From: Paludibacteraceae bacterium
Lineage (GTDB): Bacteria; Bacteroidota; Bacteroidia; Bacteroidales; Paludibacteraceae
NCBI GenBank assembly: GCA_017450435.1
Contig: JAFSTO010000066.1
Span: forward strand, 1 to 43,681
Length of the DNA: 43,681 nucleotides
Reading direction: 5' to 3'
Part shown: positions 1 through 43,681 of the stretch, piece by piece
Position numbering within the stretch: position 1 is the first letter of the stretch
Layout: every line of letters starts with the position of its first letter
The notes under the pieces: generated by a model
Told to the model about the DNA's origin: nothing
Database searches by the model: none
Seen by the model: the letters and a program-made list of their open reading frames with translations, nothing else
Made by a program: the position numbers and the translations under genes

Positions 1-28
1 CTATCTATCTATCTCTCTATCTATCTAT
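1..28. repeat. CTAT tetranucleotide microsatellite
   Basis: Seven tetramers run in a row, six CTAT and one CTCT, followed by a short CCTAAA duplication. The array sits 38 bp before the start of the SPFH gene, where a promoter would be expected. It may extend further upstream, because the window starts inside it. Slippage here could alter promoter spacing, but that is inference. Confidence 0.85.
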
Positions 29-65
29 ACGTTAGCCTACTAATCCTAAACCTAAACTCTATACT

Positions 66-1331
66 ATGGGAATTTTCAGCAAGCAACGTACCGACGGCGT
101 CACATACGACGGTCAAGGTGAGGAGCGCGTTGGGTTTATTGACAACGTGTTTTACAATCTCGAAAAAGGTTTACTACTCAAGCGTCACCCTTATGACAAC
201 CTCTCGACGAATGCGAAGGTGACAGTGCAGGAGGGTCAGGAGATGGTGTTCTTGTCGGAGGGCATGTTTTCAGACGTGTTCACTCCCGGTCCGCACACCA
301 TCAGCACTAATAATGTTCCGTTCCTGCAGCGAATCATGCAGATTCCTTTCGGCAACCAAAGTGCCTTCAAGACCACATTGTTTGTTGTCAGCACCACTCG
401 TCAGCGACTTGCCGGTGACCAAGGCGGTTGGGGAGTAGGGCTTACAGTGAAGGACTTTACGTTCGGCGATACAGGAGTGGTCATCAAGGTTGGCGCCTAC
501 GGCAGCTATGAGTTCCGTATCATCGACTCGATTGCTTTCATCAAGGAGTACTCGGGCACGCAGCATGAGATATGGCTTGACGACTTTACACGTGAGTTTA
601 CTTCTGCTGTGGCGCAGAAGGTGAAGCCGTTTATCAGTCAGTATTTCAGCAACGAGAGGATAAGCATCACCGAGGGAAACAACTATCTCGGCGATATTTC
701 CGATTTCGTAAGACGCGAACTCAATAAGTATTATGCCGATTACGGTATTGAGCTGACGAAGTTCGATGTAGAGGGTCTTAATCCTGACGAGGATGATCCG
801 CAGTATCAGCGTATCATTGCTGCTCAGACTGCCGGTTCGGAGATGGATATCGAGAGTAGTGCTCTTGCCCGCAAGCGTCAGCGCGAGGGGTATAACTACC
901 AGCAGGAGCGTCAGTTCGACGTTATGCAGACAGCAGCCGGCAACGAGGGTGGTGCCGGTCAGATGATGGGCGCCGGTATGGGACTCGGCATGGGCTTCGG
1001 CATGGGCGGAATGTTCGGTCAGCAGATGGGTGGTATAGCTCAGCAGGCTATGCAGGCTCAGCCTGTCTATCAGCAGGCTCCACCACCAATGCCCGCTCCG
1101 CTGCAACTATACGTCTATTTGAATAACCAGCAGGCAGGTCCGTATGATATGGCAGCCTTGCAGCAGATGGTGCAGCATGGTGTGCTGACTCCTCAGACGC
1201 TTGTCTGGAAAGCCGGCATGCCGCAGTGGGCTGCGGCAAACACCGTGCCCGAACTGACTCCGCTGTTCGCACCTACGCCACCACCTATGCCGCCTACACC
1301 ACCTATGCCGCCTACACCTCCTACAGCGTGA
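66..1331 (+). CDS. SPFH-domain protein with C-terminal GYF_2 domain (YdjI/virion-core-like)
   Basis: This 421-residue cytoplasmic protein resembles the SPFH (stomatin/prohibitin/flotillin) proteins often annotated as virion core protein or YdjI-like. Residues about 30-235 form the SPFH-like part, with the stretch VGAYGSYEFRI and a following helical region. A Gly/Met/Gln-rich linker spans about 295-340. Residues about 345-400 are a GYF_2 module: YVYLNNQQAGPYD, then a helix, then VWKAGMPQWAAA. The tail is a short Pro-rich repeat (TPPMPP). There is no transmembrane segment, which is usual for this subfamily. SPFH proteins typically assemble into membrane-associated oligomers, and GYF_2 modules are thought to mediate protein contacts. 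It is first in a co-directional run of seven genes, several of which encode membrane proteins, so it may scaffold them (inference). The ATG at 66 is the first credible start. Confidence 0.8.
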   Translation: MGIFSKQRTDGVTYDGQGEERVGFIDNVFYNLEKGLLLKRHPYDNLSTNAKVTVQEGQEMVFLSEGMFSDVFTPGPHTISTNNVPFLQRIMQIPFGNQSAFKTTLFVVSTTRQRLAGDQGGWGVGLTVKDFTFGDTGVVIKVGAYGSYEFRIIDSIAFIKEYSGTQHEIWLDDFTREFTSAVAQKVKPFISQYFSNERISITEGNNYLGDISDFVRRELNKYYADYGIELTKFDVEGLNPDEDDPQYQRIIAAQTAGSEMDIESSALARKRQREGYNYQQERQFDVMQTAAGNEGGAGQMMGAGMGLGMGFGMGGMFGQQMGGIAQQAMQAQPVYQQAPPPMPAPLQLYVYLNNQQAGPYDMAALQQMVQHGVLTPQTLVWKAGMPQWAAANTVPELTPLFAPTPPPMPPTPPMPPTPPTA

Positions 1332-1425
1332 GGCTGAGGTGAGAAGGGGAGAATGGCTTATATTTCTTAGAAAACTTAGAATAATTATTAACAGGGTATT
1401 ACCCTATAAAAAACATATTTATATT

Positions 1426-2514
1426 ATGTCAATACTTTCAATACTCATCATAGCGGCAGTTGTGTATGTGCTATGGTTTCATAAGTTTACTTTGGAGGAC
1501 GGAACAGAGGTTAAAGGCTGGTTGGCAAAGAACAAAGCCTTGCAAGGTAATAAACCTGCGGCGAAAGCTGATAAAAAAGTGACGGTCAAAGGCAGTGCCG
1601 TGCGCCTTTTGCAGTGTGGCGGCAACAAGTTGTCGGTGGTGAAAGCTATCAAGGACAACACGACGCTCGGACTGGCAGAAGCTAAAGATGCTGCGGACAA
1701 TACACCGTTTGTTTTTATTCATAATCTGAGTGCCGACGAGGCTGAGCGTATTGTGAATGTCATCGGTGTGTTTGGCGGAAAGGCAGAGGTTGTAACCGAT
1801 GGCGTGATTGACGGGCGTTACAGCGATGCGAGGTTCAAGGACTCATCAGAGTCAGAAGACGCAGATAGCGTTGATAACGTAGTGGCCGGCGAATATGAGG
1901 GGGGAGAAGAAGAAGGTGAAGAAGACAAGGGCTTGTCAAGCGACGCAATGGGGCTGAATATTGAGTCAGAACCGGAGGACTTCGAGCGTGTGTTTGAGAT
2001 ATTCAAAAACGACCCCTTCGGCGAGGGCTGGGATGCCATGGAGGCAATCTTCGGTTGGCTGTTGCTTGGCTATACGCGCCACGATAGAGAGATTAACAAA
2101 TACAACGTATGGCAGTTGATGTCTGACTACTATGTCAAACTTCGCGAGGCTCTATATGAGTACTATAAAGAACAAGTGGCTAAGGGCGAAAGTTCGGAAG
2201 AACAACTGCGCACCTATCCGACGTTGATGGCAAATGTTCATCTGCTCAACGGTTTTGCGCCGTTCACCAAGTACGGACCTCGTTACTTTGATGACGAAAC
2301 ACTTGAGGCTATAGGCCAGCGTGTAGCTGACTGGATGGATAATTTCAATACCATCAACACCAATGACCAGGCGCTCACAGAGAAACCTGTGGCCGCAGAG
2401 CAGCTTGTCCGCGTATATACTATTCTAAATCAGCAGGAAGATAGTATGTTAGAGGGTAATACGGATATGTTCAAGGCTAAGTATAAATTCGACTTTGAGA
2501 TGCCTAAGGTTTAA
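1426..2514 (+). CDS. Membrane-anchored protein with ribosomal L7/L12-like domain
   Basis: The frame is open from a GTG at 1339, but the ATG at 1426 is preferred because it places a hydrophobic anchor (MSILSILIIAAVVYVLWF) at the N-terminus. That gives 362 residues. Residues about 52-125 resemble the L7/L12 C-terminal domain: a strand VRLLQ, the helix LSVVKAIKDNTTLGLAEAKD matching the signature GLGLKEAKDLV, then SADEAERIVNVIGVFGGKAEVV. A Glu/Asp-rich linker (about 142-170) leads to a helical C-terminal region of about 190 residues that I do not recognise. L7/L12-like domains outside the ribosome usually act as protein-docking modules, so the function is unknown. It lies 94 bp after the SPFH gene and is probably cotranscribed. 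Confidence 0.75.
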   Translation: MSILSILIIAAVVYVLWFHKFTLEDGTEVKGWLAKNKALQGNKPAAKADKKVTVKGSAVRLLQCGGNKLSVVKAIKDNTTLGLAEAKDAADNTPFVFIHNLSADEAERIVNVIGVFGGKAEVVTDGVIDGRYSDARFKDSSESEDADSVDNVVAGEYEGGEEEGEEDKGLSSDAMGLNIESEPEDFERVFEIFKNDPFGEGWDAMEAIFGWLLLGYTRHDREINKYNVWQLMSDYYVKLREALYEYYKEQVAKGESSEEQLRTYPTLMANVHLLNGFAPFTKYGPRYFDDETLEAIGQRVADWMDNFNTINTNDQALTEKPVAAEQLVRVYTILNQQEDSMLEGNTDMFKAKYKFDFEMPKV

Positions 2515-2604
2515 AAATAGCCGACTGAGGTGACCGAAAATACTCAGGTTGCTTGAAGGCTCCGAAAGAATAAAATTGTTGAACCTGATAAAAAAAGAAA
2601 AATT

Positions 2605-3099
2605 ATGGCAAGTAAGAATATCAATATAATGACAAATGTGGTGTTGCCTATAGTGGTGTATGTCGCCACTATCGGGCTGTTTCTCCTACTTATGCCGGCG
2701 GAAACCACGCCTTTGTATTGGATAAACATGTCATACCTTGTAGTGCTTGAGACTGTTTTCTTTGGTTGGTTAGTATGGGTTCGTGCCGATGCTCGCGAGG
2801 TGACTCCGATGCTGGCAGTTATAATGGGAACGTATGCTGCGTATTATGTGGCAGCCGGACTGATATGTATTATCGCATCAGCAGTAGTATCGCTCTTCAC
2901 CGCGGTGAGCGTTAAGTGGTATATTGCGGCTATCGTGGTGTTGACGGTGCTATGGCTGATTCCTGCGGCTCTGATAGCGCAGGCAGACAGCAATCATGCC
3001 GAGAGACAGGCGCAGGTGCAGGACAAGCGTGAGGAACTGCTCAGACGCAGTGAGGAGAGAAAACGTGCTCAGTTGGGAAACGATGAAAGTACCAAATGA
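2605..3099 (+). CDS. Small multi-span membrane protein with charged tail
   Basis: This 164-residue protein has about four hydrophobic segments: NVVLPIVVYVATIGLFLLLM, a second around YLVVLETVFFGWLVWV, a third around MLAVIMGTYAAYYVAAGLI running into a fourth, and YIAAIVVLTVLWLIPAALIA. A highly charged, probably coiled-coil tail follows (RQAQVQDKREELLRRSEERKRA). I recognise no family. Start ATG 2605 follows an A-rich stretch, typical of this window. The last codons and the stop lie inside a heptamer tandem array, so the exact C-terminus (DESTK) may be set by that repeat. It is the third gene of the SPFH cluster. Confidence 0.7.
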   Translation: MASKNINIMTNVVLPIVVYVATIGLFLLLMPAETTPLYWINMSYLVVLETVFFGWLVWVRADAREVTPMLAVIMGTYAAYYVAAGLICIIASAVVSLFTAVSVKWYIAAIVVLTVLWLIPAALIAQADSNHAERQAQVQDKREELLRRSEERKRAQLGNDESTK

Positions 3100-3144
3100 C
3101 CAAGTACCAAGTACCAAGTACCAAGTGACAAAGTACCAAGTACC
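3087..3144. repeat. AAGTACC heptamer tandem array overlapping a stop codon
   Basis: Eight consecutive 7-8 bp units (AAGTACC, AAATGACC, AAGTACC x3, AAGTGAC, AAAGTACC, AAGTACC) run from the last codons of the upstream gene to 25 bp before the next start. A related 21-bp piece (AAGTGACAAAGTACCA, then GGTAC instead of AGTAC) recurs at 41369-41389. Confidence 0.9.
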
Positions 3145-3168
3145 ATTTTATAAATGTAAATATATCTT

Positions 3169-5100
3169 ATGGCACAGCTAAAAGTCCTAAAGTGTAAGAC
3201 TTGTTTTTATCCGTTACCTGACGGAGTGTTGAAATGTCCTAAGTGTGGCACCGTACACAAGATGGCGGACGATGCACCTATCAACCCGTTGATGCTTCCG
3301 CCCGATGTTACCAACGACTACGTCAATTACTTCAAGCAAAAGACCGAAGAAAACCCGAAAGACACGAATGCGTTGTTCGGTATGGGATTGGTGTATATGG
3401 GTCTGAGGAACTACGAGTTGGCGCAGCGTAATTTCAAGCTTGCCGTTGACCAGATGCCCCTTGAGCCGGATGTGTATTACTACTTTGCATTGTCTTTGTT
3501 CGAGGGTCATAACCCCAAGCATATCAATCCGAAGACGGCGGAGCGTATAGAGGAGTGGCTTCATACGGCATCTAACAGGCAGCAGAAGAGAAAGTACCTC
3601 ATACTGCTGATGGTTCTTCGTCAGTGTGCTTTCGCTGCCAATGGTATGCAGTTCAAGGGCGAGTCGCCAATGGAACTGATGGATAAGATACGCAAGATTG
3701 CGGCGGAGCAGGACGATGTGCGCGAGATACGCGACCACGTGAAGATTACCGACCGTCAGACGCTGGAGTGGCTTGACGAACTTCAAGGCAAGGGTAGGAA
3801 GAAAGAGAGTGACAACGAGCGTGAGAACCGTTTTCTCTCGAAGCAGTACGTCTATCGCGGGCTGGTGCCTGCCGACCGTGAAGGCGACGATATGGACCTT
3901 ACTTATCCTGACGACCTCAGGCGCATAGGAGAGTGGCTGTACGACGAGAACACGCGAGAGGAGTTCTTTGAATATATGTATGAGCCTAACCCGCCTGTTA
4001 AGTTGCAGAAACCCTCGCTGCCGTTCGGTACACTGCTCAAGCAGATTATCGTAGCGCCGATATTGATGTTCATCATGCTCATCATCGTCGGAGCAACCGA
4101 GTTCGGAATGCTGGAGAAAGAGGCAACGCCGAAGAAAACGGTCAAACAGGAGTATAAGGAGCTGTACGGCAAGAAGAAGATGTCGTCAGCCCAACGCAAG
4201 GAGGCGATGGCTCAACTCCGTCAGGACAGCATCGACAATGCCCGCAAGGACAGCCTCTTCGATGCCGATGTGTATGTTTTCTACTGGCAGACAGAGAATA
4301 AGGACGGAGAGGAGAAGAACCACTACTTCACCGCGCCTACCGACGAAGAGGCTAAGACGCTGAAGGAAATGGGCGGTATTGAGAAGTCGTGGAGAGGATT
4401 AGTTGCAATATTACTGGTACTTCTGCCGCTTATATATGCAGTGCTCAAGGTGATTATCCGATTCTCCGTCGTGGGCAAGCAGCGCGCACAAATCAGTGCC
4501 GAGAACAAGGCAAGGCAGGAGGCGTATGAACATGCAAAATATATGTTCAACGAAGGCAGACCTACCATAGCTGACTATATACTCTTCTGCCAGCATTACC
4601 TGAATAAAGAGAGTCCGTTCGTGCCTCATACCGGTGACCCCGTGACGAAAGCACTGGAGGATAACCATATCGACGAACTGGATATGAAGGGCAAGATTCT
4701 CTTCCTTAACTACTTCGATAATGAGGACGCGGACGGTAACCCATCCGAGCGACCGGAGGATATCTTCGACCGTATCTATTATGTGATTGCTATTCCGCAG
4801 GTGGATAAGCTCACTATTCTGTATAACTACTGGGATACGCGCTATAACAGGATTACCTCGTGTGATGCCGAGAGCATCTACTATAAGAATATCCTTGGTG
4901 TGACCAAGAAGTCGGACGGAATCTACATCGAGAAAGTAGGCGGCAGCATCAGCACTCTTGCCTTCCCGCCGGAAGGTGAACCGTCGATACTGGCATATCA
5001 GAGCGAGTTCCCGGAGTATATCACCTTCAGCAACACGAGAACGGGCGACCCGCAGGAGTTCCTTGACGCCCTGAACGCACTCGTGGCTGCGCACAAATAA
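3169..5100 (+). CDS. Zinc-ribbon / TPR membrane protein
   Basis: This 643-residue protein opens with a zinc ribbon: Cys9-X2-Cys12 and Cys23-X2-Cys26 (CKTC...CPKC). A TPR-like pair of helices follows at about 62-110 (ALFGMGLVYMGLRNYELAQ, then VYYYFALSLFEG). Two membrane segments are visible at about 288-311 (IIVAPILMFIMLIIVGATEF) and 410-435 (GLVAILLVLLPLIYAVLKVI), separated by a charged loop rich in Lys/Glu. The C-terminal 200 residues are soluble and not recognised. The N-terminal part with the metal site is probably cytoplasmic and the loop periplasmic, which is inference. It is the central and largest gene of the SPFH cluster. The next gene starts 29 bp downstream, so cotranscription is likely. 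Confidence 0.75.
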   Translation: MAQLKVLKCKTCFYPLPDGVLKCPKCGTVHKMADDAPINPLMLPPDVTNDYVNYFKQKTEENPKDTNALFGMGLVYMGLRNYELAQRNFKLAVDQMPLEPDVYYYFALSLFEGHNPKHINPKTAERIEEWLHTASNRQQKRKYLILLMVLRQCAFAANGMQFKGESPMELMDKIRKIAAEQDDVREIRDHVKITDRQTLEWLDELQGKGRKKESDNERENRFLSKQYVYRGLVPADREGDDMDLTYPDDLRRIGEWLYDENTREEFFEYMYEPNPPVKLQKPSLPFGTLLKQIIVAPILMFIMLIIVGATEFGMLEKEATPKKTVKQEYKELYGKKKMSSAQRKEAMAQLRQDSIDNARKDSLFDADVYVFYWQTENKDGEEKNHYFTAPTDEEAKTLKEMGGIEKSWRGLVAILLVLLPLIYAVLKVIIRFSVVGKQRAQISAENKARQEAYEHAKYMFNEGRPTIADYILFCQHYLNKESPFVPHTGDPVTKALEDNHIDELDMKGKILFLNYFDNEDADGNPSERPEDIFDRIYYVIAIPQVDKLTILYNYWDTRYNRITSCDAESIYYKNILGVTKKSDGIYIEKVGGSISTLAFPPEGEPSILAYQSEFPEYITFSNTRTGDPQEFLDALNALVAAHK

Positions 5101-5129
5101 CATATTAACCCTATAACCATCGTTAAACT

Positions 5130-5429
5130 ATGATTTTGATTGTTCTTCTTGTCTTAGCATGGTGGTTCTTCTGGAAGAAGACCTACTATGTACGTATTGA
5201 GAGTGTCGGTAGTGACATCTCTACACAGGAGCAGGTCTTGAAAACCGAGTTGGAAACCACGTTGCGTCACGCAATGGAAATAACCAAGAACACCCCGTAC
5301 TTGGTGGAAGCCGGCAACTACTTTAATGCCCGCAGTGTCGTTAAGCAAGTAGCGGCTGCCGGAGGAGTGGCTAAGATTACCTTCAACTGGGCATGGAATA
5401 AGCCGCAAGTCGGCCCTATCACTGCCTGA
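5130..5429 (+). CDS. Small anchored protein with L7/L12-like C-terminal half
   Basis: This 99-residue protein has an N-terminal anchor (MILIVLLVLAWWFFW), then a short soluble domain. Its second half (LRHAMEITKNTPYLVEAG, then FNARSVVKQVAAAGGVAKI) follows the helix-loop-helix-strand pattern of the L7/L12 C-terminal domain, in which a short helix is followed by a Pro-containing loop, a long helix, a Gly-rich turn and a final strand. The similarity is weaker than in the gene at 1426, and the family call is tentative. The position, 29 bp after the zinc-ribbon gene, supports a real gene in the same operon. Confidence 0.6.
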   Translation: MILIVLLVLAWWFFWKKTYYVRIESVGSDISTQEQVLKTELETTLRHAMEITKNTPYLVEAGNYFNARSVVKQVAAAGGVAKITFNWAWNKPQVGPITA

Positions 5430-5482
5430 TAATTGTTCATCGGTTGATTATCACAAGTATCACTTATTAACTTGTTACTACT

Positions 5483-6808
5483 ATGGCAAAAGATAAAAAA
5501 GATAAGAAGAAACATCTCAGCAGCGACGCACTGCACGAGATGGGCGGCGTGAACTTCACCATGGACGATGTACGCGCAGTGCAAAACAAACAGGACGACG
5601 TCAACGCCAAAGCTTATGATTATATGGTTGAGGCGATGGCTGTCAGCGCCAATTATATGGGCGACACCATCACTGACGAAGGCATACGTATGGACGATGT
5701 GTATCCGACCACGCTTGAGGAGACGCTCGCAATGGACGAGCTGCTTGACAAGTCAGAACGTGCCCTCAAGGACGAGAACGACGAGGAGTATAACCGAATG
5801 ATTACCGAGCTCCGCGGAATAGTAGGCTGGTCGCGTAGGCGACACTTTAACTTCTCGTGGGGTATTATTTTCGGCACTTTGATAACGGTGATAGCTGTCG
5901 TCTATCTGTCTGGTCAGGCGAGCTCCGGCAAGGCAGTTGCAAAAGCCGATATGGTGGCAATAGACAACTGGGATGTCAAGACCGACACCATTACTCTGGA
6001 GGCTGCTATGGACTCGTTGAAGACAGGAGTACGTATCGACAGACCTATATACTATAAGGCTCGCAAAATAAAACGGACAAACGAGGCTATTGCTACTTAT
6101 CAGGTTAACATCGAGCAAGCCCAAGCATCGGTTGATACGGCAACGACGAAAGACAATATAAAGTACTACAAGGAGAAGGTAAAGGAGAATGAGAAATACC
6201 TCAAGCGAGAGCAGGATAACCTGAAAGAGATTAGCGGCTGGAGCTTGAAGGACGCAAAGAAGGACGCTTATAAGGACGCTAAGGCAGCCTATCGTGCTGC
6301 GTCAGTAGCGACGTTCATCGCTTGGATATTCGGCATAATCTTCATTCTGCTTATTCCGCTATATATCTTCGCTAACCACTCATGGGGCTACGTGATAACC
6401 AAGCACCGCGAGGAGTCGGAACTACTTGATAAGATTAAGACGTGGGGCTATAGTATAGCAGCCGGTTTGTTCGGCGCCGCTGCGGCAATGGAGTACCTGC
6501 CCGGATACAAGGTGACAACGTACTACAGCAACGGTTCTACATCCACACATCATGAGGAGAATGGAGCTAACTATATCATTCTTGCAATCAAGATAGGCTT
6601 GCTTATCCTTGCTCTGGTGATTGTTGCTATTGTTTCAACCGGTATATTGATTTACAGCACTATTGTCGGTCTAAAGCGTAACTATGACTGGAAGGAAATC
6701 TACGCGCAGGCGAAGGAAGGTGGCAGCAAGGCTGCTGACCTCGCAGGCAAAGCCTTAGACAAAGGTGCTGAAATGGTGGAAAAAGTGCAAAAAGATAAGA
6801 AAGAGTAA
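5483..6808 (+). CDS. Multi-span membrane protein with coiled coil
   Basis: This 441-residue protein starts with a Lys-rich stretch (MAKDKKDKKKHLS) and an acidic cytoplasmic region. A membrane segment at about 122-145 (WGIIFGTLITVIAVVYLSG) is followed by a charged, probably coiled-coil region at about 195-255. A second hydrophobic segment lies at about 272-297 (FIAWIFGIIFILLIPLYIFA), then one or two more at 363-397 (IILAIKIGLLILALVIVAIV). The C-terminus is Lys/Glu-rich. No family is recognised. It sits 53 bp after the small L7/L12-like gene, and the next gene starts 13 bp after its stop, consistent with one transcript. Confidence 0.65.
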   Translation: MAKDKKDKKKHLSSDALHEMGGVNFTMDDVRAVQNKQDDVNAKAYDYMVEAMAVSANYMGDTITDEGIRMDDVYPTTLEETLAMDELLDKSERALKDENDEEYNRMITELRGIVGWSRRRHFNFSWGIIFGTLITVIAVVYLSGQASSGKAVAKADMVAIDNWDVKTDTITLEAAMDSLKTGVRIDRPIYYKARKIKRTNEAIATYQVNIEQAQASVDTATTKDNIKYYKEKVKENEKYLKREQDNLKEISGWSLKDAKKDAYKDAKAAYRAASVATFIAWIFGIIFILLIPLYIFANHSWGYVITKHREESELLDKIKTWGYSIAAGLFGAAAAMEYLPGYKVTTYYSNGSTSTHHEENGANYIILAIKIGLLILALVIVAIVSTGILIYSTIVGLKRNYDWKEIYAQAKEGGSKAADLAGKALDKGAEMVEKVQKDKKE

Positions 6809-6821
6809 GATATACAGTGCT

Positions 6822-7175
6822 ATGAGGAAATTATTATTCGCAGTCGCATTACTGCTTACAATGAGTGTTGTGGCAGAGGAAAGAGCGAAAATAAACGCCT
6901 CGGAACAGGAGAACTATGTGACCATTCTCGAAACAACCATAACTGCCGATGCCGACGGGTGTGTCAAGATTCCTGTCGTTTTAGACAAGGCGGAAGAAAA
7001 AGAAGTTCGTACCATAGCAAAAATCTCCTGTGATAACGACTCGTTTGTTTGCCCGCTTACTATGCCGGCCGGAAACGTCAAAGGTGCTTTGACCCTCTGT
7101 AAGGAAGATGTAAGCGGCAGAATAGTAGCCGGCAAGACTTACACCGTGAAGATAATACGAGTCATTCTCCGATAA
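6822..7175 (+). CDS. Small secreted protein, unknown function
   Basis: The frame extends upstream to 6765, overlapping the previous gene, but the ATG at 6822 begins a textbook signal peptide (MRKLLFAVALLLTMSVVAEE) and is chosen as the start, giving 117 residues. The mature part is mostly beta-like (VTILETTITADADGCVKIPV, then FVCPLTMPAGNVKGALTL). Three Cys are present in it. No family is recognised. It is the last gene before a strong terminator and starts 13 bp after the membrane protein stop, so it is the end of the SPFH cluster transcript. Confidence 0.65.
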   Translation: MRKLLFAVALLLTMSVVAEERAKINASEQENYVTILETTITADADGCVKIPVVLDKAEEKEVRTIAKISCDNDSFVCPLTMPAGNVKGALTLCKEDVSGRIVAGKTYTVKIIRVILR

Positions 7176-7193
7176 TAGTATTTCTGCATAATG

Positions 7194-7237
7194 ACAACAA
7201 TAAGGGCGTGTCGTAAATGGCACGCCCTTATTGTTGT
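7194..7237. terminator. Bidirectional intrinsic terminator
   Basis: Perfect 17-bp inverted repeat: arm 7194-7210 (ACAACAATAAGGGCGTG) pairs with 7221-7237 around a 10-nt loop. The arm ends are A/T-rich on both sides, so it can serve both converging transcripts, the SPFH cluster and the minus-strand phosphatase operon. Confidence 0.85.
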
Positions 7238-7273
7238 ATGGTGGTATATCGTTAGTGATGGTGATATGTGGTA

Positions 7274-8050
7274 TCACTTCCTGCTTGTTATATGGAAGCA
7301 CGCTTGTTTGTATTCGTACTTGACATAAACCCGTCCTGCTCGTTGTGCATTAAGCAGGGCTTGAGCGAGCACGAGCTTAAGGTTCTCTTCATCCATATAG
7401 TCGGGTGAGAGATCGGCTTTGTCGAAGCGCTTATAGGTGATGTCGAAGGTCGTTCCGTAGCAGTGTGCAGAGTTGGCAGAGGCGTTGATGTTGCCGCTTT
7501 TGCGTAGCTGACGAACGCTCTCTTCTGTCCTCAGTATAGAGGTCACTATCAGCCTGTAGTGCGGCAGGTCGTTGCGACGCAGGATGTCAGAGAAGTCGTC
7601 CGCAATGATATCCAGGCTCTCGGCGGCACCTTTGGTGAGGTATGGTACAGAGTGGGTGAGGTCGTCCACCACGTAGTTCTTGCCGGTGCGTATCTTGACC
7701 AGCTTGGTCTGCATATTCTTGAGGTCAGCCTCGTCCTTCGGTATGCGTTTGAGACCGGTGCTTTGTGCTGCGGCAAGGTGCTTGGCGTTCTGGTGGTTGA
7801 ACTGGCGTTTGTAGTCGATGTTTCGCCCGGGGTAGCTTACTTTTTTCCCTGTCTGCCGATTAGTAGCCGCAGGAGTGTTGTCGTCGTACTGACGGAGCTT
7901 GTGCTGGTAGGTGACTATTGCTATCACTATGCCGCAACACAAGGCGCCAATAACTAACCAACCCAGCCATTTAGGGGGCTGGGTTGTGCGGGGACGTATG
8001 ATGCGTCTCTTGGTGTTTTTTTTCTTATTTGACTTTTGTACAGGTAGCAC
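7274..8050 (-). CDS. DUF5715-type membrane-anchored protein with M15-like fold
   Basis: This protein has 258 residues from a GTG start at 8050; no ATG lies between it and the anchor. A very basic N-terminus (KSNKKKNTKRR) precedes one membrane segment (WLGWLVIGALCCGIVIAIV). The extracytoplasmic domain carries SAHCYGTTFDI, which matches the SxHxxGxxxD metal motif of M15 (D-Ala-D-Ala carboxypeptidase/VanY-like) peptidases, and a late CFHIT that could supply the second His. This is the pattern of the Bacteroidetes proteins named DUF5715; the family name is from memory. A role on peptidoglycan peptides is plausible but not shown. It lies 16 bp after the alkaline phosphatase stop and is the last gene of the minus-strand operon. 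Confidence 0.65.
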   Translation of the reverse strand: MLPVQKSNKKKNTKRRIIRPRTTQPPKWLGWLVIGALCCGIVIAIVTYQHKLRQYDDNTPAATNRQTGKKVSYPGRNIDYKRQFNHQNAKHLAAAQSTGLKRIPKDEADLKNMQTKLVKIRTGKNYVVDDLTHSVPYLTKGAAESLDIIADDFSDILRRNDLPHYRLIVTSILRTEESVRQLRKSGNINASANSAHCYGTTFDITYKRFDKADLSPDYMDEENLKLVLAQALLNAQRAGRVYVKYEYKQACFHITSRK

Positions 8051-8066
8051 GTCGGGTGGATGTTGT

Positions 8067-9482
8067 TTAATCTTCTTCAGCCAGTTTAAGCATACGTTTC
8101 ATTACCTCGGTGTTGTCATATACGCCGGTGAAGTTCTCCGCTCCTGCTCCCACAGCATACACAGGTACAGGTGCGCCTGAGTGTGCGCCTGTCGTCCAAC
8201 CTATATGTGCTTTCCTGTCAAGCAGTTGCACCGCCTTGGCAGCAAGGGCGTTGAGCGAGGCGTAGAGGGTCTTTGTGTCGTGGGCTTTGTTCTTCATCAT
8301 CTGCTTGAACGTGGCGCGAAGCTTAGCGTCGTCATCCTTGCTCACCTCCACAACGTCGTATAGACCAAGCGTCTCTTGGAACAAGGCTTTCACTTCGTCG
8401 TATGTGAGTTTCTTTCCCTTCTCCTCTTTCATCTTTTTCAGTCGGTCAGAGATGGCGGCAACAGAAGCTTTTTGGTTTTGCAGCAGCTGCAGGTTGAGGG
8501 TGTATTTGTGGTTACCGAGCGCCATGCCGCCTGTCTCGTGGTCGGCGGTGACAACGATAAGTGTCTCCTCGGGGTGCTCGCTGTAGAACTTATACGCGCG
8601 GCGGATAGCTTTGTCGAAGTCAATGGTCTCCTGAATGACGGTAGCGGCATCGTTGCTGTGTGATGCCCAGTCAATCTGACCACCTTCCACCATCATGAAG
8701 AACGGTTTTTCCTTTTTCTGCAGGAAGACGATGGCTGCGTCGGTTATCTGCTCAAGAGTGAGTTCGTCGCCCTTACGGTCGATGGCGTAGGGCAGGTTGC
8801 CCTTGCCAAGATAGGTGTTCTCTAATCCCTCGTGTTTCTGTATGAGGATAGCACGGTCGGCACCAACGCCATTGTTAATGAAGTCATCGTAGCCGTGATA
8901 GAACTTGTATCCGGCTTTATTGCACAGGTCATACACGTTGGGCGCTTCGGGTTTATTCTCCAAGTAGGGCTTGTAGAACGTTGCTCCGGCGAAGAACTCG
9001 AACTCCGACTCCGGCAGCTGTGTGCCCACCGTATAGTAGTCGCTGCGCTCGGTGACGTGGGCATAGAACGCTCCGGGAGTGGCGTGGTCAATGGAGACGG
9101 AAGTCATGATACCGATGTTCCAACCGTTTTGGTGCAGTTGCTCGGCTATCGTCTTGTAGTGCTCGCCTTTGCCGGTCAGTCCCAATGTGCCGTTGGTGGT
9201 CTTTACACCGGCGGCAAGAGCCGTGCCGGCTGCCGACGAGTCGGTGATGCCGTTGCTTTCGGAGAACGTGGTGATAAGACCTGTCACAGGAAAACTTGTC
9301 ATACAGAGTGGTTTACGGCCTATGTAGCCGTCACACTCTGCAAGGTACATCTCCGTTGCAGCTACCTGGTTAAGACCCATGCCGTCGCCTATCATGTAGA
9401 AGATATACTTCGGCTTTGGACGTGCCATAAGTGCGGTTGCCAAAACAACAACCAGCAGTGTCAGAATAGTTCTCCGTTTCAT
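8067..9482 (-). CDS. Alkaline phosphatase (PhoA family)
   Basis: This 471-residue secreted phosphomonoesterase has a signal peptide at 1-20 (MKRRTILTLLVVVLATALMA). The metal-site motif IGDGMG is at 31-36. The nucleophile motif TDSSAAGTA has Ser82 in the position of the E. coli catalytic serine. EGGQIDWASH and VTADHETGG supply the other metal ligands. GWTTGAHSGAPVPVYAVG near the C-terminus holds the last zinc-binding His. Length is normal for the family. It acts in the periplasm or at the cell surface to release phosphate. The gene sits 47 bp after the HIT gene and 16 bp before the DUF5715 gene. Confidence 0.93.
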   Translation of the reverse strand: MKRRTILTLLVVVLATALMARPKPKYIFYMIGDGMGLNQVAATEMYLAECDGYIGRKPLCMTSFPVTGLITTFSESNGITDSSAAGTALAAGVKTTNGTLGLTGKGEHYKTIAEQLHQNGWNIGIMTSVSIDHATPGAFYAHVTERSDYYTVGTQLPESEFEFFAGATFYKPYLENKPEAPNVYDLCNKAGYKFYHGYDDFINNGVGADRAILIQKHEGLENTYLGKGNLPYAIDRKGDELTLEQITDAAIVFLQKKEKPFFMMVEGGQIDWASHSNDAATVIQETIDFDKAIRRAYKFYSEHPEETLIVVTADHETGGMALGNHKYTLNLQLLQNQKASVAAISDRLKKMKEEKGKKLTYDEVKALFQETLGLYDVVEVSKDDDAKLRATFKQMMKNKAHDTKTLYASLNALAAKAVQLLDRKAHIGWTTGAHSGAPVPVYAVGAGAENFTGVYDNTEVMKRMLKLAEED

Positions 9483-9529
9483 ATCAATTATTGTTAATGG
9501 TTTTGCTCCGTCTCTTTGTTCCGTTTCCT

Positions 9530-9940
9530 TTAATCAATGGTCTCCATTGCCTCGGCAATAGTGTTAGCTATCTCTCCCATCTCCTCGGCGCTCAGTTTGA
9601 GTTTGGGGTTGGAGAAAAGCATATCCGACTCTTTGTTGAGCGGCACAAGGTGTACGTGCACATGATTGACCTCCATGCCGAGCACTGCCATGCCTACGCG
9701 CTTGCAGTCGGTGGCTGCCTGTATGGCTTGTGCCACACGTTTGGCAAAGAGCATTAGGCCTGAATAGGTATCATCGTCCAAGCGGAAGATATAGTCCTGC
9801 TCCGGTTCCGGCAGCTTGGGTATAACCAGCGTATGACCGGGTTGAAGAGGGTTGATGTCAAGAAAGGCGTAGTAGTTGTCGTCCTCAGCTACTTTGTAGC
9901 TCGGTATATCGCCATTGATGATTTGAGTGAAGATTGTCAT
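9530..9940 (-). CDS. HIT-family nucleotide hydrolase
   Basis: This 136-residue cytoplasmic protein is of the Hint/PKCI-like HIT branch. It has the active-site triad HVHVHLVP near residues 105-112 and the usual N-terminal TIFTQIINGDIPSYKVAEDD followed by AFLDINPLQPGHTLVIPK. HIT proteins hydrolyse nucleotide phosphoramidates or dinucleoside polyphosphates. Length and motifs are complete. It starts 13 bp after the greA stop, a pairing I recall as common in Bacteroidetes. Confidence 0.92.
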   Translation of the reverse strand: MTIFTQIINGDIPSYKVAEDDNYYAFLDINPLQPGHTLVIPKLPEPEQDYIFRLDDDTYSGLMLFAKRVAQAIQAATDCKRVGMAVLGMEVNHVHVHLVPLNKESDMLFSNPKLKLSAEEMGEIANTIAEAMETID

Positions 9941-9953
9941 AACCTCAGGTGGT

Positions 9954-10424
9954 TTATAAGCTTATTTCCAATATCTCGAAATGCATGATACCTGCCGGCA
10001 CTTTCACTTCGGCTATGTCGCCTACTTTCTTTCCGAGCAGTCCTTTAGCAATAGGTGTGGTGACAGCCAGTTTGCCGGCGGCGATGTTTGCCTCGCCTTC
10101 GGTAACGAGGTGGTAGGTCTTCTCTGCACCGTTTTTGACATTGCGCACGCGTACCTTGGTTAGAATCTGAACCTCGTTGGTGTTGATGCGGCTTTCGTCG
10201 ATGATGCGAGCGTCCATTATCTGCGATTTGAGTTGGGCTATCTTGCTCTCAAGGTTAGATTGCTCTTCTTTGGCGGCGTCATACTCGGCATTCTCGCTCA
10301 GGTCGCCTTTGTCACGCGCCTCTGCAATGGCGCGAATAACGCGCGGACGCTCGCTGCTCTCAAGGTATTGCAGCTCATCCTTCAGTTTCTGCAGTCCGTC
10401 TGCAGTCATGTAAATTGTTGCCAT
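9954..10424 (-). CDS. greA: Transcription elongation factor GreA
   Basis: This 156-residue protein has full GreA architecture. The N-terminal coiled coil contains TADGLQKLKDELQYLES and ARDKGDLSENAEYDAAKEEQ, whose acidic tip (D and E of GDLSENAEY) is the part that stimulates RNA cleavage in backtracked RNA polymerase. The C-terminal FKBP-like domain ends with TPIAKGLLGKKVGDIAEVKV. It is first in the minus-strand operon, behind a predicted promoter at 10558-10589. Confidence 0.96.
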   Translation of the reverse strand: MATIYMTADGLQKLKDELQYLESSERPRVIRAIAEARDKGDLSENAEYDAAKEEQSNLESKIAQLKSQIMDARIIDESRINTNEVQILTKVRVRNVKNGAEKTYHLVTEGEANIAAGKLAVTTPIAKGLLGKKVGDIAEVKVPAGIMHFEILEISL

Positions 10425-10444
10425 AATATTGTTGTGTTTTTTAC

Positions 10445-10474
10445 GTTAAAATCTAAAAAGTTAAAATCTAAAAA
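10445..10474. repeat. 15-bp direct repeat, two exact copies
   Basis: GTTAAAATCTAAAAA occurs twice back to back in the greA 5' leader. Confidence 0.9.
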
Positions 10475-10557
10475 CAACGAGAAACTGTCGCAGCCTCTCG
10501 TTGGTCAAAATTACAAAACCTGAAAATTTATGTATGAAAAAAAGATATTTTCGACTA

Positions 10558-10589
10558 CAAAGGTACTGCTTTTTTTTAATATAAGCAAG
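10558..10589 (-). promoter_or_regulatory. Predicted Bacteroidetes promoter for greA operon
   Basis: On the minus strand CTTG, a 20-bp spacer and TACCTTTG match the -33/-7 form TTTG-N19-20-TAnnTTTG with one mismatch in the -33 box. The spacer contains an 8-nt T run (plus strand). A second -7-like TAATTTTG on the minus strand lies at 10506-10513, nearer to the gene, with a poorer -33 box. Confidence 0.6.
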
Positions 10590-10645
10590 GAAAATATGTT
10601 TTTTTTGAATATTTGTTGCATAATTATGCTATTTTTTGTGTGCCG

Positions 10646-10677
10646 TTTTTCGAGAATGGCTTTTTTTCGTAATTTTG
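10646..10677 (+). promoter_or_regulatory. Predicted promoter for miaB
   Basis: TTTT, 20 bp and TAATTTTG lie 46 bp before the miaB start. The -7 box is perfect and the -33 box has three of four bases. The spacer includes a T7 run. Confidence 0.5.
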
Positions 10678-10722
10678 TATTTGTTGCGTAGTGTGCGCAA
10701 TGGTTTTTCTATTCGTAACTTT

Positions 10723-12033
10723 ATGAAGAACAAGAGATATTACATTGAAACGTATGGCTGTCAGATGAATGTGGCAGACTCGGAGGTGGTTGCTTCTGTG
10801 ATGCAGACTGCGGGTTATGAACCGGCTTCGGAGTTTGGCGGGGCGGATATCGTTCTGCTTAACACATGCTCCGTGCGTGACAATGCCGAGCAAAAGATTT
10901 TCACTCGCCTTCGTCAGCTTCATGCCGATGCGGCGAGGCAGGGCAGACATCTGCTGTCGGGCGTCATCGGCTGTATGGCAGAGCGTATGGGAGAAGAGTT
11001 GCTTAGTGAGCATCCTGTGGATTTCGTTGCCGGACCTGACGCCTATCTTGATCTGCCCAACCTGATAGCACAGTGCGAACTGGGGCACAAGGCAATGAAT
11101 ATCGAACTGTCGGTGACGCAGACCTATGCGGATATAATGCCGGCACGTATAGGAAAGGCAATATCGGGCTTTGTCTCAATCATGCGCGGCTGCAACAATT
11201 TCTGCTCCTATTGTGTGGTGCCTTATACCCGCGGACGGGAACGCTCACGCGATGTGGACAGTATCTTACGTGAGATAGCCGACCTTGAACAACGGGGGTA
11301 TAAAGAGGTTACCCTGCTCGGACAAAACGTCAACTCCTATCGTTTTGGTGACATCGATTTCCCTGCTCTGTTGGAGCGTGTCGCCTCTTCTACGCCGATG
11401 CGTATCCGCTTCACTTCGTCACACCCGAAGGATATGTCTGACCGTACGCTGGAAGTGATAGCGGCGCACGATAACCTGTGTAAGTTCATCCATCTGCCGG
11501 TGCAGTCCGGCTCGGACAACGTACTGAAGCTGATGAATCGCAAATACACCCGTGCGTGGTACTTGGAACGTATAGCTGCTATACGCCGTATCCTGCCGCA
11601 GGCTACCATAGGTACCGATGTGTTCTGCGGATTCCACGGCGAGACGGAAGACGATCATCGTCAGACGCTGTCGCTGATGGAGGAGGTGGGCTTTGATACG
11701 GCGTTTATGTTCAAGTATTCCGAACGACCGGGCACCTATGCACAAAAACATCTTCCGGACAATATTCCGGAAGATGTGAAGATTCGTCGTCTTAACGAGA
11801 TTATAGCTTTGCAGAACCGCCTGTCTTTGGAGAGTAATCTGCGCGATGTGGGCAAGACTTATGAGATACTGGTTGAGGGCTATTCCAAGCGCAGCCATGA
11901 TGAGTTGTACGGCCGTACGTCGCAGTATAAGACGGTTATTATCCCGCGCGAAGGACACCATATAGGCGAGCTGGTTGGTGTGCGTATCCTCTCTGCCACC
12001 TCCGCCACCCTGCGTGGCGAACCGGTTGGATAA
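10723..12033 (+). CDS. miaB: tRNA-2-methylthio-N6-dimethylallyladenosine synthase MiaB
   Basis: This 436-residue radical SAM methylthiotransferase modifies i6A37 of tRNAs to ms2i6A. The frame opens at 10636, but the ATG at 10723 begins the conserved ETYGCQMNVADSEVV and is the start. The N-terminal UPF0004 domain has cysteines in YGCQMN, NTCSVRDNAEQK and IGCMAERMGEEL, which hold the auxiliary 4Fe-4S cluster. The radical SAM motif is RGCNNFCSYCVVPYTRGRE (CxxxCxxC). A C-terminal TRAM domain follows (about 370-434). VPYTRGRERSR and the overall length fit MiaB better than RimO or MtaB. Confidence 0.93.
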   Translation: MKNKRYYIETYGCQMNVADSEVVASVMQTAGYEPASEFGGADIVLLNTCSVRDNAEQKIFTRLRQLHADAARQGRHLLSGVIGCMAERMGEELLSEHPVDFVAGPDAYLDLPNLIAQCELGHKAMNIELSVTQTYADIMPARIGKAISGFVSIMRGCNNFCSYCVVPYTRGRERSRDVDSILREIADLEQRGYKEVTLLGQNVNSYRFGDIDFPALLERVASSTPMRIRFTSSHPKDMSDRTLEVIAAHDNLCKFIHLPVQSGSDNVLKLMNRKYTRAWYLERIAAIRRILPQATIGTDVFCGFHGETEDDHRQTLSLMEEVGFDTAFMFKYSERPGTYAQKHLPDNIPEDVKIRRLNEIIALQNRLSLESNLRDVGKTYEILVEGYSKRSHDELYGRTSQYKTVIIPREGHHIGELVGVRILSATSATLRGEPVG

Positions 12034-12046
12034 GTGACTACAAGGC

Positions 12047-12081
12047 TCCGGTTATTCCGGTTATTCCGGATTTATCCGGTT
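12047..12081. repeat. TCCGGTTAT 9-bp tandem array between convergent genes
   Basis: TCCGGTTAT occurs twice, then the variant TCCGGATTTA and TCCGGTT. A 5-bp hairpin CCGGA-TTTA-TCCGG at 12066-12079 is too weak to call a terminator with confidence. Confidence 0.8.
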
Positions 12082-12100
12082 CTCTCTGCGGGAAGGAATT

Positions 12101-12355
12101 TTATTCGTAATACTTTTCAAGCCTTGCAATGTCGTTTTTGGTGACGTCCGGGCGGAGGTTGTCGCGCCACGAGTTGCGCTTATATATCGGGCAACCTGAG
12201 TTTTCAGAGGGCATCTGCTCGGGCGTCAGCTGTTTGCGGAGCTGTCGTTGGCTCATGATGGGAAAACGTTTGGTGCAGTACATCTCTTTGCTGTTGAGGT
12301 AAGCACTCCATGCACAGTGTTTGCATGACGGTAAGATACAAGGTGAGTTGGTCAT
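12101..12355 (-). CDS. Small cysteine-rich protein, unknown function
   Basis: This 84-residue protein has Cys residues at about 6, 11, 14, 27 and 55. The core is CILPSCKHCAWSAY followed by YCTKRFPIM, which looks like a small metal site or Fe-S ligand set. The second half is basic and polar, ending in ARLEKYYE. No signal peptide or membrane segment is visible. No known family is recognised. A good predicted promoter about 110 bp upstream (12463-12493) supports a genuine single-gene unit. It converges with miaB. Confidence 0.6.
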   Translation of the reverse strand: MTNSPCILPSCKHCAWSAYLNSKEMYCTKRFPIMSQRQLRKQLTPEQMPSENSGCPIYKRNSWRDNLRPDVTKNDIARLEKYYE

Positions 12356-12462
12356 AGCGTAAAATGATATTGTTGGTTTAACCTGTTATTTTGTATGCAC
12401 GTATTTCGGAGTATGCGGGATGTTTCTCCTAAATACTGCATAATTAAATCTCAATTGCACCG

Positions 12463-12493
12463 CAAAGATAGGATAAATATCCGAAATAACAAA
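12463..12493 (-). promoter_or_regulatory. Predicted promoter for the Cys-rich gene
   Basis: On the minus strand TTTG-N19-TATCTTTG is an exact match to the Bacteroidetes -33/-7 form. The next downstream start on that strand is the 84-residue gene at 12355. Confidence 0.65.
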
Positions 12494-12589
12494 ATAATTA
12501 GGTAAAATATTTGGAAATATGCCCTATTTAGTGTCATCATTGTTATGTCACCGCGCATAGAGACAAACATCAACGCACACCGCCACTGT

Positions 12590-12615
12590 TAGAGACGGTA
12601 TTTTTTACCCTCTCT
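12590..12615. repeat. Palindromic interspersed element, copy A
   Basis: The sequence AGAGACGGTATTTTTTACC followed by CTCTCT is nearly palindromic, with one base breaking the right arm. It is followed by CAAAAG, as the copy at 41408 is followed by CAAAAAAGG. The rest of the 369-bp gap 12356-12724 holds only the minus-strand promoter above; no gene is visible in it. Confidence 0.7.
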
Positions 12616-12724
12616 CAAAAGTACGAATGACAGATGTACGAAGGATTTGACTGAAGATTAAACTGACGATGTTACGTGGTTTGTAGATAGCGTAAGAATA
12701 ATCCGTGTAATTAGAATACAGGTT

Positions 12725-12916
12725 ATGGAATCAGATTATGATAAGAACATTGCCCGCGTGAAGGAGATAGTAGCGCGGTTAGAGAGCGACGAGGCTGTCT
12801 CGCTTGAGGAGTACAAGCGTTTGGCGGCTGAGGCGAAGGCGCTGCTTGAAGAGTGCCGCAGTCAGCTGACGAAGATTGAGGAGGAGACTGTTGCACTTCT
12901 ATCCCCTAACGCATAG
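12725..12916 (+). CDS. xseB: Exodeoxyribonuclease VII small subunit (XseB-like)
   Basis: This 63-residue helical protein shows the XseB pattern: NIARVKEIVARLESDEAVSL, then EEYKRLAAEAKALLEECRSQL and KIEEE. XseB partners XseA, which together degrade single-stranded DNA from both ends. The family length is normally 60-85 residues. No xseA lies in this window, although the two genes are often adjacent, so this copy is an orphan here. The start ATG 12725 is the only one that fits. Confidence 0.75.
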   Translation: MESDYDKNIARVKEIVARLESDEAVSLEEYKRLAAEAKALLEECRSQLTKIEEETVALLSPNA

Positions 12917-13059
12917 TGTGTTACGTATGGAGGAAATGTACAATATCGGCATTATAACACCGTTGCGGAAGGAATGACCTTTTTCGCCGTTTGATTGTAA
13001 GCCGTCAATTTTTACACATTTTTTGTATTATTCTGCACATATACGTGTGGGAAATGCAG

Positions 13060-13067
13060 TAATTTTG
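13060..13067 (+). promoter_or_regulatory. Predicted -7 box for the 13262 gene
   Basis: TAATTTTG matches the -7 form exactly. No clear TTTG lies 19-21 bp upstream (TCTG is 24 bp away), so the call is weaker than the others. Confidence 0.4.
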
Positions 13068-13123
13068 CAACGTACTCAGGATATAAACTCTAAATTATTA
13101 TAAAGCAGTTTTTAGAGGTTCTT

Positions 13124-13245
13124 TTGCGTTGAGTTTCGTGGTGGTCGTCGGGGCTCCGCTGATACAGCTCGGCACGCTCGAACGCAACGCTTTTTTTGAA
13201 ATTCTAATTAAATCCACAATATTAATTAACCATGCCGCAAGGCAT
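13124..13245 (+). promoter_or_regulatory. Structured 5' leader with terminator-like hairpin
   Basis: The arm 13124-13133 (TTGCGTTGAG) pairs with 13177-13187 with a single bulge, enclosing about 43 nt, and a T7 run follows at 13191-13197. Further down, ATGCC-GCAA-GGCAT (13232-13245) is a short hairpin with a GNRA-type tetraloop ending 16 nt before the start codon. The layout suggests attenuation or a cis-acting RNA, which is inference. The remainder of the 345-bp gap 12917-13261 shows no gene. Confidence 0.45.
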
Positions 13246-13261
13246 ATAAAATCAAAAAACT

Positions 13262-15379
13262 ATGAAAAAACTTAAACTATTTGCCGTAGCCCTCATGGCA
13301 TGTTTCAGCATGGGCGCAATGGCAGAAACAAAGACCTACAGTTTTGATGATGGAGTAGATCTTGAAACAGATTGGACAGTCACGACTGATGTTCCTTCAG
13401 GCGGTACGGCAAATTGCTTAATCACTGATGCTTTGACCGGGGCGGCATTCTCTGCTAAAAGTGAAAATTACCTCGGTCTTTCTTATCTGAACAAAAGTGG
13501 TATTACAATCAGTATTGTTTCTACGGAATCTTATTTGGAAGTTTCAAATGTAACAATGAGCGTCGTCGCAAGTGATAATAGTAAACCTAATTTTTCAGCA
13601 TATCTTGTTAATGACGACGGTGAGGTTGTAGAAACATTATTTGCCAACATTGGTTCAAAAGATGGCTTTGCAACTGGCGGAACAAATAAATGGGGAACAA
13701 AAAGTACTGATGTGGACAGTAAAACAGGACACTTGAAGATTGTTACTTATGCGTCTTCATCCGGTAAATATGCTGCCATTGACGACATCGTGATTACGCA
13801 TAACGGTGCCGGTTCCACTCCTTCAACTGACCCTGTTGAGAGTGCTACTATAACAGGTCCTGAAGCCGGCTTTGTAGGAATAGAGGCTACTTATAAGGTA
13901 ACCGCTGCCGGTGCTACGGATTATGCATGGTACGTAAACGGTGTTGCTCAGGACGGAGAGACTGCTGCTACATTCAAATATACTCCCGCTGCTGAAGGCA
14001 GCTATGCTATCTATGCAACCGCCACCAATGAATATACAGCTACTCCTGTTCAGTCGAACACTATCACTCTGGTATCTGCCGGTGCAATCAGTGGTGAGAT
14101 AATCAAGGCTACCCACGTTAACAAGAACACTGCTACCGTTACCGGTATCATTGGCGGTACTGCCGATAAGAGCACTCAGGATAACGGCAAGCTTGGCAGC
14201 AACGGACACTATTTCGGCATCAAACTTGCCACGGGCATGTTCCTTCCGGATGACTCTGTTATTGTTGTTGCTTCTGCCCTTAATGGTGGTAATACCGCTA
14301 CTTTCTTCTCTGACAAAGGAACAGCGGCTATCGGTTCTGCAGACTTTGATACCGAAACGATGAAAGCCGTTTTTGTTCTCTCAGTACAGACAGAGTGGAT
14401 ATATCTCTATCGTGAGGCAGCAGCTTGCAACCCGACCGTAGAGTCCATATCGGTTATTCGTCCTGTAGATGATGGCAATCCTCGTCTTTCTGCAAGCGTG
14501 GAGGAAGTTAACCTCAACGTAACTGCAGAAAACGCTAATCCGACTGCTACGGTAGTGTTCTCAGGTAAGAACCTTGCTGCCGGCAATTACGCCCTCACCG
14601 TTCCTAACGTAGCAGGTCTCTCTGTTGAGCCCGCCTCTGTTACTGTTGGCGAGAACGGCAAGCTCAATGCTACTGTCACTCTTACATACGCCAGCGATGT
14701 TGATGTTGACGCTGCTACCGCTGAGATTAAGCTCACTATCGGCGAACTGGAGGCTGCTGTGGCTATCAACTACTCGGCCGTACACGCTAAGGCTTATATG
14801 ACTTCTGTTAACTTCGAGCAGCAGATTTTGACCAACGGCCTGAAGGTTAACCGCGACCTGCTCCTCGCTGCCGCTAACATCGCTGCTGTTAATATCGACG
14901 CTCTTGACTCGCTCAATGACGAGAAGGCCAATCGTAACTATCCGTACCTTGGCTTGAAGATGAAGAAAGAAGATGCCAGGCTGAGCGGTTGGTTGACTCA
15001 GGGCTCGACTGTTAAGGTTCGTTTCGGTAATGTGGGTGCCAACTTTAAGGTGGCTGTCAACGGCGCAGAGCAGACATTGTCTGCCGATGATTACGCCAAC
15101 GCTACCGTTGATGACGCTAACGAACTTGTTTATACTGCTTCCGACGCCGATGCTTACATTGAGATTATCTGCGGTAGCACCAAGACGCTTGTTGTTAAGC
15201 AGATTATGATTGACGAAGACATCCAGGCTGTAGTGTTGCCGGAGTCACCGGTTAATCCTGATACGGCTATTGACGACGTCAATGCAGAGGTTGGGGCTGT
15301 TAAGTTCGTGGAGAACGGACAGATTTACATCCTGAAGAACGGCGTACGTTACAACGCACTCGGTGCTGCGGTGAAGTAA
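13262..15379 (+). CDS. Secreted Ig-like surface protein, unknown function
   Basis: This 705-residue protein has a signal peptide (MKKLKLFAVALMACFSMGAMA). Residues about 22-175 look like a carbohydrate-binding or jelly-roll type beta domain (KTYSFDDGVDLETDWTV, then GKYAAIDDIVITHNG). An Ig-like module spans about 190-270 (SATITGPEAGFVGIEATYKV, then DYAWYVNGVAQDG). Further beta-rich modules run to about 650. The last 30 residues (FVENGQIYILKNGVRYNALG) resemble the short C-terminal motifs of many Bacteroidales surface proteins that appear to use T9SS, but this is not a clear canonical sorting domain. Low Cys and high Ala/Thr/Val content fits an exported protein. It has its own promoter and a structured leader, and ends at a strong terminator. 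Confidence 0.7.
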   Translation: MKKLKLFAVALMACFSMGAMAETKTYSFDDGVDLETDWTVTTDVPSGGTANCLITDALTGAAFSAKSENYLGLSYLNKSGITISIVSTESYLEVSNVTMSVVASDNSKPNFSAYLVNDDGEVVETLFANIGSKDGFATGGTNKWGTKSTDVDSKTGHLKIVTYASSSGKYAAIDDIVITHNGAGSTPSTDPVESATITGPEAGFVGIEATYKVTAAGATDYAWYVNGVAQDGETAATFKYTPAAEGSYAIYATATNEYTATPVQSNTITLVSAGAISGEIIKATHVNKNTATVTGIIGGTADKSTQDNGKLGSNGHYFGIKLATGMFLPDDSVIVVASALNGGNTATFFSDKGTAAIGSADFDTETMKAVFVLSVQTEWIYLYREAAACNPTVESISVIRPVDDGNPRLSASVEEVNLNVTAENANPTATVVFSGKNLAAGNYALTVPNVAGLSVEPASVTVGENGKLNATVTLTYASDVDVDAATAEIKLTIGELEAAVAINYSAVHAKAYMTSVNFEQQILTNGLKVNRDLLLAAANIAAVNIDALDSLNDEKANRNYPYLGLKMKKEDARLSGWLTQGSTVKVRFGNVGANFKVAVNGAEQTLSADDYANATVDDANELVYTASDADAYIEIICGSTKTLVVKQIMIDEDIQAVVLPESPVNPDTAIDDVNAEVGAVKFVENGQIYILKNGVRYNALGAAVK

Positions 15380-15403
15380 TCAAATCAACGCATTATTATA
15401 CAA

Positions 15404-15443
15404 ACAAAAATAAGACGGTGCGATTGCGCCGTCTTATTTTTGT
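15404..15443. terminator. Bidirectional intrinsic terminator
   Basis: An 18-bp stem (15404-15421 with 15426-15443), with one G-T wobble and a 4-nt loop GATT. The A5/T5 runs flanking the GC-rich core serve both strands, between the 13262 gene and the minus-strand 15474-20792 operon. Confidence 0.88.
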
Positions 15444-15473
15444 TATTCCGTAATCTCGTTATTCCGTAATCTC
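15442..15473. repeat. 16-bp direct repeat, two exact copies
   Basis: GTTATTCCGTAATCTC occurs twice in tandem, directly abutting the stop codon of the minus-strand gene and the terminator stem. Confidence 0.92.
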
Positions 15474-16805
15474 TTACTTCCCTCGTATGAGATTGATGGC
15501 TCCTGACAATTGATACACCCCGATGTCGGCGGGTTTGCGTTTGGTTACCTTATGATAGCGGTCGTTAGGGTTGGCGTCTGTGCCGCGGGCGCGGATTATG
15601 TAGTAATACGCTCCTTCTGCTGCCGGTAATCCGTTGATGGTGCCGTCCCAACCTTTGGCAGGGTCGTCCCATTTATACACTAATTTGCCCCAGCGGTTGT
15701 ATATCCAGCAATGGAACTCTGCCAGCGAGCGATATACCACTCTGAACTCATCGTTCTGTCCGTCGCCGTTAGGCGTGAACACATTAGGCACTTTCAGCAG
15801 TGACTCAGAGACGGAGATGTCCCACACGGTGGAGTCGGTGCTGCATGAGTCGCCGTACACCCACATACGGACCTGGTAGTTGCCGTTCTCTGTGAAGGTA
15901 TAGCGTTGTTCTTCGTCGAACCGCTCGGCTATGAGTGTGGAGCCTTTGAGGATATTCCAGCGGTAGAACTTGGCTACGGGCTTATTGCCGTTGGCGAGGA
16001 AGTTTATCTCCAACGGTGCGGAGCCGCTGAGTGTCGTCTCGTCTATTGGTCGTTGCGGCTCGTTCTCCACACCTTTGCCGTTGTAGTCGCGTGAGGTGGT
16101 GACCGAGCTTGGTCTGGCATCCACTGCTACTGCCTCATACTCGTCGGATAGCACTATCGGTGCTGTGGTGTTGTTCCAAAAGCCGTATTGACTCAGCCAC
16201 TCGTCGAAGTACAGAACGTAGCTTGTGTTCCTGAGTGTCGGCTCCAGACGTATCTCCTGCGTGGCTACGGCCTGTTGCAGGGTGTGCGTCTCTTCGGCTA
16301 TCGAGTCCTGCCACTGTGTGCCGTTCCACGCGAGGGTGGTATAACTGAAGCGCCCGTCGCGTGCTATGGGGTGTGTGGTGCCGAGCGTATCGCGATAGGC
16401 GAGGGGGGGAAGCACGGCACTGAGCGTCATTGTGGTCTCGTCGCAGTACATTGCTGCGGTGAGGGTAGCGGCGCTCACGTCGGGCATCACCTGCCTGTAA
16501 TCAAGCACGTAGTAAGTGGAAAATAATGTGTCAGCCACATACAGCCGGTAACCCGTGTCGTGAGAGGGGTAGAGAGTCTCCGCACCCGCACCTTGTTGCA
16601 CAAGGCTGCCGTCGAACAAGGTCCAGCGAAAACTGTCAGATCCCGTGTATTCAATGGAAGCGTCAGTGGAACCGAGGTTGTAGTACAGGACTACATGGTC
16701 AACGCCACTCGGCGCGGCAAGGTCAGCGTAGGTGCCGCTCAGACGCACTTGCGCCACAGCAAGAAGGGGCAAGAGAAGCGTTAGTATGATATTGGTAAAA
16801 CGCAT
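15474..16805 (-). CDS. T9SS type B cargo protein (gliding-motility-associated C-terminal domain)
   Basis: This 443-residue exported protein starts with a signal peptide (MRFTNIILTLLLPLLAVAQ). The middle contains beta-rich modules, with a PKD-like one at about 265-335 (APLEINFLANGNKPVAKFYRW, then FTENGNYQVRMWVYGDS). The last 90 residues form the CHU_C/type B sorting domain: VPNVFTPNGDGQNDEFRV, IYNRWGKLVYKW, WDGTINGLPAAEGAYYYII. Type B cargo is exported by T9SS and shed or attached at the surface, often with a PorP/SprF-type partner. The gene lies only 15 bp after serA, an odd position for a surface protein. Confidence 0.88.
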   Translation of the reverse strand: MRFTNIILTLLLPLLAVAQVRLSGTYADLAAPSGVDHVVLYYNLGSTDASIEYTGSDSFRWTLFDGSLVQQGAGAETLYPSHDTGYRLYVADTLFSTYYVLDYRQVMPDVSAATLTAAMYCDETTMTLSAVLPPLAYRDTLGTTHPIARDGRFSYTTLAWNGTQWQDSIAEETHTLQQAVATQEIRLEPTLRNTSYVLYFDEWLSQYGFWNNTTAPIVLSDEYEAVAVDARPSSVTTSRDYNGKGVENEPQRPIDETTLSGSAPLEINFLANGNKPVAKFYRWNILKGSTLIAERFDEEQRYTFTENGNYQVRMWVYGDSCSTDSTVWDISVSESLLKVPNVFTPNGDGQNDEFRVVYRSLAEFHCWIYNRWGKLVYKWDDPAKGWDGTINGLPAAEGAYYYIIRARGTDANPNDRYHKVTKRKPADIGVYQLSGAINLIRGK

Positions 16806-16820
16806 TTATCTTTTGTTCCT

Positions 16821-17738
16821 TTAATTGACCTTGAACCTCGTGTTTCCTGTTTTGAAGAAGTCCACTATCTGCTTGGCTGCGGCTATGCCGGCGTTGATGT
16901 TGGCCTCTGCTGTCTGTGCGCCCATTTTCTTCGGGGTGGAGAAATAGCGTCCGGTAAACAGCTCCTGCATCTTCTGGTCGGCAGCGGGCATGATGTCGGT
17001 CACGTACTTGATGTCGGTGCGCTCTTGCATCAGCTGTATCAGTTCCTCTTCGTTGATAACCTCCTTGCGGGCTGTGTTCACTAACAGTCCGCCCTCAGGC
17101 ATGAGCGAGAGCAGGGCGCGGTTGATGCTGTTCTTGGTCTCAGCTGTGGCGGGTATGTGCAGTGACACTATGTTTGACCGGCTGTACAGCTCCTCGGCAG
17201 AGTGCACTGCTTCCACGCCGGCGGCTTGCATCACGTCGTCAGGGCAGTAGGCATCGTAGGCTATCACATTCATGCCGAAGCCTTTGGCTATGCGTGCTAC
17301 GTTACGCCCTACGTTGCCGAAGGCGTGTATGCCTAATGTCTTGCCCATCAGTTCGGTGCCGGATGTGCCGCCATAGAAGTTGCGCACGGCATACACCATC
17401 AGACCAAGCGCCAGTTCAGCTACGGCGTTGCTGTTCTGGCCGGGCGTGTTCATCGCTACCACGTTGTGAGAGGTGGCGGCGGCAAGGTCGATATTGTCGT
17501 ATCCGGCACCGGCACGAACAACAATCTTCAGGCGCTTGGCTGCATCAAGCACTTCGGCATCAACAATGTCGGAGCGGATGATAAGGGCGTCAGCGTCTGA
17601 TACGGCAGCAAGCAGTTGCTCTTTTTTTGTGTATTTCTCAAGCAGAGCCGGTTCGTATCCTGCGCTCTCTATCTCTTTGCGAATGCCGTCCACCGCAACC
17701 TTGGCAAACGGCTTTTCTGTCGCTACAAGTATTTTCAT
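16821..17738 (-). CDS. serA: D-3-phosphoglycerate dehydrogenase, short form (SerA)
   Basis: This 305-residue protein catalyses the first step of serine synthesis, 3-phosphoglycerate to 3-phosphohydroxypyruvate. The frame extends to 17939, but the ATG at 17738 begins the conserved MKILVATEKPFAKVAVDGI, 8 bp after the serC stop. The NAD-binding motif is GIHAFGNVGRNVARIAKGFG. The catalytic Arg lies in NTARKEVINEEEL. The family's usual catalytic His motif (PHxGAxT) is replaced by TPKKMGAQTAEAN. I recall the same in other Bacteroidetes SerA proteins, so it is probably a lineage feature and not damage. No ACT regulatory domain is present. Confidence 0.88.
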   Translation of the reverse strand: MKILVATEKPFAKVAVDGIRKEIESAGYEPALLEKYTKKEQLLAAVSDADALIIRSDIVDAEVLDAAKRLKIVVRAGAGYDNIDLAAATSHNVVAMNTPGQNSNAVAELALGLMVYAVRNFYGGTSGTELMGKTLGIHAFGNVGRNVARIAKGFGMNVIAYDAYCPDDVMQAAGVEAVHSAEELYSRSNIVSLHIPATAETKNSINRALLSLMPEGGLLVNTARKEVINEEELIQLMQERTDIKYVTDIMPAADQKMQELFTGRYFSTPKKMGAQTAEANINAGIAAAKQIVDFFKTGNTRFKVN

Positions 17739-17746
17739 ATTCAGTT

Positions 17747-18835
17747 TTATATTTTCTTTTCGTAATCGTGTATGCAATCCACGAGAGCTTTCACTCCCTC
17801 CACATCCATAGCGTTGTATATTGATGCCCTGAATCCGCCTACAGAACGGTGTCCCTTGATGCCAACCATACCTCGCTCGGAGGCGAACTTGAAGAAGTCG
17901 TCCTGCAGCTCTTGGTACTCGGGTTTGAGCACGAAACAAACGTTCATGCGTGAGCGGTCTTCCTCGCGGGCAGTGCCGACGAACAGGCGGCTATGGTCGA
18001 TGCAGTTATATAGCAGACCCGCTTTCTCGATGTTGCGTTTCTCTATTGCCGCCACACCGCCGAACTCTTTCAGCCAGCGCAGTGTGAGCATGGCTGTATA
18101 GACGGGCAGTACAGGAGGGGTGTTGAACATCGAGCCGCCTTCTATATGGGTGCGGTAGTCAAGCATAGTGGGAATATGGCGGCTGACCTTGCCCAGTATA
18201 TCCTCGCGTACGATGACAAAAGCCACGCCGGCCGGCGCAAGGTTCTTCTGCGCTCCGCCATAGATAATACCGTATTGCGACACGTCAACAGGGCGTGACA
18301 GGATGTCGGACGACATGTCGGCTACCAATGTGACATTGCCTTTCTTCTTGTATATGTCAGCAAGCTTGGCGTCGCTCAGCTCTGTGCCGTAGATGGTGTT
18401 GTTGGTGGTGATATGGAAATAGTCGGCGTCCTGCGGCACCTCATAGTCGGTGGGGATAAAGGTGTAGTTGGCATCTGCTGAGGTGGCTACCTCCACTGCC
18501 TCGCCGAAGCCTTTGGCTTCCTTCAGGGCTTTCTTTGCCCAAACGCCGGTATTCAGATACGCGCTTTTTTTCTCCATCAGGTTATACGGCACCATGCAGA
18601 ACTGCAGACTGGCACCGCCGCCGAGGAACAGCACGCGATAACCCTCCGGCACGCCAAGCAACTCTTTCATCAGCTGCTCTGCCTCGTCCATCACCGGCTG
18701 GAAATACTTGGCACGGTGGGAAATCTCCAGCACTGACAAACCGTGACCTTCAAAATCAAGCACGGCTTCTGCCGTCTTGCGGATTACTTCGGCGGGGAGA
18801 ATACTCGGACCCGCATTGAAATTGTATTGTTTCAT
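17747..18835 (-). CDS. serC: Phosphoserine aminotransferase (SerC)
   Basis: This 362-residue PLP enzyme converts 3-phosphohydroxypyruvate and glutamate to phosphoserine. It begins with the signature [15 protein letters not shown] and has [18 protein letters not shown], the PLP lysine motif [18 protein letters not shown], and the C-terminal [15 protein letters not shown]. Length is standard. It sits 10 bp after the carboxyltransferase gene and 8 bp before serA, so the serine pathway genes are cotranscribed. Confidence 0.95.
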
Positions 18836-18845
18836 GGTTGAATTA

Positions 18846-20792
18846 TTACTTTTTTTGTTTCTTTATCACGTTCATCGAGTCTTTCCACTTGCTTTCCGTC
18901 TGCTCCACTTGCTTAGGTTTGTCGGCAGCAATCTGTTTGGCGGCTTTCACCACGTCTTTTACGGCTTGTTTGGCTTTGTCCACTACGCGGTTCACAGCCA
19001 GTTTGGCCTCTTCGTCAAGGTCCGCTTTCTCAAGCCAGCATATAGTCTGTCCTTTGGCTATCGTCTCGCCCGCCTCTTTGTCGATTGCCACTATGCGGGC
19101 GTTGTCAAAGGCGCTGAGAACCTCCACGCCGTGTGCGGTCTGCAGGTATGCAACCGGTTCGCCTTTGAGGAAAAGCTTGCCGTGTACAGGTGCTGTGGAG
19201 CCTTCGTCGTAGTTAAGTTCCCAGAAGAGCTTGCCATTGACGGGTGCTTCCAGCGGCTCGCTGCTTGGGTGAAGGATGGCGCGTTTGTCGGCAGCGGAGA
19301 GGAACACCACCTGCTGTCCGCCCTTGGCGGCTTTCTCCATGCGCTCAAGCAGGTCTTTGTTAAACTGCTCTTTGGCGATGCCTGACTTGAACTCGCGGTA
19401 CTGTTTGTCGTGCATGGCGAACTCGAAGAGTTCTTCGTCGTCCTGACCGCGATCCCAACCCAGTTCCTCCATCTCCTTGATGTATTGGGGCAGCACATCG
19501 GGGTAGAGTTTCTGTGGGTCGTCGGTGTAGAACTCGTATCCCTTCTCTTTGGCAAGTTCGATAATCTCCGGTGCCAGTGTTCCCGGCAGTTTGCCGGACT
19601 TGCCCAGAATCATTCCCCACATGGCGGGGTCCATGCGCGTGAAATCCTTCTCGCCCATTGAGCGTGAGAACAGATTCATCAGCGCTGCGTTCTTCACGTA
19701 TTGTGAGAACGGTGTTACCAGACACGGCGTACCGAGCATCGGCCATATACGCTGTACCTCTTGGAAGAGCTCGACAAGCAGCTCGTCCTCATTCAGCTCT
19801 TTCTCGCCGCGTTTGCGCAGGTTGGCGTTGATGGCGGCGTGCATACCCTTCAGGTCTGCCATCAGCGACCCCATCATTCCTCCCGGCAGGCCGCAGCCTA
19901 CAAGCAGTGAGGTCATCTTCGAGTTGCGGGGGTCTATCCAGTAGCCGAGGAACTCGTCGATGAACGACTGTGTGAGCGAACGTGCCTCCATGTAGGCTTT
20001 CATGTTGATGTCTTTGACGAGGAAACCGGCGTCGCGAAGCATGGCCTGTATGGTAATCACATCAGGGTGCACCATACCCCAAGAGAGCGGCTCCATAGCC
20101 ACGTCCAACACGTCGCCGCCCGCTTTGGCAACCTCCAGCATCGAGGCAACGGAGAAACCCGGACCCGTGTGACCGTGATACTGTATGATAATATCAGGAT
20201 GTTTCTCTTTGATGGCACGTACTATGTCGCCCAGCATTGCCGGACGGCCGATGCCTGCCATGTCTTTGAGGCATATCTCCTGTGCTCCGCCTTCGATAAG
20301 CTGCTCCGCAAGGTTGATATAATACTCGCGTGTGTGTACGGCAGAGTAGGTGATACACATAGTGGCTTGCGCCGTCATGCCGGCTTCCTTCGCCCATTTG
20401 ATGGACGGGATGATGTTGCGCGGGTCGTTCAAGCCGCAGAAGATACGGGTTATGTTGGTGCCTTGGGCGTGCTTGACTTTATACATGAGTTGCCGCACAT
20501 CGGCGGGTACGGGGTTCATACGCAGTGCGTTCAAACCGCGGTCAAGCATGTGAGTCTTGATACCTGCTTCGTTAAACGGCTTGCAGAACGTGCGAACGGC
20601 AAGGTTGGGGTTCTCACCATAGAGCAGATTGACCTGCTCCGAGGCTCCGCCGTTGGTCTCTACACGGTCAAAACAGCCCATGTCGATAATAACGGGAGCA
20701 ATCTTGGCAAGTTGGTCACGGCGTGGCACGTACTTTCCCGAACTTTGCCACATGTCGCGATAGACAAGAGAGAATTGAATTTCTTTTTTCAT
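18846..20792 (-). CDS. Carboxyltransferase: pyruvate carboxylase subunit B / oxaloacetate decarboxylase alpha type
   Basis: This 648-residue protein starts at ATG 20792 ([20 protein letters not shown]); the frame extends to 21005 but through promoter DNA. The HMGL-type TIM barrel (1-300) has the metal site [14 protein letters not shown] and the lysine motif [16 protein letters not shown] helical PYC_OADA domain follows (about 305-500). The C-terminal part has a biotinyl-like fold ([21 protein letters not shown], then [12 protein letters not shown]), but the biotin motif AMKM is missing: the position reads LEKADL. The protein therefore probably uses a separate carrier. An Ala/Lys-rich helix ends the protein. 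It exchanges carboxyl between biotin and pyruvate/oxaloacetate; direction is not decidable here. Confidence 0.82.
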
Positions 20793-20879
20793 CGTATTAT
20801 TTTTGTTTTCATGTTTTTCTATATCAGGCACCGTCCGCTGTGGCGCTCGCGCACTGCGCGTATGATGCATTTTACACTG

Positions 20880-20911
20880 CAAAGTTAGTTTTTTTTTTTG
20901 AGTTGGACAAG
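20880..20911 (-). promoter_or_regulatory. Predicted promoter for the carboxyltransferase-serC-serA operon
   Basis: On the minus strand CTTG-N20-TAACTTTG has a perfect -7 box and three of four -33 bases. The spacer is mostly an 11-nt T run on the plus strand (20889-20899). Confidence 0.65.
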
Positions 20912-20927
20912 TGAAAACGTAAATCGT

Positions 20928-20959
20928 TTTGCATATATGAAAAAAAAACATTACTTTTG
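20928..20959 (+). promoter_or_regulatory. Predicted promoter for the GH28 gene
   Basis: TTTG-N20-TACTTTTG is a full match to the -33/-7 form. The spacer contains an A9 run (20940-20948). It diverges from the promoter at 20880-20911 within 80 bp. Confidence 0.72.
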
Positions 20960-21021
20960 TAGTCGGAAAGCCGTTCGCATCGGCTGTTTGGCACGAAAAG
21001 TGCAACTATATGTTCGAAACA

Positions 21022-21063
21022 GGAAAGTGGAAAGTTTAAAGTTTAAAGTGGAAAGTGGAAAGT
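21022..21063. repeat. Heptamer array GGAAAGT/TTAAAGT
   Basis: Six heptamers occur in mirror order: GGAAAGT twice, TTAAAGT twice, GGAAAGT twice. They fill the leader between the predicted transcription start and the GH28 start codon. Confidence 0.92.
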
Positions 21064-21088
21064 CTTAACTTTTAAATAAACATATACA

Positions 21089-22591
21089 ATGAAAAAACTC
21101 ACAACAATCTCCCCGTACATGGTCCTGTGTGTCTGCGTACTTGTTCCTTCGCTGCTTAGCGCACAGTCGCGTTATGCGCGTTATTATGAAAACTTGCCTA
21201 TTGAGGTAAAGCAGGTGGAAGAGGTCACTTTCCCTGAAGCCCGCACCAACATCGCCAAATACGGCGCAGTGCCTAACACGGGCGAGCTGTGCACTGCTGC
21301 TATTCAGCAGGCTATTGACGAACTGGCGGCGCAGGGCGGCGGACACGTCATCGTGCCGCGCGGCGTATGGAAAACCGGACCTATCGTCCTCAAGTCGAAC
21401 ATCGACCTGCACCTCAACCGCGGAGCCGTGCTGCTCTTCACAGAGGACAAGACGCAGTATATCATTCCTGACAAGAAAGGTAAGGCTAAGACCAAGGCTG
21501 ACCCGTGTATCAAGGCGAGCAAAGTGGAGAACGTGGGTATCACCGGACAGGGTGTTATCGACGGTCAGGGATTCTTCTGGCGTCCGCTCAAGCATAAGAA
21601 ACTGCTGAAAGGCTCGGCTGAAGACAAGGCTGTATGGGACGAGGCTCTGGCGCTGGGTGGCGTGGTAAGAGACGAGATATGGTATCCGTGGAACCTGAAC
21701 AACGGTATTCCTAACATCGGTTCTAACCCCGAAGACCAAGAGTCATATCGCTATCACCTGGTCAATATCACCGATTCGAGAAACGTGCTTATCGAGGGTG
21801 TTACACTTCGCAACTCGCCTAAGTTCCACCTTGTGCCGGCGCGTATTCAGAACCTTATCATCGACAACGTCACTATCGACTGTCCGTGGTGGGCGCAGAA
21901 CGGCGACGCTATGGACATCGGCAACACGCAGACCTGCCTCGTGGTTAACTGCAAAGTGAGCGCCGGTGACGACGGTATATGTATGAAAGGCGGCGTAGGT
22001 CAGAGCGGCTTGGAGCGCGGCCCGAACAGCGACTTCGTCATCCGTTACGACACTGTCTTCCGCGCACACGGCGGCTTCGTCATAGGCTCTGAGTTCTCAG
22101 GAGGTATGGAGAAGATGGTGGTGAAAGACTGCTATTTCGACGGCACCGACATAGGCCTGCGTTTTAAGTCTGCCCCGGGGCGCGGCGGACACTGCAAGGA
22201 TATATATTGCGAAGATATAGTGATGCGTAATATCCGTGAGGACGCTGTGTTCTTCGAGTCAGGCTACGCCGACAAAGCAGTGGGACGCAGTGCTACGGCC
22301 GGCGACGACAAAGAGGCGTTCTTCCCCGACTGGGCGAACTTCACGTTCCGCAACATCACTTGTGTCAACCCGCGTACTGCCGTCAACGCTACCGGCTTGA
22401 AAGGTTTTCCGGTGCACGACCTTGTGTTTGAAAACGTGCGTTTTATCGGAGTGCTGAGAGAGGCGTTCATGCTCAAGCATGCGGAGAACTTCACCTTCCG
22501 CGGAGTAACCGTCAGCGGAGCTACAGACAACGTGATTGACAAGAAAAGCTGCAAGAACATCATCTTCAACGGCAAGGACCTCGCGCAATAA
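21089..22591 (+). CDS. Secreted GH28-family glycoside hydrolase (polygalacturonase-like)
   Basis: This 500-residue protein has a signal peptide (MKKLTTISPYMVLCVCVLVPSLLSAQ). The right-handed beta-helix starts with FPEARTNIAKYGAVPNTGELCTAAIQQAIDE, as in many GH28 enzymes. Catalytic motifs are NGDAMD (Asn271, Asp273), AGDDG (Asp294, Asp295), RAHGGFVIGSE and GLRFKS; together they are the NxD, DD, GH and RxK motifs of GH28. Activity on pectin-type galacturonides is the usual role, but rhamnogalacturonan or xylogalacturonan activity cannot be ruled out. It lies behind its own promoter; the gap to the next gene is 60 bp. Confidence 0.85.
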   Translation: MKKLTTISPYMVLCVCVLVPSLLSAQSRYARYYENLPIEVKQVEEVTFPEARTNIAKYGAVPNTGELCTAAIQQAIDELAAQGGGHVIVPRGVWKTGPIVLKSNIDLHLNRGAVLLFTEDKTQYIIPDKKGKAKTKADPCIKASKVENVGITGQGVIDGQGFFWRPLKHKKLLKGSAEDKAVWDEALALGGVVRDEIWYPWNLNNGIPNIGSNPEDQESYRYHLVNITDSRNVLIEGVTLRNSPKFHLVPARIQNLIIDNVTIDCPWWAQNGDAMDIGNTQTCLVVNCKVSAGDDGICMKGGVGQSGLERGPNSDFVIRYDTVFRAHGGFVIGSEFSGGMEKMVVKDCYFDGTDIGLRFKSAPGRGGHCKDIYCEDIVMRNIREDAVFFESGYADKAVGRSATAGDDKEAFFPDWANFTFRNITCVNPRTAVNATGLKGFPVHDLVFENVRFIGVLREAFMLKHAENFTFRGVTVSGATDNVIDKKSCKNIIFNGKDLAQ

Positions 22592-22651
22592 GCCTGTTTG
22601 CTGCAACGATTGATAAGCTTGCTGATGTATAATCAAATTTATTATTCTTAG

Positions 22652-24805
22652 ATGAAGTCTATTCTTACTATGGCACTTGTTGCTACACTTGCTGCTGCCC
22701 CTGTTGTGGCGGCAGAACAAAATCCTTTTCTTAATTACAAACACTGGACAACGCCCCACGGCACTTATCCCTTCAACGATATTCGTCCGGAGCACTACCG
22801 TCCGGCGATAGAGCAGGGTATGAAAGAGGGTCTGGCAGAGATTGACGCAATTGTCAACAACCCGGCTGCTCCTACGTTTGAGAACACTGTCGTTGCGTAT
22901 GCCAATAGCGGCAGGCTGTTGGACGTCACTCTCTCTTGTCTCTTCAACCTCACCAACGCCGACACTAACGACGAGCTGGACGCTATAGAGACGGAGATTA
23001 CCCCCAAGCTCTCGGAGTATCGCTCGGCTATCCGACTTAATGAAGGGCTTTTTAACCGTATTAAAACGGTGTATGAACAGCGTTCAAAACTGCGTCTGAC
23101 GCCTGAGCAGGCAAAGATGCTGGACGATATTTACGAGTCGTTTGCCAATAACGGAGCCAACCTCTCGCCGGAGGACAAAGAGACCTATAAGGCGCTGACC
23201 TCCAAGCTGTCGCAGCTCACTCTCGCCTTCGGGCAGAACAGTCTGCGTGCAACCAATGCGTGGACGATGCTTATCACCGACGAGGCTCTGCTTGCCGGAT
23301 TGAACGCCGACACTAAGGCAATGCTTCGCAAGAACGCTGAAGCAAAAGGATATAGCGAAGGCTGGCTATTGAACCTCAAGCCGACAACTTACATTCCCGT
23401 AATGGAAGACCTCGACAACCGCGATATACGCCGTGAGGTTTACATGGCATACAACAGCCGCTGCATCGGCGGCGAGTTCGACAACACCGCTAATATCATA
23501 GAGATAGTGAACACTCGTCTTGCTATAGCCAAGCTATTTGGTAAGCGCAGTTTTGCGGAGAAGTCGCTTCATAAAACAATGGCAGAGACGCCGGATAACG
23601 TGTTTGCGCTACTGGACAAGCTGCGCGACAACTATATGCCGGTGGCGTTGGAAGAGGTGCGCGAACTGGAGACGTATGCCAAAGAGCATGGACTATATGC
23701 TGCGCTGCAGCCGTGGGACTGGTCGTATTATTCGAAGAAGATGAAGGCGGAGCGTTACTCTATCACTGATGACGACCTCAGACCGTACTTCGAGCTGGAG
23801 AACGTCAAGCAGGGAGTGTTCGGACTTGCCAAACGACTATACGGACTGACCTTCAAGGAAAACAAAGATATCCAAGTGTATAACCCTGAGGTGTGTGCAT
23901 ACGAGGTGTATGACGAGAAGGGCAAGTATCTTGCCGTCTATTATGCTGATTTTCACCCGCGTGACGGCAAGCGTGGCGGAGCATGGATGAACGACTATAA
24001 GCCGCAGTGGATGGACGGGAAACGCGACTCGCGCCCGCATATCGTTAACGTGATGAACTTCACCCGTGCCACTGACACCAAGCCTGCCCTGCTTAGCTAT
24101 GACGAGGTCCGCACTTTCCTTCACGAGTTCGGACACGGTCTGCATGGTATGCTCACACGTTGTCAGTACTCTTACCTCTCTGGTACTAACGTGCCGCGCG
24201 ACTTTGTGGAACTTCCTTCGCAGTTCAACGAGAACTTCATCGACGAGAAGGAGTTTCTTGACACCTTTGCCAAGCATTACCTGACGGGCGAGCCTTTGCC
24301 GCAGGAACTGCTTGACCGTATGCACGCTTCGCAGACCTATCATGCTGCCTATGCCTGTGTGCGCCAGCTCTCGTTCGGATATTTGGATATGGCATGGCAC
24401 TCGCTCACCGAGCCGTTCTCTTTCCCTGAGTGCTACGACTCGCTGAACGCTGTTGTTGCTTTCGGTAACGATGCGATGGGGCAGGTGCAGGTGATGCCTG
24501 TGGTGCCCGGCACGCAGATGGAAACAGCGTTCACGCATATCTTCTCCGGTGGATACGCTGCCGGATACTACAGCTACAAGTGGTCGGAGGTGCTTGATGC
24601 CGACGCTTTCAGCGTGTTCCAAGAGGCGAAACAAAAGAGCGGCTCGATCTTCGACAAGAAAGCCGCTGCTGCGTTCCGCAAGAACATCCTTGAGAAAGGC
24701 GGCACGGAGAACGTGGCAGAGCTGTATCGCCGTTTCCGTCAGGGCGAGCCTTCAATAGAACCCCTGATGAAACGTGACGGAATAAAACTGACAGACAACA
24801 AGTAA
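22652..24805 (+). CDS. Secreted peptidyl-dipeptidase / oligopeptidase, M3 family (Dcp-like)
   Basis: This 717-residue zinc metallopeptidase has a signal peptide (MKSILTMALVATLAAAPVVAA). The M3 zinc motif is FLHEFGHGLHGML, with HEFGH at 491-495. The adjacent regions VPRDFVELPSQFNENF and FSGGYAAGYYSYKWSEVLDAD are typical of Dcp, which removes C-terminal dipeptides. The length matches Dcp (about 680-720 residues). With a secretion signal it would work in the periplasm. It is cotranscribed with or downstream of the GH28 gene and ends at a terminator at 24915-24946. Confidence 0.92.
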   Translation: MKSILTMALVATLAAAPVVAAEQNPFLNYKHWTTPHGTYPFNDIRPEHYRPAIEQGMKEGLAEIDAIVNNPAAPTFENTVVAYANSGRLLDVTLSCLFNLTNADTNDELDAIETEITPKLSEYRSAIRLNEGLFNRIKTVYEQRSKLRLTPEQAKMLDDIYESFANNGANLSPEDKETYKALTSKLSQLTLAFGQNSLRATNAWTMLITDEALLAGLNADTKAMLRKNAEAKGYSEGWLLNLKPTTYIPVMEDLDNRDIRREVYMAYNSRCIGGEFDNTANIIEIVNTRLAIAKLFGKRSFAEKSLHKTMAETPDNVFALLDKLRDNYMPVALEEVRELETYAKEHGLYAALQPWDWSYYSKKMKAERYSITDDDLRPYFELENVKQGVFGLAKRLYGLTFKENKDIQVYNPEVCAYEVYDEKGKYLAVYYADFHPRDGKRGGAWMNDYKPQWMDGKRDSRPHIVNVMNFTRATDTKPALLSYDEVRTFLHEFGHGLHGMLTRCQYSYLSGTNVPRDFVELPSQFNENFIDEKEFLDTFAKHYLTGEPLPQELLDRMHASQTYHAAYACVRQLSFGYLDMAWHSLTEPFSFPECYDSLNAVVAFGNDAMGQVQVMPVVPGTQMETAFTHIFSGGYAAGYYSYKWSEVLDADAFSVFQEAKQKSGSIFDKKAAAAFRKNILEKGGTENVAELYRRFRQGEPSIEPLMKRDGIKLTDNK

Positions 24806-24824
24806 CAATTAGCGCACTACGTGA

Positions 24825-24891
24825 GCGGAAACTCCGGAAACTCCGGAAGCTCCGGAAACTCCGGAAAAACCGGAAAATTCGGAAGCTCCGG
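24825..24891. repeat. CCGGAAACT 9-bp tandem array
   Basis: Seven or more nonamers (CCGGAAACT with variants CCGGAAGCT, CCGGAAAAA, CCGGAAAAT) run between the dcp stop and the terminator hairpin. The core CCGGA is shared with the array at 12047-12081. Confidence 0.92.
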
Positions 24892-24914
24892 CATTATACT
24901 CACCCGACGCAGAT

Positions 24915-24946
24915 AGAGACGGTCTTTTCGACCGTCTCTTTTTTTT
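24915..24946 (+). terminator. Intrinsic terminator after the M3 peptidase gene (palindrome family copy D)
   Basis: Stem AGAGACGGTC (24915-24924) with 24930-24939, loop TTTTC, then an 8-nt T run. The arms are the same core as the interspersed palindrome family, but here it is a good terminator. Confidence 0.85.
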
Positions 24947-24989
24947 CTGTGTTCTTTTGTTATTTTTGTAAAAAATAATTCGACATTTT

Positions 24990-25021
24990 GTTGTGAATTT
25001 CGGGGAAAATTTGTATCTTTG
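24990..25021 (+). promoter_or_regulatory. Predicted promoter for the giant surface protein
   Basis: TATCTTTG at 25014-25021 is a perfect -7 box. GTTG is 20 bp upstream (three of four bases), and a full TTTG lies 23 bp upstream at 24987. The start codon is about 190 nt downstream, leaving a long leader. No gene is visible in 24806-25210. Confidence 0.55.
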
Positions 25022-25148
25022 CAGTGGCTTTATGTGCCAAAATGAACACAAAAAGGTATAAACTGAACTGCAAACGGCTTAATGTCGAGTGCTATTGCTG
25101 TGTAAATAAGGGTTTTATGCGGCAGTGATAGTGCATGTAGATTTGCCC

Positions 25149-25175
25149 GAAAAGAAGAGAAAGTCTTCGTTTTTT
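25149..25175 (+). promoter_or_regulatory. Terminator-like hairpin in the giant gene leader
   Basis: Arm GAAAAGAAGA (25149-25158) pairs with TCTTCGTTTT with one bulged G and a GAAAG loop, running into six T bases (25170-25175). It lies about 36 nt before the start codon and could attenuate, or could be chance A/T pairing. Confidence 0.4.
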
Positions 25176-25210
25176 AGGCTGTTTAGCAAGTTCTCAAACT
25201 GATATATGCA

Positions 25211-28200
25211 ATGAAAAAGCATCTGTTACTTTCACTCGCTTTCGTTCTCTCAACCATCATATCGCTGGCTGCCCCGTCGTCGTTGCCGGATAATATACCT
25301 TCGACAGGGCGTGACTTTTGGCTTACGTTTATGCACAACAATGATGTTGACAACAACTACCTGAAGTTGCGTATATATGCAGTGGCGCAGTCTGCAACGA
25401 ATGTGACTATTACCAAGGCCAATGGAACGGTGCTGACTTCCGGTGCTGTAGCAGCAGGTTCGGTGTTCAGTTATACTATACCTGACGCTGAACGTAGCAA
25501 TGTATATATGACGTCATCCGGTCGGATAGAAGCAAAAGGTTTGCATGTTACATCGGATGCTTCGGATATTGCTTTGTATGTTGCCAATAATTTTGACAAC
25601 GGTTCGAAACTTTCCTTCGATGCTACACCGGTCATTGCCACTTCTGCGTTAGGTAAGGAATATGTTGTTCAGACCTATTACGCGGATAAGACAGCAGAGG
25701 AAATGGTGATTGTAGGTACGGAAGATGGAACTAACGTGACTATTGTGCTTGGACACGAGGCAATAAATGATTTGGGAGCCAACTTTTCTGCCGGTCAAAC
25801 GATAAGCATTTCTCTCAATGCCGGTCAGGCATACCAGTTGAAAGGTAATGTTGATGGTTTGGGCTTGTCATATTTGTCAGGTACAACTGTTCTTTCAACC
25901 AAGCCTGTAGCGGTATTCAATGGAGGTATCAACACAACTGTTACATACGATGATGGTGCTGACGGTGATCATATAGTTGAGCAGTCTATTCCTATATCTG
26001 CATGGGGTAAGCGGTTTATCGTCTCTCCGATGCATGGTTTCCCGAGCGGAGCCAATGTGTCCTCATCAGAGCCGACTCAGTTTTCTGTTACTGCCATCTA
26101 TGATGGTACGGAGGTTAAAGTTAATGGTGTTACGCTATGTACGCTCAATCGTGGCGAGACCAATTATGAGTTTAACGGCTATGGCATAACCGTTAATTAT
26201 AACGAAGCTCCGAAATTCATTGAGACAAGCATGCCGGTTATTTGCTACGGCTATACAACCAATGGTACGAGTAATAAAATCAAGGTGGGTATTCTTAACC
26301 GCAACGTTGGTGAGCCGTCTATGGTGCTGATTCCTGATAAGCGCCAGGGTGTGCAAACATCACTATTTACAACCTATAATGATGGTTTCTCAGGTGATGG
26401 TATTGCACATTACGCAAACATCCTTGTGCCCGATACTGCTGTATCGGCAATGAAGTTAAACGGCACGGACATCAGTTCTTCTTTTACAGCTTTGTCTAAC
26501 CATTTCTCAAACGAGTCAGGCAGTTGGAACTGGATGTATGCCCGTGTGGCTCTTTCTAACGGTTTCAATGTCGTGAGCAACTCGAAGGGAACTTTCCTTG
26601 CTTATGCCTATGGTGTTCAGGTGGGTTCTGCACGTGGTTACGCTATGGCGACCAACTTCAACCTTGCGCCGGCAGCACCGGAGGTGTTTATCGGCGGGGA
26701 GAGAATGAACCACAACGATGTGATAGACTTCTGTAACCGCCACCCGGGCATGAGTTTCTCTGCCAATGTGGATTATGTGCACGACTCTATCCGTTGGGAC
26801 TACGGTGACGGCAACACAAGTTCAAGTATCAACAGTAACCATATCTACAATATTCTTGTCAACGGACAGTCGCAGACCAATATCGTTAAGTTCTTTGTGT
26901 TCCGTCATGACCCTTTGTCCGGCGACAAGCACACTGACACCGTCAAGGTAACGCTTAATGTTCACCCCACATACTACGACACTTTGGAAGTTGACTTGTG
27001 CGGGTCGGAGGAGAGTTACCACTGGACGCAGTCGTCGGAGAACTTCAATAACGAGGGTATTCACAAGGTGTTCCTTGCCGGCAACGATGCTTTGGGCGTT
27101 AGCGCTACGGGACACGAGTATCACTTCGATGCTAATACGGAGACGGAGTACTTCGACTCTATCGTCTATCGCACCAGCACATGGGACTGCGACTCTATCT
27201 TCTTCCTTCGCCTACGTGTACACAAGAGCTATGATGTGGTGGAGTCGGCTACATCTCTCACCGTTTGTCAGAACGAGCCGTTTGAGTGGACCAACCACCC
27301 GCTGAACGACCCTCTTAACCACAAGGTTTATCGCATACTCGGCAGTGACAAGGTCAAGCTGACCGGCATGACTGCTTACCCGACAGCCGAACCTGCCACC
27401 TATACGTTGCTCGACTCGATGACGACTGCCCGCGGTTGCGACTCTGTCATCACACGCCAGTGGATTGTCTATCCTGAGTACAGTATGCCCACCGTGAACG
27501 ACGAGGTATGTCAGAACGAGCCATACGTATGGAAAGACGGTAGCGACGGCTTGGTACACAAGCTGTACAGAGTAACGGCACCAAGCGGATATATAACCAC
27601 CATTCCGACCGATGTGGTGACAACGCTCACTATCATCGACTCGATGAAGACCATCAATTCGGGCTGCGACTCTATTGAGACCCTTGTGCTCGTTATCCAC
27701 CCTGAGTTTAACAGTGTAGTAGAGCCGGGGGATGCCTTCGAGGTTTGTCAGAACGAGCCGTTTGCCGCATGGCCCGGTCACCCGCTGAGCGGCAAGGTGT
27801 ATATGAACGACGTTCGCGTCACCACCACTTTCTCCACCGCCACAGCCGGCACGTTCACCTTGACGGACTCGCTCACTACCATTCACGGCTGCGACTCTGT
27901 AGTGACACGCCAGTTGATTATTCACCCTGAGTTTAACGCTGTTGTTGAGAACGCCACACCTCTTGAGACCTGCCAGAACGAGTCGTTCACATGGTCCGGT
28001 CACCCGCTGAGCGGCAAGGTTTATATGAACGGCGTTCGCGTCAGCGGCGCAATATCCACCGCCACAGCCGGCACGTTCACTTTGATGGATTCGCTCACCA
28101 CCGTTCACGGTTGCGACTCCGTTGTGACACGCACACTTATCATTCATCCTGTCTATGCTTTTGACGAGTCGTATCAGCTATGCGCTAACGACCTGCCTTA

Positions 28201-31200
28201 CATATGGCACGGCAAGTCGCTAATGGCGTCAGGCAACTATACCAATGATAATGAAGACCAGACGACAATATATGGCTGCGACTCTATTTATACGCTTCAC
28301 CTGACCGTCTATCCCAAACCGACGATAAATATTGTTTCTCCGGCAGTATCGATGTGTCAGGGTACTGCATTCTTAGACCCGTACGCTATTCATTTCACTT
28401 CAAGCAACACAACAATCGTTCGCGGCTATGTATGGAATAGTGCTAATGTGGTGGTACATTCCGGGTCGATAATTGCTTCTCCTACAGCTTTTTCAAACGC
28501 TTTTTTCAGTTTTGCATCCTCCATGGCTTTTCTGCCTGCCGGCAACTACAGAATACGCCTTGTGGCATATAACGAAGAGTACGGGCACTCCTGTCCGAGC
28601 GACACTGCGTCCGTAGGGTTTGTTATCCATCCTAAGTTCTACAATTTGGAGAAAGACACCATCTGCGATACAGCCGAACCAATCAGTTGGCACGGCAAGA
28701 CGCTCAATTTCCGTCCGGTAGTGGAGCCTCTCGGATATGATACTGTCTATTACGACAGTCTGACCAGCGTGCAGGGTTGCGACTCTGTGTACGAACTGCG
28801 CGTGCGTGTGGAGCGCTCGGCGCCGTTGGTTACCACTGCCACTATATGTTACGGCGAGTCGTATGACTGGGTCATCACTCATCCTTGTACGGGAGCCGAC
28901 TACAAACTGATGAAGAACCTCACCAGCTCGTGTGAGATTTACGATACTATCCGTTGTCCGGGTGCTGCCTGCAATAAGGTGTTCAAGCTTGAGCTGACCG
29001 TTCGCTCCAAGCAGGCAGCCGTTGTAGATGCTCCGCGTCGTATATGCAAGGGTGAGACGTTCACATGGCGCGGCTTGGACATCAGCGCTCCCGGCGTATA
29101 TGAGACATTGGACAATACCGACCTTGACGCCAACGGCTGTGCACGCACACACCGCATCACCGTTACGCAGTTAGAGCCGCAGGTCCGTGAGACGGCTGCA
29201 ACGATTTGCTACGGCGAGCCATATACCTTCGGCTCACATACCTACGCGCATCTTGACGCCGGTCTGCATATTCTTCGTGATACCATCGCCTCTAAGGTAG
29301 GCGGTTGCGACTCTGTTTATGTAGTGCTGCGTCTTACCGTAGGTCAGCAATACCTTGTTGAGGAGAGTCACACGGCATGCGACGCTTACCAATGGCGCGG
29401 CAAGACACTCACCGTATCGGGCGACTACGCCGACACCTTAGCGTCGGTTAACGGCTGCGACTCTGTGTATCTGCTCCACCTTACGGTGAATAAGTCCTAT
29501 TCGTTCAGCGAGACGTACGCAGTGGCTCTGCAGGAGATGCCGTTCACCGTTCATGAGTTCACCTACGACTACTCGTCGGCGGGCACCTACAACGACACTC
29601 GCGCCTACCAGACAGTAGCCGGTTGCGACTCGCTCTACCACATCACGCTCAACGTGTATGACGCTCCTGTTATTCTGAAGCGTGACACCACTCTGCGCAC
29701 TATCTGCAAGGGCGGCACATGCTCTTGGCGCGGCGGCACTTACACGGAGCCGGGCGACTATAGCGTGGCTGACGCCGACTCGGTACACCTGCTTAGACTG
29801 ACCGTGAACGACACCTACCGCGACACCTTATATATACACACGTGCGCGACGGGGTATTATTTTGATGGTGCCAACCGCACCGTCAGCGGCACCTATGTAT
29901 ATAACGGCACCGGTGTTCACGGTTGCGACTCCGTCGTTGTGCTCAAGCTGACGGTTGCCGCTCCGTCGCCTGTGACCAACATCAATGCCACGGCATGCCG
30001 CGGCGACCTCTTCGCATGGGGTGGGGAAGCCTTTGTTGCTACAACCAACCGCACGCTGCGCGACACGCTGCTTAATGTGGCGGGCTGCGACTCGGTGGTA
30101 GTGCTCACGCTGACGGTAAACAACTACGCTGTAGGCACAACCGACAATGTCTCGATATGCGACGGCGACTCCTATCTCTGGCCGTCCAACGGCAAGACAT
30201 ACTCTGCGCCCGGTACGTATCTTGACACTGTGGCGGGAGGCGGCTCATGCGGAACGGTCAACACGCTGAACCTCAACGTCAACCCGTCGTATCACTTCTT
30301 CGACGACGTGGAGCTGCGTCAGGAGGTGCTGCCATACACTTGGCGCGGACACACCTTCCATTTCGAAAGCGTTTATGACTATGATATAACCGACGACTAC
30401 ACCACTATTCACGGCTGCGACTCCGTCTATCATCTGCACCTGCATATAGTGCCAGAACCGCCGGAGGAGAACGACTTTGTGTATCGTGATACAACGGCTG
30501 TAGATGCTTGTATGACTTACAATTGGCACGGACACACCTATACAGAGGACGGACTCTATTCCGACACAGTGTGGAAAGCCGGACGATATGACACCGTTCA
30601 TTTCATCAACCTGACTATCCACCCCGTATATGAGTTTGTAGAGGATGATATCATCTCCTGTGACAACGAGATAATCACGTGGCACTGCACTAACTACAAT
30701 CCTGCGTCAGGCTACTATGCCGTTACCACAACCGAGACCTCGGTTCACGGTTGCGACTCGGTGTTCCATGCTAATTTCCGGGTATATAAGACCTTCCGTG
30801 ATACGACAAGTGCAACCATGTGTCAGTATGACGTGTTCACATGGCGCGGCATGACGTTGTCGCCCGCTGCCGGAACATACCTCTACTCCGACACACTTGC
30901 GTCGCTCGTTTCGGGCTGCGACAGCATATATTTCCTGAGCCTCACCGTCACCCCGCGCACCTTGTCTGACACTACCGAATATACGATGTGTAACCTTGCT
31001 TCGTATGACTGGCAAGGCTATCATATCGCCAACAAGGAAGCCGGCGACTACGAGTATTACAAGTATTACACTCCTGACGGCGAGTGTGAGACGTTCCACT
31101 ACCTGCTGCTTCACGTGTATGACGTAGTGCCTGACACCACTCATGCCTCGGTATGCTATGGTGAGTCATACGACTGGTGGGTTGACAGCGACGGTAACGG

Positions 31201-34200
31201 CTCGCTTGACCGCCATGTGCAGAACGGCATCTACGTGCCGGGCTACCAGTATGACACAGTGCCTGACGGCGCCTGCAACAAGGTGTTTGTGCTTGACCTC
31301 AGCGTCATGCCGGCTCCTGATGTCAAGCCGCAGGATGAGGGAGTGATGTGTCCGGGCGGCAACTACCTCTGGCGCGGACATACCTACACGGCTGCAGGGG
31401 TTTATGGCGACACCGTACGCTCGCTTGTGACGGGTTGTGACTCGCTTATCTTCAGTCTTAACCTCACTGAGCAGAAAGCTACCGTCTATCAAGAGACCGT
31501 GCACCGCTGCTATGGCGAGACTTACACATGGCCGCTTAACGGCACCACCTACACCGCTTCGGCAAGCGACATGTTCGTCGTTCCGTCGCTCGTGACGGGT
31601 TGCGACTCTATCGTATATAACCTCTCGCTTCTGATCGACGCTGCTCCGTTGGCAGGTGAAGAGAGTGTTGTCCTCTGTGCCGACTCTTACACGTGGCACG
31701 GCAGTGTGCTGACCGCATCGGGCGACTATGTGGAGACGCTCACTTCGTCGCTCGGATGCGACTCAACAGCCACCTTGCACCTCACTCTCTCGCACGACGA
31801 GACGTTCTATGAGACGGTGGCTATACTTGACACGCAACTGCCTTACACTTGGCACGAAGATACCTACACCGGCGGCGGCACTTATACACAGCACCACCAG
31901 AACATCTTTGGTTGCGACTCTGACTATGTGCTTACGCTTATTGTCAGCCCTAAACCTATGAGGACGGAGAACAAGACGATATGCGAGGGCGAGACATACT
32001 CGTGGCGAGGCAACACCTACACGGCAGAGAACTCGTATCACGTGGAGACGGCCGACTCGATACATATCCTCAACCTTAAGGTGGGTAAACACTATAATTT
32101 TGCAGAGGAGAAACACATCTGCTCAAGCGACCTGCCTTACTCATGGCAGGGTCAGTCGCTTGCATCGGCAGGCACACACACTGCGCCTTACACTACATAC
32201 TGCGGTTGCGACTCTGTATATACGCTCACCCTGTATGTGGCACCGGTTGCCGCCACTGCGGCAGAGATGACGCTCTGCGAGGGCGAGGTCTTCAACTGGG
32301 GTCCGTACTTCGAGAAGCCGGCAGCCGGCACCTACAGCCGCACGGCTACGTTCCCGTCGCTCGTATCAGGCTGCGACTCAACAGTCAACCTGACGCTGCA
32401 TGTGGTAGGTCCTACTACGGTCAATGCGTTAGAGACACAGAATGTTTGTAAGTCGGAACTGCCTTACTCTTGGCGCGGACACACCTACAGTGCAGCCGGA
32501 CTGTACGGCGACACTGTTCCGTCGCTTGTAACAGGCTGCGACTCTGTTCTCTCTTCGCTGCACCTGATTGTGAACGAAGGCTTCTATGAGTACAACGACG
32601 TTGAGATAAACGAGGACGCCGTGCCTTATTACTGGAACGGACACAACATGCTGGTATCGGAAGAAGGTTCGTATTTCGACACTTACGCTGATATGAATGG
32701 TTGTGACTCGGTATATGAGCTTCACCTGCACCTCAACTTCTATAAGCGCGACACCACATGGGCTGACGGCACTCACGGCTCGTCAGAGGCTTGCGACAGC
32801 TACTCATGGCGCGGACGCACCTTCACCGCCTCCGGCATCTATACCGACACGGTGAAGAGCGCCAACCCTGTGGAGATATACTACCTCTCGCTCGTCGTTA
32901 ACGAGAGCGTCTATGCTGCGGCAGAGACGGTGGAGACATGCGGTTCGGAGTATATGTGGCACGGCATCAACCGTCCTTCTTCAGGCACCTACACTTACAC
33001 CGCCTCAGGCGTGGCGGCTAACGGCTGCGACTCGGTTTATACCCTGCACCTCACGCTTTATCCTGAGTACAACATTGCGGAGCCGGCAATCACCATCTGC
33101 GACAACGAGTATGTGCATTGGCACGACACGTTGCTGCATACCGCCGGCACCTACACACGCCGCTACACCTCCGTTCGCGGCTGCGACTCGCTGCGCACGG
33201 TGACGGTTAACGTCAACCCGACATACGGCTTTGTTGAGAAAGACACTATCTGCGAGGGCGAGAGCCTCACGTGGCATGGTCTGACACTCGCTAATATTGC
33301 TCCGAGCAACACGCCTTACACGTATTATGACACTCATACTTCAGCGTCGGGCTGCGACTCGGTATATGAATTGCAACTGCTTGTGCGTGCTCCGCGCGTC
33401 TTCCATGACACGGTGTATGCATCGGCATGCGAGGGCTCGGTGTATGGCTGGGAAGGCAATAACGGTGTGTTCGTGATGAACGTGCACGTCACGGAGTCAA
33501 TGACTCACGAGCGTCAGTTCGGCGACCTGTATTGCGTTGACTCGACCTACACTCTTATTATGACGATGCTGCCTGTGATGCGCGACACGGTGGAGGCTGC
33601 TATATGCGGCGACGACACCTACTCGTGGGCGGGCAAGTTCCTCTCTGGCGGAGGCACGTATTACGACACGCTGACCGCTGTCAACGGTTGTGACTCGGTA
33701 CGAGTGCTTATACTGCATGCCGACCCTGCACCCGAAGACCGACATGTGGACTACACAGGCTGCCCGGGTACGGAGTTTAACTACAACGTCATTGCAGGCC
33801 ATCCGTTCGTATATACAACACCGGGTGTTTACCATGACACGGTTCGCTCTATTCACGGCTGCGACTCTATTTGGCTGACGGTGAACTTCGAATACTCTGC
33901 CATCACCACCCATGTCCTTGACGAGTTTGTGAGAGAGTCAGACCTGCCGTATTACGTTGGTGTAGAGTCGTTCTCTGCGCCTAATACCTATAACTTCACA
34001 GTGCCTAACTTCCAAGGTTGCGCTGAGCCTTATACGCTTAGTCTGCACGTTCTTGCCGACAGGTACGACACGCTGCGCGTTCATGTCTGCGCAGGCGAGG
34101 GCAAGGTGGTTGACTTCTACGGCACCGACAGCCTTGTCTATCCGACGCCGGCAGGTGTGATGCTGCAGGATACGCTGATTACTGCCGACCCGATGGCGTA

Positions 34201-37200
34201 TGACACTGTCCGCCACTTGGTAGTGATGGCAGAGAACGTATCGTTCTCGGGCGACACCACCATCTACGCCCTCGTTGGTTCGCCTGCGTACCTCTGGCCC
34301 GGACACACGCTGACCAAGGTGGGCGAGACAACGCCCGTACCGGCGGCGCTGACCACCGTGGCAGGACTGACCGACTATTACCACCGCATCAATTGCGACT
34401 CGATATACTACCTGCACTTCAATGTGATTGACACTCCGTCGCACGTGGATGTTGACACTGTCTGTCCGTCGGCTCTGCCGTATGAGTGGGTAGGTCACGC
34501 CGGCAAGTCAGTGCCGGCCGGTTCGGCTGAAGACACGGAGCATATCCTCTCGGATATCACTACCGTATCGTTCGGCACGCCGGAGGTGTTCGACAGTTAC
34601 GACACGTTGTACCTGTACGTTAAGCCGACCTACAGCATAACGTTGCCTGACACTGTCGTTCTGCAGAACGAGCCGCTTCTGTTCTGCGGCACACCTGTAT
34701 CCACCTCTGAGCCGCGCACGGAGTTGCTCACCCGCACACTCACTTCGTCCATCGGTTGCGACTCGGTGGTATCACGTAACCTCAAGGTGGTTAAGTACGT
34801 ACCTACAACGGCTGTCGTTTGCGACGGCGATGACTATACATGGCTCACCTACAGCTACGACCACTCGGTTGACACCACTGTTATCTTCCCTGTAGGGTCG
34901 CCTGTGTTGAGCGTGCTCACCGACTCTGTCTGTCGTCTGCAACTGACGGTGGAGACGCCTGACGTTAAACCGGTCTTCAACGGCAACTGCAACAAAAACG
35001 CGCTGCCTTATGTATGGCGCGGACACAACTACACCGAGTCGGGCATCTATCGTGACACGGTGCTGTCAGCCAACGGCTGTGCCGCCGAGGTCTATACGCT
35101 TGACCTCGTGGTAGGTCCGTTAGTGGAGACCAAAGACACTATATGCGACGGCGAGACGATGATGTGGGGCGGAGTAAGCGTCACCGCACCAAGCAGCAAC
35201 AACGACTTCGTGCGCAACGACACCACCTTCCGCCTGAACCTGTATGCCGCTCCGCACTACTCGTTCACGCTGGATACGACCATCTATATAGGCGCGGGCA
35301 GACCGGCAGTCTTCAACTGGCTCAACGAGAACGGCGCAACCATACGCTCTATCCCGACGGCAGACGCTACTAACGACAAGTTCTTCGGAAAAGTGGACAG
35401 CATCTACGAGACCAAGCAGTTTGGCTGCGACTCTGTCTATCACCTCACCCTGCGCATCTATGGCGACACTACTATCACGGAGAAGGACACTATCTGTGCC
35501 GACCAAGTGCTGTCGTGGCACTGCAAGACCTTCGATGGTGCTGACAAGGCGGGACAGAACTTTGTTCTGTACGACTCGCTCACCACGTGGTATGGCGCAG
35601 ACTCTGTGCACGTGCTCAACCTGCATGTGGGCGACTCGTGTATGCCTAAGCCGGCTATGCCGTTAGATACAGTGATATGCTATGGGCAGACGTTCGACTG
35701 GGTGGTCAACGGCAACCTCGTTTCTACGTACAACATCTCAGCAGTGGATGTGTTTGTTGACGACTCTGTTTACACGCTCAACCTCACCGTCAACGGCGAC
35801 TATAGCGAGATTATTGACGCGCCTGACACCATCGTCTATGGCGAGACCTTCACTTGGCACGGCGACGACTATGCCGGCTTGGCTGAGGGCGACCACCTCC
35901 TGCAGAAAGAGTTCACCACCTATCGTGGCGGTTGCGACTCAATATATAAGATTAACCTCTATGTCAAGCCGCTCAATGTGGAGTATGTTGACTCTGTTGC
36001 TTACGATACTATCTGCGCCGGCGATTACTACGACTGGTACATTAGCGGCGAGATGGTGCAGCCGGACGGCTACCACGTTAGCACCACGAGCACGCTCTTC
36101 ACACAGAAGACCGTGAACAACGTTCCTCCTGTGGCTGACACCGTCTATCGCTACACGATGCACCTGACGGTGCGCGATGTAGAGCTGCGCAACGAGTATC
36201 AGCAGATACCTTGCGGCGGTTCATACGTATGGGCAGGACACTATGGCGATATTCTGCTTTCGTCAGACACCGTCATCTCCGACACCGTTCGTTATACCGT
36301 GGGCATGGCGTGCGACTCTGTCATCTACCGCCTCACGCTGAGCATGCTGCCGCCGGCTACATTCAGCACTATCGACACTGTTTTCTGTCAAAACGACAAG
36401 CCGGTGATGTGGGGCTCTGAGGTTATTCCTGTTAACAACTTGGGCACGTTCAGCGCAACGCTCAGAACGACCAACCACCTCATGGGCGACTCAATCATCA
36501 CACTCAACTACACCGTTGTGCCGGCTGCATCGTTCGACTCCGTGCATGTCATCTCACCGCTTGACGGCAATGTATATACATGGAACGAACACACTTATCA
36601 CGCCAATATGGACACCACGTTCCGCTTCAACAGCGAGTCGGCTGCGGGCTGCGACTCCGTGGCAACACTGCGCGTGATGACCGGTCTGTTGGCACACGAC
36701 ACGGCGTACGCCGCCGTCTGCCCGACAGAGACGACCTACCACTGGACGAGAGGCACGCTTGACACTACTTTCGTCGATGTGGAGACCGGCCTGTACTACG
36801 GCATCAAGCCTACCTTCACTCCGGGCTTCGACTCCGTCATCGTTCTCTCGCTCACCAAGCTGCAGACCGACACTCTGCATCTGTTCGACACTACCTGCTA
36901 CGACCCGCTTGTCGATGTCAAGCCGGCTGATACGCTCTACTTGCCGTTCGCTGCTTATGCGTGCGACTCCGTGGTGAAAGTCACTCACCATCACGTCATC
37001 ACTCAGCTCCATGAGAACGTGGTTGACACCGTTATACAAGGGTCGAACTTCATCTGGGGCTCGGTGGCTATCACCGGCATCCAGCCGCAGAACGTAGGTG
37101 CAGGCAATCCTGACTACGTGTTCACCAACGAGCCGTTTACCAGCGTCTTCGGCTGCGACTCGACAGTGACGATGTGGCTGTATGTGGCACCTAAGTACGA

Positions 37201-40087
37201 GTTCTTCGACACGGTGCGTATCTGCCTTGGCGACTCATACACTTGGACGCTCACAGGCCAGACCTTCACGCCGGAGATAGCAGGGTATAAGACCTACAAA
37301 CGCGTTTATAAGTCGGAGGTTTACGGCAACGACTCGATTTATAACCTCACTCTGTTTGCAGAGGAGAAGTACTCAAATATCCGGACTGTCGCTATCGATG
37401 CCGACTCTGTATTGCAGTGGCGCGGCCGCTCGCTTGACACCACCGGCTACTACTACGACTCGCTCACCTCTGTGTCGGGTTGTGACTCTGTTTATGGTCT
37501 GCACCTCTATGTCGGCCGTATCGCTCACGACACCGTTCGTGCCACTATATGCGACGGCGACATCTTCAGCTGGACCATTGAGCCGGGTGTAACACAGCAG
37601 GAGACCACTGCAGGCTTCCACTACTACTCGTGGCATCAGGCAGGTCCTCCGGCTTACGACTCTATCCTCGTGCTCGACCTCACCGTCAATCCGTCATACG
37701 ACTACACTGCCGAGCTGCACGTGCCGCAAGACAGCACCTTCGTCTGGGAGGAGGACGGGCAGACCTACGACACGCACAACGCGGGTATGCAGTTGCTCAC
37801 CAACGCGCTTAACACCACGCTCGGCTGCGACTCAGTGCTGAACCTCAACCTCTATGTTGAGCCTACCTACTTCATTCAGCAGTACGACACCGTGTGTGAG
37901 ATAGAGGGCATGTCGCTCCTCGCCTTCGACTCGGTGCGCACCGAGTATGGCGTTACAACCTATGGCTTCGACTCGATAGTGCAGTATAACCTCTTCGTAC
38001 ACGGCACGCCTGTTGTGTATGAGTACGACTCGCTCTGCCATTCGGGCGACGATGTGGTGATGTGGCACGGCATGAACATAGCGGCGCTCAACCCGATAGG
38101 CGGCGATACCGTCGTGTATGCCACCGAGCAGTTCCGGCCGGGTGTGTATGACTGCGACACGCTCTACACGCTGTACCTGCACATCTATCCTGACTATCTG
38201 TTCACCTTCCGTGACACTATACCCGATAGCGAGGTTTATGGCACGCGCTGGAGAGACACGCTCGGAGTACCGGAACTCGACTCTATTCCGCAACTCGACC
38301 CGCAGCAGACACCGCAAGTGTTCTATTTCTACGACACCTTGCAGACTGTTCACGGTTGCGACTCTGTTTATGCTCTGGAGCTGCTTGTCGGACCTACCTT
38401 TAAGTTCGAGGAGACGCTCAACACTTGCGACAACGACTCCGTCTGCTGGCACGACTCGATATGGTACGTCATGCTGCCGGAGGGCACCTATTATGACACG
38501 CTCGTCTATAAGACCACGCTCGGATACGACTCGGTATATACCCTCACGCTGACCGTCAACCCGATGCGCACCTACGAGTGGTCAGACACTATCTGCCCGA
38601 CCGACCAAGCGTTGTGCGGCAGCAAGTGGATAACCTATCACGACTCGCTCGGAACAGACTATGAGAACATCGTTATTGAGGCATGGGATACTATTCAGAC
38701 CTACCTCGGTTGCGACTCTGTCTGCCACTTGTCGCTGCATTTCTACATGCAGTATGACAGCGTCACCGTTGACTCCGTCTGCTACGACACGCCTTTCTAC
38801 TGGGCGGCAAAGGACACCACCTATCTCTTCCACGACCACGGCGTCTATACCGACAGCGTCATGCTGCAGACCATACACGGCTGCGACTCTATACTCCGCT
38901 TAGAGCTGTATGTGGAGAACCTGTGGAAGCCTGACACTACCTTCAGTATCTGTATAGGCGACACTTTGCACTGGCTACACCGCGACACGCTGGATTTGTT
39001 TATCACTTCGGGCGACTCGCTGACATGGAATACTTATCCTGCCGACTCTGTCGGGAACTTCCTCTTCGTGGATACCGTCTATTCGGCGCTCGGCTGCGTC
39101 TATTATGACACGCTGCACCTGATGGTGGTTGAGCCTGTGGTGGTACTCAGTGCTCAGGTTGACGACCCGTACTGTGCCGACAACAACGAGATGACTATCA
39201 TCTACACTATCGACACTGTAGGCGGTGAGCCGCAGCAGTATTACCTCTACTTCTCTGATGCAGCCCGCGAACAAGGGTTCTTCGATATAGAGGGTGAGAC
39301 GATGGCACACACCGGAACGATAGTCGTGCAGTTGCCGCAGTTTGGCAAGGACAAGTTCCCGCGTCCGGACACATATGAGGCAACACTCTACCTGAACAAC
39401 GGCTCGTGCCGCGATACGGCTACCATGTCGTCCGTCACATTCACCTTCGACATCCTCTATCCGTCGTGGTTCGCCGAGCAGCACTGGAACGATTATCTTG
39501 CAGTGCTCTCGCCGGAGGGCAACAAGACGGAGGATAACCCTGCCGGCTATACCTTCACCGCCTACCAATGGTATATCAACGGCGAGCCTATTGACGGCGC
39601 AACCGACCCGATGCTGTATTACCTGCACGGTATTCCTACAGCCGACATGCCGCACAGCGATGGTGATACGACCTATGCCGCCGGCTCATACTATCAGGTG
39701 ATGCTCACGCGCGAGGACGACGGCAAGGCTATACTGACCTGTCCGCTCATTCCGCAGGAGATACCTGACAAGGACGTGCACAACGACTGGTACTTCACCG
39801 TGGACCATACGTTCATCGACCACAACAACCCGAACCTGAATATCCTCACCAACACCACCGGTTCGTACCACCTCTATGATGCTGCCGGCAAGCTACTCGC
39901 AACGGGTGAGGTGGCTAAGGATGACTCGGGATACACGCTCATAGAGGAGCACCACGCTTATCGTATAGAGGCAATCAACGAGGTGCTTTATGTGCCGGGT
40001 ACATACCTGCTCTGGATGGTGTCTGACGAACCGTCGCCCTACACTGGCAGACGTGTAAGACGCGCCGTGAAACTGCTGGTATATTAA
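25211..40087 (+). CDS. Giant repetitive surface protein, 4958 residues (IgGFc-binding-type N-terminus, paired-Cys repeats, T9SS-like C-terminus)
   Basis: The frame is intact for 14.9 kb. A signal peptide (MKKHLLLSLAFVLSTIISLAA) precedes an IgGFc-binding-like N-terminal domain (about 30-490; GKEYVVQTYY, then SIPISAWGKRFIVSPMHGF). A PKD-like module lies at about 505-590 (DYVHDSIRWDYGDGNTSS). About 68 degenerate repeats of about 60 residues fill roughly 600-4630. Each has the form C-x2-E-x-Y-x-W-x-G, then a loop, then GCDSVYxLxLxV; I count about 37 exact GCDS. An Ig-like stretch follows (TAYQWYINGEPIDGATDPM), then a C-terminal sorting-domain-like tail (YHLYDAAGKLLATGEV and VPGTYLLW, ending in basic residues and KLLVY) of T9SS type A character. 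Two cysteines per repeat suggest disulfides; adhesin is an inferred role. Size should be confirmed with long reads. Confidence 0.82.
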   Translation: MKKHLLLSLAFVLSTIISLAAPSSLPDNIPSTGRDFWLTFMHNNDVDNNYLKLRIYAVAQSATNVTITKANGTVLTSGAVAAGSVFSYTIPDAERSNVYMTSSGRIEAKGLHVTSDASDIALYVANNFDNGSKLSFDATPVIATSALGKEYVVQTYYADKTAEEMVIVGTEDGTNVTIVLGHEAINDLGANFSAGQTISISLNAGQAYQLKGNVDGLGLSYLSGTTVLSTKPVAVFNGGINTTVTYDDGADGDHIVEQSIPISAWGKRFIVSPMHGFPSGANVSSSEPTQFSVTAIYDGTEVKVNGVTLCTLNRGETNYEFNGYGITVNYNEAPKFIETSMPVICYGYTTNGTSNKIKVGILNRNVGEPSMVLIPDKRQGVQTSLFTTYNDGFSGDGIAHYANILVPDTAVSAMKLNGTDISSSFTALSNHFSNESGSWNWMYARVALSNGFNVVSNSKGTFLAYAYGVQVGSARGYAMATNFNLAPAAPEVFIGGERMNHNDVIDFCNRHPGMSFSANVDYVHDSIRWDYGDGNTSSSINSNHIYNILVNGQSQTNIVKFFVFRHDPLSGDKHTDTVKVTLNVHPTYYDTLEVDLCGSEESYHWTQSSENFNNEGIHKVFLAGNDALGVSATGHEYHFDANTETEYFDSIVYRTSTWDCDSIFFLRLRVHKSYDVVESATSLTVCQNEPFEWTNHPLNDPLNHKVYRILGSDKVKLTGMTAYPTAEPATYTLLDSMTTARGCDSVITRQWIVYPEYSMPTVNDEVCQNEPYVWKDGSDGLVHKLYRVTAPSGYITTIPTDVVTTLTIIDSMKTINSGCDSIETLVLVIHPEFNSVVEPGDAFEVCQNEPFAAWPGHPLSGKVYMNDVRVTTTFSTATAGTFTLTDSLTTIHGCDSVVTRQLIIHPEFNAVVENATPLETCQNESFTWSGHPLSGKVYMNGVRVSGAISTATAGTFTLMDSLTTVHGCDSVVTRTLIIHPVYAFDESYQLCANDLPYIWHGKSLMASGNYTNDNEDQTTIYGCDSIYTLHLTVYPKPTINIVSPAVSMCQGTAFLDPYAIHFTSSNTTIVRGYVWNSANVVVHSGSIIASPTAFSNAFFSFASSMAFLPAGNYRIRLVAYNEEYGHSCPSDTASVGFVIHPKFYNLEKDTICDTAEPISWHGKTLNFRPVVEPLGYDTVYYDSLTSVQGCDSVYELRVRVERSAPLVTTATICYGESYDWVITHPCTGADYKLMKNLTSSCEIYDTIRCPGAACNKVFKLELTVRSKQAAVVDAPRRICKGETFTWRGLDISAPGVYETLDNTDLDANGCARTHRITVTQLEPQVRETAATICYGEPYTFGSHTYAHLDAGLHILRDTIASKVGGCDSVYVVLRLTVGQQYLVEESHTACDAYQWRGKTLTVSGDYADTLASVNGCDSVYLLHLTVNKSYSFSETYAVALQEMPFTVHEFTYDYSSAGTYNDTRAYQTVAGCDSLYHITLNVYDAPVILKRDTTLRTICKGGTCSWRGGTYTEPGDYSVADADSVHLLRLTVNDTYRDTLYIHTCATGYYFDGANRTVSGTYVYNGTGVHGCDSVVVLKLTVAAPSPVTNINATACRGDLFAWGGEAFVATTNRTLRDTLLNVAGCDSVVVLTLTVNNYAVGTTDNVSICDGDSYLWPSNGKTYSAPGTYLDTVAGGGSCGTVNTLNLNVNPSYHFFDDVELRQEVLPYTWRGHTFHFESVYDYDITDDYTTIHGCDSVYHLHLHIVPEPPEENDFVYRDTTAVDACMTYNWHGHTYTEDGLYSDTVWKAGRYDTVHFINLTIHPVYEFVEDDIISCDNEIITWHCTNYNPASGYYAVTTTETSVHGCDSVFHANFRVYKTFRDTTSATMCQYDVFTWRGMTLSPAAGTYLYSDTLASLVSGCDSIYFLSLTVTPRTLSDTTEYTMCNLASYDWQGYHIANKEAGDYEYYKYYTPDGECETFHYLLLHVYDVVPDTTHASVCYGESYDWWVDSDGNGSLDRHVQNGIYVPGYQYDTVPDGACNKVFVLDLSVMPAPDVKPQDEGVMCPGGNYLWRGHTYTAAGVYGDTVRSLVTGCDSLIFSLNLTEQKATVYQETVHRCYGETYTWPLNGTTYTASASDMFVVPSLVTGCDSIVYNLSLLIDAAPLAGEESVVLCADSYTWHGSVLTASGDYVETLTSSLGCDSTATLHLTLSHDETFYETVAILDTQLPYTWHEDTYTGGGTYTQHHQNIFGCDSDYVLTLIVSPKPMRTENKTICEGETYSWRGNTYTAENSYHVETADSIHILNLKVGKHYNFAEEKHICSSDLPYSWQGQSLASAGTHTAPYTTYCGCDSVYTLTLYVAPVAATAAEMTLCEGEVFNWGPYFEKPAAGTYSRTATFPSLVSGCDSTVNLTLHVVGPTTVNALETQNVCKSELPYSWRGHTYSAAGLYGDTVPSLVTGCDSVLSSLHLIVNEGFYEYNDVEINEDAVPYYWNGHNMLVSEEGSYFDTYADMNGCDSVYELHLHLNFYKRDTTWADGTHGSSEACDSYSWRGRTFTASGIYTDTVKSANPVEIYYLSLVVNESVYAAAETVETCGSEYMWHGINRPSSGTYTYTASGVAANGCDSVYTLHLTLYPEYNIAEPAITICDNEYVHWHDTLLHTAGTYTRRYTSVRGCDSLRTVTVNVNPTYGFVEKDTICEGESLTWHGLTLANIAPSNTPYTYYDTHTSASGCDSVYELQLLVRAPRVFHDTVYASACEGSVYGWEGNNGVFVMNVHVTESMTHERQFGDLYCVDSTYTLIMTMLPVMRDTVEAAICGDDTYSWAGKFLSGGGTYYDTLTAVNGCDSVRVLILHADPAPEDRHVDYTGCPGTEFNYNVIAGHPFVYTTPGVYHDTVRSIHGCDSIWLTVNFEYSAITTHVLDEFVRESDLPYYVGVESFSAPNTYNFTVPNFQGCAEPYTLSLHVLADRYDTLRVHVCAGEGKVVDFYGTDSLVYPTPAGVMLQDTLITADPMAYDTVRHLVVMAENVSFSGDTTIYALVGSPAYLWPGHTLTKVGETTPVPAALTTVAGLTDYYHRINCDSIYYLHFNVIDTPSHVDVDTVCPSALPYEWVGHAGKSVPAGSAEDTEHILSDITTVSFGTPEVFDSYDTLYLYVKPTYSITLPDTVVLQNEPLLFCGTPVSTSEPRTELLTRTLTSSIGCDSVVSRNLKVVKYVPTTAVVCDGDDYTWLTYSYDHSVDTTVIFPVGSPVLSVLTDSVCRLQLTVETPDVKPVFNGNCNKNALPYVWRGHNYTESGIYRDTVLSANGCAAEVYTLDLVVGPLVETKDTICDGETMMWGGVSVTAPSSNNDFVRNDTTFRLNLYAAPHYSFTLDTTIYIGAGRPAVFNWLNENGATIRSIPTADATNDKFFGKVDSIYETKQFGCDSVYHLTLRIYGDTTITEKDTICADQVLSWHCKTFDGADKAGQNFVLYDSLTTWYGADSVHVLNLHVGDSCMPKPAMPLDTVICYGQTFDWVVNGNLVSTYNISAVDVFVDDSVYTLNLTVNGDYSEIIDAPDTIVYGETFTWHGDDYAGLAEGDHLLQKEFTTYRGGCDSIYKINLYVKPLNVEYVDSVAYDTICAGDYYDWYISGEMVQPDGYHVSTTSTLFTQKTVNNVPPVADTVYRYTMHLTVRDVELRNEYQQIPCGGSYVWAGHYGDILLSSDTVISDTVRYTVGMACDSVIYRLTLSMLPPATFSTIDTVFCQNDKPVMWGSEVIPVNNLGTFSATLRTTNHLMGDSIITLNYTVVPAASFDSVHVISPLDGNVYTWNEHTYHANMDTTFRFNSESAAGCDSVATLRVMTGLLAHDTAYAAVCPTETTYHWTRGTLDTTFVDVETGLYYGIKPTFTPGFDSVIVLSLTKLQTDTLHLFDTTCYDPLVDVKPADTLYLPFAAYACDSVVKVTHHHVITQLHENVVDTVIQGSNFIWGSVAITGIQPQNVGAGNPDYVFTNEPFTSVFGCDSTVTMWLYVAPKYEFFDTVRICLGDSYTWTLTGQTFTPEIAGYKTYKRVYKSEVYGNDSIYNLTLFAEEKYSNIRTVAIDADSVLQWRGRSLDTTGYYYDSLTSVSGCDSVYGLHLYVGRIAHDTVRATICDGDIFSWTIEPGVTQQETTAGFHYYSWHQAGPPAYDSILVLDLTVNPSYDYTAELHVPQDSTFVWEEDGQTYDTHNAGMQLLTNALNTTLGCDSVLNLNLYVEPTYFIQQYDTVCEIEGMSLLAFDSVRTEYGVTTYGFDSIVQYNLFVHGTPVVYEYDSLCHSGDDVVMWHGMNIAALNPIGGDTVVYATEQFRPGVYDCDTLYTLYLHIYPDYLFTFRDTIPDSEVYGTRWRDTLGVPELDSIPQLDPQQTPQVFYFYDTLQTVHGCDSVYALELLVGPTFKFEETLNTCDNDSVCWHDSIWYVMLPEGTYYDTLVYKTTLGYDSVYTLTLTVNPMRTYEWSDTICPTDQALCGSKWITYHDSLGTDYENIVIEAWDTIQTYLGCDSVCHLSLHFYMQYDSVTVDSVCYDTPFYWAAKDTTYLFHDHGVYTDSVMLQTIHGCDSILRLELYVENLWKPDTTFSICIGDTLHWLHRDTLDLFITSGDSLTWNTYPADSVGNFLFVDTVYSALGCVYYDTLHLMVVEPVVVLSAQVDDPYCADNNEMTIIYTIDTVGGEPQQYYLYFSDAAREQGFFDIEGETMAHTGTIVVQLPQFGKDKFPRPDTYEATLYLNNGSCRDTATMSSVTFTFDILYPSWFAEQHWNDYLAVLSPEGNKTEDNPAGYTFTAYQWYINGEPIDGATDPMLYYLHGIPTADMPHSDGDTTYAAGSYYQVMLTREDDGKAILTCPLIPQEIPDKDVHNDWYFTVDHTFIDHNNPNLNILTNTTGSYHLYDAAGKLLATGEVAKDDSGYTLIEEHHAYRIEAINEVLYVPGTYLLWMVSDEPSPYTGRRVRRAVKLLVY
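27776..28140 (+). repeat. Recent internal duplication in the giant gene (222-bp period)
   Basis: Bases from 27776 and from 27998 both begin GGTCACCCGCTGAGCGGCAA and continue nearly identically, including ATGAACG-CGTTCGCGTCA and the CACAGCCGGCACGTTCAC stretch. The period is 222 bp (74 codons, in frame). Other repeats are much more diverged, so this pair is young. Confidence 0.85.
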
Positions 40088-40097
40088 GACGTGCCGT

Positions 40098-40136
40098 TGT
40101 CAGGGAGAGACCGGATGCCTGTCAGGGAGAGACCGG
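40098..40136. repeat. 17-bp direct repeat, 22-bp period, with degenerate palindrome
   Basis: TGTCAGGGAGAGACCGG occurs at 40098-40114 and 40120-40136. The second copy runs into GTAAAAAATACCATCTGA, a degenerate copy of the AGAGACGGTA palindrome in opposite orientation. The gap 40088-40265 shows no clear promoter, so the next gene may be read through from the giant gene. Confidence 0.8.
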
Positions 40137-40265
40137 TAAAAAATACCATCTGACACCCCACTTCACGATGTTCGCGGGGGCCCCGTTGTCTCTACACGCG
40201 GGCGGAACAAGGTTGGAATGTACTATTTATTATCGGAAATATACAACAATCAAAGAAAAGATCAT

Positions 40266-41360
40266 ATGAAGGAAAATGATATTTTGTTCTCACGTGGTAG
40301 TTTTGTGACTTTTAGAGACGGAAAAAAATTCCGTCTCTACCGGCGTGGGTTACTCTTTGTACTTGGTCTCTTGGTATTTGGTCTCTTGCCCGTTCGTGCT
40401 CAGCTGTATCATCAGTTGGGTGCGTCGGCCTACGGCGGCTATTCGTCGATGGTGTCGTCTGCCGACATGGTCAGTCCCGGAAGAGGGTTTCATACCACGG
40501 CGGGTTTCGCCTACGAGCTGCAGTACGGGCACCTGCTCTTTCAGACGGGCGTCTCTTTCCAGTGGCGCTCGGCAGGAATGAACGTGGCTGACTCCGCTTT
40601 CTATGCCAACAACGGAGAGCTCTTCAACGGGCTGGGTGATATGCCGGGAACAGAGCCGACACAGTTCCGACTGCAGATACGGACGACAGAACGTACCGAC
40701 TATGAGAGGGTGGGAGAGATGCAGATACCGATGCTCGTGGGAGGTATATACGGTCACTTCTATTTCCTCGGCGGTTTCAAGCTCGATTTCCCTCTGTTCG
40801 GTGTGACCCGTACTCACGCTCATTTCACTACCGAAGGTCATGTGCCTACACTCGTCAAGCCGGTTACCTCGATGGCTTTTCACGGTTTTGTGAACGACTA
40901 CCCCGCCTCTATCCGCGGTCCGCGGCTGAACACCCTGCCGGTGGACCTCTTGGCGTCGTTTGAGATAGGATATAACTTCTCCCGCACCGACGATATGGTA
41001 CGCGAAGGCGAACGCACCGTCAGAGAGATGCGTATGCGTATAGCAGCATACGCCGACTATAGCATTATTCCGCAGCACCAAAACACCTCGTTAGAGGCTA
41101 TACATATACCGGCGGGCTTCCTCTACGATGTGGAGCGTTACGAGCCGGCACACGTGCTCGCTACCGATGCGGCAGTCAACACCTATCTTGCTAACTTCAA
41201 TGTGGGAGTGAAGTTCACCATCCTCTTCGGCAACAAACAACGCTTCAAGTGCCACAACTGCGACGCCGGTGTAGATGCCAACCCCTATTCGGGCATACGC
41301 CGACCGGACAACAAACAGACCAACACCTCGCACCCCACATCCACGCCTGCAAGCGAATGA
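40266..41360 (+). CDS. Outer-membrane beta-barrel protein
   Basis: The frame opens at 40218, but the ATG at 40266 (MKENDILFSRGSF) is chosen as the start; this gives 364 residues. Residues about 26-43 are a signal peptide core (RRGLLFVLGLLVFGLLPVRAQ) preceded by an unusually long N-region. The rest alternates amphipathic strands with turns, as in Bacteroidetes porin-like barrels (HLLFQTGVSFQWRS, MQIPMLVGGIYGHFYFLGGF, LLASFEIGYNFS), ending with VGVKFTILFG and a hydrophilic tail holding CHNC. No start codon of good quality lies downstream of the palindrome at 40313-40339, so that repeat is inside the coding sequence. It follows the giant gene by 178 bp and may be functionally linked to it (inference). 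Confidence 0.75.
   Translation: MKENDILFSRGSFVTFRDGKKFRLYRRGLLFVLGLLVFGLLPVRAQLYHQLGASAYGGYSSMVSSADMVSPGRGFHTTAGFAYELQYGHLLFQTGVSFQWRSAGMNVADSAFYANNGELFNGLGDMPGTEPTQFRLQIRTTERTDYERVGEMQIPMLVGGIYGHFYFLGGFKLDFPLFGVTRTHAHFTTEGHVPTLVKPVTSMAFHGFVNDYPASIRGPRLNTLPVDLLASFEIGYNFSRTDDMVREGERTVREMRMRIAAYADYSIIPQHQNTSLEAIHIPAGFLYDVERYEPAHVLATDAAVNTYLANFNVGVKFTILFGNKQRFKCHNCDAGVDANPYSGIRRPDNKQTNTSHPTSTPASE
40313..40339. repeat. Palindromic interspersed element, copy E (inside the barrel gene)
   Basis: TAGAGACGGAA and TTCCGTCTCTA form an 11-bp stem with a 5-nt A loop. The element continues CCGGCG, and GTCTCTACCGGCG (40333-40345) recurs exactly at 41472-41484. In frame it encodes FRDGKKFRLYRR. Confidence 0.82.
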
Positions 41361-41368
41361 TAATGGCG

Positions 41369-41433
41369 AAGTGACAAAGTACCAGGTACGATGCGCTGCC
41401 AACGTGTAGAGACGGTATTTTTTTACCGTCTCT
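41369..41433. repeat. Heptamer-related fragment plus palindromic element, copy B
   Basis: AAGTGACAAAGTACCA and GGTAC (41369-41389) nearly repeats bases 3123-3143. Then AGAGACGGTA (41408-41417), a T6 loop and TACCGTCTCT (41424-41433) form a perfect palindrome, followed by CAAAAAAGG, as in copy A. Confidence 0.85.
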
Positions 41434-41568
41434 CAAAAAAGGATGAAGGACGAACGACGGATATACGATGCGTCTCTACCGGCGAAGCAACAAGGTCGGA
41501 TTGTGTGAGGGGAGGTATGGAAGATATTTACCTGTTTTTTGCAATATGTCGTTTTTTTACGATTTTTC

Positions 41569-41599
41569 TTTGTTGTTTAAGATTTTTATTGTAACTTTG
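41569..41599 (+). promoter_or_regulatory. Predicted promoter for the retroelement leader
   Basis: TTTG-N19-TAACTTTG is an exact match. The reverse transcriptase start is about 400 nt downstream, leaving room for a non-coding leader or template RNA. Confidence 0.7.
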
Positions 41600-41760
41600 C
41601 ACACTCAAACTGCGTTGTTATAGAAATGATTATATCATCTATGCACGTTTGAACTGCGCTGTTATAGAAATATTTATTGCAACTTTGCGGGTTTATATTA
41701 GCAGCATTATTTGAGATTTTTATTGTGACTTTTGCAAACAGAAATTGTGCTATAAACACT
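41581..41760. repeat. Degenerate direct repeats upstream of the reverse transcriptase
   Basis: AACTGCGTTGTTATAGAAAT at 41608 and AACTGCGCTGTTATAGAAAT at 41652 differ by one base. A wider unit starting GATTTTTATTGT(A/G)ACTTT is seen at 41581 and 41714. An ATTGCAACTTTGC stretch at 41677 is a further variant. The rest of 41361-42008 includes a C8 run (41808-41815) and no convincing gene. Confidence 0.7.
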
Positions 41761-41899
41761 ATTTGTATCCGATGGTACTTCTGTATATAAATAATAATCA
41801 ACGAATTCCCCCCCCACCGTGCGAATGGGCGGAGCGGTTGTAGTATAAGTGCTGTTCGTGCTGCCGGAGCGGCAGTAAGTATTTTTGACATGTAGATTT

Positions 41900-41940
41900 A
41901 TCTCCCGCTGTCTGACCAATCAGGTCAGGCAGCGGGAGAT
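41900..41940 (+). ncRNA. Strong hairpin in the retroelement leader
   Basis: ATCTCCCGCTGTCTGACC (41900-41917) pairs with 41923-41940 over 18 bp with one G-U wobble and a 5-nt loop. It is not followed by a T run, so a terminator is unlikely. A 6-bp hairpin (CTGCCG-GAG-CGGCAG) lies just upstream at 41861-41875. A role in the leader or template RNA is inferred only. Confidence 0.5.
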
Positions 41941-42008
41941 GTTGTTATATATACGTAGCAACAGATAACATAATCGGCAAACAACCGGACAGTGACAGAT
42001 AGAGGACG

Positions 42009-43109
42009 ATGAATGACACTTATGCTCTCTTCCACACTTTGCTTTACAAAGCGTATCTTGACGCGCGACGGAAGAAAAGAATGACACAGTCGCAACTTAG
42101 GTTTGAGATAGATGCGGAGAGACGGTTGGAAAAACTATATAACGAGCTGATATTGCATAAATGGAAACCTTCTCCATGCATACGTTTTGTGGTCAAGTAC
42201 CCCGTCAAGCGCGAGGTTTTTGCGAGTGAGTTTGCCGACCGCGTGGTGCACCATTTGTATTTCAACGCCGTGGCACCATTGGCGGAAAAAGTGCTGATAG
42301 CCGACTCTTACTCGTGTCGCAAGGGGAAAGGTACGTTATACGGAGTGAGCAGACTGGAACACCATGTGCGCTCCTGCTCGCTTAACTACACTGCTGACTG
42401 CTGGGTGCTGAAACTTGATATACAAGGATATTTTATGTCTATTCCCCGTGAGCGTTTGCGTCTGTTGGTTCACAGGTTGCTTGGGAAAGCAGAGGACAAG
42501 GAGCTGCTTCTTGACAGAGATATGTTGTTATGGCTGACCGACGTGATTACTCTTCACGACCCGATGGAGGGTTGCAAGCGTATAGGAGATGAGCATGAGT
42601 GGGATGATGTGCCGCCAAGCAAGTGTCTGAGCCACTCGCCGAAAGGGGTGGGGCTGCCGATTGGAGACCTGACCTCGCAACTGTTCAGCAATATCTATCT
42701 CAATGAGTTGGACCAATATGTGAAACGTGAGTTGAAGGTGAAGCACTACGGCAGGTATGTTGACGACTTTTTCCTCGTCGGTCGTGACAAGGCTTTTCTC
42801 TGCTCTTGTGTGGAAAAGATACGGGTGTTTCTCTCGGAACAGTTAGGCTTGATGCTTCATCCGAAAAAGATTCTCTGTTACCACGCCTACTGCCCGAAGA
42901 CAAGAACAGGCGAACCGATACCGTTTCTCGGTGCAGAGGTCAGACCGTTTTATCGGCAATTGTCGCGGCGAACAACGCGCAAGGTTCAGCAGTTGGCGCG
43001 ACGTATTGAGAAAGAGGGAATAGCAGAGTGTTGGCAAACTGCAAACAGTTATTTAGGGCAGATGAAGCACTATAAGGCGGCAAAACTAAGCAGGATGATG
43101 AAAACATAA
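42009..43109 (+). CDS. Reverse transcriptase of diversity-generating-retroelement type
   Basis: This 366-residue RT carries the DGR-like signature set: DSYSCRKGKGTLYG (99-112), LKLDIQGYFMSI with the first catalytic Asp137, GLPIGDLTSQLFSNIYLNEL (215-234, the IGxxxSQ motif of DGR RTs), YVDDF (250-254, catalytic YVDD), LMLHPKKI (281-288), PFLGAEVRP (305-313) and a C-terminal SYLGQMKHYKAAKL. No maturase, HNH or retron msr/msd elements are visible. DGR RTs copy a template RNA with adenine mutagenesis and direct it into a variable gene. The gene is preceded by a long structured leader and followed 31 bp later by a target-like gene. No Avd-like accessory gene is in the window. Confidence 0.85.
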   Translation: MNDTYALFHTLLYKAYLDARRKKRMTQSQLRFEIDAERRLEKLYNELILHKWKPSPCIRFVVKYPVKREVFASEFADRVVHHLYFNAVAPLAEKVLIADSYSCRKGKGTLYGVSRLEHHVRSCSLNYTADCWVLKLDIQGYFMSIPRERLRLLVHRLLGKAEDKELLLDRDMLLWLTDVITLHDPMEGCKRIGDEHEWDDVPPSKCLSHSPKGVGLPIGDLTSQLFSNIYLNELDQYVKRELKVKHYGRYVDDFFLVGRDKAFLCSCVEKIRVFLSEQLGLMLHPKKILCYHAYCPKTRTGEPIPFLGAEVRPFYRQLSRRTTRKVQQLARRIEKEGIAECWQTANSYLGQMKHYKAAKLSRMMKT

Positions 43110-43140
43110 TACATTATACATAAATAAAATATCATAATTA

Positions 43141-43681
43141 TGAAAAAACATTTGTTTCTTTTATTATCGTTTTTATTTACGGCAACGGCAACTGTAGTAG
43201 CCGATCCGCCTGAGGAGTGTGAAGACCTTGGAACGGTTCAGGGCAAGGCGACCGTTACTTTTAAGCGTTATGCCGTGAAGTACCTGCCGGGTAGGTTTAC
43301 CGTTTCCACAGGTCAGGAGGGCAGCGGTAACAAGGTGCGTTTTTCTCAGGGAAACCTGCAGTACCGCGCGGAGAGCGGTGTGTGGCGTTTTGCTGAGAAC
43401 CAGTGGGACTATATCGGCAACGCCGAGGGTAATATCACCGAGTCGAGTCGTCGTGCCGGTCAGACCGCTTTTATCGACCTCTTCGGCTGGGGCACCTCCG
43501 GAGCAACGGCTTCTGATTTCCCGACGTCCGCTACCGCCACTGCGTATCAGCCTTGGGCTACGTCAACCAGCAACGCCGATTATTGCCCGGGTGGTAGCAA
43601 CGCGGTGAACATAGCCCAAGGTTCGGGTTATGAGGAAGCAGACTGGGCTTGGCATAACAAGATTCAGAACGGCGGCAATGC
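43141..43681 (+). CDS. Secreted DGR target-like protein (C-type-lectin/FISUMP-like), cut by window edge
   Basis: 180 codons are visible before the window ends; the frame is open. A signal peptide (MKKHLFLLLSFLFTATATVVA) is followed by KVRFSQGNLQYRAESGVWRF, AENQWDYIGNAEGNITES and FIDLFGWGTSG. This N-terminal pattern belongs to Bacteroidetes surface proteins whose C-terminal part is a formylglycine-generating-enzyme/C-type-lectin-like fold, commonly ending in SVRLV. I know that pattern from memory. The variable region would be at the C-terminus, beyond the window. The start ATG 43141 lies in a poly-A leader 31 bp after the RT stop, so it is probably cotranscribed. Confidence 0.75.

Follow-up and report, generated by a model that had tools for sequence, protein, structure and literature searches.

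A reverse transcriptase of the diversity-generating retroelement kind with a probable target gene behind it at the end of a Paludibacteraceae contig

The right end of a 43,681-base contig from a Paludibacteraceae bacterium carries an intact reverse transcriptase (RT) of the diversity-generating retroelement (DGR) kind, followed on the same strand, after a spacer of 30 nt, by a gene from the family that the closest DGRs diversify. The stretch analyzed (the window) spans contig C51 of genome G000 from end to end, in a 2.65-Mb assembly of 76 contigs that is 96% complete; the contig stops inside this second gene, the candidate target. On balance, the locus is probably the left part of a DGR, seen in part and ordered RT and then target, the gene running on into a variable repeat (VR) with the template repeat (TR) beyond it. 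Most likely it is an ordinary DGR apart from the RT-first order, which is unusual among DGRs. The features of the locus are as follows.

41553-41732, plus strand: AT-rich segment holding imperfect repeats of families D1 and D3
41740-42008, plus strand: leader of the RT gene, the usual template site in relatives; template search empty
41899-41941, plus strand: hairpin of 19 pairs within the leader, resembling a terminator or attenuator
42009-43109, plus strand: DGR-type RT, 366 aa, intact open reading frame (ORF)
42660-42680, plus strand: IGDLTSQ motif of the RT
42756-42770, plus strand: YVDDF motif of the RT
43047-43070, plus strand: SYLGQMKH box of the RT
43140-43681, plus strand: probable target gene for a secreted GNLQY/LFGWGTSG protein, first 180 codons, open at the contig end
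43350-43364, plus strand: GNLQY block of the candidate target
43479-43502, plus strand: LFGWGTSG block of the candidate target

The reverse transcriptase and its surroundings

An earlier, sequence-only reading of this DNA had called the enzyme a DGR-type RT from its IGxxxSQ and YVDDF motifs and its C-terminal SYLGQMKH box; all three are present, and the call is borne out by family, structure, and tree. The RT matched Pfam RVT_1 (E = 2.5e-14) and the phage protein family phrog_1423 (E = 1.1e-89), and it keeps 42 of 43 conserved columns, with one departure (columns shared by at least 95% of the other rows; 34 rows kept after six RTs shorter than 330 aa were dropped). These three results together indicate that the RT is not a chance call, and the conserved columns show that it has no visible decay. 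Its top PDB matches were 8ub7 and eight further entries (328 aa, E = 2e-31), whereas retron-type and group II chains scored 9.2e-08 or weaker. From its length, 8ub7 is probably the enzyme of Bordetella phage BPP-1. The BPP-1 DGR (brt, TR, avd, mtd) thus has the RT family in common with the window, since Brt also matches phrog_1423 (E = 1.9e-125), and the length of Brt is that of the best PDB match (328 aa). Unlike the window, BPP-1 has the order target, avd, TR, RT, encodes Avd, and diversifies a phage tail protein. In the window, the search for an Avd-like accessory gene covered plus-strand ORFs longer than 76 aa between 41361 and 43681, where the RT and the candidate target are the only two.

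In a 66-row tree of RTs, the DGR group was split from the others at a branch with support of 100/98, and the window RT fell inside it, not among the group II or retron RTs, a placement that the sequence-only reading had named as one that would speak against a DGR. The DGR label in this tree was assigned by us and takes in two loci, L115 and L158, in which no template was found; five RTs shorter than 330 aa were left out, and the RT of L031 was retained though short. The six group II RTs formed a clade of their own, as did the six retron-like RTs, one of which scored above the retron family's own cut-off. In a search of 178 genus and 358 family genomes, the closest RTs found are 53 to 56% identical to the window RT. 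Its sister is the RT of locus L070 (support, 99/99), and the two belong to a clade of seven (98/95) together with the RTs of L056, L114, L071, L072, and L076; each of the six other members has a scored TR/VR pair.

Other identities for the enzyme were rejected. As a group II RT or maturase, it reached 84.3 bits against a cut-off of 300 for TIGR04416, and all six group II reference RTs read QGxxxSP where the window RT has IGDLTSQ, with the clades separate. As a retron RT, it reached 38.2 bits against a cut-off of 235 for NF038233, and the retron-like RTs lie in a separate clade. C-terminal truncation was ruled out because the sister RT of L070 is equally short (362 aa).

For the 380-aa gene upstream of the RT, the homologs within the genus are all distant, with identities of no more than 37%, so no empty site can be defined for the locus. 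Two further elements of the window were recorded. Positions 25211 to 40087 form one ORF of 4,958 aa, which opens with a signal-like segment and consists of many GCDSV-type repeats. Positions 41361 to 41462 hold a dispersed element with a core of ~40 nt and an inverted GACGGTA/TACCGTC motif; it covers 44 of the 46 G000 matches listed (40 of 126 candidates scored).

The neighboring gene and its family

The gene behind the RT had been described as a secreted protein with GNLQY and LFGWGTSG blocks. Both blocks are present, and its N terminus is signal-like as judged by eye. It has homologs (E = 1.6e-26 to 1.2e-07) in the DGR targets of six related loci, L056, L077, L070, L071, L074, and L072, at all of which a template/variable pair was scored, and the target of the L114 DGR is homologous as well. 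The DGR target of highest identity is that of L056, from the goat-rumen Bacteroidales genome RGIG3729, with 55% identity over the overlap (53% over 113 columns in another alignment). That locus thus shares with the window both the seven-member RT clade and a target of the GNLQY family; unlike the window, it has its TR upstream of the RT, and 24 of 52 adenines and no other base are changed in its pair. In the same genus, L070 (G057:C23) shares the sister RT, of similar length, and a GNLQY-family target. It differs from the window in having the order target, TR, RT, with the TR 216 nt and the VR 1,506 nt before the RT; in this pair, 16 of 50 adenines and no other base are changed.

Seven target-family matches were found in G000, the window gene counted, and we estimate the chance that a random downstream neighbor would belong to the family at ~0.3% (7 in ~2,300 genes). 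Across the genus, 15 of 178 genomes, G000 included, carry a target-family match at an E value of 1e-20; among the other 14, an RT match at the same threshold occurs in G057 alone, on a different contig. In that genome, the TRs of L070 and L077 match their own VRs only and not the target homolog on C27. In a tree from which duplicate rows had been removed, members with and without a DGR were intermixed and the position of the window member had no resolution. The neighbor is therefore no proven target by adjacency alone, since the family has many members away from any DGR found, but it is a probable one, as its relatives by sequence include the targets diversified by the closest DGRs.

The C-terminal lectin fold that the sequence-only reading had suggested for this class of protein is a candidate feature only. 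No Pfam model matched the part of the target that lies in the window, and a profile of the family matched no PDB chain up to an E value of 1. The FISUMP model was weakly matched by 6 of 12 family members (best E = 1.8e-05). Elsewhere in G000, at locus L033 (G000:C41:252000-264000, positions 3628 to 6714), three GNLQY-family genes stand in tandem, with divergent and partly cysteine-rich C termini; no RT was found there, nor any scored repeat pair within the first 9 kb.

Template position in related loci and the search for a template

We compared 56 related RT loci (batches of 28, 9, and 18, plus L032; L031 and BPP-1 not counted), which include near-duplicates such as L060/L061, L066/L067, and L057/L059 and five loci with less than 1 kb of DNA behind the RT (L058, L065, L066, L148, and L157). 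A TR/VR pair was scored at 39 of the 56, with the TR 116 to 653 nt upstream of the RT on the same strand, and a further 14 showed only a TR-like peptide, at most 700 nt upstream. By our own tally, then, a TR or TR-like peptide precedes the RT by no more than 700 nt at 53 of 56 loci, although some of the 14 could be VRs. The three others are L115, with a TR/VR-like peptide at -1,072 nt and no pair; L158, with neither peptide nor pair in the 742 nt covered upstream of its RT; and L159, the only one of the 56 with a TR/VR-like peptide behind the RT. Run on BPP-1, the pair finder recovered its repeats, which are 134 nt long and show changes at 18 of 25 adenines and at 4 other bases; it returned no pair from 60 control loci (first 9 kb of each). 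Target homologs near RTs (24 loci, plus-strand ORFs) were upstream of the RT in six cases out of six, and the order RT and then GNLQY target was not found among the related loci examined.

Two loci in this material carry cassette arrays. At L160 (G706:C35:8500-18500, reversed), nine tandem cassettes of ~280 nt, plus one more unit adjoining the RT, make up an array upstream of it at about -3270 to -286 nt. Some are asparagine rich and template-like, others are diversified and variable-like, and they do not lie within one long ORF. The units at -286 and -1593 differ at 16 adenines and at no other base in the core, and older-looking pairs are -1035/-2713 (20 adenines, 12 others) and -1315/-3271 (19 and 22). 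The array looks like a set of multiple templates and variable repeats or a cassette archive. The second array, at L117 (G294:C7:39000-52000, positions 8581 to 10661), lies upstream of a DGR-type RT, has a period of 435 nt, 4.8 copies, and an 86% match, and is VR/TR-like, with several cassettes in one open frame of 582 codons.

In the window, the place that a template usually takes is filled by an AT-rich leader with a strong hairpin. A profile of TR-like peptides found nothing in the window (best E = 2.8); the same profile detects the templates of L070 and L032, which had been excluded from its construction, at E values of 3.5e-30 and 5e-09. An adenine-tolerant scan with positions 37001 to 43681 as the template against the whole window gave no pair, a result of little weight with the expected VR past the contig end, and the peptide profile is the more telling test. 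A decayed template hidden in the leader was rejected after a blastn comparison with 12 relatives (best E = 0.33). The sequence-only reading had held that the lack of a TR/VR pair with adenine-biased differences within ~5 kb would count against a DGR. Upstream, the searches indeed show no pair, while the downstream part of that range is beyond reach, the assembled DNA stopping within the target gene before the expected VR.

This empty site is what would be seen with an orphan RT, one that lost its template and target upstream in a rearrangement and is now idle or kept for another use, its neighbor being a frozen ordinary member of the family. L158, with no TR-like peptide or pair in the DNA covered, and L115, with a distant peptide and no pair, speak for it, as does the distribution across the 14 other genomes with a target homolog. 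Against it, the RT has kept its conserved columns, and a family member directly behind the RT is unlikely to be there by chance. We regard an orphan RT as unlikely, if far from negligible.

The leader (41740-42008) folds better than all of 200 shuffled sequences (z = -4.6), a strength that is probably owed largely to the hairpin at 41899-41941. A hairpin scan returned two terminator-like sites, which is not above shuffles (mean, 1.2; standard deviation, 1.0), and Rfam gave no credible match. No sigma-70 site was found by a scan of 41553-41732, where the AT-rich repeats are presumably promoters of the Bacteroidetes type, as judged by eye. It is conceivable, though we think it improbable, that this DGR-clade enzyme no longer has a template repeat of its own and uses a different RNA instead, such as the structured leader or a shared template elsewhere, while it stays coupled to the surface gene of a putative lectin family behind it.

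A join of unrelated DNA before the RT during assembly, hiding a true upstream TR, would also produce an empty site. The assembly is fragmented, and the G+C content falls to 0.345 at 41400-41799, but an AT-rich leader with a hairpin would suit a natural RT leader, and the search of G000 turned up no unattached TR that would match. We hold such an error to be very improbable.

A profile of the target C terminus had eight matches in the 2.65-Mb assembly, six of which extend other family genes; one is the template of the DGR on C41, and one is weak (C41:72893-73111). The assembly thus yielded no continuation of the window target and no template for it at this profile's sensitivity, which gave the C41 template 20 bits only, so that a divergent template could escape. 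The weak match (E = 0.147) lies in an open frame of 399 aa, and a repeat-pair scan of the locus that holds it, L125, found no pair. Viral contigs had no match to exact patterns of 25 and 26 bases and no relative of the target protein, and phages had no match to the DNA of 41361-43681.

The RT might instead serve in trans a template and one or more targets in a part of the genome absent from this assembly, which is 96% complete and in 76 contigs. DGRs with remote targets are known, as a large metagenome survey states where it deals with them (PMC8144416). No such template is present in the assembly within reach of the C-terminus profile, and among the relatives a TR or TR-like peptide stands just upstream of the RT in 53 of 56, so that we give action in trans little credence.

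Gene order and the proposed retroelement

A template behind the RT has parallels. In the DGR on C48 of the same genome (L031), an FGE-like target and an accessory-like ORF precede the RT, and the template, whose first bases overlap the 3' end of the RT gene, lies behind it (16 of 35 adenines and 1 other base changed). At L159 (G683:C55), whose RT falls in the same broad clade, the site directly upstream of the RT likewise lacks a TR; two accessory-like ORFs stand between the RT and a probable TR, which lies ~2.2 kb after the start of the RT match and 1.1 kb after the end of that match. Unlike the window, L159 has its VR ~0.3 kb upstream of the RT, and its pair, in which 85 nt of alignment show changes at 9 of 21 adenines and at 5 other bases, falls under the pair criterion used. 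The other DGR of G000, on C41 (L032, positions 4816 to 7189; ~142.8 to 145.2 kb), has a VR, a TR, and an RT, with 26 of 55 adenines and 2 other bases changed. In its account of gene order, DiGReF gives VR-TR-RT for 56.6% of DGRs, describes one group whose templates lie downstream of the RT, and finds no strict order (PMC3521204). The large metagenome survey notes that remote targets escape its detection, and it omits some RTs and targets near a contig edge (PMC8144416).

Given the arrangement at C48, and probably at L159, a template may lie past the point where the contig stops, and these two loci together with the downstream-template group of DiGReF make RT, target, template the simplest reading of the window. 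Under it, the contig end would cut inside the target, and the VR, placed by comparison with L056, would start about 270 to 300 nt past base 43681. The RT would reverse-transcribe the RNA of the template repeat, making errors at adenines, and the resulting cDNA would take the place of the VR close to the 3' end of the gene behind the RT and so alter the binding face of the secreted protein.

Several results weigh against this reading. Upstream TRs or TR-like peptides are the rule among the relatives (53 of 56), target homologs lie upstream of the RT wherever they were seen (6 of 6), and neither a template nor a continuation was found in the assembly. Family members also occur with no DGR nearby, the target tree lacks resolution, and the L159 pair is below the criterion.

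The sequence-only reading had proposed an active targeted-mutagenesis cassette with a surface target. What it observed is confirmed, and its interpretation as a DGR is partly supported: the RT belongs to the DGR clade and its neighbor to a family of DGR targets, but no template/variable pair is visible, and targeted-mutagenesis activity is a prediction.

If complete, the locus would be a third targeted-mutagenesis cassette in G000, beside two that have RT, template, and variable repeat, and it would show an order, RT and then GNLQY target, unseen in the related loci examined. Among the relatives, the template keeps closely to the region upstream of the RT, so exceptions of this kind stand out.
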